The position numbers and the translations under genes were made by a program. From the NCBI RefSeq assembly GCF_002923755.1, contig NZ_PGFZ01000006.1, forward strand, positions 244,085-306,074: a stretch of 61,990 bases of DNA, given 5' to 3'. Positions within the stretch are counted from its first letter, which is position 1. Every line of letters starts with the position of its first letter. This document shows, piece by piece, positions 1-61,990 of the stretch. The DNA comes from Methylovulum psychrotolerans. GTDB lineage: Bacteria; Pseudomonadota; Gammaproteobacteria; Methylococcales; Methylomonadaceae. The notes under the pieces were generated by a model. That model was not told the origin of the DNA and did no database searches. It worked only from the letters and a program-made list of their open reading frames with translations.

Positions 1-115
1 GTCGAGTAGTCCCCAGAAGCGATAGTGCCTGTGTTTTCACGAAGCGAAGCGGAAGTGAAAATGCAGGCTATACGAAATCGCGTCGAGTCATTGGAGAGCA
101 TGTGAGCCACCCCTT

Positions 116-239
116 GTTGGGTGGCGAGCGAGTGACCAGGACGGCTGGGGCAGCCGAAGGCATAAGCGGTCGCGTGATTTTTGCTGATTGACCGGCAAGG
201 ATGCCGAAGCAATCTTTCGCAAAAATAGCGACTCCCCTT
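116..239 (+). repeat. Left copy of a 124-bp inverted repeat shared with the window's right end
   Basis: Positions 116-239 are the exact reverse complement of 61867-61990, base for base over 124 nt; identity stops abruptly at 240 versus 61866. It is probably a dispersed repeat of this genome. A 13-nt piece (ataagcggtcgcg) recurs near 8692. What the repeat is cannot be told from this window. Confidence 0.9.
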
Positions 240-326
240 CCTAGCGTCTTATCAACTTGTCCGAGAGAACTGACTATGAACATGCAGCCATTCCAATTCC
301 ATCTGCTAGGGCAATAAGGATGCCTC

Positions 327-359
327 CGAAAAAGTGTAACAAGTTGTTACACTTTTTCG
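327..359. repeat. Perfect 33-nt palindrome
   Basis: Two 16-nt arms (cgaaaaagtgtaacaa and its exact complement) surround a single central G. As RNA the arms would make a long hairpin. As DNA the core GTGTAACAnnTGTTACAC has the shape of a dimeric repressor operator. It lies about 180 bp before the phosphopantetheinyl transferase. No U-tract follows directly, so a simple intrinsic terminator is less likely. Confidence 0.6.
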
Positions 360-539
360 CTTTTGATAAAATCAACTAAAAAGCGCTTTTTTCCTTATGA
401 CGTTTTTATGCGCCCATCCTTGTATGGCGGTTGGGTTTATTGTGCTAGGGATAGCATCTAAAAGACAGTCAACGGCACACGGACACCTTGGCCATACCTG
501 CCTTAAGTGTGTTATTTATCGGCCTTTTTTAATGAACCT

Positions 540-1340
540 ATGGCACTATTTCTCGAAAAAGACGGCATCCACCTGTGGTTTGCTTATCCTGACGAAATAA
601 ATGATCAGGCATTGCTGTTAAGTTATGCCGACCTGCTCAATGATGAAGAGCAAAACCGCTGGCAACGGTTTCATTTTGCCCGGCATCGGCAGCAATATCT
701 CATCACGCGGGCATTGTTGCGCACCACGCTGTCATGTTATAGGGATATTGAACCTAAGGCTTGGCGTTTTGACTTCAACGCCTATGGCAAGCCCGAAATC
801 GCCCAGAGCCAGAACCAAACGGGTTTGCCTATCCGCTTTAACCTATCGCACACCGATGGCCTGATTATGTGCGGGATTGCCTTAACGCATGATGTGGGTG
901 TGGATGTAGAACATAAAGCCAAAGACCGTGCTAGTCTGAATATCGCCGAACATTATTTTGCCAAAGCAGAAATTGCCGGGCTCAAGCAAATCCCTGAACA
1001 CCAAAAGCCGCAACGTTTTTTTGAATATTGGACATTAAAAGAAGCGTATATCAAAGCCAGGGGCATGGGCCTATCATTACCCTTAGACCAATTCAGCTTC
1101 ATAATGCCAGAACAACAACGGGTACAAATTGCTTTTGAACCGGGTATGCAGGATAATCCCGACCATTGGCAGTTTTGGCGGTTATACCCGTCACCGCAGC
1201 ATATCGCGGCGGTGGCCGTTAATGCGCCGCCCCATAACGGTTTCCGATTGTCCGCCTGTAAAGTGGTGCCCTTGCAAAGCCGCGTGCCGCTGCCGATATC
1301 CGCTATGCTGGCTTCTTCCAATAATCACTCCCTTGCCTAA
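540..1340 (+). CDS. 4'-phosphopantetheinyl transferase (Sfp/AcpT superfamily)
   Basis: Transfers the phosphopantetheine arm from coenzyme A to a serine of acyl- or peptidyl-carrier proteins in the cytoplasm. The protein is 266 residues, normal for the Sfp-type group. The two family motifs are present: GVDVE at 120-124, whose D122 and E124 bind magnesium, and WTLKEAYIK from residue 164, with the conserved K167 and E168. The ATG at 540 is chosen because it gives a typical N-terminus; an in-frame GTG at 507 would add 11 residues, and neither has a clear ribosome site. It stands alone, with no carrier-protein or synthase gene beside it, so its partner is encoded elsewhere. The family call is firm; the choice between a housekeeping AcpS-like role and secondary metabolism is open. 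Confidence 0.88.
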   Translation: MALFLEKDGIHLWFAYPDEINDQALLLSYADLLNDEEQNRWQRFHFARHRQQYLITRALLRTTLSCYRDIEPKAWRFDFNAYGKPEIAQSQNQTGLPIRFNLSHTDGLIMCGIALTHDVGVDVEHKAKDRASLNIAEHYFAKAEIAGLKQIPEHQKPQRFFEYWTLKEAYIKARGMGLSLPLDQFSFIMPEQQRVQIAFEPGMQDNPDHWQFWRLYPSPQHIAAVAVNAPPHNGFRLSACKVVPLQSRVPLPISAMLASSNNHSLA

Positions 1341-1868
1341 GCATAGGTGCTAGCCCTGCCATTAAGTTAAGGGATTATGCTTTGTATTTCAACAGTATAG
1401 AGATTAAGAATGTCGTAAGTTAATCCTATCTTGTTGAAATTATAAGTACAATTTCTTAACTTAATGGCAGTGACGCGCTGCGTACCCTCAGAGGCATAAA
1501 TGGGAATGCAGATGGGACGCGCTGCGTCCCGTCACGGCTAAGGTGTGTTGCATGGATGCTATAAAATGCCCGATGGTTTGGTGTTACGCCGCAACATCTA
1601 GCGTGCCATTTTCATCAACTTATGCACCGATTAGGTGTTTTTGCACCATTTCAATAAGTGCCAAGCCCATTTTTGAACCGTAATATTAACGGTTCTCACT
1701 GTAGAAAAAATAGAGCCTTTATTTTATCTGTTTGAATTACAATTTATTTTTTTAAGAACTAGGGATCGCTGGCGAAATAGTGGAAGTTGTTCAGATTTTA
1801 TATCGCGGTATAAATATTGCTTGTTATTAAGTATCACGTTATTCACACGTCCCCATCCTAAAAGCTAA
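1341..1868. other. Intergenic region without a gene
   Basis: Besides the nested inverted repeat at 1356-1470, it contains a GC-rich module near 1471-1545. There, gtaccctcagaggcataa (1482-1499) is the exact complement of 36809-36826 in the cobalamin operon, followed by a small hairpin (gggacgc-gct-gcgtccc). The last 200 bp are AT-rich and probably hold the promoter of the GGDEF/EAL gene. No open frame looks real. Confidence 0.5.
1356..1470. repeat. Nested inverted-repeat element
   Basis: A 16-nt arm at 1356-1371 (ctgccattaagttaag) pairs perfectly with 1455-1470. Inside it, 1386-1394 (atttcaaca) pairs perfectly with 1432-1440. The two concentric stems begin 16 nt after the upstream stop codon. 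It could be a small non-autonomous mobile element or a structured 3' RNA; there is no coding potential. Confidence 0.6.
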
Positions 1869-3995
1869 ATGCCCCCGTCTGTGCTATCCATAAGATTTAA
1901 CCCCAGTCTGAACAGCTTGCTGGAGGACAGGGAACGTATGTTAAGTACCCTTATGAGCAATCTTAAGGGGATGGTCTACTGTTGCTTGCCGGATGAGAAC
2001 TGGACAATGCTGTTTGTCAGCGACGGCTGTAGGCGGCTGACGGGTTACGATACCGAAGACCTGATTTTAAATCAGCGGATAAGCTATGAAGAGCTAACGT
2101 ATAGTGATGACCGCGCCTGGGTGCGGACGCTAATAGAAAATGCGCTGCACCGCCGAGAACGCTTTGAACTGGAATACCGGATTGTCCATGCCGACGGGAC
2201 TATCCGTTGGATACAGGAGAGCGGTAGCCCGCTATTTGATGGCAATGGGGTGTTATTGGCATTGGAAGGCTTTATTCAGGATGTCACCCGCCACAAGCAA
2301 AGCGAACAAGCGGCCCGCGATGCCGAAGAGCGTTACCGTTCCATTTTTGAAAATGCCAGTGAAGGCATATACCAAACCAGCCCCTCCGGGCAGTATCTTA
2401 ATTTTAACCCTGCCTTAGCCCAGATTTACGGCTACGACTCCCCGGATGATTTGGTGCGGGGCATACTCGACATTCAAAAGCAATTGTATGTCGACCCTAG
2501 CAAACGCGCCGAATTTATCGCTTTAATGTCGGCGCACGGAAAAATCCAAAATTTCGAATCACAAGTTTACCGTAAAAATGGCGACATCATTTGGATCAGC
2601 GAAAATGCCCGCGAAGTCTATGATGCTGAGGGCAAGCTGCGCTTTTATGAAGGGACGGTCGAAGATATTTCCGAGCGTAAAAATTACGAACAAATGATCG
2701 AATATCAAGCCACGCACGACAACTTGACAGGCTTGCCTAACCGGACAATGCTTGCCGATAGGCTGTTGCAATGTATGAGCTTTGCCGATAGCAATGGCAG
2801 TAAATTGGCGGTGGCCTTTATTGACCTCGACCAATTTAAATTCATCAATGACAGTATGGGGCATCATATTGGTGATGGCTTACTGGTGACGATGGCAAAC
2901 CGCCTGGTCCGGTGCGCCCATGAAACCGATACTGTGATCAGGTTAGGTGGGGATGAATTTGTGCTGATCCTGACTGGCCTGAAAAAAATTGAGGACATTG
3001 CCAGAAGCATGGAGTGCATCCTCACCGCAGTGGCCGCACCTTGTATGATTGAAGGGCGTGATTTTGTGGTTTCATGCAGCATTGGCATTAGCGTTTACCC
3101 TGATGACGGAGCCAACCCCAATACCCTGCTGAAACATGCCGATTCGGCGATGTACAAGGCTAAAGAATCAGGCCGCAATAACTTCCAATTTTATACCCGC
3201 CAGTTGAATAAAGTCGTGACTGAGCGCATCGAAATTGAATATCGGCTTCGGCGGGCAATAAAATTTGATGAATTCATTCTGCATTACCAGCCTCAAGTCG
3301 ATTTAAAGAGCGGGGACGTGTACGGTGTCGAAGCCCTGATCCGCTGGCAACGGCTGGGCGAGCCTTTAATCCCGCCCGTAAAGTTTATTCCGATTGCCGA
3401 AGAGACCGGGCAAATTGAAGAAATAGGCCGCTGGGTGTTGGAAACGGCGTGCCGGAAAGCGGTCGAGTTCAAAAACGTTTTAGGAAGACCCATCACTATT
3501 GCCGTTAATGTCTCGCCGCGACAGTTCCGCAAAACAGACTTGGTCAGTACGGTAAAATCCGTACTCAAAAGCTCGAAATTGGCGCCGGACTGTCTGGAGT
3601 TGGAAATTACCGAAAACTGCCTGGTCCAAGATACCCGCCACTTCATCAAAACCTTGCATGACCTTAAGGCGTTAGGTATCAAGTTGGCAATTGATGATTT
3701 TGGTACCGGTTATTCCAGTATGGCGTATTTAAAAGATTTTCCGGTGGACAGGTTAAAAATTGATAAAGTATTTGTCGGCAATTTGGAAACCGAGCCGACG
3801 AATGCTGCCATTCTTAAGGCCATCGTCGCACTGGGCCACAGTCTAAACCTGAAAATCGTCGCCGAAGGTGTGGAAACGGCCTATCAGCAAGCTTTTCTGC
3901 ATGAGCTAGGCTGCGATGAATTTCAAGGCTACTATTTCAGCAAACCCTTATCGGCAAAAGCATTGATGGTGTTACTGAATAAAAATAGAGCTTAA
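1869..3995 (+). CDS. PAS-PAS-GGDEF-EAL cyclic-di-GMP turnover protein
   Basis: A 708-residue cytoplasmic signalling protein. Order: short N-terminus, PAS/PAC about 25-140, PAS/PAC about 155-275, GGDEF domain about 285-450 with an intact GGDEF at 360-364, then an EAL domain about 460-705. The EAL domain keeps EAL (488-490), ITEN, IDDFGTGYSS, KIDKVFV, AEGVET and QGYYFSKP, so a working phosphodiesterase is likely. The diguanylate cyclase site is intact, but the usual RxxD inhibitory site five residues before it reads HETD. The gene is monocistronic, so no partner is indicated. Whether it mainly makes or degrades c-di-GMP cannot be read from the sequence; PAS ligands are unknown. There is no clear ribosome site, and a start at one of the downstream methionines (for example residue 24) is possible. 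Confidence 0.9.
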   Translation: MPPSVLSIRFNPSLNSLLEDRERMLSTLMSNLKGMVYCCLPDENWTMLFVSDGCRRLTGYDTEDLILNQRISYEELTYSDDRAWVRTLIENALHRRERFELEYRIVHADGTIRWIQESGSPLFDGNGVLLALEGFIQDVTRHKQSEQAARDAEERYRSIFENASEGIYQTSPSGQYLNFNPALAQIYGYDSPDDLVRGILDIQKQLYVDPSKRAEFIALMSAHGKIQNFESQVYRKNGDIIWISENAREVYDAEGKLRFYEGTVEDISERKNYEQMIEYQATHDNLTGLPNRTMLADRLLQCMSFADSNGSKLAVAFIDLDQFKFINDSMGHHIGDGLLVTMANRLVRCAHETDTVIRLGGDEFVLILTGLKKIEDIARSMECILTAVAAPCMIEGRDFVVSCSIGISVYPDDGANPNTLLKHADSAMYKAKESGRNNFQFYTRQLNKVVTERIEIEYRLRRAIKFDEFILHYQPQVDLKSGDVYGVEALIRWQRLGEPLIPPVKFIPIAEETGQIEEIGRWVLETACRKAVEFKNVLGRPITIAVNVSPRQFRKTDLVSTVKSVLKSSKLAPDCLELEITENCLVQDTRHFIKTLHDLKALGIKLAIDDFGTGYSSMAYLKDFPVDRLKIDKVFVGNLETEPTNAAILKAIVALGHSLNLKIVAEGVETAYQQAFLHELGCDEFQGYYFSKPLSAKALMVLLNKNRA

Positions 3996-4294
3996 AAAAT
4001 ATTAGGCCGAAACGGTGAATCCTCAAACCGAAAACTTAGCCGTTCACAGTATAAGTGCAAATTAATGAGAGCATAATATCGCCGATAGGGCGGCGGCAGA
4101 TCAGCAAGTTTAACAAAATAGCAGCATTTCCCTATCATCGGTAATTTGCTAAAATTCTTTTTTATTTATGATAAGCTATTGAAAAATAATATAAAAAATA
4201 CATAAAAACCGCATGGCATGTTTTCTGCGTTACTAGATAAACACCTGTTTAATGAAAATCAGTGTCTTTAATCTAAAACTCAGGAAAAAATGCT
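3996..4294. other. Intergenic region with dispersed motif and porin promoter
   Basis: Holds one copy of a 26-nt dispersed motif (ccgaaaacttagccgttc..., 4028-4053) that recurs at 36708-36733 (inverted), 36846-36871 and 55917-55942. It also holds an AT-rich tract and a sigma-54-like promoter at 4214-4228. No gene is seen. Confidence 0.6.
4214..4228 (+). promoter_or_regulatory. Sigma-54 (-24/-12) promoter candidate before the porin
   Basis: TGGCATG-4-CTGC against the consensus TGGCACG-4-TTGC, with the correct GG to GC spacing, ending 66 bp before the porin ATG. It resembles the sulfur-cluster promoters at 8873 and 17517, but no clear GCTGCT/AGCAGC palindrome lies upstream. Membership in the same regulon is therefore unproven. 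Confidence 0.55.
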
Positions 4295-5737
4295 ATGAAT
4301 AACTTACCTACCAACCAACCCTTGCACGACAACAGGCAAGCACTTGCCTATCCCTATCAAAATGTCCGGCACGGTGTCAGTTACGCGCTGATTGTCGGCT
4401 GCATTTTGTCGCCTTCTTTGGCATCGGCCAAAGGCGTCAGCAAGGAAACCGTGCTGCTGCGCAAGCAAATGCAGGAATATCAACAGCAGCTTGAGGTGAC
4501 GAATACACGCCTGCAAGAATTGGAACAGCGCGAAGCCGCCAGGAATGCCCCTAAGTATCAGGATACTGTCGGCAAGACCGCAGTTGTCCAGGACACGCCA
4601 ACGGCCAAGGGCCGTAATGTCCAAGAACAAGCCGATGTGGAAGATCCGGTGGCTGCGAAAGTGCCGGTTGAACGTTATCTGAAAGGTTTTTATGACGGCG
4701 GCTTTAGCCTGCGGACGCAAGACAATAAATTTTCTTTGACCATCAATGGGCTGGCCCAATCCCGATATACCTTGAGTTTGCCCAACAAAGCGGCTGGCAA
4801 TGATAACCAAACCTTCGACTTGGCGCTGGGCAGGTTGTTTTTCTCAGGCACAGCATTTGACCCCAAACTGTCGTATTTCTTTTTCTATCAGACCAGCACG
4901 CTCAGCAATAACAGCAGCGTCAGCACCATTGACTGGTGGGGCAAATATCAATTGGGTGATGTGGGCATTAAGACCGGACGTATTTTGCCGCAATATTCCC
5001 GGCAATTTTATACCGACATAGGCAAATACTTGTTTATGGACTTACAAGCCCCCGAATATGCGTTTAGTTTACAGAGAACGCCCGGTGCCGAAGCGATGTG
5101 GAAACCCGGCAAATGGACATTGAGCCTGACCGCAGGTAATGGTGTTAGGGCGTTGGATTCAGGGACGCAACAAAATGTCGGCACTAAAATTGCCGGAATC
5201 GGCCGTATCGTCTATGACGTGCTGGCCCCTTATGATTATGTGCAGGAAACCTCCCCGGCGGGTATCGGCACGCCGCAATTATCCGTCGGTGCCGCGTTTG
5301 GTTTCAACCCGGTTGATGCCAGTTCCGGCTTACAGAACGTCAGTGTCGGTACCGACACTTATAACGGCACGGCGGACATCGGTTATCGGTATCAGTATTT
5401 CAGCACGGAAGCGGCGTTCTTTTGGCGGCAAAACAATCGCCTGCAACGCATTGTCGGCCCCTCCACGACCAACGATTACGGTTGGTATTGGCAGGCGGGT
5501 TATTATGTGTTGCCAAAACGCTTAGAATTGGCCGGTACCGCCAACCAAGTGTTGTTCGAATACCAAGACGGCAGCCCGTTCAAAAATCAAACCGTCGGTT
5601 CAGTGGGGCTGAACTATTACTTCTACGAGCACAATTTCAAGTTACAGACCGATTATAGCTATATAACAGGTAAAGATTGGGCAGACCATACCTTGAATGA
5701 CAGCCGTTTACGCGTCCAAGCGCAGGTTTATTTTTAA
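4295..5737 (+). CDS. Outer-membrane porin, OprP/DcaP-like
   Basis: A 480-residue predicted outer-membrane channel. A long N-terminal leader with a hydrophobic stretch (about residues 28-45, ending ASA) looks like a signal peptide. It is followed by a short coiled coil (about 50-80, rich in Q, E, L) and a linker. From about residue 125 comes a beta-barrel with alternating aromatic strands, ending in VQAQVYF, the terminal-aromatic signal used by the BAM machine. A coiled coil before a barrel is typical of the DcaP-like trimeric porins, a family with a preference for small anions; the substrate here is unknown. The start at 4295 follows an AGGA ribosome site. A sigma-54-like promoter lies 66 bp upstream, and the sulfur cluster begins 400 bp downstream, so a role in uptake of sulfonates or related anions is a reasonable guess. 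Confidence 0.8.
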   Translation: MNNLPTNQPLHDNRQALAYPYQNVRHGVSYALIVGCILSPSLASAKGVSKETVLLRKQMQEYQQQLEVTNTRLQELEQREAARNAPKYQDTVGKTAVVQDTPTAKGRNVQEQADVEDPVAAKVPVERYLKGFYDGGFSLRTQDNKFSLTINGLAQSRYTLSLPNKAAGNDNQTFDLALGRLFFSGTAFDPKLSYFFFYQTSTLSNNSSVSTIDWWGKYQLGDVGIKTGRILPQYSRQFYTDIGKYLFMDLQAPEYAFSLQRTPGAEAMWKPGKWTLSLTAGNGVRALDSGTQQNVGTKIAGIGRIVYDVLAPYDYVQETSPAGIGTPQLSVGAAFGFNPVDASSGLQNVSVGTDTYNGTADIGYRYQYFSTEAAFFWRQNNRLQRIVGPSTTNDYGWYWQAGYYVLPKRLELAGTANQVLFEYQDGSPFKNQTVGSVGLNYYFYEHNFKLQTDYSYITGKDWADHTLNDSRLRVQAQVYF

Positions 5738-5745
5738 ATGCCGCT

Positions 5746-5778
5746 CCCCCTTTGGTACGGCTAAGGTACCAAAGGGGG
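5746..5778. terminator. Hairpin after the porin gene
   Basis: A perfect 13-bp stem (ccccctttggtac with its complement) and a 7-nt loop begin 9 nt after the porin stop. No U-run follows, so it may act as a transcript end stabiliser or a two-way terminator. Confidence 0.5.
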
Positions 5779-6085
5779 GAATTTGCTAGGCTTTTATACC
5801 CGATCATCAAGTTTTTCATAAAACCCGCCCCGAATAATATTACAGACGCTGGTTCCCAAGCGCCGGCTTGGGAACCTTGCTTTCCGAAGCTCTCGCTTCG
5901 GGAATTCTGGACACTAACATTTCCCTATGCCGTTCAGATAGGCTCGCAAAGCGGTTTTGGCGTAGCCGCTGAGTCTTTTTGGAATTCTCGAAGCAGGAGC
6001 TTCTTGTAGGCTGGTTGCCAAGCCGGAGCTTGGGAACCAGCACAAAAGGGGGAATTTGTTAGGCTTTTATACCCGATCATCAAGT
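5775..6085. repeat. 38-bp direct repeats bracketing a palindromic insert
   Basis: Positions 5775-5812 and 6048-6085 (gggggaatttgctaggcttt...) match at 37 of 38 bases. Between them, ggttcccaagc-type palindromes appear at about 5853-5876 and 6013-6037 in facing orientation. The insert has no gene. It looks like a palindromic repeat unit that was inserted or duplicated together with its flank. The gene-free stretch 5738-6128 is fully accounted for by this and the hairpin. Confidence 0.65.
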
Positions 6086-6128
6086 ATTAGGAATACAACC
6101 AAACTAAGGGCGACAAAAAAGCAGCCAT

Positions 6129-7259
6129 TTATCTGATTGCACTAATCGCCCCCATTTTGATTAACCGCGCCCTGACGATATTACGGCTAACCCCCAGTAA
6201 TTTGGCGGTTTGGGTCGCATTGTTATGGCAATAGTTATAAGCCGCCTTAATAATGCTTTCTTCCAAATGGTTATAAAGGTCTTTTTTTTCCGTCTCAAAC
6301 AATTGGTACAGGGCATCATTCAGGCGTGAATTAGATTCCGCTTCATGGCCATAGACATTATTTTCCCTAGGCTTTTGTAGCTGCATACAGGACAATTGCA
6401 GGTCTTCGCTGCGGACGACATGGTTTTTGCAAATGAGCAGGGCATAATGTATGACATTTTCCAATTCCCTGATATTGCCCGGCCAAGTATGTCTTAACAG
6501 CTTATTTTTGGCCTGTTCGTCCAAGGTGATGTCATTATAGCCTAGCCTGCGCCGGTATTCGGCAACGAAGTATTCCGCCAAAGGGAGAATATCCCCGGGG
6601 CGGTTCCTTAAGGTCGGCAACTCCAGATGCGCAACCCGCAGGCGATAGAACAAATCCTCGCGGAAATGCCCCGCCAGCACGGCTTCTTCCAGGCGCACAT
6701 TGGTCGCCGCCACCAACCTTAAATTAATGGGGATGGGTTTCCTCGCCCCCAGCCTTACCACCTCGCGTTCCTGAAGCACCCTGAGCAATTTTACCTGAAT
6801 GCTCAGCGGCAAGTCGCCGATCTCATCCAGAAACAAGGTTCCGGTATCGGCGGCTTCAAACCAGCCGGCCTTACTGGAAAATGCGCCCGTGAACGCACCT
6901 TTTTCATGGCCGAACAATTCGCTTTCCACCAAACTTTCCGATAAGGAACCGCAGTTGACGGCGACAAATGGCTTATCTTTGCGGTGGCTCAATTCGTGGA
7001 TATAGCGGGCAATCAGCTCTTTGCCCGTCCCCGTTTCACCGATCACCAGCACATTGGCATCACTGGGGGCGATCATTTTTATCTGGTTAAGCAGGGCGAT
7101 GGATTTGGGGTCTTCAAAGACTTGTGCCGTCGCCCTGATGGAGGTCGTCAGTTCATGGGGGTTCGGTAGGGTAAGCAAGTTATTTTGCTTCTCTATCGGC
7201 TGGTTCGCTATTTTTTGCTCAGGAAAAAATTCGAAAAAAGGTTTGCTAGTATTATTCAT
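6129..7259 (-). CDS. Sigma-54-dependent activator, SfnR-like
   Basis: A 376-residue enhancer-binding protein that would open sigma-54 promoters by ATP hydrolysis. Visible: Walker A GETGTGKE (74-81), the sigma-54 contact loop GAFTGA (121-126), Walker B LFLDE ending near 146, the FREDLFYRL arginine-finger region, and a C-terminal Fis-type helix-turn-helix (ATQTAKLLGVSRNIVRARL). The first 45 or so residues form no recognisable sensor domain. This matches SfnR of Pseudomonas, which also lacks an input domain and is controlled by its own level. The ATG at 7259 is preferred because it overlaps the stop of the upstream flavoprotein gene as ATGA; a start at 7301 is possible. It is cotranscribed with the DszC-like gene, as in the Pseudomonas sfnECR arrangement. 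It is the obvious candidate to bind the palindromes at 8652-8819 and 17417-17430. Confidence 0.85.
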   Translation of the reverse strand: MNNTSKPFFEFFPEQKIANQPIEKQNNLLTLPNPHELTTSIRATAQVFEDPKSIALLNQIKMIAPSDANVLVIGETGTGKELIARYIHELSHRKDKPFVAVNCGSLSESLVESELFGHEKGAFTGAFSSKAGWFEAADTGTLFLDEIGDLPLSIQVKLLRVLQEREVVRLGARKPIPINLRLVAATNVRLEEAVLAGHFREDLFYRLRVAHLELPTLRNRPGDILPLAEYFVAEYRRRLGYNDITLDEQAKNKLLRHTWPGNIRELENVIHYALLICKNHVVRSEDLQLSCMQLQKPRENNVYGHEAESNSRLNDALYQLFETEKKDLYNHLEESIIKAAYNYCHNNATQTAKLLGVSRNIVRARLIKMGAISAIR

Positions 7260-8467
7260 GAGTAAAATGTCGGTTTTGGGTAAGCTTTGTTCAGTATCCA
7301 TTCCCCTAATTCCTTAATTTTGTAATCCAAAGGGTCATGGAGGGTGTGTGTCCGTAAATTCCGCCAGTGGCGGTCTAGCCTTAAGCCGCCGTGGGTGGCC
7401 CTAGAGCCCATCACCTCAAACATATTGCTGGTGATGTCCATCCCTGTGCGGGTCGCCAGCACTTTTGCCGAGCTGATGGCGATGGCGACCTCGCCGCGTT
7501 CTTCTTCGCCCAGTTGCGTGTCTTGTTGCCAAGCCTTGTCCAATTTGGCCGCAGCCAGGTCGCTTAACACCCGTGTGCTCTCAAGCCCGACATAAAAATT
7601 GCCGTAATGGTTGAGGATATACGGGTCTTGGTTGGCCGCCGCCATGTTGGACGAATGCCAAGGCCTTGCTTCGTTTAAGGTGTATTGCCGGGCATCCTCA
7701 AAAGCCCCTTCGGCAATGCCTAAGTAAATGTTCGTCAGGATCAATTGGGCAACCAAGGGGCGTAAGCAAGAGAAAGGGGTGCTTAACGGCCCCGGTTCGG
7801 CAAGTATTTCATAGTCTTCAACACGGACTTTTTTAAAAATGACACTGCCGCTATCGGTTTGGCGTTGGCCGATATTGTCCCAATCCTGTATGACCGAAAC
7901 GCCTGTCCGGGTAGTCGGAATGGCCGCAATCAATAGCTTGCCGTCCGTTGTGGCGATGGCGGAGACGATGAGCATTTCCGAATCGATCGCCCCCGAACAA
8001 AAGCTTTTTTTGCCGGAAAATTCGTAGCCGCCAAGAAAAGGTTTGGCGGTTAAGCGGGTGTCTAGCGGATTGAGGGCATTGCCCCAAAACCAGTTCAATT
8101 GCGCGGTTTGCTCAAACCAACGCTCCCATTGTTCCGGTTTTGAAAATAGCCGCACCGTCGCCAGCATCAGATGCTGGAACCCGAACACATGCGCCAGCGA
8201 GCTATCGACAGTGGCGATTTTCCTGACGATTTGCATGGTGTCGACCCAATTCGCGCCTTGTCCGCCGTACTTTTTCGGGATAATTAACGCCAACAAGCCG
8301 CTGTTGCGGATTTCGTCCCGCTCCTGCTTTGGTGTCCCTCCCAGATAGTCCCTTTCGACGACGGTCAGGGCAAATAGCTCAGCTAAGTGCTTGGCGATAG
8401 TAAAGGGATCTGGTTGTTCGGCGGTATTTTCTTGAGAGTCGTTGTCAGTGAATTTATTCATATCCAT
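7256..8467 (-). CDS. Acyl-CoA-dehydrogenase-fold flavoprotein, SfnC/SfnB/DszC-like
   Basis: A 403-residue member of the acyl-CoA dehydrogenase fold group that includes the FMNH2-using monooxygenase DszC and the Sfn proteins of sulfur acquisition. Features are the N-terminal helical part (SGLLALIIPKKYGGQG), a middle beta domain with a serine-rich flavin region (SGKKSFCSGA) and the C-terminal four-helix part with HWRNLRTHTLHDP, typical of DszC-like enzymes rather than true acyl-CoA dehydrogenases. It probably oxygenates or desulfurises an organosulfur compound using reduced flavin supplied by a reductase such as the one at 17603. The start follows an AGGAAC ribosome site. A sigma-54-like promoter lies 31 bp upstream, and sfnR-like follows with an ATGA overlap. 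It is a paralogue of the gene at 10089; substrates are unknown. Confidence 0.8.
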   Translation of the reverse strand: MDMNKFTDNDSQENTAEQPDPFTIAKHLAELFALTVVERDYLGGTPKQERDEIRNSGLLALIIPKKYGGQGANWVDTMQIVRKIATVDSSLAHVFGFQHLMLATVRLFSKPEQWERWFEQTAQLNWFWGNALNPLDTRLTAKPFLGGYEFSGKKSFCSGAIDSEMLIVSAIATTDGKLLIAAIPTTRTGVSVIQDWDNIGQRQTDSGSVIFKKVRVEDYEILAEPGPLSTPFSCLRPLVAQLILTNIYLGIAEGAFEDARQYTLNEARPWHSSNMAAANQDPYILNHYGNFYVGLESTRVLSDLAAAKLDKAWQQDTQLGEEERGEVAIAISSAKVLATRTGMDITSNMFEVMGSRATHGGLRLDRHWRNLRTHTLHDPLDYKIKELGEWILNKAYPKPTFYS

Positions 8468-8497
8468 ACAGTGTTCCTAGCCATTTTTAAGGCAAAA

Positions 8498-8512
8498 GCA
8501 TAATCAGTGCCA
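8498..8512 (-). promoter_or_regulatory. Sigma-54 promoter candidate for the leftward flavoprotein-sfnR operon
   Basis: Read on the minus strand it is TGGCACT-4-ATGC, matching TGGCACG-4-TTGC with GG and GC correctly spaced, 31 bp before the start at 8467. A palindrome TGCTGC-4-GCAGCA (8652-8667) lies about 148 bp upstream and a weaker TGCT-5-AGCA (8551-8563) about 45 bp upstream. This would make the activator gene self-regulated. Confidence 0.6.
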
Positions 8513-8651
8513 ATTTTTTCATTCAAACAGCTTTATTTCATAAAACCCTGTGCTATTAAAGCAGTGAAGGCCTTATCTGAGTTTCTATAACCCTAGCTGA
8601 TTTCAATATCGGTGTCATTTGCTGATAATTTAATGGTATCGACAGGCTAAA

Positions 8652-8667
8652 TGCTGCCAGAGCAGCA
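8652..8667. promoter_or_regulatory. Candidate activator site, imperfect copy
   Basis: TGCTGC-4-GCAGCA, the same inverted half-sites as the 14-bp palindrome at 8776 but with a 4-nt centre. It lies between the divergent promoters and could serve either, most naturally the leftward one. Confidence 0.4.
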
Positions 8668-8756
8668 GGTGCGGTACAGCGTACCGACAAAATAAGCGGT
8701 CGCGAAGCTTACGTCTTGGGAATCAGGTAACTTGCAGATGGCAGGTGGCGGACTTA

Positions 8757-8770
8757 GCTGCTTTATCAGC
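8757..8770. promoter_or_regulatory. Candidate activator site, weak copy
   Basis: GCTGCTTTATCAGC differs at one base from the perfect site GCTGCTTTAGCAGC at 17417. Its centre is 19 bp from the centre of the perfect site at 8776, about two helical turns, which would suit side-by-side binding of activator dimers. Confidence 0.45.
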
Positions 8771-8775
8771 AAAAT

Positions 8776-8789
8776 GCTGCTAAAGCAGC
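8776..8789. promoter_or_regulatory. Candidate SfnR-type upstream activating site
   Basis: Perfect palindrome GCTGCT-AA-AGCAGC. It is identical, on the opposite strand, to 17417-17430. Its centre is about 90 bp upstream of the -24 element at 8873, against about 94 bp for the other copy. Sequence and distance are both conserved between two independent sigma-54 promoters, which is the expected behaviour of an enhancer site. Confidence 0.65.
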
Positions 8790-8804
8790 GACGGATAGGC
8801 GCGT

Positions 8805-8819
8805 CTGCTTTAACAGCAG
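8805..8819. promoter_or_regulatory. Candidate activator site, variant copy
   Basis: CTGCT-5-AGCAG, related half-sites centred about 61 bp upstream of the -24 element at 8873. It is weaker than the site at 8776 and is listed because three such sites cluster within 65 bp. Confidence 0.4.
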
Positions 8820-8872
8820 CAAAGTGCCTAGGCCAATCGCATTAGCCGCATGAAATCATTAAGAAATTTTGC

Positions 8873-8887
8873 TGGCATAGTAACTGC
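8873..8887 (+). promoter_or_regulatory. Sigma-54 promoter candidate for the ssuD operon
   Basis: TGGCATA-GTAA-CTGC, with consensus GG/GC spacing, ending 39 bp before the ssuD start. It is almost identical to the element at 17517-17531 (TGGCATA-GTAA-GTGC). Confidence 0.7.
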
Positions 8888-8926
8888 TTCTCTCTAGCAG
8901 AGGTTTTTTTACTATAGGTTATTAAA

Positions 8927-10072
8927 ATGGAAATATTCTGGTTTTTACCCACACATGGGGATAACCGTTATCTGGGTACCGAAAAAGGTGTCAGGCCGGT
9001 TACTTACTCCTACCTTAAGCAAATTGCCCAAGCTGCGGACAGTCTAGGGTTCAAGGGGGTATTAGTGCCGTCTGGACGCGCTTGCGAAGATCCTTGGGTG
9101 ATTGCGTCATCGCTGATTAACCAAACCAAGCAACTAAAATTTCTGGTTGCCGTCCGGCCAGGGTTTACCTCGCCCACGGTGTCGGCGCGGATGGCCTCGA
9201 CGCTGGATAGGATTTCTGGCGGCAGGCTACTGGTTAATGTCGTGGCTGGCGGCGACCCGGCGGAACAGCGGGCTGACGGCAGCTTTTTACGCCATGACCA
9301 GCGTTATGCGGAAGCGGGGGAGTTTTTAACTGTCTGGAAAGCGGTGCTGGCAGGCGAGGAAATCGATTTTTCCGGGGAGTTTATCAACGTCGAAGGTGCC
9401 AGTTTGCCGTCCGGTGCGGTACAAAAACCCTATCCGGCCTTATTTTTGGGCGGCTCCTCCGATGCCGCCATCAGCTTAAGCGCCGAGCATATTGATGTGT
9501 TTTTGACGTGGGGTGAACCGCCCGCCGCCGTGGCGGAGAAAATAAACCGGGTACGCGCCGAAGCGGCCATATTAGGCCGGACAGTAAAATTTGGTATCCG
9601 TTTGCATATTATTGTCAGGGAATCCAGCAGCGAAGCGTGGGCCGCCGCCGATGGGCTTATCGCCCAAGTGACGGATGAGACGATAGCGGCGGCACAAGCC
9701 GCCATTGCCGGATTTGAATCGGTGGGGCAAAAAAAGATGACCGATCTGCATGGCGGTAAACGCGATAACTTGACGGTGTCGCCTAATTTATGGGCCGGCG
9801 TGGGTTTGGTCAGGGGTGGGGCGGGTACGGCCTTAGTCGGTAATCCGCAAGAAGTGGCAAGCCGGATAAAAGAATATGCCGACCTTGGCATTGAGTATTT
9901 TATTTTTTCCGGCTATCCGCATCTGGAAGAGGCTTACCGTGTCGCCGAGCTGTTATTTCCCTTATTGCCGGTCGAATTGAACCCGGAGCTTGAAACGGGT
10001 ATAAAAACCAATCTGACCGGCCCGTTTGGCGCGGTCAACGTTAAACGCCAACACCCAGTAACCGCAGAATAA
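8927..10072 (+). CDS. ssuD: FMNH2-dependent alkanesulfonate monooxygenase
   Basis: Cleaves the carbon-sulfur bond of alkanesulfonates with reduced FMN and oxygen, releasing sulfite and an aldehyde, so that the cell can use the sulfur. The 381-residue protein matches SsuD almost throughout: the N-terminus [16 protein letters not shown] with C53, the conserved histidine H227 in RLHIIVRE and R296 in [11 protein letters not shown], at positions equivalent to C54, H228 and R297 of the E. coli enzyme. It is the first gene after a sigma-54 promoter and is followed 16 bp later by a DszC-like flavoprotein. The flavin reductase is not in this operon; the likely supplier is at 17603. A preference for methanesulfonate (MsuD-like) is equally possible and would fit the presence of SfnG. 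The ribosome site is weak. Confidence 0.88.
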
Positions 10073-10088
10073 AACAAGGATTGCCCCC

Positions 10089-11303
10089 ATGGCTGTAGTC
10101 GCTCAAGAAATCCCCATTAACCCCCGTTTAACCGAACCCACCACCGCGCAACTGTTTGCGCAAGCGGAGCAGCTTAGCGCGTATTTCTATGAAACCGCCG
10201 CCGAGCGCGATAAACAAGGCGGAACTCCTTTGGCACAGAGGCAGGCCATACGCGATAGCGGTTTGCTGAAACTGTCGATTGCTAAAGAATTCGGTGGCTA
10301 CGGTTTGGCATGGCCGGACATTTACAAAATCATCCGTATCATTGCCCGGGCTGACAGCTCCCTGGCCCATGTGTTCGCCTTCCAATTTTTGATGTTGGCA
10401 TCAATCCGTTTATACGGTAGCGGCGAGCAATGGCAAAGCTTGTTTAAAGAAACGGCGGCGCAGAATTTATGGTGGGGAAATGCCCTTAACCCCTTGGACA
10501 CCCGAACCATCGCCAGCGAAGCCGCAGAGCATCTGCTCTTTAATGGCTTTAAGAGTTTTTGCTCAGGGGCAACCGATTCGGATCGTCTGATTGTGTCGGC
10601 CATCACCGCCGATACGAAAAAATTTATCGTCGCCGCCGTGCCAACCCAGCGGGCGGGCATTTATGTGCATGACGATTGGGATAATATGGGGCAACGCCAA
10701 ACCGACAGCGGCAGCGTTGAATTTAAAGGCCTGAGGGTGGAAAAGCAGGAATTGTTGATTAATCCGGGGCCTTTAAGCTCGCCTTTTTCCAGCCTCAGGT
10801 CTATGGTTGCCCAATTGATTTTTACCAACATCTATATCGGCCTTGCTGAAGGGGCGTTGCAAGAAGGTAAAAAATACACCCAAACCAGCTCCCGCGTTTG
10901 GTCCGGTTCTTTAGCCCAGACTATTCAGGAAGATCCGTATACGTTGTTACATTATGGCGAATTTTGGGCCAGCATTGATGGGGCGAGGTTACTGGCCGAC
11001 CATGCTGCGGCCTTGTTGGACAATGCGTGGGGCAAGGGGTTGGCCTTGACCGATGCCGAACGCGGCGAAGTCGCCCTTGCGGTGTTTTCCGCCAAGGTCA
11101 ACAGCACCAAGGCGGGCTTGGACGTGACCTCACGCATTTTTGAAGTGGCGGGCGCCCGGGCGACCACAGCCAAGCTGGGCATGGATAGGTTTTGGCGCAA
11201 TTTGCGGGTCTACACCTTACACGACCCTATCGATTATAAGCTAAGGGATTTGGGGGATTGGGTCTTAAACGGCAATTATCCTGCCCATAGTTTTTACTCA
11301 TAA
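10089..11303 (+). CDS. DszC/SfnB-like flavoprotein, second copy
   Basis: A 404-residue paralogue of the product of 7256-8467, sharing the same signature blocks (SGLLKLSIAKEFGG, ADSSLAHVFAFQ, WWGNALNPLDTR, SFCSGATDS, DWDNMGQRQTDSGS, FWRNLRVYTLHDP) and the same C-terminal -FYS. It belongs to the acyl-CoA dehydrogenase fold group of sulfur-acquisition flavoproteins and probably works as a reduced-flavin monooxygenase or desulfurase; its substrate is unknown. It follows ssuD by 16 bp with a CAAGGA ribosome site and precedes the amidohydrolase by 19 bp, so all three should share one transcript. Two such paralogues under two divergent promoters suggests different substrates rather than simple redundancy. 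Confidence 0.8.
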   Translation: MAVVAQEIPINPRLTEPTTAQLFAQAEQLSAYFYETAAERDKQGGTPLAQRQAIRDSGLLKLSIAKEFGGYGLAWPDIYKIIRIIARADSSLAHVFAFQFLMLASIRLYGSGEQWQSLFKETAAQNLWWGNALNPLDTRTIASEAAEHLLFNGFKSFCSGATDSDRLIVSAITADTKKFIVAAVPTQRAGIYVHDDWDNMGQRQTDSGSVEFKGLRVEKQELLINPGPLSSPFSSLRSMVAQLIFTNIYIGLAEGALQEGKKYTQTSSRVWSGSLAQTIQEDPYTLLHYGEFWASIDGARLLADHAAALLDNAWGKGLALTDAERGEVALAVFSAKVNSTKAGLDVTSRIFEVAGARATTAKLGMDRFWRNLRVYTLHDPIDYKLRDLGDWVLNGNYPAHSFYS

Positions 11304-11322
11304 CTGACGGAAAGACAACACT

Positions 11323-12174
11323 ATGCAAAAAATAATTGATATGCGCAGCCGTCCGGCTTTTCTCCACGACTTTTTCGGCGCTAACCCCGATTCGGCAGGT
11401 TATCAGACCGCCAAATGGCTTAATCAGCGGGTGGGCTCAAAAGAGCCGGAACATTTCCGGCGTTCCTATACCTTAGAAGGTTATCTTGCGGAAATCGCCC
11501 AAGCTGGCGTGGATAAGGCGGTGATTGTCGGTCGGGAAACGCCCGGCCTGACCATCGATAACGATACCATTGCCGACTTAGTGGCCAGCAGCGGGCAATT
11601 TGTCGGTATCGGGTCGGTGGATATCCTCAGCCGGGGCAAAGACGATGCCATTGCCGAGCTTGTCCGGGCGGTCAAACAATTGGGCTTTAAAGCCATTAAT
11701 ATCGAGCCGGGCTTTGCCGAGCCGCCCGTACAGGCCGATGATCCCGCGCTGTTTCCGGTTTATGAGGCTTGTATCGGTTTGGATGTGCCGGTATGCCTAA
11801 TGAGCGGCCCGACCACGCCTAATTTTGCTTACGCACACCCCAATGCCGTCGCCCGCTTGGCACGAAGATACCCGCTGCTGAAAATCATTTGTTTTCATGG
11901 TTACTACCCTTTTGTCAATGAAGTTATCGGAGCGGCATTCCGCTATGCCAATATCTATCTGGTTCCCGATATGTATATTTTTCAACCGGGTTCGGCGCTT
12001 TATGTCGAAGCCGCCAATGCTTTCTTAGGCGAGCAATTGTTGTTCGGGTCGTCTTATCCGTTCCGTGACATGAAACAGACCGTGGATGACTTCGCCGCAT
12101 TGGGGTTTAAAGACGCTGTTTTGGACAAGGTGTTTTATCAAAATGCCGGGCAGCTGCTAAAAATTGCCGTGTGA
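11323..12174 (+). CDS. Amidohydrolase-family (TIM-barrel) protein
   Basis: A 283-residue protein resembling the Amidohydro_2 group of metal-dependent hydrolases and decarboxylases. It begins with IDMRSRP, has a mid-protein GFKAINIEPGF strand and a FHGYYP block where the family usually has a metal- or substrate-binding histidine, and ends with LLFGSSYPF followed by a C-terminal helix. The first-strand HxH metal motif normally seen as DxHxH is not evident (D-M-R instead), so it may be metal-free or have a changed chemistry. It is the third gene of the sigma-54-driven ssuD operon, 19 bp behind the flavoprotein, so it probably handles the carbon part left after desulfurisation. The exact reaction cannot be named. 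Confidence 0.65.
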   Translation: MQKIIDMRSRPAFLHDFFGANPDSAGYQTAKWLNQRVGSKEPEHFRRSYTLEGYLAEIAQAGVDKAVIVGRETPGLTIDNDTIADLVASSGQFVGIGSVDILSRGKDDAIAELVRAVKQLGFKAINIEPGFAEPPVQADDPALFPVYEACIGLDVPVCLMSGPTTPNFAYAHPNAVARLARRYPLLKIICFHGYYPFVNEVIGAAFRYANIYLVPDMYIFQPGSALYVEAANAFLGEQLLFGSSYPFRDMKQTVDDFAALGFKDAVLDKVFYQNAGQLLKIAV

Positions 12175-12199
12175 AAATGAGGGCTTGTAATTTGATAAA

Positions 12200-15100
12200 T
12201 TAAGTTTGGCCCTCTATTGAGTTATCCGCCAGATAATGCCGGAAAACCGCCATTAACGCGGTGATTTTTAGCTGCAACTCTGTACACAATTGCCCATAAT
12301 CGGCGGGGGGTTGGTTACGCACCGCCGCTTCAATAGCTCCGGCACAGGCCCGCGCGTCTTCCGCCCCCAAATAGCTTAGCGAGCCTTTCAGGCTATGGGC
12401 GGTATTAGCCAATAAGGGCAGGTCAGCCGTTGCCGCCCCTTTTTGCACGTCGGCCAGTTGCCCTGGGGCTTGGTCGAGAAATACCGCCAGCATCGCCAGT
12501 AACAGCTCTTCATCATCGGCCAGGTTTTGTAGGGCCACCGCCCTGTCCCAAACCGGGGTGGTGGGGGCCGGCAAGGCTTGCGCGGATTCGGTATCAGGGT
12601 ACTCTTCTGCATCTGCCCCTAACCAGCGGGCTAACATGGCCGTCAATTGCTCTTGGGTAAAAGGTTTTGCCAGATAATCATCCATACCCGCCGCCAAGCA
12701 GTTTGTCCGCTCGTTGTTATCGGCGTTGGCGGTCAAGGCGACAATGGTCTGGCGGGGAAAGTTACGGCCTTTTTCCAGTAACCGCAGTTCGCGTGTGGTC
12801 TGATAGCCATCCATCATGGGCATTTGGCAATCCATCAAAATGAGGTCGTAGGTGGTTTGCAGCAATTTGTCAAAAGCCAGTTTGCCGTTATCGGCCAGAT
12901 CGGGGGACACTTGGAATTTCGCCAACATACCGATAATGACTTTTTGGTTAACTTGATTATCTTCAACGACCAAGACCTTTTTACCCGCATAACTGGGTTT
13001 GGGCGGTGGTTGTTTGGCTTTGGGCGAGAGGGTTTGTCCATCGTCGCATAAGGCATGGCTAATGGCATCGAACAATTGGGTTTGTCTGGCGGGTTTGAGC
13101 AGACATTGCGCAAGGCCTAAATCCCGGCGTTCGGCATCGTTGAGCAGGCCGCCGGATGTCAGCATAATGCGCGGCAAATCGGTTAAGGCGGGCGTGCCGG
13201 TGATCAGACGCGCTAAGCTTAGGCCGTCCATTTGCGGCATGTGCATATCCAATAACGCCAGATGGTACGGCGTGCCGTCGGTCAGGGCTTGGTGGAGTTC
13301 GGCTAAGGCGGCACTGCCGCTGTCGGCGGTGTTGGCGACAATCCCCCAGTAAGTCAGGTAATGTTTTAAGATCATCCGGTTGGTGGCGTTGTCATCGACA
13401 ATCAACACCCGTTTGCCGACAATATCTGTAGGCGGCTTGTCCGTTACCGGCACTTGGCCGGGCTGTAGCGGCAAGGTAAACCAAAAACAAGTGCCTTGCC
13501 CTGAGGCGCTTTGCAAACCGATGTCACCCCCCATCAGTTCGACCATTTTTTTACAAATCGACAAGCCCAGGCCCGTGCCGCCAAAACGCCGTGAGGTATT
13601 GCTTTCGGCTTGGGAAAACGCTTGGAACAATTGCGCTTGGGCGGGTTCGGCGATGCCGATGCCAGTGTCACGCACCTCAAAACGCACACGATGTTGCCCT
13701 AAGCTGTCCGGCAAATACTGCGCGGTGACCGACACTTCCCCGTACTCGGTAAACTTGACGGCATTGCCGATTAAATTGGTCAGCACTTGGCGGATGCGGC
13801 CCGGATCGCCTTGCCAAAAGCTAGGCAGTTCGGTGGGCATAAAGCAGTTGAGTTCCAAATTTTTGGCATGGGCGCGTACGGCTAATAAAGCGCAGACATC
13901 TTCCGCCAATTCCGGCAAATTGAAATCAATGTGTTCCAGTTCGACCTTACCCGCCTCCAGTTTGGAAAAATCCAGAATATCGTTGAGGATGACCAACAGG
14001 GCTTCTGCCGAAGAATAGGCGGTTTCCAGTAAACTCCATTGGTTAGCCGACATGTCCGTATCGCGGAGCAAATCCAGCATACCCAATACGCCATTCATGG
14101 GGGTGCGGATTTCATGGCTCATATTGGCCAAAAATTCGCTTTTTGCTAAGGCGGCTTGCATGGCCATATCGCGGGCTTTTTCCAAAGACGCTTGGGCGCG
14201 GTCTTGCAGGACAGCGATACCGAGCATTTCGCCGACCTGTTTCAGCATGGCGATGCGCTTGGACAAATGCGCAGGATAGGGTGTGGTATACAAGAAAATG
14301 ATGCCCAAAACCCCGCCTGTGGCGACAATCGGTACAATGTAATGCCCATGCGCCTGCATCCCTTGGAAGGTGTGTTCATGGCGGGGATCACAGAAACAAT
14401 CGTCGGAAATCAGCAATTCGCCCGATACGGCGGCACGTCCGCATAAACAGTCGCCCAAGGCCACGCGCTGTTCTTTGCGGATGAATTCTTCGCTAAATTG
14501 TCCGCGCAACACAAACAGGTGGAGGCAATCCTCTTCCGGCGGGCGCAAAAATACCCCGCCTTTACGTTGCAGCCCGAAAGCCTGCAAGCTAAAGAGTATA
14601 TCCAGCACTTGCCCGCACCGCTCGGCCAAAGGGGCAGATTGTTGTAACAGCTCGGCAATGGCGAGGCAGGCGGCGGTATCTTCTATTTCCATTTGCCGGG
14701 CAATTTCCTCTTGCACTTGCGCGTTGATGTCGCGTTGGATTTGCACATAGCCCGCCAAACTGCTGTCCCTATTGACGACTGGGCTAATGTTCAGTTCCAC
14801 CCAGTAGTCTTGCGGATCTGGCGGCGGCGTTTGTCCGGCGATGGCGAAGGGCAACGGGGCTTTGCGCCGTTGCAGCAAACGCCCTGACCAACTTTCGCCT
14901 TTCCCCAAGGCGGCATCCATGGCCGCCAGAGTGGCCTTGTCGCAATGGGGGCTATCGAGAATATCGGGGGTTTTACCCTGCAACGCCATTTCCGGCCAGC
15001 CGCTAATGCGGCATAAGGCGGGGTTGGTATAGTGGATGTGCCGGGCCGCATCGGTCAACAGGATCATATCGGCACTGGCATTGACCGCCCGCATCAGCAT

Positions 15101-15748
15101 AATGAGTTGTTCATTCGCTTGTTTTTGGGCGGTAATGTCTTGGCGTACGGAAATATATTGGTAAATCAGGCCATATTCGTCCTTTAACGGCGTAATGGTG
15201 CTGTCCACCCAATACAGGCTACCGTTTTTACGACGGTTGCAAAACACCCCTTGCCAGATTTGGCCTTGGCGGATGGTTTGCCACATAGTACGGATATAGT
15301 CTTTGTCGTGATAACCGGAATTGATGATACGGTGGTCTTTACCCAACAATTCCTCTAAAGAATAGCCGGACACCTCACAAAATATTTTATTGGCATGGAT
15401 AATCTGCCCTTGGGCGTTGGCGATGCTGACCAAGGAATGATAATCCATCGCCCTACGCAATTCGGCATTCAGGCGGGTTTGTTTTAGCGCCACGTCACGT
15501 TCTAAGCCGATTTGCACGACTAACCTGCGCAGGACGAAAAACCATAATAACGGTGCGCTGATCAAACACATCAGCAACGCGTCGATTGCCGCTTCTTGGT
15601 ACACCGTTAAGGAGGCGATATGCTGCCGATAAAAATCCAATACCAGCATCACGGCAATTTCGACCAAAAAAATGGTTAGGCTGATGGTCAATAACGACAG
15701 CAGAAACCGGCGGTTTAATTGTTGCGTTGCGCTATGCCGTTTGTTCAT
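12200..15748 (-). CDS. Hybrid histidine kinase (PAS-PAS-GAF-HisKA-HATPase-REC-REC-Hpt)
   Basis: A 1182-residue membrane-anchored phosphorelay kinase. Two hydrophobic helices (about 13-38 and 50-72) with a short external loop anchor it, followed by PAS/PAC about 95-210, PAS/PAC about 215-340, a GAF domain about 350-510, HisKA with the phospho-accepting H545 in [10 protein letters not shown], HATPase with [12 protein letters not shown], receiver 1 with D834, receiver 2 with D973 and a C-terminal Hpt with H1118 in AHSLKGS. All relay residues are present, so it should be active. No response regulator with an output domain is adjacent, so the target is unknown. It lies between the two sulfur operons, convergent with the first. 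The GAF and PAS domains contain several cysteines, which could hint at redox or metal sensing, but this is a guess. Confidence 0.9.
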
Positions 15749-15804
15749 GGTCAGACCTTTAGGGATAAGTTGTTGTCGGCTTTGCCAAGTCCAATTAACC
15801 GCTT

Positions 15805-16785
15805 TTAAGGGACATGGGGTTGGCTAGCTGCGGCATAGTGCAGTAATTTGGCAAACAGAGTATTGGTGTTAATAGGTTTGCTTAAAAAATCGTCCATACC
15901 TGCGGCTTTGCAAGCCTGTGCGTCTTCATCAAGGGCGTTGCCGGTTAGGGCAATAATGTAAGGCTGGTGGATATGGCCCATGGCGCGGATATGGCGGGTT
16001 GCCGTCAGGCCGTCCATATTAGGCATCTGCATATCCATTAAGATAATATCGTAAGTATTTTGCCCGACTTGTACCAACGCTTGTAAGCCATCATTTGCCG
16101 TATCTGGTTTAATGCCTATTTTTGCGATGAGTTTGCCGGCAATGGTGCGGTTTAGTAAGTCGTCCTCAACCAATAAGAGCCGCAAATGCGCCAAAGCCGC
16201 CGTGTTGTCGGTATGGGTAGGGAGCGGGGCGGTCTGTTGCGGTGGGCTTTGCCAAGACAGAAAGGTAAAGTGGAACGTCGCCCCTTGTCCGGGCTCGCTG
16301 TCTACCCAAATTCGTCCGCCCATCATCCGGGTCAGATGGGCGCAACTTGCCAAATTTAAGTCTATGCCGCCAAACGGGTGGGGCGTTGCCATGTCCGCTT
16401 GGCTAAAGGCGGTAAACAACGTGTCTTGGGCAGGTTTGCTAATGCCGATCCCGGTATCTTTAATGCTTGCTTGGATTAAGCCGGGCGTTGCGGTGGCTTG
16501 TAAGCGGATGCTGATATGGCCGTTTTGGGTGTATTTGATGGCGTTAGACAGCAGGCCGGCGATTATTTGCCGTAAGCGCTTAGGATCGCCCACTAAGTTT
16601 TCCGGCACAGCCGCATCAATATCGGCCAGCACCGCTAGGTTTTTACCACGCGCTGGCGGGCGGAAAATGTCTAACAATTCCGCCAGCAATTGCCGGGGGT
16701 TAAAGGGGATGCGCTCAAGTTCCAAGTTACCTGCTTCGATTTTGGCAAAATCGGGAATGTCGTTAAGGCCATCAACAAAGTTTGC
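15805..16785 (-). pseudogene. Beheaded hybrid histidine kinase (HATPase-REC remnant)
   Basis: The reading frame carries a HATPase domain and a receiver domain (LILMD-type MDMQMPNMDG) closely like those of the intact kinase downstream. Its upstream end is cut: the frame opens after a TAA at 16786-16788 and begins in the middle of the HisKA helix (NFVDGLNDIPDFAKIEAG, equivalent to [14 protein letters not shown] of the neighbour). The phospho-accepting histidine and all sensor domains are missing. The ATP-lid is also altered (HPFGGIDLNLA instead of FGGTGLGL). It ends 57 bp before the start of the intact kinase. It is most likely a remnant of a tandem duplicate; translation from TTG 16725 as a 306-residue receiver-bearing protein cannot be excluded. 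Confidence 0.75.
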
Positions 16786-17416
16786 TTAGCGCTTTGCTGA
16801 CCTGTCAGTGGTGTATTCACGCGCTTTTTAGGCGATAAAGCCCTGCATTGATTAGTACGGATCGCGTGAGGTGTCGGACAAAACCTATTATAGGCTTCTT
16901 AGGAGGCGATGTCTTATGAACTGCCGACCATTCCCAAGTAACCGAATAGGCCATCCACAATTACCCTAAAGCTGATCGCCCAGATTCTACCACTTTTTTG
17001 AGACGCTTCGTTACGGTAAAAACGGCGGTTTTTTTAGGTTATCATTTTTCCCGGCAAATCCTTAAGGCTTTGGCCTGTCCACATCTTAAATCTTGTGAAG
17101 GCTGCTATGGGAAGCCATTTCTTTTTTTTACGGTATTGGCGGCTAGGGTGGCAACATCCACGCCGCCGATTTTTTAAACCTCAGAAAATACCCGCGTCAC
17201 ATCAGTCCAAACAATAGACGTTAGCAAATTATCTCCCAAGATTGAATAATTTGCGACACCAGCAAAAAATCCTACTCTTCTCATACAAGCCCAGTCTTGT
17301 GCTTTTTCATCAACACCCACGCATTTCCCCCAAAGCTATTCGCTTAATCGGTCTAGGCTTTCGGTAAGCCCGGCCATAGGTCGGGGATAACAAATATATC
17401 ATTTAAAAAAGCCAGT

Positions 17417-17430
17417 GCTGCTTTAGCAGC
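17417..17430. promoter_or_regulatory. Candidate SfnR-type upstream activating site, second locus
   Basis: Perfect palindrome GCTGCT-TT-AGCAGC, the exact complement of 8776-8789. Its centre is about 94 bp upstream of the -24 element at 17517. A further half-site, gagcagc, follows at 17435-17441. Confidence 0.65.
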
Positions 17431-17516
17431 GATAGAGCAGCAACGCCGCCTGATATTCAACGCCTAAAGGTTTTCTAAAAACGCAATAATATATTGATTT
17501 TAATGGAAAAAATAAC

Positions 17517-17531
17517 TGGCATAGTAAGTGC
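17517..17531 (+). promoter_or_regulatory. Sigma-54 promoter candidate for the reductase-sfnG-transport operon
   Basis: TGGCATA-GTAA-GTGC. The first eleven bases are the same as in the element at 8873-8887. It ends 71 bp before the reductase ATG. Confidence 0.68.
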
Positions 17532-17602
17532 TTTTGTCAATATAAGCGTTGCTTTCGCTTTATCTGGCAATGACTTAAGCACATTTAAACTAGGAGTGAA
17601 TA

Positions 17603-18148
17603 ATGAGTGAGAAATTAAAAGTGACGGCCGTTTCCGGCGGTGCGGGTAAACCGTCCAGAACCTTGGCCGTTGTGGAAGAGATTATTGCCCGTCTTGGCCA
17701 ACACATCGCCATAGACCTGCATCTGATTGAACTGGGGGCAATAAGCCCAAGCCTAGGGGCGGTTTCGGCACGCGCCCAATTGCCGGACAGCATCCAAAAC
17801 GATATTGCTGCTATAGAAGCGGCAGATTTTCTGGTGGTGGCGACACCTGTTTACCGCGCCTCGTATACGGGCTTGTTTAAGCATTTGTTTGATCTTGTCC
17901 ATCATGAGGCCTTGTTTGATGTGCCGGTATTGTTGGCGGCCACAGGCGGCAGTGACCGCCATGCCTTGATTATTGATCACCAACTCCGCCCCTTGTTCAG
18001 CTTTTTCCAAGCCTTAACGTTACCGGTTGGCGTTTATGGGACAGAGGCCGATTTCACCGATTATAAAGTCACCAGTAAAGCCTTGGATGAGCGCATTGAC
18101 TTGGCGGTAGCCAGAGCCTTGCCGTTCTTGAAGCCCAGGCAACAATAA
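17603..18148 (+). CDS. msuE: NAD(P)H-dependent FMN reductase, SsuE/MsuE-like
   Basis: Supplies free reduced FMN to the two-component monooxygenases SfnG and SsuD. The 181-residue protein has the flavodoxin-like fold of the SsuE/MsuE group: VSGGAGKPSRT for the FMN phosphate near the N-terminus, TPVYRASYTGLFKHLFDLV around residues 80-98 and a C-terminal helical tail. Length is normal. The start follows an AGGAG ribosome site. It heads the operon behind a sigma-54 promoter, 58 bp before sfnG, the same reductase-monooxygenase order as sfnF-sfnG of Pseudomonas. Preference for NADH or NADPH cannot be decided. Confidence 0.87.
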   Translation: MSEKLKVTAVSGGAGKPSRTLAVVEEIIARLGQHIAIDLHLIELGAISPSLGAVSARAQLPDSIQNDIAAIEAADFLVVATPVYRASYTGLFKHLFDLVHHEALFDVPVLLAATGGSDRHALIIDHQLRPLFSFFQALTLPVGVYGTEADFTDYKVTSKALDERIDLAVARALPFLKPRQQ

Positions 18149-18206
18149 CAGCACGTTGTTTAGGGCAACCTAAAATCTTTAAACCATTAATTAAGTGAGA
18201 AAAATT

Positions 18207-19295
18207 ATGAGTTCCGAACCTATCAAATTTGCTTATTGGGTGCCTAATGTCAGCGGCGGCTTGGTGGTGAGCGACATTGAGCAGCGCACCAGTTGGGATA
18301 TTGATTATAACCGCAAATTGGCGCAAATCGCCGAACAGAGCGGCTTTGAATATGCCCTTACCCAAATCCGTTTCATCGCCGGTTATGGCGCCGAATATCA
18401 ACATGAATCGGTGTCATTTTCCCATGCCTTATTGGCGGCGACCAGCCACCTGAAAGTCATTGCCGCGATTCTTCCGGGGCCTTGGGATCCGGTTTTGGTG
18501 GCTAAGCAAATAGCCACTATCGATATTCTGACGGCTGGACGGGTGGCCGTGAACATTGTTTCGGGCTGGTTTAAGGGCGAATTTGTCTCCATAGGCCAAC
18601 CGTGGCTGGAACATGACGAGCGTTACCGCCGTTCTGAAGAGTTTATTGATGTCCTTAAAGGCATTTGGACGACCGATAACTTTTCCTATAAAGGCGATTT
18701 TTACCGCATCAACAATTTTTCCTTAAAACCCAAGCCGCTGCAAGACCCGCATCCTGAGATATTTCAGGGCGGCAGCTCGCGGGCGGCGCGTGACATGGCC
18801 GCCATGGTGTCGGACTGGTATTTCACCAACGGCAACACCGTAGAAGGCATAAAAGCGCAAATTGATGATATTAAGGCGAAAGCCGCCGCCCATAAGCACC
18901 CGGTCAAAATCGGCATTAACGCCTTTATTATTGCGCGGGACACCGAAGAGGAAGCCAAAGCGGTACTGGCGGAAATTATCGACAAGGCCAACCCGGAAGC
19001 CGTCAATGCCTTCGGCCACGAAGCCAAACAGGCGGGCGCATCCAGCCCTGAACGCGAAGGCAACTGGGCCAAATCCACTTTTGAAGATTTAGTCCAGTAT
19101 AACGATGGCTTTAAGACGAATTTGATCGGTACGCCGCTACAGATTGCCGAACGCATCGTTGCCCTTAAAGCGGTTGGTGTCGATTTGATTTTATCAGGAT
19201 TTTTGCATTTTCAGGAAGAGGTGGCTTACTTCGGCGAGAAGGTGTTGCCGCTGGTACGCGAACTGGAAGAACAAAAAATCGCCTTGGCGGCCTAG
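18207..19295 (+). CDS. sfnG: FMNH2-dependent dimethyl sulfone monooxygenase
   Basis: Converts dimethyl sulfone to methanesulfinate and formaldehyde with reduced FMN and oxygen, giving a sulfur source (and a C1 unit). The 362-residue protein is strongly SfnG-like: KFAYWVPNVSGGLVVS, RTSWDIDYNRKLAQIAE, ILPGPWDPVLVAKQIATID, NIVSGWFKGEF, HDERYRRSEEF and EIFQGGSSRAARD all follow the family. The luciferase-like TIM barrel is complete. ATG at 18207 is preferred over a GTG at 18195 since the protein then begins MSSEPIKFAYW. The product could feed SsuD/MsuD-type enzymes of the neighbouring operon after oxidation to methanesulfonate. In a methylotroph the released formaldehyde would also be useful; this is inference. 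Confidence 0.92.
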   Translation: MSSEPIKFAYWVPNVSGGLVVSDIEQRTSWDIDYNRKLAQIAEQSGFEYALTQIRFIAGYGAEYQHESVSFSHALLAATSHLKVIAAILPGPWDPVLVAKQIATIDILTAGRVAVNIVSGWFKGEFVSIGQPWLEHDERYRRSEEFIDVLKGIWTTDNFSYKGDFYRINNFSLKPKPLQDPHPEIFQGGSSRAARDMAAMVSDWYFTNGNTVEGIKAQIDDIKAKAAAHKHPVKIGINAFIIARDTEEEAKAVLAEIIDKANPEAVNAFGHEAKQAGASSPEREGNWAKSTFEDLVQYNDGFKTNLIGTPLQIAERIVALKAVGVDLILSGFLHFQEEVAYFGEKVLPLVRELEEQKIALAA

Positions 19296-19341
19296 GCGGC
19301 ATTCTGATTTATCCCCGATCCTCAAACTAAGGAGCCCGATT

Positions 19342-20505
19342 ATGACAGCGGATACCTTGCCTTTTTGGCTAAATTATCAAGCCAGCGAACAGCCTGTTAA
19401 GGTCGCGCTACGGCATAAACAACGGGGTATCTGGCAGGAAAAACGCTGGCTTGAGCTGCGCCATGACATCGCCTCGCTGGTGTCGGCACTCCAAGCCAAG
19501 GGCTTTGCGCGGGGTGACACCTTGTATCTGCTCTCTGACCCAAGGCCTGAAGCCCTGCTGCTTGCCATTGCCGCGCACTGGTTGGGCGGCAGTGCTACCC
19601 CGTTAGACCCTAATGCTGGCGAGGCCGATACCCTTAGCCTGTTAGCAAGGTTACAACCCGCTTTCATTTTTGCCGAAGGGCAATGCCAAGTCGACCTCGC
19701 CCTAAAATTGGCCCTTAAGCCGCCGTTGATCATTTATGCCGATGCACGGGGCTTGTCCGGTTATCAGCAAGGTGTTTTACAGCCTTATGCCCAATGGCTG
19801 GGCGCGGCTAATGCTGGCTCTATTAGCCCGCCCATCGCCCAAGCCCATGATGATGCGTTTGTGTTTTTTCGTCTGGACCCGCAGGGGCAAGTGGAGCGGC
19901 TAAACCTGACCCACCACCAGTTGTTAAACCAAGGCCGCGAGCTGGTTAAGCAGGAGCGTTTGACAAGTCAGGAAGAGGCCTTGGCCGCTAGGGCGTTTGC
20001 CGCCAGCGGACATCTGCGTTACTTGCTGGCGCCGTGGCTGCTGGCTGGGTTTACGCTGAATTTTCCCGAAAATATCAATACCCGCGATATAGACAGGCGT
20101 GAGCTAGGGCCGACCCTAGTGGCCGGCACTAGCCAAACTTATCAACGTTTGGAAGCGCTGATCTATGCGCGGTTGCCGTTGCCGGGTACAGTCCGGCGGG
20201 CTTTCTTGGATTGGTCGCTGACCGCACCGGCCCAGACCAAGCCTTGGTATAAATTGTTCGCTTATTGGTTAACGATAAGGCCGCTGCGGGATGTGATCGG
20301 CTTTAGCCGCACCCGCGTCCCCTTATTGGTCGGGGAGGTGTTGCCGGAACCGTCCGCCGCATTTTTTGCCGCCCTAGGTATCAGGGTCAGGAATTGGCCG
20401 GATGCTTGCGATTGGCAACCCTCCCCCAATAGCCCCAAGCCTAAACATGTCCTTCAGGATAGCTATCTTGATGACAGCCTCACCCAGTTGGGGGCGCAAG
20501 CATGA
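19342..20505 (+). CDS. Degenerate, shortened acyl-CoA-ligase-like protein (probable pseudoenzyme)
   Basis: A 387-residue protein alignable to the N-terminal half of AMP-forming acyl-CoA ligases (VALRHKQRGIWQEKRWLEL, then GDTLYLLSDPRPEALLLAIAAHWLGG). Where the phosphate-binding loop T/S-SGTTG-PKG should lie, residues 171-191 read like FVFFRLDPQGQVERLN followed by LTH, so the frame of the motif is recognisable but its glycine, serine and lysine residues are gone. The later adenylation motifs (YGxTE, TGD, catalytic lysine) are also absent, and the protein is about 250 residues shorter than usual. The reading frame is intact and overlaps livG by 4 bp (ATGA), so it is probably translated. Full-length ligases are known next to Liv-type importers in other proteobacteria; here it may have become a regulatory or scaffold subunit. 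Confidence 0.7.
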   Translation: MTADTLPFWLNYQASEQPVKVALRHKQRGIWQEKRWLELRHDIASLVSALQAKGFARGDTLYLLSDPRPEALLLAIAAHWLGGSATPLDPNAGEADTLSLLARLQPAFIFAEGQCQVDLALKLALKPPLIIYADARGLSGYQQGVLQPYAQWLGAANAGSISPPIAQAHDDAFVFFRLDPQGQVERLNLTHHQLLNQGRELVKQERLTSQEEALAARAFAASGHLRYLLAPWLLAGFTLNFPENINTRDIDRRELGPTLVAGTSQTYQRLEALIYARLPLPGTVRRAFLDWSLTAPAQTKPWYKLFAYWLTIRPLRDVIGFSRTRVPLLVGEVLPEPSAAFFAALGIRVRNWPDACDWQPSPNSPKPKHVLQDSYLDDSLTQLGAQA

Positions 20506-21278
20506 CGGCCCGCAACCCACTGTTAACGCTTGAGCATATCTCGCTGTCGTTTAAAGGCGTTAAGGCGATTACCGACATGAGTTTTAGCGTCGCCGAAGGG
20601 GAAATCTGCGCCTTGATCGGCCCTAATGGGGCGGGTAAAAGTTCGCTGCTTAACGTGATTAACGGCGTTTATCAGCCTGATGACGGCATCATTACTTATG
20701 ATGGGGAAATCCGCACCGCCATGAGGCCGCACCATGCCGCCGAGCGGGGCATTGCCCGCACCTTCCAAAACATTGCCTTATTTAAAGGCATGAGCGTACT
20801 GGATAACGTGCTGACCGGGCGCAACCTAAAAGTCCAAAGCAGTTGGCTGGAGCAAGCCTTTAATGTCGGCCGTGCGCCTAAGGAAGCGCTGGTGCAGCGG
20901 CAAAAAGCCGAGGAAATCATCGAATTTTTAAGGATTCAGCCGTGGCGGGGTAGTTTGGTGGGCGGCTTGCCTTATGGCCTGCAAAAACGGGTGGAATTGG
21001 CCAGGGCATTGGCGGCAGAGCCTAAGTTGCTGTTATTGGATGAACCGATGGCGGGGATGAACAGGGACGAAAAAGCGGAAATGAGCCGTTTTATTGTCGA
21101 TACCCAACGGGAGTTTGGCACCACCATTGTCTTGATCGAACATGACATTGGTGTGGTGATGGCGCTGTCACAGCACTTGGTCGTTTTGGATTATGGCAAA
21201 AAAATTGGCGACGGCCCGCCTGAGGCGGTCCGTAACAACCCCGAAGTGATTGCCGCTTATCTGGGCACGAGACATTAA
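20502..21278 (+). CDS. livG: Liv-type ABC transporter ATPase, LivG-like
   Basis: One of the two ATP-binding subunits of a branched-chain-amino-acid-type (HAAT) importer. 258 residues: Walker A GPNGAGKSS, Q-loop in ARTFQNIALF, signature region LPYGLQKRVELARAL (an unusual variant of the LSGGQ helix), Walker B LLLLDEP with MAGMN typical of LivG, H-loop IEHDIGVVM. It overlaps the ligase-like gene by ATGA and is 18 bp from livH. The importer genes are in one operon with an FMN reductase and SfnG, which points to organosulfur uptake instead of amino acids; this is inference from context. Confidence 0.88.
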   Translation: MTARNPLLTLEHISLSFKGVKAITDMSFSVAEGEICALIGPNGAGKSSLLNVINGVYQPDDGIITYDGEIRTAMRPHHAAERGIARTFQNIALFKGMSVLDNVLTGRNLKVQSSWLEQAFNVGRAPKEALVQRQKAEEIIEFLRIQPWRGSLVGGLPYGLQKRVELARALAAEPKLLLLDEPMAGMNRDEKAEMSRFIVDTQREFGTTIVLIEHDIGVVMALSQHLVVLDYGKKIGDGPPEAVRNNPEVIAAYLGTRH

Positions 21279-21296
21279 TAATAGTGAGTGACGACG

Positions 21297-22178
21297 ATGA
21301 GTTTTTTCTTTGAGGTATTGCTGGGCGGTTTGCTGGCCGGGGTCATGTATTCTTTGGTCGCCATTGGCTTTGTGCTGATTTACAAAGCCTCCGGGGTGTT
21401 TAATTTCGCCCAAGGCTCGATGGTGCTGTTCGCCGCCCTGACGTTTGTCAGCCTGTTGGAGCGCGGCATTAGTTTCTGGCTGGCCTTTGTCCTGACGCTG
21501 CTGGCGATGGTGGCGCTGGCTTGGACGATAGAGCGGTGGGTGCTGCGCAAATTGGTTAACCGCCCGCCCATCACCCTGTTCATGGCGACCCTGGGTTTGA
21601 GCTACATCATCGAAGGCTTGGCGCAATCGCTGTGGGGGGCGCAAGTGCATGGCCTGGACTTGGGCATCAATGATGAGCCTTTCGAGTTTCAGGGCATGTT
21701 GCTGTCGCAGTTCGATATTTTTGCGGCTTGCGTCGCCGGGGTCTTAGTGCTGGTGCTGTCGGTCTTTTTCAATAAGACCCGTACCGGCATCGCGCTTCGC
21801 GCCGTTGCCGACGATCAGTTGGCGGCGCTGGCAGTCGGCATCAAGCTGGAAAAGCTATGGCTAATCGTTTGGACGGTAGCCGGATTTGTCGGCTTGGTGG
21901 CTGGGCTGCTCTGGGGGGCGCGGTTGGGGGTGCAGTTTTCCTTATCGCTGGTGGTGCTGAAAGCCTTGCCGGTGTTGATTATCGGCGGCTTCACCTCCAT
22001 CAGCGGTTCGATTGTCGGCGGGCTTATTATCGGCGCTTCTGAAAAGCTCGCGGAAGTTTTTTTGGGGGCTTATATCGGTGGCGGCATTGAAAACTGGTTC
22101 CCTTATATGCTGGCGATGCTGTTTTTGCTGGTCAGGCCTACGGGCATTTTTGGCGAACGCCAAATCGAACGGGTGTAA
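21297..22178 (+). CDS. livH: Liv-type ABC transporter permease, LivH-like
   Basis: A 293-residue inner-membrane permease with about eight hydrophobic helices. The N-terminus FEVLLGGLLAGVMYSLVAIGFVLIYKASGVFNFAQG is the hallmark of LivH, and TRTGIALRAVADDQLAALAVGI is the cytoplasmic coupling region that contacts the ATPase. The ATG at 21297 is chosen; a GTG at 21288 would add three residues. It lies between livG and livM with short gaps, so it is part of the same transcript. Confidence 0.88.
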   Translation: MSFFFEVLLGGLLAGVMYSLVAIGFVLIYKASGVFNFAQGSMVLFAALTFVSLLERGISFWLAFVLTLLAMVALAWTIERWVLRKLVNRPPITLFMATLGLSYIIEGLAQSLWGAQVHGLDLGINDEPFEFQGMLLSQFDIFAACVAGVLVLVLSVFFNKTRTGIALRAVADDQLAALAVGIKLEKLWLIVWTVAGFVGLVAGLLWGARLGVQFSLSLVVLKALPVLIIGGFTSISGSIVGGLIIGASEKLAEVFLGAYIGGGIENWFPYMLAMLFLLVRPTGIFGERQIERV

Positions 22179-22189
22179 AGGAGGCAACC

Positions 22190-23257
22190 ATGTTGTATAG
22201 GGAATCAGGCCAATTTAGCACCAGTTACCCAGCGGATCGGCGGATATTTCGCTTGTATCAGGAGCGGTGGGCGTTTTATTTGTTGTTGGCGGCGGCGTTT
22301 TTGTTAATCCCCTGGCTAGGCAATGACTATTGGTTCAGCGCCATTTTAATCCCTTTTCTGGTGTTGTCCTTAGCCGCCTTAGGACTGAATTTGTTGACGG
22401 GCTATGCCGGGCAGTTGTCTTTAGGCTCGGCGGCCTTTATGGCCGTCGGCGCATTCGCCGCCTATAACAGCCATTTGCGCATCGAAGGCTTGCCGTTTTT
22501 ATTGAGCCTCCTTTTGGGCGGTGTGGTGGCCGGGTTGACCGGGGTGGTGTTTGGCTTACCCAGTTTGCGGATTAAAGGCTTCTACATTTTGGTATCAACC
22601 TTGGCTGCCCAATTCTTTGTGCTCTGGGTATTCACCACCTTTGCTTGGTTTTCCAATGACAGTTCGTCAGGGGTGATTACCGCCCCGCCCTTGGTGATAC
22701 TGGGCCACGATTTCAGCTCACCGCAGGGACGGTATTTATTCACCCTGACGGTCGTCGTGGCACTGGGATTTTTGGCAAAAAGCATCGTCGGCAGTGAATT
22801 GGGCAGGAATTGGATGGCGGTGCGTGATATGGACAAGGCGGCGGAGGTGATCGGCATCGCCCTTCCCAAAGCCAAATTATTGGCCTTCGCCATCAGTTCC
22901 TTTTATCTGGGCATCGCCGGTTCTTTATGGGCTTTTTGCTATCTGGGCACGGTGGAGCCGCATGGTTTTGATTTGAGCCGGTCTTTCCAGATTCTCTTCA
23001 TCATCATTATCGGTGGTATGGGCAGTATTTTGGGTAATTTCTTAGGAGCCGCCTTTATTGTCCTGTTACCTATCTTGCTCTCCCATATCGCCAGCGGTTT
23101 GTTGGCCGATACGATTGACGCGGGGCAACTGGAGAACTGCCAAAAAATCATCTTTGGGGGCTTAATCATCTTTTTTCTGATTAAAGAACCCGATGGCCTG
23201 GCAAAGATTTACCAAACCTGCAAACAACGTTTGCAGGTCTGGCCGCTACGTTTTTGA
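22190..23257 (+). CDS. livM: Liv-type ABC transporter permease, LivM-like
   Basis: A 355-residue second permease of the importer with about ten hydrophobic segments. GYAGQLSLGSAAFMAVGAF near residue 70 and LRIKGFYILVSTLAAQF are conserved LivM blocks, and GRNWMAVRDMDKAAEVIGI is the ATPase-coupling loop. Start is supported by AAAGGAGG seven bases before the ATG. The gene for the binding protein follows after a 250-bp gap that holds a dispersed palindromic repeat. Confidence 0.88.
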   Translation: MLYRESGQFSTSYPADRRIFRLYQERWAFYLLLAAAFLLIPWLGNDYWFSAILIPFLVLSLAALGLNLLTGYAGQLSLGSAAFMAVGAFAAYNSHLRIEGLPFLLSLLLGGVVAGLTGVVFGLPSLRIKGFYILVSTLAAQFFVLWVFTTFAWFSNDSSSGVITAPPLVILGHDFSSPQGRYLFTLTVVVALGFLAKSIVGSELGRNWMAVRDMDKAAEVIGIALPKAKLLAFAISSFYLGIAGSLWAFCYLGTVEPHGFDLSRSFQILFIIIIGGMGSILGNFLGAAFIVLLPILLSHIASGLLADTIDAGQLENCQKIIFGGLIIFFLIKEPDGLAKIYQTCKQRLQVWPLRF

Positions 23258-23509
23258 CAGGTTTAGCCAACTATAGCTAACGCAGTATAAATTGATTGTA
23301 AAGCCGTTCGCCTGTCCCCAGACCCCCTTGTGGGGGAGCTTGTCGAAGGGCTATGGTGGTTCGACGACCAACGGAAGTCCTTGTGGGACAAGCTCACCAC
23401 GAACGGCATCATTTTATTGTGCTTTAGCTATATCCCAAGGAAAGGGACAAATTTAACAATCAGCCGTTTTAATTTTTAACTGTCTTACTCAACTAAATGG
23501 TATCAACTT
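23258..23509. repeat. Dispersed palindromic repeat between livM and the binding-protein gene
   Basis: The outer arms gccgttcg (about 23303-23310) and cgaacggc (about 23399-23406) enclose hairpins rich in cttgtcgaaggg and gacaagctc. The same type of core (cccttcgacaagctcaggg) occurs at about 55879-55898. No gene; the repeat may separate expression of the binding protein from the permeases. Confidence 0.5.
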
Positions 23510-24847
23510 ATGAAAAGCACTTTAACCAAATTTTCAAAACTGGCTATTGCGATAAGCATAGGCGCCGCACTCACCGTCAATGCCGCCCACGCCGAAGGGG
23601 AGCAATATTTTCCGTTGCAAAGCTATAGGATAGGGCCTTATGCCGCTGGAGGATCGGGGTTTTTTGGCGGGTTTATTGATTATCTCCAGTATGTCAACCT
23701 CAAAGATGGCGGCGTTAACGGTGTTAAGCTGACTTGGAGCGAATGCGAAACCGAATATGTAGTCGAAAAAGGCGTGGAATGCTATGAACGCCTCAAACAA
23801 GGCTTAAACGGTGCGCCCGCAGCGGCCACCAACCCGTTGTCAGTGGGCATCGCCTATGCGACGCTGGACCGCTCGACCGCCGATAAGCTGCCCTTGATTA
23901 CCATTAACCACGGCAGGACAGATTCCACCGACGGCAGCGTGTTCCCTTATGTATTTCCGCTGCAATTAAACCCCTACAGCGAAGTGTCGGCAATCATCAA
24001 TTATATCGGCACCCAATCCGGCGGTTTGGAGAAGCTGAAAGGCAAAAAAATCGTCACGCTGTATCATGGCTCGCCTTACGGTAAGGAAACCAACCCTATT
24101 TTAGAACTGTTGGCGAAAAAATACGGCTTTAAACTGACCTTGTTGGAAGTGCCGCATCCGGGTAACGAACAACAATCGCAATGGCTGAATATCCGCCGTC
24201 TTAAACCGGATTGGGTGATCTTGCGCGGTTGGGGCGTGATGAATCCGGTGGCGTTAAAAACCGCCCAAAAAACCGGCTTCCCTGCCGACCACATTATCGG
24301 CAACATCTGGAGCAACTCCGAAGATGATGCCGCCCCTGCGGGCAATGCCGCCAAAGGCTTTATCGCCATTACCACCCATCCGTCCGGCACCGATTTTCAG
24401 GTCTTGCAAGACATTAAAAAATACGTTGTCGATGCCCAAAAAGGCAATTTGGAAGACCCCAAACGCTTCGGCACGGTCTATTACAATCTAGGGGTCGTGA
24501 ACGGCATATTAAATGTCGAAGCGGTGCGGGTGGCGCAAAATAAATACGGCAAACGTCCGTTAACCGGCGAAGAAGTCCGTTGGGGTTTTGAAAATATCAA
24601 ATTGGATGATAAGCGTTTGGCGGAATTGGGGGCATTAGGTCTGGTCCAACCCCTGACCTTAAGCTGCGCCGACCATGAAGGGGGCGGAGCCGTGCGTTTC
24701 CAACAATGGGACGGCAGCCAATGGCATGTGATTTCGGATTGGGTGCAGGCAGACCGTGAGTTGCTGCGGCCTATTATTGAAAAATCATCCCATCAATATG
24801 CCAAAGAAAAAGGCATCACCCCGCGTGATTGCGCCAAAGAATCTTAA
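23510..24847 (+). CDS. Liv-type ABC transporter substrate-binding protein
   Basis: A 445-residue periplasmic binding protein. A signal peptide (KLAIAISIGAALTVNAAHA, cleavage near residue 28) is followed by a two-lobe type I periplasmic fold, recognisable by GPYAAGGSGFFGGF near the mature N-terminus and GKKIVTLYHGSPYGKE in the middle. Length exceeds a standard LivK (about 370), as in the family members from ligase-linked importers. It defines the specificity of the importer. No motif says what it binds; genetic context points to a sulfone, sulfonate or related small molecule. It is followed by a GC-rich hairpin and then the second ATPase. Confidence 0.82.
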   Translation: MKSTLTKFSKLAIAISIGAALTVNAAHAEGEQYFPLQSYRIGPYAAGGSGFFGGFIDYLQYVNLKDGGVNGVKLTWSECETEYVVEKGVECYERLKQGLNGAPAAATNPLSVGIAYATLDRSTADKLPLITINHGRTDSTDGSVFPYVFPLQLNPYSEVSAIINYIGTQSGGLEKLKGKKIVTLYHGSPYGKETNPILELLAKKYGFKLTLLEVPHPGNEQQSQWLNIRRLKPDWVILRGWGVMNPVALKTAQKTGFPADHIIGNIWSNSEDDAAPAGNAAKGFIAITTHPSGTDFQVLQDIKKYVVDAQKGNLEDPKRFGTVYYNLGVVNGILNVEAVRVAQNKYGKRPLTGEEVRWGFENIKLDDKRLAELGALGLVQPLTLSCADHEGGGAVRFQQWDGSQWHVISDWVQADRELLRPIIEKSSHQYAKEKGITPRDCAKES

Positions 24848-24859
24848 GCTTGCTTTACC

Positions 24860-24883
24860 GGGCGCAGGGCAAATCCTGCGCCC
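24860..24883 (+). terminator. Hairpin between the binding-protein and second ATPase genes
   Basis: gggcgcagg and cctgcgccc form a perfect 9-bp stem with a 6-nt loop. No U-run follows, so it is more likely to stabilise the upstream mRNA end or attenuate than to stop transcription fully; binding proteins are often made in excess by this means. Confidence 0.5.
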
Positions 24884-24910
24884 GCTGCCTAACACTCTAG
24901 GAGATTGCCC

Positions 24911-25654
24911 ATGCCAGTCGGTGCGCTATTACATATCCAAAATATTGAAGTGATCTATGAAAAAGTGATTCTTGCAGTACAAGACATTTCGCTTTCGGTT
25001 GCCCCGCAGAGCATAGTGGCGTTGCTGGGTGCGAATGGGGCGGGGAAAAGCACTACACTAAAAGCCATTTCTGGCTTGGCCTCGGCCCAGCGCGGGGAGA
25101 TTGTCGATGGCCGCATCGAATATCAGGGTAATGACATCACCACTACGCCGCCTGCAACCTTGGTCGAAAGGGGCTTGGTGCAAGTCTTGGAAGGCCGCCA
25201 TTGCTTTGCCCACCTGTCCGTTGAAGAGAATTTGCTCACGGGCGGTTTTGTCCACAACCCCTCCCGGCACAAATTAAACCAACTCTTAGAAAGCATCTAC
25301 CATTATTTTCCACGGCTTAAACTGCTACGGAAAAACTTGGCCGGGTACGCTTCCGGGGGCGAACAGCAAATGGTGGCAATAGGCCGTGCTTTGATGAGCG
25401 AACCTACATTGGTATTACTGGATGAGCCTTCCATGGGTTTGGCACCCCAGATTGTCGAAGAGATATTTACCATTATCAAAAATCTCCGGGACGAACAGGG
25501 CATGAGTTTTTTAGTCGCCGAACAAAATGCGGGGGCAGCACTAAGGTATGCCGACTATGCCTATATTTTGGAAAATGGCCGAATTAGTAGCGAAGGCGAT
25601 GCCGAGCATATCAACCAATCAGAGGTACTGTTAGCGTCTTATCTTGCAGGTTAA
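24911..25654 (+). CDS. livF: Liv-type ABC transporter ATPase, LivF-like
   Basis: The second ATP-binding subunit, 247 residues: Walker A GANGAGKSTT, Q-loop region RGLVQVLEGRHCF, signature YASGGEQQMVAIGRAL, Walker B LVLLDEP followed by SMGLAP, the LivF-specific run. ATG 24911 is preferred over an upstream in-frame TTG because a TAGGAG ribosome site lies seven bases before it. It completes the importer with livG, livH, livM and the binding protein and is the last gene of the sulfur region. Confidence 0.88.
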   Translation: MPVGALLHIQNIEVIYEKVILAVQDISLSVAPQSIVALLGANGAGKSTTLKAISGLASAQRGEIVDGRIEYQGNDITTTPPATLVERGLVQVLEGRHCFAHLSVEENLLTGGFVHNPSRHKLNQLLESIYHYFPRLKLLRKNLAGYASGGEQQMVAIGRALMSEPTLVLLDEPSMGLAPQIVEEIFTIIKNLRDEQGMSFLVAEQNAGAALRYADYAYILENGRISSEGDAEHINQSEVLLASYLAG

Positions 25655-26237
25655 GCACATAAAACGTCATAAAGAAACCCTAAATTTATCGCTTAAGGCG
25701 GAGATAAAGCGTTTTCGTTTGCTATTCTTTTAGTAGGTGCAACTCGATCATCAAGATATTAAGGGTATACGCTAGCTTCCACATCCACACCACATCCGCA
25801 TCGCTTAAATCTGGTGAGCCTTTTGATCCGCTTTGGGCGGATGCAATAAGGCTTGATCTTTGGATTTTAAGACGGCCTCTGTAAATAAATGCCCGTAACC
25901 AGAGGGCAACAGTGGCGGCATCTACGTCCTGTACGTTGTTCCACAACCGCCATTGTGCCACTACTTCACCGTCTTCGGTAAGGGTACGGCTGGCTCTCCG
26001 CTTTGCTGTCGCAAGAATGCCGGGTTATGTGCTTTTCTGCATGTAAAAACCACCGCTTCCATTCGCCATACCTTCACTATGTACGATACCGTACAGACCC
26101 GGCCTGTCCTTATGGCTAAGATTTAGCTGAGTTTTTAAACTGCTAGGCGCGACCAAAAAAGCGGCATTTCCCCAAAAGGAGGCCGCATTTTGCCAATAAC
26201 CCAACAGCTACTATCAAAATACCTAAGGAACACCCCC
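25655..26237. other. Gene-poor stretch after the importer
   Basis: Contains only the broken small frame listed at 25722-26062 and the start region of the BON lipoprotein. No promoter or repeat stands out. Confidence 0.45.
25722..26062 (-). pseudogene. Frameshifted small hypothetical gene
   Basis: On the minus strand, an ATG at 26062 opens a frame (MEAVVFTCRKAHNPAFL) that runs out after 33 codons. The +1 frame from about 26024 continues for 100 codons (ATAKRRASRTLTEDGEVV, then WRLWNNVQDVDAATVALWLRA) and ends at 25722. The composition of the combined product looks protein-like, and the two frames join plausibly near 26010. I do not recognise the family. A real frameshift, a sequencing error, or a chance open frame are all possible. 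Confidence 0.35.
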
Positions 26238-26717
26238 ATGAACACGACAAATAGCTATTTATATAAGATAGCCGCCCATAATTTTCTGATACTTGCTTGT
26301 GCATCTTGTCTCGGCTTTGGTTTGGCGGGTTGCCAACCGGAAGGGTCTGCCGAAAAAACCGGCAAAAAAATTGATAAGGCGGTTGGTCAGGTTAAACAAA
26401 AAATTGGCGATACGACAGAAAAAGCGGGCGATGAATTAACCGAGGCCAAGCAGTCGGCTAAAAATAAGGCCGATATCGCCGAAGAATATATTGATGACGC
26501 AATGATTACCTTAAAAGTTAAGGCGGCACTGGGCAACGACGCTATCCTTAAAGCTTCCCATATTGAAGTGGTAACCGCCAATGGTGTCGTAACCTTAAGC
26601 GGCACAGTAGATTCTGAGCCCAGCCTAGGCAGGGCGATGGAAGTTGCCGGGAGCCAAGCCCATGTCAAATCGGTACAAACTCAACTGATAGTGGATGCCA
26701 ATGCAGGGAGCAAATAA
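26238..26717 (+). CDS. BON-domain lipoprotein
   Basis: A 159-residue predicted lipoprotein. A hydrophobic leader ends in the lipobox LAGC, with the modified cysteine at residue 32. Then comes a charged helical stretch with repeated KxGxK-type spacing (about 40-90) similar to CsbD/late-embryogenesis stress proteins, and a C-terminal BON domain (IDDAMITLKVKAALG ... NGVVTLSGTVDSEP), a fold that binds membranes or peptidoglycan. It is likely periplasmic and stress-related, anchored to a membrane. ATG 26238 follows AAGGA; a TTG at 26190 behind a stronger AAAGGAGG would add 16 residues before the leader, which is less natural. Only 2 bp separate it from the next gene. Confidence 0.75.
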   Translation: MNTTNSYLYKIAAHNFLILACASCLGFGLAGCQPEGSAEKTGKKIDKAVGQVKQKIGDTTEKAGDELTEAKQSAKNKADIAEEYIDDAMITLKVKAALGNDAILKASHIEVVTANGVVTLSGTVDSEPSLGRAMEVAGSQAHVKSVQTQLIVDANAGSK

Positions 26718-26719
26718 TC

Positions 26720-27634
26720 ATGATTAATTTGCGTTTATTGGCGATCACCGCCGCTATGCTACTGCCTACGGCTTTTGCCCAAGCAGACGAGACGGAAAAT
26801 TTATATCAGCAGCCTGTTGATCCTGCCGCATCCAAAACGGAAAAAACCGTTTTATCGACCGGGTTGTTACCCGCCGGGCATTTATTCAAGCCTTTATTGG
26901 CCGATCCGCGCTGGGCGCATTTCTCGGCTTCTTACCGCAATTACCAAAACAATAGCTTTGATGGCTCAGACATTGCCTCGGTCAGCTTTGGGGAAACCAT
27001 ACCCTTTTACCGCAGCAACTTCGGGCAATCTAATGCCCAATGGGAAGCCGGTTTACAAGCCGGGGTTTTTAGTGATTTCAACATCGGCACACCGTCAAAG
27101 GATTTGGTCAATACCGATTTTATCGCCTCGATGTATACCAGTATCCGCTCAGGAAACTTTTCCGCATTTGGACGGCTTTTTCATCAGAGTTCGCATTTGG
27201 GCGACGAATTTTTGTTGCGCAAAACCAACGAAAAATTTCAGCGCGTCAACTTAAGTTACGAAGGCGTGGATATGAAGCTGTCTTATGAATTGCCGTTTGG
27301 CCTGCGTCTCTACGGCGGCGGCGGCGGTCTGTTTGATAGGGAGCCATCCAAGCTGAAGCCTTGGCTGGCGCAATATGGCGCTGAATTCCGTAGCCCTTGG
27401 CGGTTAAATTTCGCTTCCCTAAGGCCTATTGTGGCGGTGGACATTAAGAATTTTCAGGAAAATAACTGGAATAATGACCTTTCCGCCAGAGCCGGGTTTG
27501 AATTTGAAAACTTGAAGGTATTAGGGCGCAAGCTCCAAATCTTAGGCGAATATTATAACGGCTACTCACCTAGCGGCCAATTTTATAGAGAAAAAGTGGA
27601 ATATTTCGGCATCGGGGCGCATTATCACTTCTAA
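26720..27634 (+). CDS. DUF1207-like outer-membrane protein
   Basis: A 304-residue protein with a signal peptide (cleavage after AFAQA near residue 22). The mature part carries many short amphipathic strands, HQSSHLGDEFLL typical of the DUF1207 group, a glycine cluster LYGGGGGLF, and ends in HYHF with the terminal aromatic of outer-membrane barrels. The function is unknown in the family. It follows the BON lipoprotein by 2 bp and is likely cotranscribed with it. Confidence 0.72.
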   Translation: MINLRLLAITAAMLLPTAFAQADETENLYQQPVDPAASKTEKTVLSTGLLPAGHLFKPLLADPRWAHFSASYRNYQNNSFDGSDIASVSFGETIPFYRSNFGQSNAQWEAGLQAGVFSDFNIGTPSKDLVNTDFIASMYTSIRSGNFSAFGRLFHQSSHLGDEFLLRKTNEKFQRVNLSYEGVDMKLSYELPFGLRLYGGGGGLFDREPSKLKPWLAQYGAEFRSPWRLNFASLRPIVAVDIKNFQENNWNNDLSARAGFEFENLKVLGRKLQILGEYYNGYSPSGQFYREKVEYFGIGAHYHF

Positions 27635-27715
27635 CCCAAATAATGGGCCATGTCCGTCCGCAAGGGCGGACAGACGGGGCTTTAAGCCCGCCCATTCCCT
27701 AAGATAGGATTGATC

Positions 27716-28615
27716 ATGATGCACCGCTTGCAAATCAAACATATAACGACTTACCAATACGCACAGACCGTAACCCTGTTACCGCACAAATTGCTGTTGC
27801 GGCCCCGCGAAGGCCATGACATCCGTATCGAATCGGCGGAGCTGACAATTGCGCCCGCCCACCAATTGCAATGGCAGCGGGATGTCTATGACAATGCGGT
27901 GGCGTTGGCGACCTTTACCGAGCCGTGCAACCAACTTTTGATAGGCAGCCATATTGTCCTCCAGCATTTTGCCCACCAGCCGTTGGATTTTTTTATGGCC
28001 GATTATGCCGTGTATTTCCCCTTCCAGTACGATGCCTCCGAACGCATTGACCTGATGCCTTATCTGTCATTGCTTTATGAGCAAGACCGCCCGGTGTTGG
28101 GCGCATGGCTACGGCAATTTTGGTATTCCGGGCAAATCGTCGAGACGTATATGTTATTGGATTGGCTCAATAAAGCGATAGCCACCGGGTTCATCTATCA
28201 ACAACGTGAAGAGCCGGGTGTGCAATCTCCGGCGGCCACCTTAAAAAGGGGCATCGGTTCCTGCCGGGATTTTGCCACCTTATTCATTGAGTCTTGCCAT
28301 AATCTGGGGTTGGCGGCACGCTTTGTCAGCGGTTATTTATTTTCCCCAATATCCCCACAAGACCAAGGCGCAACCCATGCTTGGTCGGAAGTTTATTTGC
28401 CGGGGGCAGGTTGGAAAGGTTTTGATTCGACATCCGGCCAAGTGGTCGGCAACGACCACATTGCCGTCGCGGTAAGCCGCCACCCCGAATTGGTCCCGCC
28501 CATATCAGGGGCTTTTATCGCCCATCCCCCGCAATCCCCGCTGATGAGTGTTATGGTCGAAGTCAGCCGTGAACCCGATGCAGCAGACGACGAGGAGGAG
28601 GCAACATTTTCTTAA
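27716..28615 (+). CDS. Transglutaminase-like cysteine peptidase-fold protein
   Basis: A 299-residue cytoplasmic protein with an N-terminal beta domain (HITTYQYAQTVTLLPHKLLLRPRE, typical of bacterial transglutaminase-like proteins) and a transglutaminase core whose catalytic triad is visible: the cysteine in GIGSCRDFA, the histidine in ATHAWSEVYLP and the aspartate in GFDSTSG. It probably cleaves or links peptide-like bonds; the substrate is unknown. The C-terminus is acidic. ATG 27716 is used because a TAGGA site lies seven bases before it. A weak hairpin (ccgtccgcaagggcggac) in the 81-bp gap separates it from the DUF1207 gene. Confidence 0.8.
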   Translation: MMHRLQIKHITTYQYAQTVTLLPHKLLLRPREGHDIRIESAELTIAPAHQLQWQRDVYDNAVALATFTEPCNQLLIGSHIVLQHFAHQPLDFFMADYAVYFPFQYDASERIDLMPYLSLLYEQDRPVLGAWLRQFWYSGQIVETYMLLDWLNKAIATGFIYQQREEPGVQSPAATLKRGIGSCRDFATLFIESCHNLGLAARFVSGYLFSPISPQDQGATHAWSEVYLPGAGWKGFDSTSGQVVGNDHIAVAVSRHPELVPPISGAFIAHPPQSPLMSVMVEVSREPDAADDEEEATFS

Positions 28616-28675
28616 GCTAACAGCTTTTATGTATCTATAGAAATTTTTACATCAACCTGGAATAAGTGAGTATTT

Positions 28676-29035
28676 ATGAGTGATTTAGTTGTTACAGAAA
28701 ATGATATAAGCAATGAAAAATTAAAAAACCTGACCGTAACCGTCTATATCTGTCAGATCCTAACGTTTGCTTTAGCAGGCTTACCCTTGCTGATCGGCGT
28801 GGCGATTAATTTTTACAACCGCAATGAGGTACAAGGAACATGGCTGGAATCGCATTTTAATTGGCAAATTAAAACCGTTTGGATCACTTTGGCAGGTTTT
28901 GCTTTGGCAGGTTTGGTCTTAACCATCAATATGGAAATGGCCCTATTTATTTTAATCCCGACCTTAGTGCTGCTGGTCTACAGAATTGTTATCGGTTGGA
29001 CGACGCTTGCGGCTAACCAGCCCATTAAAATATAG
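28676..29035 (+). CDS. Small membrane protein, DUF4870/Tic20-like
   Basis: 119 residues with three hydrophobic helices (about 22-43, 65-84 and 88-106) and HFNWQIKTVWITLAGF between the first two, the sort of block seen in DUF4870 proteins. The function is unknown. It stands immediately before the cobalamin riboswitch but is not under its control. Confidence 0.6.
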   Translation: MSDLVVTENDISNEKLKNLTVTVYICQILTFALAGLPLLIGVAINFYNRNEVQGTWLESHFNWQIKTVWITLAGFALAGLVLTINMEMALFILIPTLVLLVYRIVIGWTTLAANQPIKI

Positions 29036-29179
29036 GCTAGACGTTACGCCACTTGCGCTTCACTGCCGAACGGCTTAAGAAACGCGGGCAGCGCCACAAG
29101 TCCGATAATGAAAACTAGCTTTGGCCTTGCCAGTTAGGTCTTGAGTGTCTATACTAACGGACAATAAAACTCATACTAG
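29036..29179. other. Spacer before the riboswitch
   Basis: About 145 bp with no gene; the promoter of the cobalamin operon should lie in the AT-richer part around 29105-29175, but I cannot pick -35/-10 boxes with confidence. Confidence 0.4.
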
Positions 29180-29366
29180 GTATTCTCAGGGCATTGTCCT
29201 GGGGATTTAAACGGGAAGCCCGGTGCGTTTGCGTTAAGCGCAAACTAATCCGGCACTGCCCCCGCAACGGTAAACAAGTATAAAATTTGCAGTAGGCCAC
29301 TGTGGTTTCATGGGAAGGCGCAAATTTTGGGAATAATCCCAGCTTGTCAGTCCGGAGACCGGCCTC
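29180..29366 (+). ncRNA. Cobalamin riboswitch
   Basis: An adenosylcobalamin-sensing leader of the operon. Conserved pieces appear in the right order: GGGAAgcCCGGTG near 29213-29225, the core CGGCACTGCCCCCGCAACGGT near 29251-29271, a CCACTG piece near 29297, TGGGAAGGC near 29311-29319 and the B12 box AGTCCGGAGACCGGCC near 29349-29364. When cobalamin is abundant it should lower expression of cbtB and everything downstream, most likely by hiding the cbtB ribosome site or by early termination. The leader continues another 170 nt to the cbtB start. Confidence 0.93.
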
Positions 29367-29536
29367 GTGTTGATGATCAAATTTGTACGCGGAGGGCGTT
29401 CAGATGGATTGCCGTTCGCTTTGTCCGACTCTCTGTCTGTTCTTTCTCCCGCGTTAACCTTTACCCGATGGGCGTGCCAGTATTGGCAGGTTTAAGGGGG
29501 TATTCACTGGGTTCGCCCTTAACAGGAGAAAGAAAC

Positions 29537-29734
29537 ATGTCTGTTGCACCTCTATTGACGGCTGCCGTCACCGCCCCTTCCCAAACCCGCCTGAGCAAAG
29601 ATAAGTTGGCCTCCAGTGTGCTGACGGCCTTATTAGGCTTAGTGCTTGTTTATGCGGCAGGTTTTGCCGAAAGCGCAATCTTGCACAATGCCGCCCACGA
29701 TGGCCGCCATTCCGCCAGCTTCCCTTGCCATTAA
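29537..29734 (+). CDS. cbtB: Cobalt transporter subunit CbtB
   Basis: A 65-residue single-helix membrane protein (LASSVLTALLGLVLVYAAGFAESA) with a C-terminal metal-binding tail rich in histidine (HNAAHDGRHSASFPCH), as in the CbtB family that accompanies CbtA in B12-regulated cobalt uptake. ATG 29537 follows AGGAG; the same frame is open further upstream but that part is the riboswitch leader. It is the first gene of the cobalamin operon. Confidence 0.88.
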   Translation: MSVAPLLTAAVTAPSQTRLSKDKLASSVLTALLGLVLVYAAGFAESAILHNAAHDGRHSASFPCH

Positions 29735-29736
29735 CC

Positions 29737-30453
29737 ATGCCGAACCTTGCTAACGCCCGGCAGATGCTGGTCGCCGCCTTATGGGCGGGGCTATGGGCGG
29801 GGCTGTTTCTGACCGCTATCCAACGCTTTCAAGTCTTGCCGCTGATACAGCAAGCCGAACTGTATGAGGTTCAGGCAACGGCAATCCCTAGCCATACCCC
29901 TGCCGAGCATGCAGTGCCCCATCAAGCTGAAGAAACGGCTTGGCAACCCCAAGAGGGTTGGGAGCGTACCGCCTATACGGCGGTGGCCAATATCAGTTTG
30001 GCGGTCGGTTTTGCCTTATTATTGGCGGCGGCGGGTAATCTGCGGGGCGGTTTGGGTGGTTGGCGCAAAGGCTTAGCGTGGGGCTTGGCGGGTTATGTGG
30101 CTTTTTTTGTCGCGCCATCTTTAGGCTTACCGCCGGAATTGCCCGGAACGCAAGCGGCTTTACTAAAAGACCGCCAATTCTGGTGGGTGTTGACCGTGGC
30201 CGATACGGCTCTGGGTTTATGGTTGTTGGCTTTTGCCAAAACCTCCACTAATAAGCTGTTCGGCTTAGTATTGCTGGTATCCTCGCATCTTCTGGGGGCT
30301 CCGCAACCGGAATTCCATGATAGCGCCGCACCCGCCGAATTAGCCCGACGTTTTATCATCGCCACAACCATTGCCAACGCCCTGTTTTGGCTGGTTTTAG
30401 GCGGTTTAATAGGCCGGTTTTTCGCGCCGCACACCGATAATAAGCCCGTATAA
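29737..30453 (+). CDS. cbtA: Cobalt transporter subunit CbtA
   Basis: A 238-residue inner-membrane protein with about five to six helices, predicted to form the cobalt channel with CbtB. QMLVAALWAGLWAGLFLTAIQ near the start and a histidine-containing loop (HTPAEHAVPHQAEE) between the first two helices are typical. ATG 29737 begins two bases after the cbtB stop; upstream starts in the same frame would overlap cbtB. It overlaps the ferredoxin gene by one base (TAATG). Confidence 0.87.
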   Translation: MPNLANARQMLVAALWAGLWAGLFLTAIQRFQVLPLIQQAELYEVQATAIPSHTPAEHAVPHQAEETAWQPQEGWERTAYTAVANISLAVGFALLLAAAGNLRGGLGGWRKGLAWGLAGYVAFFVAPSLGLPPELPGTQAALLKDRQFWWVLTVADTALGLWLLAFAKTSTNKLFGLVLLVSSHLLGAPQPEFHDSAAPAELARRFIIATTIANALFWLVLGGLIGRFFAPHTDNKPV

Positions 30454-30764
30454 TGCGCAGCTATCACAAACATGTCCTAATGTGTACCGGCCCGCGCTGT
30501 ACCGAAGGCGGCTTGCAAGCCGAAAGCCTATTTCAAAAGTTGGGTAAGGCTATCGATAGCCGTCCTGGCCTTACTGTCAAGCGCACCCGTTCGCATTGTT
30601 TTGCCGTCTGTAAGGATGGCCCGATTATGGTGGTATACCCTGAAGGGGTATGGTATCGCTGCGCCGATGAAGCCGTGTTAGAGCGTATCGTCGAAGAGCA
30701 TTTGCAAAATGGCCAAGAACTTAGCGGGCATGTCATCCATCGTTTAGGGGTCGGCGATGTCTAA
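30453..30764 (+). CDS. Thioredoxin-fold [2Fe-2S] ferredoxin
   Basis: A 103-residue protein with four conserved cysteines in a thioredoxin-like [2Fe-2S] pattern: C11 and C16 in [11 protein letters not shown], then C49 and C53 in [10 protein letters not shown], followed by PEGVWY. Such ferredoxins are frequent in cobalamin clusters beside cobN; an electron-transfer or metal-delivery role during corrin synthesis is likely but not defined. Start overlaps the cbtA stop; its end overlaps cobN by 8 bases. Confidence 0.82.
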
Positions 30765-33700
30765 ACCGCTAATTGCCTTGTTAAGCCATGCGCCCAGTGA
30801 TTTGGCGGTTTTGCACAGTGCCTTGCTGCAAATGCCGGATAGGGCGGTGCAGGCGATTGCCATCAATTTGCAAACGGTGGCGGACGACGCTGAAATGTCG
30901 GCCTTGCTGGCGGACATGTTGCAGCCTGTGCGCATTATTGTCTTACGGGTATTAGGACGGCTAGGCAACGTGCCAGGTTTTAGTGAATTGCGTAGGCACG
31001 CACAACGCCAAGGCCAACAGCTTTTAGTCATTAGCGGTACGGGCGAGCCTGACCCCGAACTGGCGGCGGCTTCAACGGTCGCGGTGGATGTCCTGCATCA
31101 AGTGCAAACCTATTTCCAGGCGGGTGGCAGCATCAATATGGCACAATTGCTGCGCTATCTGTCCGACCATTTCTTATTGACCGGATTGGGTTTTGAGCCT
31201 GCGCTTGCCCTGCCCGAACACGGCATTTACCATCCTGATCTAGGCCAAGCCGCCGAGATTGATGAGTGGCTGGCAATCCGCGACCCCGCGCGGCCCAGTA
31301 TTGGCATTGTCTTTTACCGTGCGCATTGGTTAAGCGGCAATACCCGTTTTATTGATGCCTTAGTGACGGCTTTGGAACAACAAGGCCTGAATGTTTTGCC
31401 TGTGTTTACCGCCTCGTTACGCGCGGGCGGCGATAATGGCGGGCAGTTGCCGACCGCCTTGGCCTATTTTAGCGGCGCTCAAGGTGCCCATATCGATGTA
31501 CTGATTAACACTACGGCGTTTGCGATGGGGGAAATCAGCGCGGGCGGCCCGACTCCGGCGGGGTGGTCGGTAGCGGTGTTGGAACGGCTGAATGTGCCTG
31601 TCTTGCAAGCCATCACCAGCGGGATGACCGAAACGCAATGGCGCGGTTCGGTGCGGGGCCTTAATCCTTTGGATGCGGCCATGAATGTGGTGTTACCTGA
31701 ATTTGACGGCCGCATTATCACCGTCCCCCTGTCCTTTAAGGCCAAAACCGAAGGTTTGCCTCATGAAAGCGTCGAATATCGCCCTGTGGCCGATAGGGTC
31801 ACGCGCATAGCCGGTTTGGCGGCACGGTTCGCACGGCTTAAACGCCTGCCCAATACCGACAAGCGGGTCGCCTTTATTTTTACCAATTCCAACAGTAAGG
31901 CTTCGCAAATCGGCAATGCTGTCGGTTTGGACGCACCTGCTTCTTTGCTGCATATTTTGGCGGCCCTACAAGAGGCGGGTTATCAGATCGGTGAGTTGCC
32001 GGACACCGGCACGGCTTTAATCCACGCCCTGATAGACCGTTGTGCTTACGATAACACTTATTTGACCAGCGAACAGTTGGCCAATGCCATAGGGCAGGTG
32101 TCGGCGGGGCAATATGCAGAGTGGTTTGCCGAACTGAGTGAGTCTATGCAGGCAAAAATGACCGCACAATGGGGCGAGCCGCCTGGTGCCGCTTATTTGC
32201 ACAATGGCCAACTGGCTTTGGCGGGGCTGCCCTTCGGTAATGCCTTGGTGATGTTACAGCCGCCGCGTGGTTATGGCATGGACCCCGATGCCATTTATCA
32301 CCAACCGGATTTGCCGCCTACCCACCACTATTATGCCTTATACCGTTGGCTGAAAGATGTCTGGCAAGCCGACGCGCTTGTCCATGTCGGTAAGCACGGC
32401 ACCTTGGAATGGTTGCCCGGCAAAGGTGTAGGGCTGTCTGGCGACTGCTTCCCCGACGCGCTCTTGGCCGATTTGCCCTTGTTTTATCCTTTTATTATCA
32501 ATGACCCCGGCGAAGGTTCGCAAGCCAAACGCAGGGGCCATGCAGTGGTGGTTGACCACCTGACCCCGCCGATGACCACGGCGGACACTTATGGTGCCTT
32601 GGCGCAATTGACGCAATTGGTGGACGAATATTATCAGGTCGAAATACTGGACCCGGCAAAATTGCCGCTGTTACAGCAACAAATCTGGGAGTTGGTCAAA
32701 GCGACTAATCTCGATGCCGATTTGCAGGCCCGTTTGCTCCATGAGCATCATGACCATGACCATGAACACCCACATGGGCATCACCACCCTCATACCCATC
32801 CGGCCAGCAAGCCTTTGTTATCGCCTAGTGTGGCAAAAGTGGGCGGGGGCTTAAGCCCCGTTATGCTAAAACCGCTTAGGATGGGGCAAGGTGTGTTCAA
32901 ACAGCAAACCGTTGTTGCTGCCCATAACCATGCCCATGATCCCGAACAATTGCCTGCGGTACTGAAGAAAATGGCTGGCTCTGATGTCGCCCATTTAATT
33001 GAAGATTTGGACGGTTATTTGTGCGAATTGGGTGCGGCACAAATCCGCGATGGCTTACATATTCTGGGGCAAGCGCCGGAACAGGGGCAGCAGCTTGACA
33101 TGCTAGTGGCGCTCACCCGCCTACCTAACCAGGACATACCCGGTTTGCAGGCGGAAATAGCCCGCCTATTTGGCTTTGATAGCGGGGAGTTGCAGGAACA
33201 TCCAGGCCGCCGCCTTAAGGGGCGTTGCCCCGCACTGGAAGCCTTACAAGGCCGGGCGCTGATGACCCATGCGGACATAATGGACAGCATTGATGCTTTA
33301 AGCCAACAACTGTTTTGTAATTTGCAGGCTAAGGGCTTCCAGGAAACGGCGATAGGCGATATGGTGGCGGCTACGTTTGCCAACCCCAGCGCCGATCTTC
33401 AGGCCATCAGGCAAATAGCGGGTTTTGTTTGCCGCCAACTTGTCCCTAAGTTAAACCAAACTCGTGCTGAAATCGACCATTTATTAGCCGGTTTATCGGG
33501 CGGTTATATACCCGCCGGCCCTAGCGGCTCGCCAACGCGGGGCATGGCGCATATCTTACCGACCGGACGCAATTTTTATTCGGTTGACCCGCGTAGCGTG
33601 CCTTCGCAATCGGCGTGGCGGGTCGGCCAACAATTGGCCCATGAAGTGCTGGCCCGTTATCAGCGCGAAACAGGTGCTTATCCTGAAAGTGTCGCCATCA

Positions 33701-34791
33701 GCATTTGGGGGACCAGCGCCATGCGCACTCACGGTGATGATGTCGCGCAAATTCTGGCTCTGCTGGGGGTACGGCCTGTGTGGCGGCCAGAAAACCGCCA
33801 GATAACGGGCGTGGCGGTAATCCCACTTAACGAACTTAAGCGCCCGCGTATTGATGTCACTACTCGCATCAGCGGTTTTTTCCGTGATGCCTTCCCGCAA
33901 TTGATTGATTTGCTCGATGATGCCGTCCATGCCGTGATCGCCCTAGATGAAGCGCCGGAAGACAATTTTGTCCGCAAACATTATCTGGCCGAATTGGCGG
34001 GCTTGGTCGGCAGTGGTTTAGCGGCTCCCGAAGCCGCACAACGTGCCGCTTACCGGATTTTTGGTGCGAAACCCGGCAGTTATGGGGCGGGCATTTTGCC
34101 GTTGATACAGGAAAAAAATTGGCAGACCGATGCCGATTTTGCCGAGAGTTATATCAATTGGGGCGGCTACGCCTACGCGCGTGGGCAACAAGGCCATGAT
34201 GGGCGTGCCGCTTTCCGCACCCGTTTGGCGGGGGTGCAAGTCGCTTTACACAATCAGGATAACCGTGAGCATGATTTGTTTGACAGCGACGATTATCTGC
34301 AATTTCATGGCGGCATGATCGCCACTATCCGCGCCCTGACCGGCCAGCAACCGCGCCATTATTTCGGCGACAGCCACGACCCGTCCCGTGCCCAAGTCAG
34401 GGATTTAAAAGAAGAGACGTTGCGGGTATTCCGCTCCCGCGTGGTTAACCCGAAATGGTTGGCAAGCATCCAACGCCACGGCTACAAAGGCGGTTTGGAA
34501 TTGACCGCGACCGTCGATTATTTGTTCGGTTACGATGCCACCGCGCACATTATGGATGATTGGATGTATGAACAAGTCGCCGCTACTTACGCCTTAGAAC
34601 CGGGCTTGCGAGATTTTTTGGCGGCGGCTAACCCTTGGGCGCAAAACGCCATTGCCGAGCGTTTACTGGAAGCCGCCAGCCGTGGCATGTGGGCTAACCC
34701 TGAGCAAACGACGTTAGACGCACTGCAAGCGCTTTATTTGCACAGCGAAACCCTGTTGGAAGCGCGGGGCGAAACCCCACGCCTCGCTTGA
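30757..34791 (+). CDS. cobN: Cobaltochelatase large subunit CobN
   Basis: The catalytic subunit that inserts cobalt into the corrin ring (hydrogenobyrinic acid a,c-diamide in the aerobic pathway) with an ATPase partner. At 1344 residues it has normal length for CobN/BchH and the expected blocks ([71 protein letters not shown]). Around residues 662-683 it carries a histidine-rich insert ([16 protein letters not shown]) absent from standard CobN, probably a metal store or docking loop. Downstream lies a single ChlI/ChlD-like ATPase rather than CobS-CobT, so the complex is of the CobN-ChlID type. Confidence 0.93.
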
Positions 34792-34795
34792 GATC

Positions 34796-36682
34796 ATGAT
34801 GAATTTTCCTTTTACCGCCATTGTTGGGCAAACGCAGTTAAAAACGGCCTTATTAATGTGCGCGGTTGACCCTTCCCTAGGCGGGGTGTTGATACGCGGC
34901 GATAAAGGCTCCGCCAAAAGCACCGCCGCCCGGGCGCTGACCGACATTTTACCGCTGATAAGCCGGGTGCCTGGCTGTGCTTTTGTTTGTAGCCCTGATA
35001 TACCCAGCGAACATTGCCCCGTTTGTAACGGCCTTGATGTGATGGCCGTCGCCAGTCCGGTACCCTTTATCACCTTGCCCTTAGGGGCAACCGAAGACCG
35101 GGTGGTCGGCACCTTGGACTTACAGCAAGCCCTAAAAGGCGCGGAGCGGGTGTTTCAGCCCGGCTTGTTGGCCGCCGCCCATCGCGGCATACTCTATATT
35201 GATGAAGTGAACCTATTGCCCGACCATTTAGTGGATGTGCTGCTGGATGTCGCGGCGATGGGGGTTAACTCGGTGCAACGGGAAGGCTTGTCCGTCACCC
35301 ATCCGGCACGGTTTAGCCTGATTGGCACCATGAATTTGGAAGAAGGGGATTTACGTCCGCAATTGCTGGACCGTTTCGGCCTGATGGTCGAAGTGGCCGC
35401 CCCGCGCGACAAAACGGTACGCGCCGAAGTGGTACGCCGCCGGATTGCCTTCGAGGCCGATACCGCAGGCTATGCCAATAGCTGGCAAGATTCCCAACAC
35501 AGCTTGCGCGGGCAGTTGGTGGCCGCCCAGCAACTGTTGCCGCAAGTGCTGATGGCCGATGCCTTATTAGCGTTAATCAGCCATATTTGTTGTGAATTTG
35601 AGGTAGCCAGCCTACGCGCCGATATTGTTATCTATAAAGCCGCCCGCACCTTAGCCGCTTTGGCCGGGCGCATTCAGGTCACGCCGGAGGACATCCGCAC
35701 CGCCGCCGAACTGGCCTTACCGCATCGGCGGCGGCGCAAACCTTTCGAGCAACCGGGCTTGGATCAAGAACGTTTGGATGAATTGATGCAAGCGGCTTTG
35801 CCGCCGCAACACAGCACTGATGATGGCGAGCCAGACCCAAACACGCCGCCACCTGAAGCCGATGGCTTGGACGCGCCGCAGCAAGTTTTTGCCGCTGACC
35901 CGGCTACGGCAATGGCCACTATTAAAGTGGACAGCCCTGCCCGGCACTCGGCTTCCGGCAAACGCAACACCGCCTTACATGCCACGCGAGGACAAGTGGT
36001 GCGCTCCGTACCGGATAGCCAGCCTAGCAGTTTGGCACTGGCCGCCACGTTGCGCAGCGCCGTGTTGCGTGACGGCAGTGACTTTCATATTCAAGCCGAT
36101 GATTTACATCAACAAATCCGCACAGGCAAAACCGCCAATTTGATCTTGTTTGTGGTTGACGCGTCCGGTTCTATGGCGGCACAACGGCGCATGGCGGCGG
36201 TGAAAGGCGCGGTGTTGGCCTTGCTAACCGATGCTTACCAGCACCGCGACCAAGTGGCGGTGATCGCTTTCCGTGGTGAGGCCGCTTATTGGCTGTTACC
36301 GCCTACGCGCAGTGTCGAACTGGCCGAACAGCAGTTGCAGGATTTGCCTACTGGTGGCAGGACACCTTTGGCACACGCCCTGCATTTGGCATTGGAAGCA
36401 GTCGGAAGCCGCCAAGGCCTGCCGCCATTATTGGTGCTGTTAAGCGACGGCAAAGCCAATGTGGCCCTGCAAGAAGGCGGCGACCCTTGGCAAGAAAGCC
36501 TGGCCTTAGCGCATTTGTGTGCGGATAGCGGCTTACCCGCCTTAGTGCTGGACACAGAAACGGGTTATCTGCGCTTAGGGAAAGCCCGGCAATTGGCGCA
36601 AGCGTTACGCGCAGACTGTTTGACCTTGGAAGAATTATCGGCAGAAAATCTGGTGTTGACGATACGCGGACAGCTGCACTAA
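34796..36682 (+). CDS. Chelatase ATPase, fused ChlI-ChlD-like, partner of CobN
   Basis: A 628-residue AAA+ protein fused to a von Willebrand A domain, replacing CobS and CobT as the motor of cobalt insertion. Walker A GDKGSAKSTAARA, Walker B ILYIDEVNLL, sensor region IGTMNLEEGDLRPQLLDRF; an acidic proline-rich linker (about 335-400); then the MIDAS site DASGS near residue 453 with LLSDGKANV. Cysteines in the insert CPVCNG (about residue 75) are typical of BchI-like members. Only 4 bp separate it from cobN. Function in magnesium chelation is unlikely since there are no chlorophyll genes here. Confidence 0.9.
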   Translation: MMNFPFTAIVGQTQLKTALLMCAVDPSLGGVLIRGDKGSAKSTAARALTDILPLISRVPGCAFVCSPDIPSEHCPVCNGLDVMAVASPVPFITLPLGATEDRVVGTLDLQQALKGAERVFQPGLLAAAHRGILYIDEVNLLPDHLVDVLLDVAAMGVNSVQREGLSVTHPARFSLIGTMNLEEGDLRPQLLDRFGLMVEVAAPRDKTVRAEVVRRRIAFEADTAGYANSWQDSQHSLRGQLVAAQQLLPQVLMADALLALISHICCEFEVASLRADIVIYKAARTLAALAGRIQVTPEDIRTAAELALPHRRRRKPFEQPGLDQERLDELMQAALPPQHSTDDGEPDPNTPPPEADGLDAPQQVFAADPATAMATIKVDSPARHSASGKRNTALHATRGQVVRSVPDSQPSSLALAATLRSAVLRDGSDFHIQADDLHQQIRTGKTANLILFVVDASGSMAAQRRMAAVKGAVLALLTDAYQHRDQVAVIAFRGEAAYWLLPPTRSVELAEQQLQDLPTGGRTPLAHALHLALEAVGSRQGLPPLLVLLSDGKANVALQEGGDPWQESLALAHLCADSGLPALVLDTETGYLRLGKARQLAQALRADCLTLEELSAENLVLTIRGQLH

Positions 36683-36707
36683 AAAGCTACCGCTTAAACC
36701 ATATAAA

Positions 36708-36871
36708 TATACTGTGAACGGCCAAGTTTTCGGCTTTTACCATTCATCGTAGGGTACGCTGTGCGTACTTTTTGCACTGATTTTATGATGGTTTTTTAAA
36801 GGTACGCATTATGCCTCTGAGGGTACAGCGTACCCCACCAAAAAACCGAAAACTTGACCGTTTGAAATATA
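36708..36871. repeat. MITE-like palindromic element inside the cobalamin operon
   Basis: A 164-bp unit with inverted 26-nt ends: 36708-36733 read on the minus strand and 36846-36871 on the plus strand both give ccgaaaacttg(g/a)ccgtt(c/t).... Inside are inner arms agggtacgctgt (36751-36762) and acagcgtacccc (36825-36836). The end motif recurs alone at 4028-4053 and 55917-55942. It fills the only large gap in the operon (chelatase ATPase to cbiE), so it is a recent insertion, a processing site, or both. Confidence 0.72.
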
Positions 36872-36890
36872 ACTTCACATATAGTATTAA

Positions 36891-37586
36891 ATGATTATTT
36901 GCATAGGTGCAGGCCCCGGCGACTTGGGCTATTTAACCCGGCGGGGTGCGGAACTGATCGGTAACGCCGATGTGGTCGCTGGCTTTGACGCTGTCGTTAA
37001 CGTGGTTGCCAGCCTGATCCCGGCGACCGCGCAAACGGTGCTGATGAATTACCGCGACCAAACCGCCCAATTGGCGATGGTCGCCGCCGCCCATCATGCG
37101 GGTAAGCGTTGCGTGGTGGTGTTTATGGGCGACATCCATTTTAGCGGTTTCCAATATTTGGAGCGGGTCGAGCGGGCTTGCGGCCATCCGGTGGAAACCT
37201 TGCCGGGCATATCCTCGGCACAAATACTCGCCGCCCGTGCGAAAGTCTGTTTTGATGAAACCACTTTTATCACCTTCCATCGCCGGGGTGACTTAAGCCC
37301 TTTCAAACGCCATTTGCTGCATGTGCTGCAAGATTGCCGCAATGCCATTGTCATCCCTTGCCCTTGGGATGCCGCCCGCTCTTTTATGCCCTGCCATATC
37401 GCCGCGTATTTGCTGGAAAACGGCATACCGCCTGAGCAACCTGTGGAAGTGTGGGAAAACTTGACCCGTAATGAGGCCGAATGGCGCGGTTCGCTATCGG
37501 CGTGTGCCGGACAGTCATTCAGCGATATGAGCATTATGTTAATCCGCACCTTAAGCCCTATGCCCAGTCAAATTGAAGCGCCATGA
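36891..37586 (+). CDS. cbiE: Cobalt-precorrin-7 (C5)-methyltransferase
   Basis: Methylates C5 of the corrin ring with SAM. 231 residues in the tetrapyrrole methylase fold: glycine-rich start [22 protein letters not shown], and the second loop region [13 protein letters not shown] (the usual GDP is GDI here) with LPGISSAQ. In many genomes CbiE is fused to or followed by CbiT, the C15-methylating decarboxylase. No CbiT domain is found here or elsewhere in the window, so that step must be encoded elsewhere. It overlaps the next gene by ATGA. The start ATG has no clear ribosome site. Confidence 0.85.
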
Positions 37587-39166
37587 CACCTATAGAACCA
37601 CACGCGCCGCTGGCGATTGTCATAGCCGGACATGGCAGCCGTGATCCTGATGGCTTGCGGGAATTTGAGGCGTTGATGGCTTTGCTCAAACAGCGTGCCC
37701 CTCACTTGTTGGTCAATCATGGTTATTTGGAATTTGCCAGCCCGACTATTGAAGAAGCCATCGGCGAGCAGATTGCGGCGGGTGCGCAACGCGTGGTGAT
37801 GGTGCCGGGCGTGTTATTGGCGGCGACCCATGCCAAAAATGATATGCCCAGCGAATTACTGGCGTTCGCACAAAGCCATACCGACCTTGATTTTCATTTT
37901 GGCGCACCGCTAGGTTTGCATCCCTTGTTATTGCAAGTTGTCCAGAGCCGTATCATCACCGCCGAAGCCCAATCACCCCGGACAGTGCGCCGTGATGACA
38001 CCTGCTTGGTGGTGGTCGGGCGCGGTACCAGTGACCCTGACGCTAACGGCGAAGTCGCCAAGTTTACGCGGATGCTCGAAGAAGGCATGGGCTTTGGCAG
38101 CTCTTTCGTTTGTTATTCCGGCACCGCCAAGCCCTTGGTGGCCGATGGCCTACGCGCGGCGGCACAACTGGGCTTTACACGCCTGATAGTCGTGCCGTTC
38201 TTTCTGTTCGATGGCGTGTTGGTCAAACGCATTTATGCCGCCGCCACCGCCCTGCAAGAGCGTGAGCCTGGCGTGGAAGTGTTGCAAGCGGGCTATCTGG
38301 GGGTACATCCCTTAGTGGCCGATGTCTTGCTGGCACGGGCGCAAGAAGCCGTGGAAGGGCGGGCGGCAATGAACTGCGCCTTATGTAAATACCGGGTGCA
38401 GATTGTCGGTTTTGAAGAACAAGTGGGAGAGCCCCAGCGCCCGCACCATTGGCAGGTACGCGGCCTGTCGGCTAAGGAAGCGGCTCCCGAACGCACAACT
38501 ACTGGCGTGACGGCGTTTGCGGCTTATCTTCCCCATCCTATTGAGGCGGAAAGCTTCCGCATTATCGCCGCCGGACGCGATTGGTCGGCGTTTCCACCTG
38601 ACCAATTGACCATTTTACAACGCTTGGTGCATACCAGCGGCGATTTTTATGCCGTTGATGACCTTTATTTTTCGGCGGGGGTGGTTGAGATCGGCATCCG
38701 TGCCTTATTGCGTTGCAAATGGGTGGTGACGGATGTGACGATGGTACAAACCGGGCTGAAACGGGCGTTATTGGCACAATTGGGTATTGAAACCTGGTGC
38801 GGTGTCCATGACCCAGAAACAGTGTTGATGGCCGAAGCGCACGGCATTACCCGCTCGGCGGCGGGCATCCGCCGGGCGTGGGAAAAATTCGGCAATGATA
38901 TGGTATTGGCCATTGGCGATGCCCCCACCGCGATTATGGAAGCGACCCGCCTGATCCGTACACAGGGCTGGCGGCCACAGCTGGTGATTGGTTTGCCGGT
39001 CGGTTTTGTCGGCACTTGTGAGGCTAAGGCCGACCTTCAGCGTTGCCTGCAAGTGCCGCGTATCACCAATAGCGGAACCCGTGGCGGTTCGCCGTGGGCG
39101 GCCAGTGTCGTTAATGGCCTGATGATTGATGCGGTGAACCAGCTTGCAGCCAGCACCGCCCCCTGA
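37583..39166 (+). CDS. cbiX-cbiC: Fused sirohydrochlorin cobaltochelatase - precorrin-8X methylmutase
   Basis: A 527-residue fusion. Residues about 1-260 are two tandem CbiX halves, the first with the intact [11 protein letters not shown] metal-site motif, the second with [11 protein letters not shown]. Next comes a short cysteine motif NCALCKY (about 268-275), seen in some CbiX proteins as an Fe-S or metal site. Residues about 305-527 are CbiC/CobH, which moves the C11 methyl to C12 ([43 protein letters not shown]). CbiX inserts cobalt early into sirohydrochlorin, so the operon contains both an early chelatase and the late CobN machine. Confidence 0.9.
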
Positions 39167-40295
39167 TTTGCAAGAATTTTCCCTCGCCGAACTGGCCCCT
39201 AATGGTTTGCGGCGCGGACGCACCACCGGCAGCTGCGCCACGGCGGCGGTTAAAGCGGCGTTGACCTTGTTGTTGCAAAACCGGATTTGCCAGCAAACTG
39301 CCGTGACCTTGCCTGATCAGCGGCATTATCTGTCGGTACCGATTGAGGCGGTGTTTTGGCTGGATGCACACAGCACCCGCGCCGAAGTCCGCAAAGACGG
39401 CGGTGACGACCCCGACAATACCCATGGCGCGATCATTTTTGCTGAAGTGCGCAAAAATGCCGTGGCCGACATCCGCTTTTTTGCCGGGGCGGGAGTCGGT
39501 ACCGCCACCCAACCGGGTTTACGGGTGGCGGTGGGCGAACCGGCGATCAATCCGGTGCCACGGCTGATGATGCGGCAAGCCGTTATGGACGTGTTGGAAC
39601 AATTCGGTTTGACGGCGCAAACGCCGGGGTTTGATTTGACTATCGGCTGCGAAAACGGGGCAGTCATCGCCGAAAAAACCTTTAATCCCCGCTTGGGTAT
39701 TGTCGGCGGCATTTCCATTTTGGGTACATCCGGCATTGTCGAGCCCTTATCATTGGCTTCTTGGTTAGCATCCATCGACGTATATATCCGGGTTGCCTTA
39801 GGTGCCGCCGCACCTGGCATCGCCTTATTGCCGGGCAAGATAGGCCGTGGCTATGCCCAACAGGTGTTGGGTTTATCGCCGCAACAAGCCGTGCAAATGG
39901 CGAATTTTTTTGGTGAATCGCTGGATTTCCTCCAGCAAGCTTTACGCGAAGAAGACCGCCAGTTACAGGTGTTATGGCTATTGGGCCATCCTGGTAAATT
40001 GGCGAAAGTCTTGGCGGGCGCTTGGGATACCCATTCCGGCAAAAGCGCGATGGCCATGGCGGCAGTGGCGACAGTCGCCGCCGATTTGGGTTTTACCCAC
40101 GCACAAGTGCAGGCCATTACCCAAGCCAATACCGTCGAAGCGATTATCGGCATTGTGCCGCAACCGCAAGCGCGTGTGTTGTGGTTGGAAATAGAGCGGC
40201 GGATTGCCGCGTTAGTCCGGCAACGTACCCCAGCGGTAAAGCGTGTGGAAGTGCGTTTATTTAATTTACAGGGTGAAACATTAGGCAGCGCATGA
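39144..40295 (+). CDS. cbiD: Cobalt-precorrin-5B (C1)-methyltransferase
   Basis: SAM-dependent C1 methylation in the anaerobic corrin pathway. The protein has the CbiD start block [30 protein letters not shown], the glycine-rich [30 protein letters not shown] and, near the C-terminus, a HPGKLAKV region, at a normal length of 375-383 residues. No ATG is available: the TTG at 39144 has a GGTGA ribosome site seven bases away and overlaps the previous gene by 23 bp, while the TTG at 39168 starts one base after its stop. Either is possible. It overlaps cbiL by ATGA. Confidence 0.88.
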
Positions 40296-41020
40296 GCAAT
40301 TTAGGGACATTTTGGGGTATCGGCGTAGGCCCTGGCCCTGCGGGGTATCTGCCGTTGGCGGCGGTGGCCGCGTTACAGGCGGCGGACATCATTTTTGCCC
40401 CGAAGGCGACCACTGCCGATAGCTCCATTGCCGTACACTGTTTGGCGGGTATTGCTATCGAGCCAAGCCGGATACGCGAGATCGCCTTTACGATGGACCC
40501 AGACCGTTCGGTGTTGAGCGAACATTATGCGGCGTTGGCGGAGACTATCGCCTTGGAATTGCAGGCCGGCCACTCGGTTGCTTATCTGACCATCGGCGAC
40601 TCGCTGACCTATTCTACTTATGGTTATATCCTCAGTGCCTTACAGGATATTCTCCCCGCCGCCCCATTACACACCTTTCCGGGCATCACCAGTTATGCGG
40701 CAACGGCGGCGGCCTTAAATTGGCCGCTGGGCGAAGGTAAGGAGCGGGTGTTGATTTTGCCCTGTCCTGAACAAGCCGACGCGCTTCGCGCCGATATTGC
40801 CAGCCACGATATTGTTATCCTGATGAAAATTGGCAAACGCTTGCCGTGGGTATTAGCGTTGTTGCATGAGTTGGGCATTAGCCAGTATTGCGCGTTTGCG
40901 CACCGGATTGGCTTGGCCGATGAAATCCTCAGCAATGATCTGGACACCTTAAACACTACAGCGGCGACGGGTTATTTGGCCACCTTACTGATCCGCAAAA
41001 CCCCCAAAGGCAAACGTTAA
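40292..41020 (+). CDS. cbiL: Precorrin-2 / cobalt-factor II C20-methyltransferase
   Basis: Adds the C20 methyl group from SAM. 242 residues, tetrapyrrole methylase fold: GIGVGPGPAGYLPL at the start, FAPKA, VAYLTIGDSLTYSTYGYI (the GDS motif typical of CobI/CbiL) and the FPGITSYAATAA loop. It overlaps cbiD by 4 bp and ends on the base at which cbiF starts, so translation is coupled through the cluster. Confidence 0.9.
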   Translation: MSNLGTFWGIGVGPGPAGYLPLAAVAALQAADIIFAPKATTADSSIAVHCLAGIAIEPSRIREIAFTMDPDRSVLSEHYAALAETIALELQAGHSVAYLTIGDSLTYSTYGYILSALQDILPAAPLHTFPGITSYAATAAALNWPLGEGKERVLILPCPEQADALRADIASHDIVILMKIGKRLPWVLALLHELGISQYCAFAHRIGLADEILSNDLDTLNTTAATGYLATLLIRKTPKGKR

Positions 41021-41805
41021 TGAAAGTCTATTTTATCGGTGCAGGCCCAGGTGCCGCCGACCTGATTACCGTGCGCGGTGCGAACGTGCTCGGACAAGTG
41101 GAGATGCTCTTATATGCCGGTTCCTTAGTATCGACAGAGATGCTGGCTTATTGCCATGCCGATGCCGAAATCATCGACACTGCCGAGCTTGACCTGGAGC
41201 AACAGGAAGCCTGTTACCGCCGCGCCCAAGCTGAAAACCTTAATGTGGCGCGGCTGCATTCCGGCGATCCGGCCATTTATGGCGCGACCGCCGAACAAAT
41301 GCGCCGTTTGGAGGCACTGGGCATAGATTATGAGATTATCCCCGGTGTGTCGTCATTTACCGCAGCGGCGGCGACCATTAAGGCCGAACTGACCAAGCCG
41401 GAAGTGTCGCAAACCATTATCCTGACCCGCGTTTCAGGCCGCGCTTCCGCCGTGCCGGACAGCGAAGCCATCGCCTTGCTGGCAGCACACCGCGCCACGA
41501 TGGCGATTTTTTTGTCCGGGCCACATTTGAAGAAAATTGTCGCCGATTTGCGCCTGCATTATCCCGACAGTACCCCAGTGGCGTTGGTGTATCGGGCCAG
41601 TTGGGCGGAAGAAAGGAGCTTACAAAGCACTTTAGGGCAATTGCTGGGCGAAATTAAGGCCAGTGATTGGAATCTGACCACCATGCTTTTGGTGGGTGCG
41701 GCGTTAAGTAAGGACATTGCCGCCGAATCGCGTTTATATGCCCAAGATTACACCCATATTTTTCGGGTTGTGAAGAAACGGCCAGGTCAGCCGCCCGGCG
41801 AATGA
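41020..41805 (+). CDS. cbiF: Precorrin-4 / cobalt-precorrin-4 C11-methyltransferase
   Basis: SAM-dependent C11 methylation. 261 residues with FIGAGPGAADLITVRG, ADAEIIDTAELDLEQ, LHSGDPAIYGATAEQ and PGVSSFTAAAA, all standard for CobM/CbiF. TAATG-type overlap with cbiL and ATGA overlap with cbiG. Confidence 0.92.
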   Translation: MKVYFIGAGPGAADLITVRGANVLGQVEMLLYAGSLVSTEMLAYCHADAEIIDTAELDLEQQEACYRRAQAENLNVARLHSGDPAIYGATAEQMRRLEALGIDYEIIPGVSSFTAAAATIKAELTKPEVSQTIILTRVSGRASAVPDSEAIALLAAHRATMAIFLSGPHLKKIVADLRLHYPDSTPVALVYRASWAEERSLQSTLGQLLGEIKASDWNLTTMLLVGAALSKDIAAESRLYAQDYTHIFRVVKKRPGQPPGE

Positions 41806-42551
41806 ACGGGGAACTGGGCATTTGGTTAGTGCGTCCGGCCAGCGAAGCCTTGGCGGAGCGGTTACGACAGCAATTAGGCGGGGTGTTATATCGGCCTTGG
41901 CAACAGAGCGGGCAACCGCAACAGGCACTATTCGCCCAAGCCTACCGCCAGCATCGGCAATGGCTGATGTTGGCGGCCAGCGGCATTGCCGTGCGTTTTC
42001 TTGATGGCTTGAGCCACGATAAGCACAGCGATCCGGCGGTGGTGGTGATTGATGAGGCCGGGCGGTTTGCGGTGTCCTTATTGGCGGGGCATGAAGGAGG
42101 GGCGAACCGTTTGGCTTACCGTGCCGCCAATGTGCTGGGGGCAGTGCCTGTGATTACCACCGCCACCGAAGCCTTAAAGCCCTTGGTGGTCGGTATCGGT
42201 TGCCGTAAAGGTGTGGGCGTGGCGCAGATTAGCGCCGCCGTTCAGCAGGCACTAGGGCTACGGGCCATCATAGAAATCCGCGAACTGGTCACGATTGATC
42301 TGAAAGCCCAAGAACAAGGCTTGCTCGAATTTTGCCAACACTATGATCTACCGTTGCGGGTATTGGCCAGCGAAACCGTCGCCGCACGCGAATGGCTGAC
42401 CCAGCCTTCCGAGTGGGTACAACAGAATATCGGTTTGGCGGGGGTATGTGAGCCTTGCGCTTTGATCGCCAGTCCGCGTGGGCGGCTGATTGTGCCAAAG
42501 ACCGCCTTGGCCGGAGTGGCGGTGGCGATAGTGGAAGATACGCTGGCCTGA
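41802..42551 (+). CDS. cbiG: Cobalt-precorrin-5A hydrolase
   Basis: Opens the delta-lactone ring and releases C20 as acetaldehyde in the anaerobic route. 249 residues: LMLAASGIAVRFLDGL, SDPAVVVIDEAGRFAVSLLAGHEGGAN, the core of CbiG, then the C-terminal CobE-like domain GIGCRKGV. Somewhat short because the middle domain of larger CbiG proteins is reduced. Its presence with CbiD, and the lack of CobG and CobF here, favour the oxygen-independent branch. A 69-bp gap with a small hairpin (about atcctccgtacggaaggat, 42578-42596) follows. Confidence 0.88.
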   Translation: MNGELGIWLVRPASEALAERLRQQLGGVLYRPWQQSGQPQQALFAQAYRQHRQWLMLAASGIAVRFLDGLSHDKHSDPAVVVIDEAGRFAVSLLAGHEGGANRLAYRAANVLGAVPVITTATEALKPLVVGIGCRKGVGVAQISAAVQQALGLRAIIEIRELVTIDLKAQEQGLLEFCQHYDLPLRVLASETVAAREWLTQPSEWVQQNIGLAGVCEPCALIASPRGRLIVPKTALAGVAVAIVEDTLA

Positions 42552-42620
42552 TAGGCCACCATCACCAACAACGTCATCCTCCGTACGGAAGGATTTTCAA
42601 ACTTTACTATAAACAGCAAC

Positions 42621-44162
42621 ATGAAAGGTGTCTTAAATTTAGTCTCGGTAGGCCCCGGTTTTGCCGATTTGATTGTCCCCCGTGCCGAGGCGGCTTTGCG
42701 CGGTAGTGAGGTGATTGTCGCTTATGAATTGTATTTGCGTTGGATAGGGCCGTGGCTGGACGGTAAAGAAATCCATACCCCACCGCTAACCCAAGAGCGT
42801 GAACGGGCGTTGTTGGCGATAGAAAAAGCGCGGAGCGGGGCAAAGGTGGCTTTGCTGTCCAGCGGTGATATTGGCATTTATGCCATGGCGGCCTTGGCGT
42901 TTGAAGAAATGCGCGAAGATGACGGCTACGAAGTGAATGTGATACCCGGTATCACTTCCGCCAATGCCTGCGCATCTTTATTAGGCTCGCCTTTGTCGCA
43001 TGATTTTGCCACCCTCAGCTTATCGGACTTATTATGCCCCTGGGAATGGATTGAGCAACGCGGTAAGCATATTGCCGAAGCGGATTTGGCTTGTGTGCTG
43101 TACAACGTGCAAAGCGCGGGCCGGATGGAAGGGGTGTACCGCATCCTTGCCATTATGCTGGCGGCAAAATCCCCGCAGACCTTGTGCGGTGTGGTGCGTA
43201 ATGCCTATCGTCCCGATCAGGCCGTCAGTATCCATACGCTGGCGGAATTGCCGACCTTGCAGTTTGATATGTTGACGACCATTGTTATCGGTAACCGCTT
43301 TACCCAACGCAAACGCGGCTTTATTTTTACCCCGCGCGGTTATAACGCTTGGGCGGCTCCGGTTGCCCCCGCCCCAGAGCCGCCATCACAAGCATTATGG
43401 GTATTTGCAGGGACGAGTGACGGCAATCGGCTGGCGGCGCAGTTGGCCGGACAGGGTTATCCTGTGGTGGTATCGGCGGCCACCGAGTATGGCGGACAAA
43501 TCGCCGCCGAGCATTGCCCTGATGTGTTCGTCTGGGCAGGACAACCCGGCGTAGAGGCGCGTAAGCAAGCCTTGCAACGCTATCGGGCGCGGGGGCTGGT
43601 TGATGCCACCCACCCTTATGCCCAACTGATTTCCGGGCAATTGCTGGCCTTAGCGCAACAGCTAAAGTTACCGTATCTGCGTTATGAGCGCGGCAGCGCC
43701 TTTACGGCAGATTCCGGGCAGTTGTGCGCTTCCAGCCAAGCCGCCGCCACCGCCGCTATTGCCCAAGGGCGGCGGATTTTTCTGGCAACTGGCTCCAAAG
43801 ACTTGGCGACCTTCCTGAACGCCCCAGGGGCGCAGGCTTGCCAATGGTTTGTCCGTATTACCCCAGAGCCGGATTTTATCCGGCGGGCATTGGCTTTAGG
43901 AATACCGCGTAGCCATCTGTGTGCCATGCAAGGGCCTTTTTCAGCCGCTTTTAACGAAGCGTTGTGGCGGGATTGGGCGATTGATTGTGTGGTCACTAAA
44001 GATTCGGGCGAAGAGGGGGGGTATCCTGCTAAAGCCGCCGCCGCTAAGGCCTTGCAAATCCCATTATTAGTGATCCAGCGCCCACAATTGGCGTATCCGG
44101 TGGTCGCCACCGATTTCGGTGCGGTGTTAAGGCAAATCCAAGCGTGGCAACCGGACGTATGA
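42621..44162 (+). CDS. cobJ-cobK: Fused precorrin-3B C17-methyltransferase - precorrin-6A reductase
   Basis: A 513-residue fusion. Residues 1-245 are CobJ/CbiH, the ring-contracting methylase (VSVGPGFADLIVPRAEAAL, LLSSGDIGIYAMA, IPGITSANACASLLGSPLSHDF); a proline linker about 250-262; then CobK/CbiJ (LWVFAGTSDGNRLAAQLAGQ, LVDATHPYA, TKDSGEEGGYPAKAAAA), the NADPH-dependent reductase. Fusion of the two is known in other bacteria. There is no good ribosome site before the ATG. It ends with an ATGA overlap on the CobW-family gene. Confidence 0.9.
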   Translation: MKGVLNLVSVGPGFADLIVPRAEAALRGSEVIVAYELYLRWIGPWLDGKEIHTPPLTQERERALLAIEKARSGAKVALLSSGDIGIYAMAALAFEEMREDDGYEVNVIPGITSANACASLLGSPLSHDFATLSLSDLLCPWEWIEQRGKHIAEADLACVLYNVQSAGRMEGVYRILAIMLAAKSPQTLCGVVRNAYRPDQAVSIHTLAELPTLQFDMLTTIVIGNRFTQRKRGFIFTPRGYNAWAAPVAPAPEPPSQALWVFAGTSDGNRLAAQLAGQGYPVVVSAATEYGGQIAAEHCPDVFVWAGQPGVEARKQALQRYRARGLVDATHPYAQLISGQLLALAQQLKLPYLRYERGSAFTADSGQLCASSQAAATAAIAQGRRIFLATGSKDLATFLNAPGAQACQWFVRITPEPDFIRRALALGIPRSHLCAMQGPFSAAFNEALWRDWAIDCVVTKDSGEEGGYPAKAAAAKALQIPLLVIQRPQLAYPVVATDFGAVLRQIQAWQPDV

Positions 44163-45268
44163 GCAATTTAATTCCTGTGACGATAGTGACCGGATTTCTA
44201 GGTTCCGGTAAAACAACATTACTGGGCAACTTGGTGAAAACCAAGCAAGATCGTCGGTTGGCCTTATTGATTAATGAATTTGGCGAAGTTTCGATTGATG
44301 GTGCGCTGATACGCGCCGACAGTAGCGGGCAGGCACATATCCAAATCCATGACTTCCCGCATGGCCTGATTGCGTACGGCGATGACCGCCAATTTGTCCC
44401 GACCCTGTTGGCACTGGCCGAACGCCGGAGCCAAATCGACCATTTACTGATTGAAACCTCCGGTTTGGCCTTGCCCACAGCGGTTATGGCATTACTGCAA
44501 AGCCCGGAATTGGCCGCGCATTTTATTCTTGATGCCACTTTGGCTATTGTTGACACGCCCTTATTATTGGCGGATGCGTTTGCCGGACAGCTAACGCCCG
44601 CCCAAGCCGCTGTCAGTGATTTGTTTGCCCGGCAATTGGAATACGCCGATGTGGTGGTGCTGAATAAAATTGACGGTTTGGCCGAAGAGGACTTGCTTGT
44701 CGCCGAAGCCCGCATCCGGGCAGGTGCGCCTAAAGTGCGGTTTTTGGAGCTGGCCTATCAGGCCAGCTTAGATAGCCGTTTGGCCTTAGGTTTGCGTCTG
44801 CATCAACCGACCTTGTTGGCGCAAACCCACCGCTATACGCCATTGCCTAGCGTACCCGGCGACACGGCCCGTGTTTTGGCTAACCAGCATTTGCTGGACG
44901 GCCATGCCCATTCCGGCTTAGCCAGCCATAGCCACGGCTTGGCAACCCATAAACATTTTCACGAACAAGATCCGGGCTGGCTGTCCTTTGTGCTGCGTAG
45001 CCAAGACCCGCAACAGCCGGAGGTGTTAAAGTCGGCGTTGTTTGAGACGGCCAAAGCCGATCCTATTTTGCGCATTAAAGGCTTTATCCGTACCGGGCAA
45101 TCCGAACAGGCGGTACTGGTGCAAGGTGTGCGCACCCGTATGGTTATCAGCCCTTATGCCGCCCAGCCAGTCCGGCACGGTTCGGAAATCGTCTTTATTG
45201 GTTATCACCTGAACCGTAAACAAGTGGCCGCCAGATTGTCGGCTTTGACGGCGACCCGGTGGCTATAA
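44159..45268 (+). CDS. cobW: CobW-family GTPase without the cysteine motif
   Basis: A 369-residue G3E GTPase expected to act as a metal chaperone for cobalt loading. Walker A TGFLGSGKTT (11-20), INEFGEVSIDGALI, LLIETSGLALP, and NKIDG for guanine are present. The CxCC motif, which sits between switch I and the ETSGL motif in COG0523 proteins and holds the metal, is missing: the aligned stretch reads DFPHGLIAYGDD, and the whole protein has no cysteine. A histidine cluster (HAHSGLASHSHGLATHKHFH, about residues 249-268) precedes the CobW C-terminal domain and may take over metal binding. ATG 44159 overlaps the previous stop as ATGA. The fold call is secure; the metal and mechanism are open. Confidence 0.85.
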   Translation: MSNLIPVTIVTGFLGSGKTTLLGNLVKTKQDRRLALLINEFGEVSIDGALIRADSSGQAHIQIHDFPHGLIAYGDDRQFVPTLLALAERRSQIDHLLIETSGLALPTAVMALLQSPELAAHFILDATLAIVDTPLLLADAFAGQLTPAQAAVSDLFARQLEYADVVVLNKIDGLAEEDLLVAEARIRAGAPKVRFLELAYQASLDSRLALGLRLHQPTLLAQTHRYTPLPSVPGDTARVLANQHLLDGHAHSGLASHSHGLATHKHFHEQDPGWLSFVLRSQDPQQPEVLKSALFETAKADPILRIKGFIRTGQSEQAVLVQGVRTRMVISPYAAQPVRHGSEIVFIGYHLNRKQVAARLSALTATRWL

Positions 45269-45305
45269 ATACGCCTTATTACGCTTGCCTAACCGTTATC
45301 AGCCA

Positions 45306-46628
45306 ATGACCGCCGCCCACGCCGAAACCCGCCATTGCCCCGCCCTGTTCATCACCGCTCCCGGTTCCAACCACGGCAAAACCACGGTGACTGCTGCGCT
45401 GGCCCGTTACCATCGTGACCAAGGCCGCCAGGTCAGGGTGTTTAAGGCCGGTGCGGATTTTCTTGACCCGATGATCTTAGAGCAGGCGAGCGGCCAACCC
45501 GTTTACAGCCTAGATTTGTGGTTGGCAGGGGCGGACGAATGCCAACGCTTGCTTTATGACGCGGCCTTGGTGGCGGATGTGATATTGGTTGAAGGGGTGA
45601 TGGGGCTGTTTGACGGCGAGCCATGCAGCGCCGATATAGCCCAACGCTTTGGCCTGCCCGTCTGTGCGGTGATTGACGCGGCAGGAGCGGCGCAAACGGT
45701 GGGGGCGGTGGCTTATGGTCTGGCGCATTATCGCCCGGGACTGGGTTTTGCTGGCGTGTTGGCCAATGGTGTCGCCTCGTCCCGCCATGCTGATATGATT
45801 AAGCAAGGTATGCCGGATACTCTCCGTTATTTGGGCAGCTTGCCGCGTGACCCGCAAATGGTCCTGCCTGAGCGGCATTTAGGGCTGGTGCAAGCGGCGG
45901 AAATTGCCGATTTGGATAGCCGCCTAACCCGTGCGGCGGAGGCGGTGGCCGTTACCGAACTGGCCGGCCTACCGGAAGCCGTGGCCTTTTATCCGGCCAA
46001 TTGGGTCGTCTTGCCGCAATGGTTGGCTGGGGTGCGTATCGGCATCGCCCGCGACAGTGCGTTTTCCTTCATTTATCCCGGCAATCTGGAGTTGTTGCAA
46101 AAGCTGGGGGCCACTTTGGTGTTCTTTTCACCCCTGGCCGATAACGGCTTACCCGATGTCGACAGCCTCTATTTGCCGGGCGGTTATCCAGAGCTGCATA
46201 TAACGGCTTTAGCCGCCAATCAGGCGATGCAAGCGGCATTACAAACGCACTTTAGGCAAGGCAAACGCATCTATGCCGAATGTGGCGGGATGTTGTACCT
46301 ACTGGAATCGCTCACCAATAAGGCAGGGGAAGTGGGGGCAATGGTCGGCTTATTGCCCGGCCATGCGGTTATGCAAAACCGCCTACAAGGTTTGGGCTAC
46401 CAATCGGCACCATTCCCAGGCGGCTTATTGCGTTGCCATACCTTCCATCATTCGCGCATCGACACCCCGCTGGAGCCGCTAGCCTATGGCGAGCGTTTAT
46501 ATAACACCTCGCCGGGGGAAGCCATTTTCCAAAGCAAAGGCTTGACCGCCTCTTATTTGCACGGTTACTTTGCCTCCAACCCGCTGGCGGCGGCACAGTT
46601 ATTTTTAACCACCTCTTATAGCCTGTAA
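45306..46628 (+). CDS. cbiA: Cobyrinate a,c-diamide synthase
   Basis: Uses glutamine and ATP to amidate the a and c carboxyl groups of the corrin. 440 residues: N-terminal dethiobiotin-synthetase-like ATPase (ITAPGSNHGKTTV, VFKAGADFLDP, LVEGVMGLFDG) and a C-terminal class I glutamine amidotransferase domain with the nucleophile in YAECGGMLYL and the histidine in SYLHGYF. ATG 45306 is chosen; the frame is open to a TTG at 45285. It starts 37 bp after cobW and ends 7 bp before cobD. Confidence 0.92.
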   Translation: MTAAHAETRHCPALFITAPGSNHGKTTVTAALARYHRDQGRQVRVFKAGADFLDPMILEQASGQPVYSLDLWLAGADECQRLLYDAALVADVILVEGVMGLFDGEPCSADIAQRFGLPVCAVIDAAGAAQTVGAVAYGLAHYRPGLGFAGVLANGVASSRHADMIKQGMPDTLRYLGSLPRDPQMVLPERHLGLVQAAEIADLDSRLTRAAEAVAVTELAGLPEAVAFYPANWVVLPQWLAGVRIGIARDSAFSFIYPGNLELLQKLGATLVFFSPLADNGLPDVDSLYLPGGYPELHITALAANQAMQAALQTHFRQGKRIYAECGGMLYLLESLTNKAGEVGAMVGLLPGHAVMQNRLQGLGYQSAPFPGGLLRCHTFHHSRIDTPLEPLAYGERLYNTSPGEAIFQSKGLTASYLHGYFASNPLAAAQLFLTTSYSL

Positions 46629-46635
46629 TGCCTTT

Positions 46636-47655
46636 ATGAATCATGGCGGTAACATTTATCAGTTTGCCCGGCAAGTGGGCTGCTTGCCCGACCAAGTGCT
46701 GGACTTTTCGGCGAACATCAACCCCGAACAAGCGGTCAGTGCGGACAATTTGCCGGTAACCGCCCTAGGGCCGTATGCCGACCCTGATTATCCGTTGTTA
46801 AAAGCGGCCTTAACAAGCCGTTACCCCTACCCTGACGGGGTTGACATAGAAGTGTTTAATGGTGCGAGTGCGGCTATTTTTGCCGTTTTACGCTGGCTAC
46901 AACCCCAAGATGTCGTATTGTACACGCCGTTATACGGCGAATATGCCCAGATTGCCAAGCAATTGGGCTGTACCGTGCATACCGTTGACCGCTTCACCGA
47001 TGTAGGCACTGCCGTACCTAAGAACAGCACGGTTATTTTTGTCAATCCGGCGACACCGGACGGGCAGCTTTATGAAATGCAAACCCTATTAGGGCACTGG
47101 CGGCAAGCGGGGTGTACGGTGTTGGTCGATGAATCGTTTTTGGATTTTTGCCCTGCCGAGTCTGTCAGTGCTTACCTTGGCGAAGACGATAAGCTATTGC
47201 TCGTCAAATCCTTAAGCAAATTTTATGGCTGTGCAGGCATCCGTATCGGCTTTGTGTTGGCAGCCACCCCCGTTATCCGGCAATTAAGACGTTTAGAACC
47301 CGCCTGGAAACTCTCCAGTTTTGACATGGCCTATATGCAGCAAGCCTTGGCGAATACGGCATTTATCGACCAAACCCGCCAACAAACCCGCCAGCGCCGC
47401 GAGTTACTGGCGCAAACTTTGGCCGATTCCGGTTTATTCACGCATATCTACCCCAGCCAAGCTAATTTCTTATTGGCGGAACTGGCGGCGGATGGCGATG
47501 GCCAGCAATTACAAGCCCGGTTGGCGACCGCGCGGATTTTAATCCGGGTGTGCGCCAACTTTACCGGCTTGACTAACCGCCATGTCCGCTTTGCGGTTAA
47601 GGATGAGCTAGCCATCGCCCAACTGGCAAAATCTCTGCAAGGCGGTGTGTCATGA
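46636..47655 (+). CDS. cobD: L-threonine-O-3-phosphate decarboxylase
   Basis: A PLP enzyme of the class I/II aminotransferase fold which makes (R)-1-aminopropan-2-ol phosphate for the nucleotide arm of cobalamin. 339 residues: MNHGGNIYQFARQ, LDFSANINP, NGASAAIFAVLRWL, VNPATPDGQLY and the PLP lysine in VKSLSKFYGCAGIRIGF. It sits directly before cobQ (ATGA overlap) and two genes before cbiB, its product's user. Its substrate L-threonine phosphate needs a threonine kinase; see the kinase at 49978. Confidence 0.88.
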   Translation: MNHGGNIYQFARQVGCLPDQVLDFSANINPEQAVSADNLPVTALGPYADPDYPLLKAALTSRYPYPDGVDIEVFNGASAAIFAVLRWLQPQDVVLYTPLYGEYAQIAKQLGCTVHTVDRFTDVGTAVPKNSTVIFVNPATPDGQLYEMQTLLGHWRQAGCTVLVDESFLDFCPAESVSAYLGEDDKLLLVKSLSKFYGCAGIRIGFVLAATPVIRQLRRLEPAWKLSSFDMAYMQQALANTAFIDQTRQQTRQRRELLAQTLADSGLFTHIYPSQANFLLAELAADGDGQQLQARLATARILIRVCANFTGLTNRHVRFAVKDELAIAQLAKSLQGGVS

Positions 47656-49067
47656 AGCCGTTGGCGGTCTTAGGCACTAGCTCGGACGCGGGCAAGACTA
47701 CGGTGGCGATGGCTTTATGCCGGATTTTGGCGGATCGCGGCCTGAAAGTCGCCCCGTTTAAAGCCCAAAACGTCTCCAACAATTCCGCCGTCACCCACGA
47801 AGGCCGGGAAATTTCCAGGGCGCAGTGTTTGCAGGCAGAGGCGGCGCGGGTCGAGCCGAGCTATCTGTTTAATCCGGTACTGCTCAAATCCCACGGCAAT
47901 GGTAGTGTGCAAGTGGTGGTCAACGGCTTGGTGTACCAAAACCAATCGGTTGCCGATTATTATGATGGCATTGCGCATTTGAAAACCCAAGTGGAACAGG
48001 CTTTTTTACAATTGCAACGCCAGTATGATGTAGTGGTGGCCGAAGGGGCTGGCTCGCCGGTGGAATTGAATTTGCTGCATAAAGACTTATCCAACACCTT
48101 TGTCGCCAACACTTTTTCCACCCAAAACATTTTGGTCGCCGATATTGAACGCGGCGGGGTGTTCGCGTCCATTTATGGCACGTTGGCGTTGCTGGACCCG
48201 CATATCCGCAGTAACCTGATGGGTGTGGTCATCAACAAATTTCGGGGCGATCGGCGATTTTTTATGGACGGCGAAAAAATCATTACCGAACGCTTCGGCA
48301 TTCCCGTCTTGGGGGTGTTGCCGTTCAAGCCCTTGAACATCGACATGGAAGACTCGCAATCCTTGCGCAATTATCGGCAACGCTTGCAGGCGATGAAAGT
48401 CCGTATCGCCGTTATCTCCTATCCCGGCCTGAGCAATTATAATGACGTGGATGTGCTGATGGCGGATCAGGAGCTGTACGTCGAATGGGTGGATGCTTAC
48501 CGCCCTTTAGAGAGTTTTGATATGGTATTGTTGCCGGGCAGTAAAACCGTCATCCGCGATTTGCGCTGGTTGAAAGCGCAAGGGCTATTTACGGAAATCC
48601 GGCAGTTCAAAAAAGCCCTGTTCGGCATTTGTGGCGGCTACCAAATGCTTTGTAAAACCTTGCATGACCCCGATGCCTTGGAACATGACACGCCCAGCAT
48701 GGAAACCGGCTTAGGCCTGATTGACGATGAGGTGGTTTACCAAAGCCCTAAACTGCTGACGCGCGGGCATTACCCGCTGTTCGGCTATCCGGCCATTAAA
48801 GGCTACGAAATCCACTGCGGGCGCATGGCCCGCTATCCGCTGTACTATCAGGATAGCCCTGCCAGCGGCTTGCGGACGGTGGCGGGTACGCACGTCCACG
48901 GCATTTTTGACGATGACCGTTTCCGTGGCGATTATTTCCGGGCCTTACACGCCGATTATCAAGGCTATGCTTACGGCGCTTACCGCGAGCAAGAAATCCA
49001 AGGTTTCGCCGACGGCGTCGCCGAAAATTTGGATATGGATGTCATTTTAGCGGCGTTGGCGGACTGA
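47652..49067 (+). CDS. cobQ: Cobyric acid synthase
   Basis: Amidates the b, d, e and g side chains of adenosylcobyrinate diamide. 471 residues, slightly short: ATPase part with LGTSSDAGKTTVA, APFKAQNVSNNS and EGAGSPVELNL, then the glutamine amidotransferase part with the nucleophile in FGICGGYQML and the histidine in HVHGIFDDD. ATGA overlap with cobD, and its stop TGA shares bases with the cbiB ATG. Confidence 0.93.
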   Translation: MKPLAVLGTSSDAGKTTVAMALCRILADRGLKVAPFKAQNVSNNSAVTHEGREISRAQCLQAEAARVEPSYLFNPVLLKSHGNGSVQVVVNGLVYQNQSVADYYDGIAHLKTQVEQAFLQLQRQYDVVVAEGAGSPVELNLLHKDLSNTFVANTFSTQNILVADIERGGVFASIYGTLALLDPHIRSNLMGVVINKFRGDRRFFMDGEKIITERFGIPVLGVLPFKPLNIDMEDSQSLRNYRQRLQAMKVRIAVISYPGLSNYNDVDVLMADQELYVEWVDAYRPLESFDMVLLPGSKTVIRDLRWLKAQGLFTEIRQFKKALFGICGGYQMLCKTLHDPDALEHDTPSMETGLGLIDDEVVYQSPKLLTRGHYPLFGYPAIKGYEIHCGRMARYPLYYQDSPASGLRTVAGTHVHGIFDDDRFRGDYFRALHADYQGYAYGAYREQEIQGFADGVAENLDMDVILAALAD

Positions 49068-49963
49068 TGTTTTTTGCTTTGGCGTTATTGGCGTATATCT
49101 TGGATAAAGTGTTTGGCGAATTGCCGGGCAAACATCCGGTAATGTGGATGGGCGATTTTATCCAAGCCTTTGAGCGGCATTTTTACCGCAATAGCATTTT
49201 ATCCGGGGGGCTATTAGTGCTTGCCTTAGTCGGGCTGAGTTTAAGTCTTAGCTTGCTGGCCGTTTATGTGTGCGGGTTGTTGCCCGCTTGGTTGGCCTTG
49301 CCCGTCCTGGCGTTGATGGCTTCGACCGGATTGGCGATGAATATGCTACATGCCTCAGTGGCGGCGATTCTGACCGCAGACCACCCCCGGCAAGCCATCC
49401 GCCTTTTGGTCAGCCGCGACACCGATAGCATGGACGAAACGGCGGTGTATAAAGCCGCTTTGGAAACGTGGGCGGAAAACCTCAGCGATGGGGTCATCGC
49501 GCCCTTATTGTATTTATTGCTGTTTGGCCTGCCCGGCCTCGCCGTTTACAAAGCCATTAACACCCTGGATTCTATGGTGGCCTACAAAACCGAACGTTAC
49601 CTGTACTTTGGCCGCGTTGCCGCACTAGCCGATGATGCCGCCAATTATCTGCCCGCCCGCCTGACCGCCTTAGGTTTAGTCCTGGTGTCGGCTCAGCGGC
49701 GGCGGGCGTGGCAATGCGCCTTACGCGACGGCAATAAATTGGACAGCCCTAATGCCGGTTGGCCGATTGCCGCCTTGGCAGGGGCTTTAGGGGTCGGTTT
49801 GGCGGGGGAGGCTTTTTATCATGGCCAGTTAAAACCTAAGCCTATCCTCGGTGACGCACTTGGGCCCGTTACTGAAGCGACCCTGAGGCAAGGCCTACAA
49901 CTACGCGCTACCATAGACGGCTGGCTGATTGCCCTGTTGGTTTTAGGCGTGTTATTTTCATAA
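49067..49963 (+). CDS. cbiB: Adenosylcobinamide-phosphate synthase
   Basis: Inner-membrane enzyme that attaches aminopropanol phosphate to cobyric acid. 298 residues with four to five hydrophobic helices and the family blocks LPGKHPVMWMGDFI, LVSRDTDSMDETAVYKAALETWAENLSDGV, KAINTLDSMVAYK and SPNAGWPIAALAGALGV. Normal length. It is the last core cobalamin gene of the operon, 14 bp before the kinase gene. Confidence 0.92.
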   Translation: MFFALALLAYILDKVFGELPGKHPVMWMGDFIQAFERHFYRNSILSGGLLVLALVGLSLSLSLLAVYVCGLLPAWLALPVLALMASTGLAMNMLHASVAAILTADHPRQAIRLLVSRDTDSMDETAVYKAALETWAENLSDGVIAPLLYLLLFGLPGLAVYKAINTLDSMVAYKTERYLYFGRVAALADDAANYLPARLTALGLVLVSAQRRRAWQCALRDGNKLDSPNAGWPIAALAGALGVGLAGEAFYHGQLKPKPILGDALGPVTEATLRQGLQLRATIDGWLIALLVLGVLFS

Positions 49964-49977
49964 AGCCACAGGTTCCC

Positions 49978-50910
49978 GTGTCCGTCTACTCCGTCGTCAG
50001 CCCCGCCCAAATCAACGCGTTTTTCAGCCATTATCCGTTAGGCCGAGTCTTAGGCTTTAGCGGCATCACAGACGGTATCGACAACACCAATTATTGGGTC
50101 AGCACCTCAGAAGGCGAATTTGTCCTGACCGTGTTTGAATCGATAAGCGTCAGTGATTTGCCGCATTTTATGGCCTTGTTAGGCCACTTGGCCGCACAAG
50201 GTTTGCCTTGCCCTTACCCCCTGCCTGATCGGCAAGCCCAGCACCTGCGCCTGCTTAACCATAAGCACGCGGCGGTGTTCCGCCGCTGCCCAGGCCGGGC
50301 CGTACTCAAGCCGGGTATGACCCATTGCCGGCAAATCGGCTGGCATTTAGCCCGTCTGCACCAACATACCCAAGATTACGGTTTCCCTATCGCCAGCAAC
50401 CATGATCTGCCGGGGTATCTGCACCTGTTCGCAAAAGTTGCCGGACAACTTGCCGTAGCGGACTTGGCAGTCATCCACGAGGAACTGGCTTTCCAAGCGG
50501 CAAACAGCCATGCGGGGTTACCGACCGGACTGATCCACGCTGACCCGTTCAGGGATAATGTCCTGTTTGTCGGCGATAAGCTGAGCGGTCTGTTGGACTT
50601 TTACAGTGCGGGTAAGGGGGTGCTGTTGTTGGACCTTGCCATAGCCGCCGCCGACTGGTGTCATGATGACGGCATAGTGAATGGTGCCAAATTAGCCGCG
50701 CTCTTGGCGGGTTATGAAACGCTCAGGCCTTTGCACACATTAGAAAGGCGTTTATGGCCAACTCTGCTCCGTGCCGCCGCCTTGCGTTTTTGGTTATCCC
50801 GTCTGGTCCATCAGCTTCATCCCCGTTCCGGCGCAATCACCCAAAATAAAGACCCTGGGGTGTTCCGGCAACTGCTTTGCCAGTATCGGCAAGCGCACCG
50901 CTATAGCTAA
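49978..50910 (+). CDS. thrB: Homoserine-kinase-family (APH fold) kinase
   Basis: A 310-residue kinase of the aminoglycoside-phosphotransferase fold, matching the type II ThrB of pseudomonads: SGITDGIDNTNYWVST near the start, FVLTVFE with the ATP region, the catalytic LIHADPFRDNVLF and LLDFYSAGKGVLLLDLAIA with the metal aspartate. Start is a GTG at 49978; no in-frame ATG lies near. Its place, 14 bp behind cbiB and last in the cobalamin operon, is unexpected for a threonine-biosynthesis gene. It could supply L-threonine O-3-phosphate for CobD, either by a shift in substrate to threonine or simply as ordinary ThrB. The family call is firm, the physiological substrate is not. Confidence 0.82.
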   Translation: MSVYSVVSPAQINAFFSHYPLGRVLGFSGITDGIDNTNYWVSTSEGEFVLTVFESISVSDLPHFMALLGHLAAQGLPCPYPLPDRQAQHLRLLNHKHAAVFRRCPGRAVLKPGMTHCRQIGWHLARLHQHTQDYGFPIASNHDLPGYLHLFAKVAGQLAVADLAVIHEELAFQAANSHAGLPTGLIHADPFRDNVLFVGDKLSGLLDFYSAGKGVLLLDLAIAAADWCHDDGIVNGAKLAALLAGYETLRPLHTLERRLWPTLLRAAALRFWLSRLVHQLHPRSGAITQNKDPGVFRQLLCQYRQAHRYS

Positions 50911-50955
50911 TCCGATATAAAAAGATGTCCTGCAACGGCCTCAGTGAAGAGGTCG

Positions 50956-51069
50956 TCAACGGAACATCGTGCTTGGTTGCGGGGATTTAAGCTGTGCCCA
51001 TTTGTGTGCGATAGGGTTAAGGTCTGATGAGTATGGGGGCAAAAACGCCTGCTTTCCCGATACAGCTTT
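50956..51069 (-). pseudogene. IS630-type transposase remnant
   Basis: On the minus strand, a frame following an in-frame TGA reads KAVSGKQAFLPPYSSDLN, then PIAHKWAQLKS. This is the well-known C-terminal block LPPYSPDLNPIEHKWAQ of IS630 transposases, but with alanine for the catalytic glutamate. After a stop, the neighbouring frame continues with CSVDDLFTEAVAGHLFI, which looks like the rest of the tail, so the remnant also has a frameshift. Only the last 60 or so codons survive, wedged between the kinase and the phosphoketolase. It is dead. Confidence 0.75.
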
Positions 51070-51096
51070 TCAATGATTCTGAGCGCCATAATTGTC

Positions 51097-53460
51097 TCAC
51101 CCTTGCCATTTCCAGTTGCGGATTTCCGGCATGTCCTGGCCATATTTGTTGATGTACAGTCTGTGTTCGACCAGCTTATCTTTGAGATCCCGCTTTAGGC
51201 TGATACCTAGATCGCCGGTCTGTGGCAAACGGTCAATGGCGTCCATCACCAGATGGAAGCGGTCCAGATCATTCAGTACCGTCATGTCAAAGGGCGTGGT
51301 GATGGTGCCTTCCTCTTTGTAACCACGGACGTGGATATTGTCGTGATTGGTGCGGCGGTAAGTCAGCCGATGGATCAGCCACGGATAAGCATGGAAGGCG
51401 AAGATGACCGGTTTGTCCTTAGTGAAAAGCGTGTCGAAATCGGTGTCACTCATGCCATGAGGATGTTCGAGTTGCGGCTGCAATTTCATCAGATCGACGA
51501 CGTTGACCACGCGGACTTTCAAATCGGGCAAACGCCCGCGCAGGATGGACACGGCAGCAAGCGTTTCCAGCGTCGGCACATCGCCGCAGCAAGCCATGAC
51601 CACATCGGGTTCAACGCCTGCGTCACAGCTCGCCCATTGCCAAATGCCGATGCCTGCGGTGCAATGTTTGATAGCTTCCTCCATCGTTAGCCATTGCGGG
51701 GCTTGATACTTGCCCGCGATCACGACATTGACATAATGGCGGCTGCGTAAACAATGGTCCCAGATTGAGAGCAGGCAGTTGGCATCCGGTGCCAGATAAA
51801 CCCGTACGACCGAGGCTTTTTTGTTGACGACGTGATCTATGAAACCGGGGTCTTGATGGGTAAAGCCGTTGTGCATCTGCTGCCAGACATGCGAGGCCAA
51901 CAGATAATTCAGCGAGGCGATCGGCCGCCGCCACGCTAGCCCGGCGGTGACTTTCAACCATTTGGCGTGTTGGTTGAACATCGAATCGATGATGTGGATA
52001 AACGCTTCGTAGCAATTGAACAGGCCGTGCCGGCCCGTGAGCAGATAACCTTCGAGCCAGCCTTCGCATTGATGCTCGCTCAACATCTCCATGACCCGCC
52101 CGTCCGGGGCGAGGAACTCATCGTTGTCCTGCTCCCTGGCATCCCATTGCCGGTTGGTCACCTCAAACACTGCGCCCAGACGATTAGAAAGTGTTTCGTC
52201 TGGACCGAAAATCCGAAAATTGCGCTGCTCAAGGTTAAGCTTGACGACATCGCGGAGAAACACGCCGAGTTCATGCGCGTCAGAAGCCTTAACAGATCCG
52301 GGCGAAGGCACGTTAACGGCATAGTTACGAAAATCCGGCATAATCAGATCATGTAGCAGCATACCGCCGTTAGCATGAGGATTTGCCCCCATGCGGCGGT
52401 CGCCTTTGGGCGCGAGTTCAGCCAGTTCCGGCTTCAGTTTGCCCTCTGCGTCGAACAGCTCTTCCGGTCGGTAGCTCCGCAACCAGTTCTCCAGCAGTTT
52501 TAGATTTTCAGGATGGGCGGAAGGGTCGGAAAGCGGCACCTGATGCGCCCGGAAAGTCCCTTCAATTTGCAGGCCGTCCACCCATGTCGGCCCAGTCCAG
52601 CCTTTCGGTGATTTAAGGACGATCATAGGCCAGCGCGGGCGCATAGTGTTGCCGTTGACGCGGGCTTCGTGCCGGATGCGTTGGATTTCTTCCACCACCA
52701 CGTCGAGTGTCGCGGCCATCGCCTCGTGCATCAATGCCGGCTCATGCCCTTCGACGTAATAAGGTGTCCAGCCATTGCCGCGTAAAAACTGGTCTAATTC
52801 TTCCGGCTCTATGCGTGCAAGCACGGTAGGGTTGGCGATTTTGTAACCGTTGAGATGCAGGATAGGCAGCACTGCACCATCCGTAATGGGATCGAGAAAT
52901 TTATTCGATTGCCAAGCGGTTGCCAGAGGCCCCGTCTCCGCCTCGCCATCGCCGACACAACAAGCCACAATAAGATCAGGATTGTCGAACACCGCGCCGA
53001 ACGAATGGCTGAGCGAATAACCCAATTCCCCGCCTTCGTGGATCGAGCCTGGACACTCCGGCGAGGCGTGGCTGGGAATGCCGCCCGGAAAAGAAAATTG
53101 GAGGAAAAGCTTTTGTAGGCCAGCCTCGTCCTGGCTGATGTCGGGATAGATTTCGCTGTAAGTACCTTCAAGATAGGTATTGGCCACCACGGCAGGGCCA
53201 CCATGACCGGGGCCGGAGACGTAAATCATATCGAGGTCGAATTTTTTGATAATCCGGTTCAAATGCACATAAATGAAATTCTGTCCGGGGGTCGTACCCC
53301 AGTGGCCCAGTAGCATGTGCTTAATGTCTGAAAGCAGCAGTGGCCGCTTTAACAAGGGATTGTCGAAAAGATAAATCTGGCCGACCGACAGATAATTGGC
53401 GGCACACCAATAGGCATCAATTTTTTGGAGCAGTTCTGGCGTGAGTGTGTTAGTTTTCAA
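51097..53460 (-). CDS. xfp: Xylulose-5-phosphate/fructose-6-phosphate phosphoketolase
   Basis: A thiamine-diphosphate enzyme that splits xylulose 5-phosphate (or fructose 6-phosphate) with phosphate into acetyl phosphate and glyceraldehyde 3-phosphate (or erythrose 4-phosphate). 787 residues, standard length. Conserved blocks: [76 protein letters not shown] for the cofactor, then [17 protein letters not shown] and [16 protein letters not shown]. It is downstream of the PRC-barrel gene by 57 bp and likely cotranscribed with it. In a methylotroph it would draw acetyl phosphate from ribulose-monophosphate-cycle sugars; this is inference. Confidence 0.94.
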
Positions 53461-53517
53461 GGTCTACATTTCCTGTATAAAAATTAAGACGGATGGCGCA
53501 AAGCTTTATCTTTGGTT

Positions 53518-54288
53518 TCAAGGCAACTTATTCTTAGTGCCATCTTCATCAACCCAGTAGCCTTGGCGGTCGTAAAGGCGATGCAGCCCAATCTCATAGT
53601 CTCTCGTCAGCTCAGACGCATCAGTAAATTCCGGTGATTCTCTGATGATCTCGCGGGGAAGGCCGACGAAGACGGTTGATTCGTTCCAGCTAACGCGCTC
53701 AATCCATTGCGGCGCAATCAGCACCTTTTTTCCAGGCCACCAGTTGTTGGTATCAATCACCAGATAACGGATCGTCCAAGTCGCATCGTCGATGATAAAA
53801 TCATCAACATGCCCTATATCGCCGTCGGTCGCCTGGATGTGATAGCCGCTGACATCATGCGTACTGCGCAAATGCGAATCCCAGGCTTTCCCGCCTTGGT
53901 TGCACGTTAGCCTTTTTTCAAGATCACGCTCAATGGCAGCAAATTGCCCCCAGTCGTAGGGGCCGTCCCAATATTGTGGCCACCGATAATATTGGAAGTA
54001 CGCCTCCTCGAATTGCTGTGAGACAGGTTGGTCAGTGTTCAAGGCGGGGCTGTCCTCAATCTGTTTTTTGGTCAAACTGATTGTAATGTATTCGTCTTTT
54101 TGATCGACACCGACCAACGCATACGGGGAGATCAACACTTGCCGGCCCAATAAGTAATTTCCCGTATCAGCGACGAGATAGCGTACCGTCCAATAATGGT
54201 CATCGAAATAAAATTCTTTGGCCTTGCCTATTTTTCCATCGAGACCGTGTAAGGTATAACCGCGCAGGGTTTTGGCTTTGTTTAGCAT
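53518..54288 (-). CDS. Tandem PRC-barrel domain protein
   Basis: 256 residues with two PRC-barrel modules (about 1-75: LRGYTLHGLDGKIGKAKEFY, DDHYWTVRYLVADTG; and about 125-200: VSGYHIQATDGDIGHVDDFI, DDATWTIRYLVIDTNNWWPG) and a linker and tail rich in aromatic residues. PRC barrels mediate RNA or protein contacts and occur in photosynthetic reaction centres and RimM; these tandem forms are stress-linked and of unknown function. No signal peptide. Upstream of phosphoketolase on the same strand. Confidence 0.8.
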   Translation of the reverse strand: MLNKAKTLRGYTLHGLDGKIGKAKEFYFDDHYWTVRYLVADTGNYLLGRQVLISPYALVGVDQKDEYITISLTKKQIEDSPALNTDQPVSQQFEEAYFQYYRWPQYWDGPYDWGQFAAIERDLEKRLTCNQGGKAWDSHLRSTHDVSGYHIQATDGDIGHVDDFIIDDATWTIRYLVIDTNNWWPGKKVLIAPQWIERVSWNESTVFVGLPREIIRESPEFTDASELTRDYEIGLHRLYDRQGYWVDEDGTKNKLP

Positions 54289-54398
54289 GGTAGTAATCCT
54301 AGTTTTTTGAGTTTGATTTTTGTACGCTATTGTCGATCAAATGGCCGTCGTATTTGAACAATAGCACTGCTTTTATCCACAGCGGCTAGTGTGATCAA

Positions 54399-54785
54399 TC
54401 AGTCTGATGCCGCTTCCTTCATGATTTTTACAATGGTGTTTTCCACATCCCGCGCCACTACTTCCAGTTGCGGCACGTTAAACATGGCCAGAAGAGTGGT
54501 TGGTTTTAATGTCGCCAGAACAGTTTTACCTCCCTCCTCGTAAATGCTGATTCGGCAGGGCAAGGCAGTGGAGACGCTCATGTCTTGCTCAAGCACTTTT
54601 TTGGCCTGTTGCGGGTGACATACTTCAAAAATCAGGCATTCGCTGTTGAATTCCACGCCCTTTTTGTTCATAGTCTCTTTGAGGTTATGCACCTGCATGA
54701 CACCAAAATGATTGGCCTGGACGGCATCTTGCAAGGCAGCCGCCGCTTCTGTTACGGTTTTATCAGTAAATAATTTGACTAGCAT
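54399..54785 (-). CDS. DUF302 family protein
   Basis: A 128-residue soluble protein with the DUF302 pattern: an N-terminal helix-strand (TVTEAAAALQDAVQANHFGVM), FEVCHPQQAKKVLEQDM, LPCRISIYEEGGKTVLATLKPT. Family members bind metals or reducing equivalents by suggestion only; the role is unknown. It lies between the 41-residue membrane peptide and the PRC-barrel gene on the same strand, with short gaps. Confidence 0.8.
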   Translation of the reverse strand: MLVKLFTDKTVTEAAAALQDAVQANHFGVMQVHNLKETMNKKGVEFNSECLIFEVCHPQQAKKVLEQDMSVSTALPCRISIYEEGGKTVLATLKPTTLLAMFNVPQLEVVARDVENTIVKIMKEAASD

Positions 54786-54838
54786 AAAATGGCCTCCGAT
54801 TGGTAGTTCACTTAATTAACAGGGCGGTGTGCGCGGAA

Positions 54839-54964
54839 TTATTTTTTAGACAGTTTGATAATCAGGGCGGCCAACAGGACAACTACCAGCACACCGATGA
54901 CCGTCCAAACCCACATTCCTCCGCCCATCATGTCGGTCATCCAACCCTTTGTATGATTCATCAT
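54839..54964 (-). CDS. 41-residue single-helix membrane peptide
   Basis: A short gene: ATG 54964 follows an AAGGA ribosome site, and the product has a methionine/glycine-rich N-terminus (WMTDMMGGGMWVW), one strong transmembrane helix (TVIGVLVVVLLAALIIKL) and a basic end (KLSKK). The layout matches small SHOCT-less short membrane proteins often found near DUF302 and copper/stress genes, though I recognise no named family. It lies 53 bp before DUF302 on the same strand. The signal sequence-like pattern and good ribosome site make it more than a chance frame. Confidence 0.65.
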   Translation of the reverse strand: MMNHTKGWMTDMMGGGMWVWTVIGVLVVVLLAALIIKLSKK

Positions 54965-55046
54965 AATTTTCCTTTTGTTGCACTGAGACTAACGTATATG
55001 TTATGTTTTCAGTCGCCGCGCATTAACCGTCAGGATGCGTGGGTTA

Positions 55047-55685
55047 TCAGGTTTCATGGCTGACACCCTCGTCATACGGCAATCCGAAGGCGGCCAATTG
55101 TGCGCATGTGGACGGGTAATCCGTGTGCAGAATGCTGCGGATTCCTAAACCTTCCGCGATCTCGGCGAACATCAGGGTGTTTTCGATATAGATGATCTGT
55201 CCGGTCGGCACCTGGGCGAGGTCTAGGGCAAGCCGGAAAATGTCCGTGTCGGGCTTGCGGAGATGGACAAAGCAGGAGGAAACAAAAAAATCCACGAAAC
55301 TGTTCAGCTTGAACTGATGAATCCGGTGTTCATTCAGTTCTCGTGCTTCGTTGCTGACCACGACAATTTTCAAGCCATATCTTGCTTTCAGTTTGCGGAC
55401 CAGCCCGATCATTTCGGGAAACGCGTGTGACTGCGCGAACATGAATTCCCGGAACTGCTCGCGTGTGAACGGACGCTCCTCATAGAAAACCGTCCGGCTC
55501 AGATAGTCTTCCAGGCTGAGCTTGCCCTCCTCATAGGTGGCGAAGTTCAGGCCATGCCTATCTTCCATCTCGGCCCATTCCAGTTTGAAATTCGTTGCCG
55601 CGCGTTTGCGGGCAAGATGATCCCAGCCGTTGGTGAGCAGGACACCGCCGATATCCAAAAATAATGCCGTAATGTCTTTGTTCAT
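55047..55685 (-). CDS. HAD-superfamily phosphatase (subclass IA)
   Basis: 212 residues. Motif I is FLDIGGVLLTNGW, where the nucleophile aspartate is present but the second aspartate of DxD is glycine, as in the YihX-like DIGGVL group. Motif II is VVSNEAREL, motif III the lysine in LRKPDTDIF, and motif IV is weak (IYIENTLMFAEIAEG instead of DD). The cap domain lies between residues 20 and 85. The exact substrate is unknown; sugar phosphates are typical, which would fit the phosphoketolase next door. It heads the leftward gene string. Confidence 0.75.
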   Translation of the reverse strand: MNKDITALFLDIGGVLLTNGWDHLARKRAATNFKLEWAEMEDRHGLNFATYEEGKLSLEDYLSRTVFYEERPFTREQFREFMFAQSHAFPEMIGLVRKLKARYGLKIVVVSNEARELNEHRIHQFKLNSFVDFFVSSCFVHLRKPDTDIFRLALDLAQVPTGQIIYIENTLMFAEIAEGLGIRSILHTDYPSTCAQLAAFGLPYDEGVSHET

Positions 55686-55960
55686 TTGGCCTCCGTCAAT
55701 GCTGTTTACCGTCTTTCATTGTTGATTCCTCGAACCGGCAATAGGGCGGGGCTGAGGTGGTAAGTTGGTCGATATTCCCAAAGCGGCTTCCCGTCAGCAA
55801 CACACAGGCCTTGCGGCGACTCGCAGGCGGATGCGGTCACGCCCCCGGCAGGTACACCACGAACGGATTAACCGTCCACCCTTCGACAAGCTCAGGGCGA
55901 ACGGTTAATCCTAAAACCGAAAACTTGACCGTTTGAAGTATATATTCAGCAACGCCGTAT
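55686..55960. repeat. Spacer with dispersed palindromic repeat
   Basis: ggattaaccgt (55865-55875) pairs with acggttaatcc (55901-55911) around a cttcgacaagctcaggg core, followed at 55917-55942 by the dispersed 26-nt motif ccgaaaacttgaccgtttg.... No gene is visible. Confidence 0.6.
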
Positions 55961-56944
55961 TTATGGCACAAGAACCGCCGCACCGACAAACCGGCCTGCC
56001 CGCAGGTCGGCAAGGGCTTGGTTCGCTTGCTTGAGTGGATAGGCGGTTGTTTGGGTGACAATGCCCATCTCAGGTGCGAGACGCAGAAAATCAAGGCCAT
56101 CCTGCCGGGTGAGGTTGGCAACCGACACCAGTTGCCGCTCTTCCCACAATAGCTGATAGGGGAAACTAGGAATATCGCTCATGTGAATTCCTGCGCAGAC
56201 AACCCGCCCACCTTTGCGGACAGCTTTTAATGCCAGCGGCACCAGTTCTCCCACAGTAGCAAAGATGATGGCAATATCCAGTGGCTCTGGTGGCATTTCT
56301 TCCGAGCCACCCGCCCAAACAGCACCGAGTTGCCGGGCAAAACGTTGTGCCGTTATATCTCCAGGCCGGGTAAACGCAAACACCGAGCGGCCTTGCCAGT
56401 TGGCGATTTGCGCAACGATATGGGCAGCCGCACCAAAACCATAAAGCCCCAGTTTGTTACCCTCGCCTGCCATAACGAGCGAACGCCAACCAATCAGTCC
56501 TGCGCACAGCAGCGGCGCCAACGCTATATCACTACCCCTTTCGCCCAAGGGCAATGCAAAGCGGGCATCGGCTATTACCTTAGTCGCAAAGCCGCCGTCG
56601 CGCGTGTATCCGGTAAATAAGGGCTTATCACAGAGGTTTTCATGGTGCGTTAAACAATAAGGGCAGTTGCCACAGGTATGCCCCAGCCAAGGAATACCCA
56701 CCCGTTCACCGAGCTGAAAACCTGTGACATGAGCGCCAACAGCATCTACACGTCCGATAATTTCGTGTCCAGGAATGATGGGAAAAACGGGGTGGGGTAA
56801 TTCACCGTCAAGGACATGCAAATCGGTACGGCAAACGCCGCAAGCCAGCACCTTGACACGAATTTCACCGGATTCCGGTTGCCTATCAGGAAGCTCTGTC
56901 CATTCCAAAGCAGAATGGGCTTGTTTTAACACCATGGCATACAT
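55961..56944 (-). CDS. Zinc-dependent alcohol dehydrogenase
   Basis: A 327-residue medium-chain dehydrogenase. Catalytic zinc ligands are the cysteine in CGVCRTDLH and the histidine-glutamate in IPGHEIIG; structural zinc cysteines are in CGNCPYCLTHHENLC; the cofactor fold has GLYGFGAAAHIVAQIA (G-x-G-x-x-A). Close in type to AdhA-like, class of small-aldehyde/alcohol enzymes found with stress genes. Substrate is unknown. Start at 56944 (MYAMVL). Its right side is a gene-poor repeat-like stretch. Confidence 0.88.
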   Translation of the reverse strand: MYAMVLKQAHSALEWTELPDRQPESGEIRVKVLACGVCRTDLHVLDGELPHPVFPIIPGHEIIGRVDAVGAHVTGFQLGERVGIPWLGHTCGNCPYCLTHHENLCDKPLFTGYTRDGGFATKVIADARFALPLGERGSDIALAPLLCAGLIGWRSLVMAGEGNKLGLYGFGAAAHIVAQIANWQGRSVFAFTRPGDITAQRFARQLGAVWAGGSEEMPPEPLDIAIIFATVGELVPLALKAVRKGGRVVCAGIHMSDIPSFPYQLLWEERQLVSVANLTRQDGLDFLRLAPEMGIVTQTTAYPLKQANQALADLRAGRFVGAAVLVP

Positions 56945-57394
56945 AGTCTGTTTTCGCTTATTAATTGATGTTACGCAGACACATTCTGCAATTTAAAAAA
57001 AACAATAATGAGTCGCTACCGCGACGATTTTTTTAATCGGGTTCTCGCACCCGAAGGCGAGATACTTTCTTTTGCTCCGCCTCGGCAATTGCTCTGTCTC
57101 CAGACCACCCTGAGGTGGCATTGCTCTACCTCCTGCATCCATGCAGTCGAAAAGAAAGTATCCAAAGAAAAGGCGGCCCGGTTGCCGCTTGATCCTGCGC
57201 TTCTCGGTTTTGTCGGGGGTCGGCAGAGTGGGCTCCTGCCTTTATGCCCTTGGGTACACCTGCCGACGCGCGGCATCCCTGCCGCGCCCCTTTATGCCCT
57301 ATGGGTATTCGGGCTGATCCCGACAAACCCTGCGATGCTCGGCGCGGCAAACGGGGGTAAAGCGACGTTACTGCGTAACGTCAGTTATTAAACG
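56945..57394. other. Gene-poor stretch with repeat-like content
   Basis: An open frame on the plus strand (57008-57391) is translated into cysteine-, proline- and leucine-rich sequence (ARLPLDPALLGFVGGRQSG) of the sort often seen in dispersed, non-coding repeats of proteobacteria. An overlapping frame is open on the other strand too. Two similar blocks, ctttatgccct-tgggta near 57239 and 57290, support a repeat. I do not call a gene. Confidence 0.45.
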
Positions 57395-58243
57395 TTAATC
57401 TTTTGGAAAATCCGCACCACGGGTCACTGTTTCCCACGCGGCAAACTCTTTCTGCAAACTGGCAAGTTTGGCTTTTGCACCTTCAAAAGCGTCATTACCT
57501 AAGAGCAAATGATGCGGCGGATTATCGGAATTGACCGCTTGGACGATGGCATGGACGGCGCGTAGCGGGTCGCCCGACTGTTTGCCGGAAATGGCGCGGA
57601 TATTTTTACGCCATTTACCTGCGGTCTTCGCATAATCGTCAATAACGTGCTGGCTTTCATTGGCTGACCGGCCTGCCCAATCGGTTCGGAAACCGCTAGG
57701 TTCAACGACCATCACTTTAATCCCCAAGGGTTCCACTTCTTGCCACAGCGCATCGGACAGACCTTCCACGGCAAATTTAGTGGCGTTGTAATAACCTAAG
57801 GACGGTAATCCGGTCAGCCCTGCAATGGAGGATAAATTGACGATAAAACCTTTGCGACGTTTACGCATGGTCGGTAAAGCCACATGAATCATGCGGCACA
57901 GGCCAAAGAAATTGACATCAAACATTTTCCGCACTTCATCTTCTTCGCTTTCTTCCACAGCGGCGAAATAGCCGATGCCCGCATTGTTGACCAAAACATC
58001 AATATGCCCAAAGGCGTCTTCAGCGGCTTTTATTGCCGCCTCGGCTTGAACATGATCGGTCACATCAAGTTTAAGCACCAAAGCATCGCCTAATTCAGCC
58101 AAATCTTTAATGGCATCAGGATCACGCGCAGTCACTACGGTGCGATAGCCCAGTTCCAGTACATGGCTGGCAAGTTCGCGGCCAAAGCCCGTTGAGCAAC
58201 CGGTAATAAACCAAACAGGTTTGTCGTTGTTTGTCGTTGTCAT
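57395..58243 (-). CDS. Short-chain dehydrogenase/reductase
   Basis: 282 residues of the classical SDR type: cofactor motif TGCSTGFG near residue 15, acidic region LDVTD, NNAGIG, the catalytic serine in LSSIAG, and YYNATK with tyrosine and lysine. ARD after the second strand suggests NADP(H) preference. Substrate is unknown. It follows the semialdehyde dehydrogenase by 20 bp on the same strand, so the two are cotranscribed. Confidence 0.87.
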   Translation of the reverse strand: MTTTNNDKPVWFITGCSTGFGRELASHVLELGYRTVVTARDPDAIKDLAELGDALVLKLDVTDHVQAEAAIKAAEDAFGHIDVLVNNAGIGYFAAVEESEEDEVRKMFDVNFFGLCRMIHVALPTMRKRRKGFIVNLSSIAGLTGLPSLGYYNATKFAVEGLSDALWQEVEPLGIKVMVVEPSGFRTDWAGRSANESQHVIDDYAKTAGKWRKNIRAISGKQSGDPLRAVHAIVQAVNSDNPPHHLLLGNDAFEGAKAKLASLQKEFAAWETVTRGADFPKD

Positions 58244-58263
58244 TGCAATTTATCCTCGTGGTG

Positions 58264-59646
58264 TTATGCGGATGCGTCAATCGCATCAACTCGAATCAGT
58301 TTTTTGTTGACGAATTCCTGAATGCCCAGATGGGAAAGCTCCCGCCCGTAACCGGAATTTTTGATGCCACCAAACGGTAAGTCGGAGGTTGTCCAGGTCG
58401 GATGATTGATGAACACCATGCCGGTTTCGATACGGCTGGCGACAAATTTTCCCCATTCGACATCTTGGGTAAAAATAGAGCCGCCTAGCCCAAAATGGGA
58501 GTCATTGGCTAATATCACGGCTTCATCTTCATCTTTGACCCGAAAAAAGAGCGCGACGGGGCCAAAAAATTCTTCATTATAGGCAGGGTTGTCGGGTTGA
58601 ATATGGGTAAGGATGGTCGGCTGCATAAACGCGCCTGGACGGTCAATCCGTTTGCCGCCCATCAACACAATAGCTCCGTGCGCAACGGCCAGTTCTACTT
58701 GCGCTAACAGATGTTGCAGGGCATCTTCGGTCGATAATGGGCCTAATGTGGTTGCTATATCCATTGGGTCGCCACATTTGAGCAAGGCCAATGCCGCGCT
58801 AAATTTTTCCAGAAACCGGTCTGCCAATTCATCGACAACGATGAAACGTTTTGCCGCGACGCAACATTGGCCATTATTGTTCATCTTCGCCCAAACTGCC
58901 CATGCGACGGTTTTGTCGAGATCAGCATCATCAAGCACGATAAACGCATCGCTTCCACCGAGTTCCATGGTCGATTTTTTAAGATTTAGCCCTGCCCGCG
59001 CCGCAACACTCTTCCCGGCTTGTGCACTACCTGTTAAGGCTACGCCTTTTATCCGAGGATCATCAATGACCCGATTGACCTGATCATGGGAAATCAATAA
59101 ATTGGTGTACGCACCGATGGGTGCGCCTGCATCCAACCAGAGCTTTTCAAACGCTATCGCGCATTGCGGCACACAGGACGCATGTTTCACCATGACCACA
59201 TTGCCCGCCATTAGATTAGGGGCAGCAAAACGCGCAAGCTGGTAATAGGGGAAATTCCAAGGCTGTATGCCAAACAATACCCCCAGTGGCTCATTCACCA
59301 CCATCGCTTCACCCGTGCTAGGTGTGAGATGTTCAGTTGCCAAAAAATGTTCGGCATGTTGGGCATAATAATCGAGGATGTCGGCGCTCAACACGACCTC
59401 ACCATGCGACTGGGCAATCAGTTTGCCCATTTCCAAAGTCATTGGCGTTGCAAACTGCTCACTCTGTTCGCGCATCAGCACTGCCGCTTTGGCAACAATC
59501 GTCGCCCGTTCGGCAAAGGTCGTTTGCCGCCAGGTATCAAAACAAGCCGAAGCTGTTGTCAGCGCCGTTTCAAGCTGTTGGTCAGTGAGTGCGTCGAACG
59601 TTTTTAGGGTGTTACCGTTGTAGGGATTGATACTTTGATAAGTCAT
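58264..59646 (-). CDS. NAD(P)-dependent semialdehyde dehydrogenase (GabD/Sad-like)
   Basis: A 460-residue aldehyde dehydrogenase resembling succinate-semialdehyde dehydrogenase. Blocks: GIQPWNFPYYQLARFAAPNLMAGN, the glycine motif GSAQAGKSVA, the general base glutamate in MELGGSDAF, and the nucleophile cysteine in NGQCCVAAKRF; C-terminal LPFGGIKNSGYGRELS. Oxidises succinate semialdehyde or a related aldehyde to the acid. First gene of a leftward pair with the SDR, an alcohol-aldehyde-acid set with the nearby zinc dehydrogenase being plausible. Confidence 0.88.
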   Translation of the reverse strand: MTYQSINPYNGNTLKTFDALTDQQLETALTTASACFDTWRQTTFAERATIVAKAAVLMREQSEQFATPMTLEMGKLIAQSHGEVVLSADILDYYAQHAEHFLATEHLTPSTGEAMVVNEPLGVLFGIQPWNFPYYQLARFAAPNLMAGNVVMVKHASCVPQCAIAFEKLWLDAGAPIGAYTNLLISHDQVNRVIDDPRIKGVALTGSAQAGKSVAARAGLNLKKSTMELGGSDAFIVLDDADLDKTVAWAVWAKMNNNGQCCVAAKRFIVVDELADRFLEKFSAALALLKCGDPMDIATTLGPLSTEDALQHLLAQVELAVAHGAIVLMGGKRIDRPGAFMQPTILTHIQPDNPAYNEEFFGPVALFFRVKDEDEAVILANDSHFGLGGSIFTQDVEWGKFVASRIETGMVFINHPTWTTSDLPFGGIKNSGYGRELSHLGIQEFVNKKLIRVDAIDASA

Positions 59647-60120
59647 GAGAGTTCCTCTGTCTTGCTGATCGTAATGATTGCGTCAGTGGGTACGGTGAAG
59701 GTTATGTGGGTTTGCCAAGCTTTTTAGTTTAGCCAAAATAACCAACTGCCCCATTGGTTTCTTAGAATCCTGTTTTAAAAGCGCCGATACAATTTAGGAT
59801 TAAGCCATCATTTAGCTAGCAATGCTTTATGGACTTCTGCTGCTTTAGCTTGGTTTTATAGTAGAATGGCTTTTGCCTGTTCTACTTCAGCCAATATTCC
59901 GTGAGCGATAAGTAGAAATTTATGGGCTTTAAGCGCTGTTTCGTAACGGATGATAGCGTCCTGGCCAAAGTGCTGCCCAAAATAGGCCAACAGCTGAGTT
60001 GTGACTTTGGGGCATGGCGTTTCTCCAATTAATATCAGTAAATAATAGCCGCCTTAAGTGTGTTAGGGTCAGAACAAACCCCAAGGCTTGTCCTGCCCCC
60101 GGCAATCTCAGTAGATCGGG
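59647..60120. other. Region without an intact gene
   Basis: Between the aldehyde dehydrogenase and the small exported protein. It holds a short broken frame (59856-60005) and otherwise nothing recognisable. Confidence 0.5.
59856..60005 (-). pseudogene. C-terminal fragment of a stress-type protein
   Basis: A minus-strand frame without a start reads VTTQLLAYFGQHFGQDAIIRYETALKAHK in two halves, followed by FLLIAHGILAEVEQAKAILL and a stop. The run RYETALKA-x-KFLLIAHG resembles the last 45 residues of small general-stress-type proteins. Only the tail is present, so I regard it as a remnant. The family assignment is from memory and tentative. Confidence 0.35.
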
Positions 60121-60465
60121 TTACTTAGGGTTGGCTACTTTTTCATGTTCGGCGGCTGTTTGTTCATATTCTTTTGCCAATGCGTCTTCATGCACTGCGA
60201 TGGCTTCTTGTCTATCGCCTAAAATACGTTGACCGTTACTTTGATACACTGCACCCACTGAGCGATGATGTTTAGCCAAGCCTTTATAGTATTGGGCGTG
60301 TTTTAAATTCAGTTCGGCAGCTGCTTTATGTTCAACGGGTGTTGTTGCAGGTGCCGTGATTTGCTCAGGTTGTACAGGTGCGGGAATAACTTCCGCCAAC
60401 ACTGACGCAGACATAACGCCCATACAAATTGCCAGAGCCAAACCCAAGTAGATATTTTTAGTCAT
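60121..60465 (-). CDS. Small exported protein of unknown function
   Basis: 114 residues: a clear signal peptide (KNIYLGLALAICMGVMSASVLA, cleavage near residue 24), a proline/threonine-rich stretch, then a helical, histidine- and glutamate-rich mature part (EHKAAAELNLKHAQYYKGLAKHH). Probably periplasmic. I do not recognise a domain. The start is preceded by an AGAGAA stretch. It neighbours degraded sequence on both sides but is itself intact. Confidence 0.65.
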   Translation of the reverse strand: MTKNIYLGLALAICMGVMSASVLAEVIPAPVQPEQITAPATTPVEHKAAAELNLKHAQYYKGLAKHHRSVGAVYQSNGQRILGDRQEAIAVHEDALAKEYEQTAAEHEKVANPK

Positions 60466-60549
60466 GATTTTTTTCTCTGAATGAAGTTAAAAAGTGATAA
60501 GCCACGTCCACGCCAAATCTTTTCTCGGTTAGCGTGTCCGCTAGATTTA

Positions 60550-60993
60550 TCAAAAACTCTCTACAGATGGGCTTCCAATACTAATAACAAGGTTATTGCG
60601 CATCTGCGTCGCTATGATCTTCGTTCCGCTCAAAACAGTCTGTTTGCCAACGCACATAGGCGAACCATGCCAAACGGCGGTGAGGCGGCCTTGGCCGTCG
60701 TAGTCTTGGCTGGCGGTGGTGATACCGCGCGGGTCGGTGTAGGCGGCGAGTTCGCCTTGGGGGGTGTAGCTGTACTGGAGGCTTTGGCCTTAGGGGGCGG
60801 TGATGCGGGTGATACGGCCTTAGCCGTCGCGCTGGAAGGCGACGCTGAGCCCGGCGCTGTGGACAATACCGTTTTTGCTGTAGGTCAGGGTGTTGCCGAA
60901 CGGGTCTTGGACTTTCTCCAAACCCACGCCTTCGGTGAGGAAGTACACAGTGCCGTCTTCGGTGGTCAGTTTGAAGTGTTTGGGGTTCCTTTT
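60550..60993 (-). pseudogene. RHS/YD-repeat protein fragment with in-frame stops
   Basis: The minus strand encodes unmistakable YD-repeat sequence: FKLTTEDGTVYFLTEGVGLE, then QDPFGNTLTYSKNG, GRITRIT, LQYSYTPQGELAAYTDPRG and QDYDGQGRLTAVWHG. Two in-frame TAA codons interrupt it, both in the context TAAGGC (around 60802 and 60829). After the last repeat the frame runs into unrelated sequence and stops at 60550. Both ends of a normal RHS protein (over 1000 residues) are missing. It is a leftover core piece of a polymorphic-toxin gene. Confidence 0.8.
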
Positions 60994-61000
60994 CCTTTGC

Positions 61001-61363
61001 TTAAGTACACTCTGTCACAGTTCCACAAAATGGACATAAAGCTAATTTTTCAGAGCATGTCAGTTCCAAACCGCATTCAATACAAATACCATTGTGCAAA
61101 AACTCGGTCTCATTAGTAAAAATAGTCAGTGGCAATGCCAAATATTCAGGATCCAGTAAACATTCCGCTTTTAAATAGCCTGTATTGGGATCTAAAATGC
61201 CACTATGCTCTACAACAAACCAGCGTCTTACTTCAAATTCAGTGTGAGCAAGCTTGTAATCGCGTTGCCTAAATACTTCCTGTAGCAAAGCGAGGAGGCG
61301 ATTACTGGGCAGTGCCGCCAGAATTTCCACATAATCGCTATCATCTGGGTCATAATTAATCAT
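61001..61363 (-). CDS. Probable immunity-type or orphan protein with zinc-ribbon-like end
   Basis: A 120-residue acidic protein (MINYDPDDSDYVEILAALP) ending in a C-x2-C...C-x2-C pattern (CIECGLELTCSEKLALCPFCG) like a small zinc ribbon. The ATG at 61363 overlaps the TGA of the frame before it as ATGA; an ATG at 61369 is also possible. Position just ahead of an RHS fragment and behind a toxin-tip-like frame suggests an immunity gene of a polymorphic toxin locus. No family recognised. Confidence 0.55.
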   Translation of the reverse strand: MINYDPDDSDYVEILAALPSNRLLALLQEVFRQRDYKLAHTEFEVRRWFVVEHSGILDPNTGYLKAECLLDPEYLALPLTIFTNETEFLHNGICIECGLELTCSEKLALCPFCGTVTECT

Positions 61364-61545
61364 GGCCATGGGAAAATATTATCATCTTCAAGTATTACCA
61401 TTATTTTGTTAATACGCTCTCTTCGGGAAGCCTGCACTTTATTCCAATTTTTTTGAAAAATATCCCAAGTCATACCGTCCGTCCAATACTTTTGGCATAG
61501 TGGACGGTAGCTGTCATGCCTTGCCGCGACTCCGCCATCGGATAA
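61360..61545 (-). pseudogene. Toxin-tip-like C-terminal fragment
   Basis: A minus-strand frame without a proper start runs ARHDSYRPLCQKYWTDGM, TWDIFQKNWNKVQASRRER, INKIMVILEDDNIFPWP and stops in an ATGA overlap with the next gene. A second frame just upstream (LSDEAYPMAESRQGMTATVHYAK) suggests a frameshift near 61520. The end-to-end coupling to a small acidic gene is the layout of a toxin domain and its immunity gene. Family unknown. Confidence 0.35.
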
Positions 61546-61608
61546 GCCTCATCAGAAAGTCTTGTCCCCTATAACCGCCTCGGCATTTATCGGCTTTACT
61601 TTTATATC
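61370..61608. other. Spacer carrying the toxin-tip-like fragment
   Basis: Apart from the broken frame noted at 61360-61545, I see nothing in this stretch. Confidence 0.4.
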
Positions 61609-61905
61609 TCAATTTTTACGTTTGCACATAAAAAATTCTTTGAAAAAATAAACAAACAACGCGGCAATAACACCCCATAATAAGCATACTTTGATAACAA
61701 ATGCGTTTGAATCCGCAATTGAATAGGCTTTAAACCAATTTATTACGCTTGCCTGATCTTCAGTAACAAGCAGTGTCAGTAAAATGCAAGTCCATAACAG
61801 ACTACATAAATTAGCTAAAATTAACACAGCTTTTTCATTTTTATATAAAGCGATAGGAAGAAGCAAAAGGGGAGTCGCTATTTTTGCGAAAGATTGCTTC
61901 GGCAT
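61609..61905 (-). CDS. Small hydrophobic protein at the repeat boundary
   Basis: A 98-residue frame with three hydrophobic segments (about 10-20, 25-48, 70-90) and a basic tail (FMCKRKN). Its first 13 codons lie inside the 124-bp repeat, so the natural N-terminus is uncertain. It may be a true small membrane protein (possibly immunity-type, given the RHS debris) or a chance frame fused to the repeat. Confidence 0.4.
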   Translation of the reverse strand: MPKQSFAKIATPLLLLPIALYKNEKAVLILANLCSLLWTCILLTLLVTEDQASVINWFKAYSIADSNAFVIKVCLLWGVIAALFVYFFKEFFMCKRKN

Positions 61906-61990
61906 CCTTGCCGGTCAATCAGCAAAAATCACGCGACCGCTTATGCCTTCGGCTGCCCCAGCCGTCCTGGTCACTCGCTCGCCACCCAAC
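61867..61990 (-). repeat. Right copy of the 124-bp inverted repeat
   Basis: Exact reverse complement of 116-239. It runs to the very last base of the window, so the repeat probably continues beyond it. Confidence 0.9.

Follow-up and report, generated by a model that had tools for sequence, protein, structure and literature searches.

The window analysed here, a stretch of 61,990 nucleotides from Methylovulum psychrotolerans (Methylococcales), very probably carries an SfnR-type sigma-54 regulon for organosulfur use, in which a linked activator binds the palindrome TGCTGC-N4-GCAGCA and activates the msuD and msuE-sfnG operons. According to the model that we propose from comparison of sequences, the sensor-less activator encoded at 6129-7301 would be made in one operon with an MsuC-like enzyme and would bind the palindrome at distances of about 60, 91 and 110 bp before the -24 element. 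Once bound, it would switch on sigma-54 RNA polymerase at two operons, msuD (8927-12174) and msuE-sfnG (from 17603), and the enzymes would convert dimethyl sulfone via methanesulfinate and methanesulfonate to sulfite, with induction presumably occurring upon sulfate shortage. A regulon of this kind is already known from Pseudomonas SfnR, and a specificity variant, the SRH type described below, stands beside it. The site would provide a concrete and testable DNA code for sensor-less sigma-54 activators governing the use of dimethyl sulfone and methanesulfonate, would extend this code to methane and methanol users, and could allow organosulfur regulons to be predicted from sequence.

Activator, operons and promoter elements of the window

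The activator was originally predicted at 6129-7259 and a gene of this type is indeed found there, but its open reading frame on the minus strand spans 6129-7301 (390 aa), and tblastn matches to several relatives begin at residue 1. The product has an AAA+ sigma-54 domain (63-226, Pfam) with a GAFTGA loop in its sequence and a C-terminal Fis-type helix-turn-helix (HTH_8, 21.7 bits, just below the Pfam cut-off of 22) whose recognition helix reads SRNIVRARL. The Pfam search reported no sensor domain, N-terminal or other, and the gene is linked to sfnG/msu genes with -24/-12 promoters, both features of SfnR-type activators. As no sensor domain was seen, the signal should lie in how much activator is present, or in a partner. 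The gene overlaps that of a flavin monooxygenase at 7256-8467 (minus strand), and a second enzyme of the same kind is encoded at 10089-11303 (plus strand). With 282.8 and 269.9 bits, respectively, neither reaches the cut-off of the SfnB equivalog TIGR04022 (430.9), and both are therefore named only SfnB/DszC-like or MsuC-like; the first is called MsuC-like by gene order, its product being 66% identical to that of a P. aeruginosa PA7 gene which overlaps an activator gene in the same manner.

All genes of the two rightward operons lie on the plus strand. The msuD operon begins with an alkanesulfonate monooxygenase of the SsuD/MsuD type (8927-10072; TIGR03565, 573 bits, cut-off 518; 64% identical to its PA7 homologue) and continues with the second monooxygenase and an amidohydrolase-family protein (11323-12174; Pfam PF04909). 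The other operon encodes the FMN reductase MsuE (17603-18148; TIGR03566, 244 bits, cut-off 212.5) and the dimethylsulfone monooxygenase SfnG (18195-19295; TIGR04021, 623.6 bits, above the cut-off of 382.95). To judge from their order, the genes for an AMP-binding protein and a Liv/Urt-type ABC transporter (ATPases, permeases and binding protein, assigned by Pfam; 19342-25654, plus strand) would belong to it as well. The expectation of dimethyl sulfone-type genes is thus borne out by the TIGRFAM matches (SfnG, MsuE, MsuD-type), which are of the dimethyl sulfone/methanesulfonate kind. In P. fluorescens, dimethyl sulfone is converted to sulfite via SfnG, MsuC and MsuD, according to PMC8234197. 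The two rightward operons of the window are separated by genes for sensor kinases and response regulators that are read from the opposite strand (12200-16725), and the operons lie much nearer to each other in the relatives L060, L061, L139 and L142.

The -24/-12 elements of the msuD operon (8873-8887, plus strand, TGGCATAGTAACTGC) and of the msuE-sfnG operon (17517-17531, plus strand, TGGCATAGTAAGTGC), described beforehand as nearly identical, differ at one of 15 bases. The third element, said to face left, was found at 8498-8512 (minus strand, TGGCACTGATTATGC) before the msuC-activator operon, and an element occupies the matching place in the 17 relatives of the divergent-region set considered below. 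The palindrome GCTGCT-N2-AGCAGC is present without mismatch at both places claimed for it, 8776-8789 and 17417-17430, and its centres lie 90.5 and 93.5 bp upstream of the TGG of the respective element, in agreement with the estimates of about 90 and 94 bp. Related copies had been reported at 8652, 8757 and 8805; the copies are real, but the positions shift slightly, to 8653-8666 and 8757-8770 (one mismatch each) and 8804-8817 (two mismatches). We also scored the window with a weight matrix for the site, trained on the promoters of relatives, a training set which includes a slice (L095) covering almost the whole locus. Four enhancer-like sites were found between the diverging promoters. The best of the window, 8651-8668 (score 21.9), lies at a distance of 148 bp to the leftward promoter and of 214 bp to the rightward one, and 8755-8772 (16.2), 8774-8791 (17.7, containing the first exact palindrome) and 8805-8822 (15.7, overlapping the copy at 8804-8817) are 110, 90.5 and 60 bp upstream of the msuD -24 element. 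The fifth site, 17415-17432 (19.0), contains the second exact palindrome and precedes the msuE -24 element by 93.5 bp. A palindrome with one mismatch inside the msuE coding sequence (17807-17820, matrix score 18.0) is probably due to chance.

The palindrome and its spacing in related bacteria

The main evidence comes from relatives. A scan of genome contigs for the activator, of which the best 80 of 176 matches were kept, gave 79 loci. Of 311 genomes searched within the order, 22 contained SfnG, and the stretch surrounding sfnG was taken from 20 of these besides the window, with one more genome (G126) added later. As promoters we counted TGGCA(C/T/A)-N6-TGC elements followed at 20-300 bp by a gene homologous to one of the window; together, the window, the 79 loci and the 20 stretches yielded 91 of them, 77 being non-redundant and three of those coming from the window. 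Palindromes with halves of 5 or 6 bases and spacers of 0-8 bp were sought 35-140 bp upstream of 73 promoters, with the window excluded. The top palindrome was TGCTGC-N4-GCAGCA, which occurred with at most one mismatch in 39 of the 73 promoters, and in 25 of 45 when one promoter was kept per genus and gene, while in 100 shuffles no palindrome reached more than five and four promoters, respectively. At least one promoter bearing it was found in 18 of 23 genera. The exact 14-mer GCTGCT-N2-AGCAGC was recovered too, yet in only 25 of the 73 promoters; the two forms have a common centre, and the palindrome is better written as TGCTGC-N4-GCAGCA. By class of promoter, the motif stood 35-140 bp upstream in 15/17 msuD, 11/15 msuE and 5/21 MsuC-like promoters. 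Some relatives show no site, among them the Azotobacter locus L126 and the Pseudomonas locus L082, a genome-wide composite scan of PA7 gave no match, and three Zoogloea msuE promoters score below 0 with the site matrix. Many related bacteria nevertheless appear, by their sequences, to keep the arrangement of sites and activator.

The sites also keep their distance from the promoters. Of 66 best sites, 43 stand 86-94 bp away from the TGG, and lesser clusters occur at 48, 60-63 and 79-81 bp; overall, sites stand mainly near 60 and 91 bp and sometimes at 110 bp, and the msuD promoter of the window has all three. We compared 18 divergent regions, namely the window and 17 relatives chosen because both promoters are visible in them (in L068, L073, L074 and L084 the facing gene is MsuC-like instead of msuD). 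At the promoter that faces the activator operon, all 18 have a site at 80-94 bp, 14 have one at 58-62 bp and seven have one at 110-112 bp. Where a -24/-12 element precedes one of these gene families, a site at 44-116 bp accompanies it in 66 of 89 cases (two contigs, which by their equal lengths and positions are apparently the same in L060/L140 and in L061/L141, are counted twice among the 89 and once in the non-redundant sets); the corresponding figures are 27 of 124 for other -24/-12 elements and 355 of 20000 for positions taken at random.

The situation is less clear for the activator's own operon, which belongs to the MsuC-like promoter class. That the activator regulates this operon, as was also predicted, is plausible but weaker than the rest, since only five of the 21 promoters of the class bear the motif and the nearest strong site in the window is 148 bp away. 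In all 18 divergent regions, the activator promoter has a site at 148-194 bp, which in the compact regions is one of the facing gene's own sites. Eleven of them have another within 62 bp, and the window is not among these 11. Where the gap is wide (the window, L060 and L061), there is an extra site 192-214 bp from the msuD promoter, too distant to be one of the usual msuD sites. Distal autoactivation from 8651-8668, or another form of feedback, is plausible, and in our model the activator may regulate its own operon from this site.

Recognition helices and rival readings

Could the palindrome be read by a protein other than the linked activator? That the linked activator is the reader is best supported here by the way in which helix and site change together. 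Among the 22 sfnG genomes, the activator is of the window type in six and of a sister type in 14, one (G109) has a different helix (RHR), and the stretches fetched from G126 contained no activator. The sister-type activators, which form a clade of 11 rows in the tree (support 100/99), have the recognition helix SRH, in contrast to SRN in the window type. Like the window, their clusters, which are other sfnG clusters of Methylococcales, combine sfnG/msu-type genes and -24/-12 elements with paired sites near 60 and 91 bp; unlike the window, these sites are mainly TGCCG-N6-CGGCA rather than TGCTG-N6-CAGCA, and the activators have a longer C-terminus. Sites were found at ten of the 14 SRH loci, clearly at eight and more weakly at L149 and L151, and none was found at L148, L152, L156 and L157. 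At the varying base of the half-site, SRN loci have T 64 times and C twice (33 sites), whereas SRH loci have C 24 times and T six times (15 sites; Fisher p 6e-15, on rows that are related to one another). The helix was read directly at 14/14 SRH and 25/29 SRN loci, the other four (L064, L066, L067 and L143) being placed by kinship, with G126 and G109 left out; sites of L076-L078, 98 bp upstream and with G at the varying base on one side, fall outside the distances used in this count. Zoogloea, Paracidovorax and Variovorax, which we take to be GC-rich, mostly keep T (L076-L078 are the exceptions), so base composition is no obvious cause of the change. The switch may be a single evolutionary event, and the two helix groups differ at other residues as well. 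A class-wide scan for the SRH-type site found it in two genomes among 369, the first a member of the order that was already in our set and the second with the site in flagellar genes, and thus provides no independent second case. The C-terminal extension beyond the helix-turn-helix, which ends in WWGY, WWGF, CWGF or VWGY, was seen in the SRH-type activators L144-L158 and L228-L233 and is absent from the window activator.

We give about even chances to the view that Methylococcales harbour two parallel, co-evolved sulfur regulons, SRN with TGCTG-N6-CAGCA and SRH with TGCCG-N6-CGGCA, in which the exchange of N for H possibly sets one base per half-site and insulates the regulons, with promoters moving between lineages together with their activator. 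The paired change would offer a defined hypothesis on which residue reads which base in Fis-type recognition helices.

It might be argued that the palindrome is the site of a different sulfur regulator, such as one of the CysB type, which acts at the same promoters. Other regulators do act nearby, since SfnR is under CysB control in Pseudomonas, judging from the title of Endoh 2003, but copies phased 60-110 bp upstream of -24/-12 elements, and a site which changes along with the activator helix, fit a sigma-54 activator better, and we consider it very unlikely that the palindrome belongs to such a regulator. Binding by a paralogue seems very improbable. The closest other activator of the genome (C34:368274-369308, L004) is likewise sensor-less and 59-62% identical to that of the window, but its helix is different (SRNILRHRL), the surrounding 19.9 kb hold no palindrome with up to two mismatches, and one bare TGCTG-N6-CAGC core was seen about 7 kb away, within a large open reading frame. 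This paralogue adjoins histidine kinases and polysaccharide genes, in an exopolysaccharide gene region, and paralogue-type genes with an RHR or RHK helix are found in many genomes of the family. The comparison strongly supports the original prediction that the linked activator controls both rightward operons through the palindrome; from the de novo motif, the fixed spacing and the covariation of helix and site, we infer that it binds there.

That the palindromes are a product of chance or a dispersed repeat has a negligible probability and was rejected: loose matches abound in the window, where 58 with up to three mismatches stand against 29.7 expected, and the matrix gives 12 further matches there scoring at least 12, coding sequence included, but there are only three exact copies of GCTGCT-N2-AGCAGC in the 5.19-Mb genome and the motif was recovered from relatives far above the shuffles. 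Two of the exact copies are those at the promoters and the third is in the 3' end of a coding sequence which we take to be nifH from its protein sequence, without a family search; a palindrome common throughout the genome away from sigma-54 promoters, the observation named in advance as contrary to the prediction, was thus not encountered. A genome scan close to the one suggested with the prediction, for GCTG-N6-CAGC followed after 70-100 bp by TGGCAY-N6-TGC, gave two matches, both in the window, and none for the reversed pattern. With 38-68 bp between core palindrome and promoter element, the whole genome gave no match, and the strict pattern hence points to no further targets with a site at 45-75 bp. 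Strings resembling -24/-12 elements are not enriched in the window by themselves (17 found, 25.2 expected). The significance of the sites lies in their combination with promoter elements and in their conservation. An order-wide composite scan matched 52 of 311 genomes, with the reversed control matching in eight; this tally was not used, as many of the matches share one recurring sequence that resembles conserved coding sequence.

Evolutionary relationships and known systems

In the tree, the window activator groups with activators of Methylophilaceae (100/99), within a larger, weakly supported group of Betaproteobacteria (90/94). Next to them stands a group from Pseudomonas and Azotobacter that includes MsuC-linked activators; the window activator joins it with support of 93/96, under the 95 mark of the tool, and kinship to the Pseudomonas SfnR proteins is possible. 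The SRH-type activator is found in further genomes of this order and genus. It is likely, to judge from these groupings, that the cluster was transferred between methanotrophs and methylotrophic Betaproteobacteria.

The closest known system is the SfnR/SfnR1/SfnR2 regulon of Pseudomonas (P. putida DS1, P. aeruginosa PAO1), which shares with the window a sensor-less activator of the same family, sigma-54 promoters and targets of the sfnG, msuE, msuD and msuC type. In Pseudomonas, SfnR is reportedly regulated by CysB and acts with sigma-54 to activate sfnFG and sfnA, which is what Endoh 2003, Endoh 2005, Habe 2007 and Lundgren 2019 are said to describe, and dependence on CysB is known for that system only. 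The window differs in that the msuC-activator and msuD operons diverge and a Liv/Urt-type transporter follows msuE-sfnG. In P. aeruginosa PA7, homologues of MsuE, MsuD and MsuC, as we presume the genes to be named, lie together with two such activators, one of which overlaps the msuC homologue. Exact TGTTGC-N4-GCAACA stands 92, 92 and 107 bp before -24/-12 elements at sfnG in three of eight Pseudomonas/Azotobacter loci (L221, L222 and L224); a fourth has a weaker form and the other four have no site. From these three loci, the Pseudomonas site is probably a close variant of TGCTGC-N4-GCAGCA, from which it differs by one base per half-site. Our literature search, whose coverage did not extend to the key SfnR papers, returned no account of the site or the regulon in methanotrophs.

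Strong sites were also found at other promoters of Pseudomonas and of SRH loci. The ten first genes scanned behind them encode two TonB-type receptors, one M20 peptidase, two FadL-like porins and five proteins without a Pfam match at 1e-10, and as further targets they are only suggestive. The TonB-type receptor genes (L087:13522-15825 and L137:13655-15895, both Pseudomonas) follow -24/-12 elements with strong sites and are possible additional targets. The FadL/TodX-like outer-membrane porin genes (L145:1656-3032 and L154:9063-10400) follow -24/-12 elements with SRH-type sites; perhaps these porins serve the entry of organosulfur substrates.
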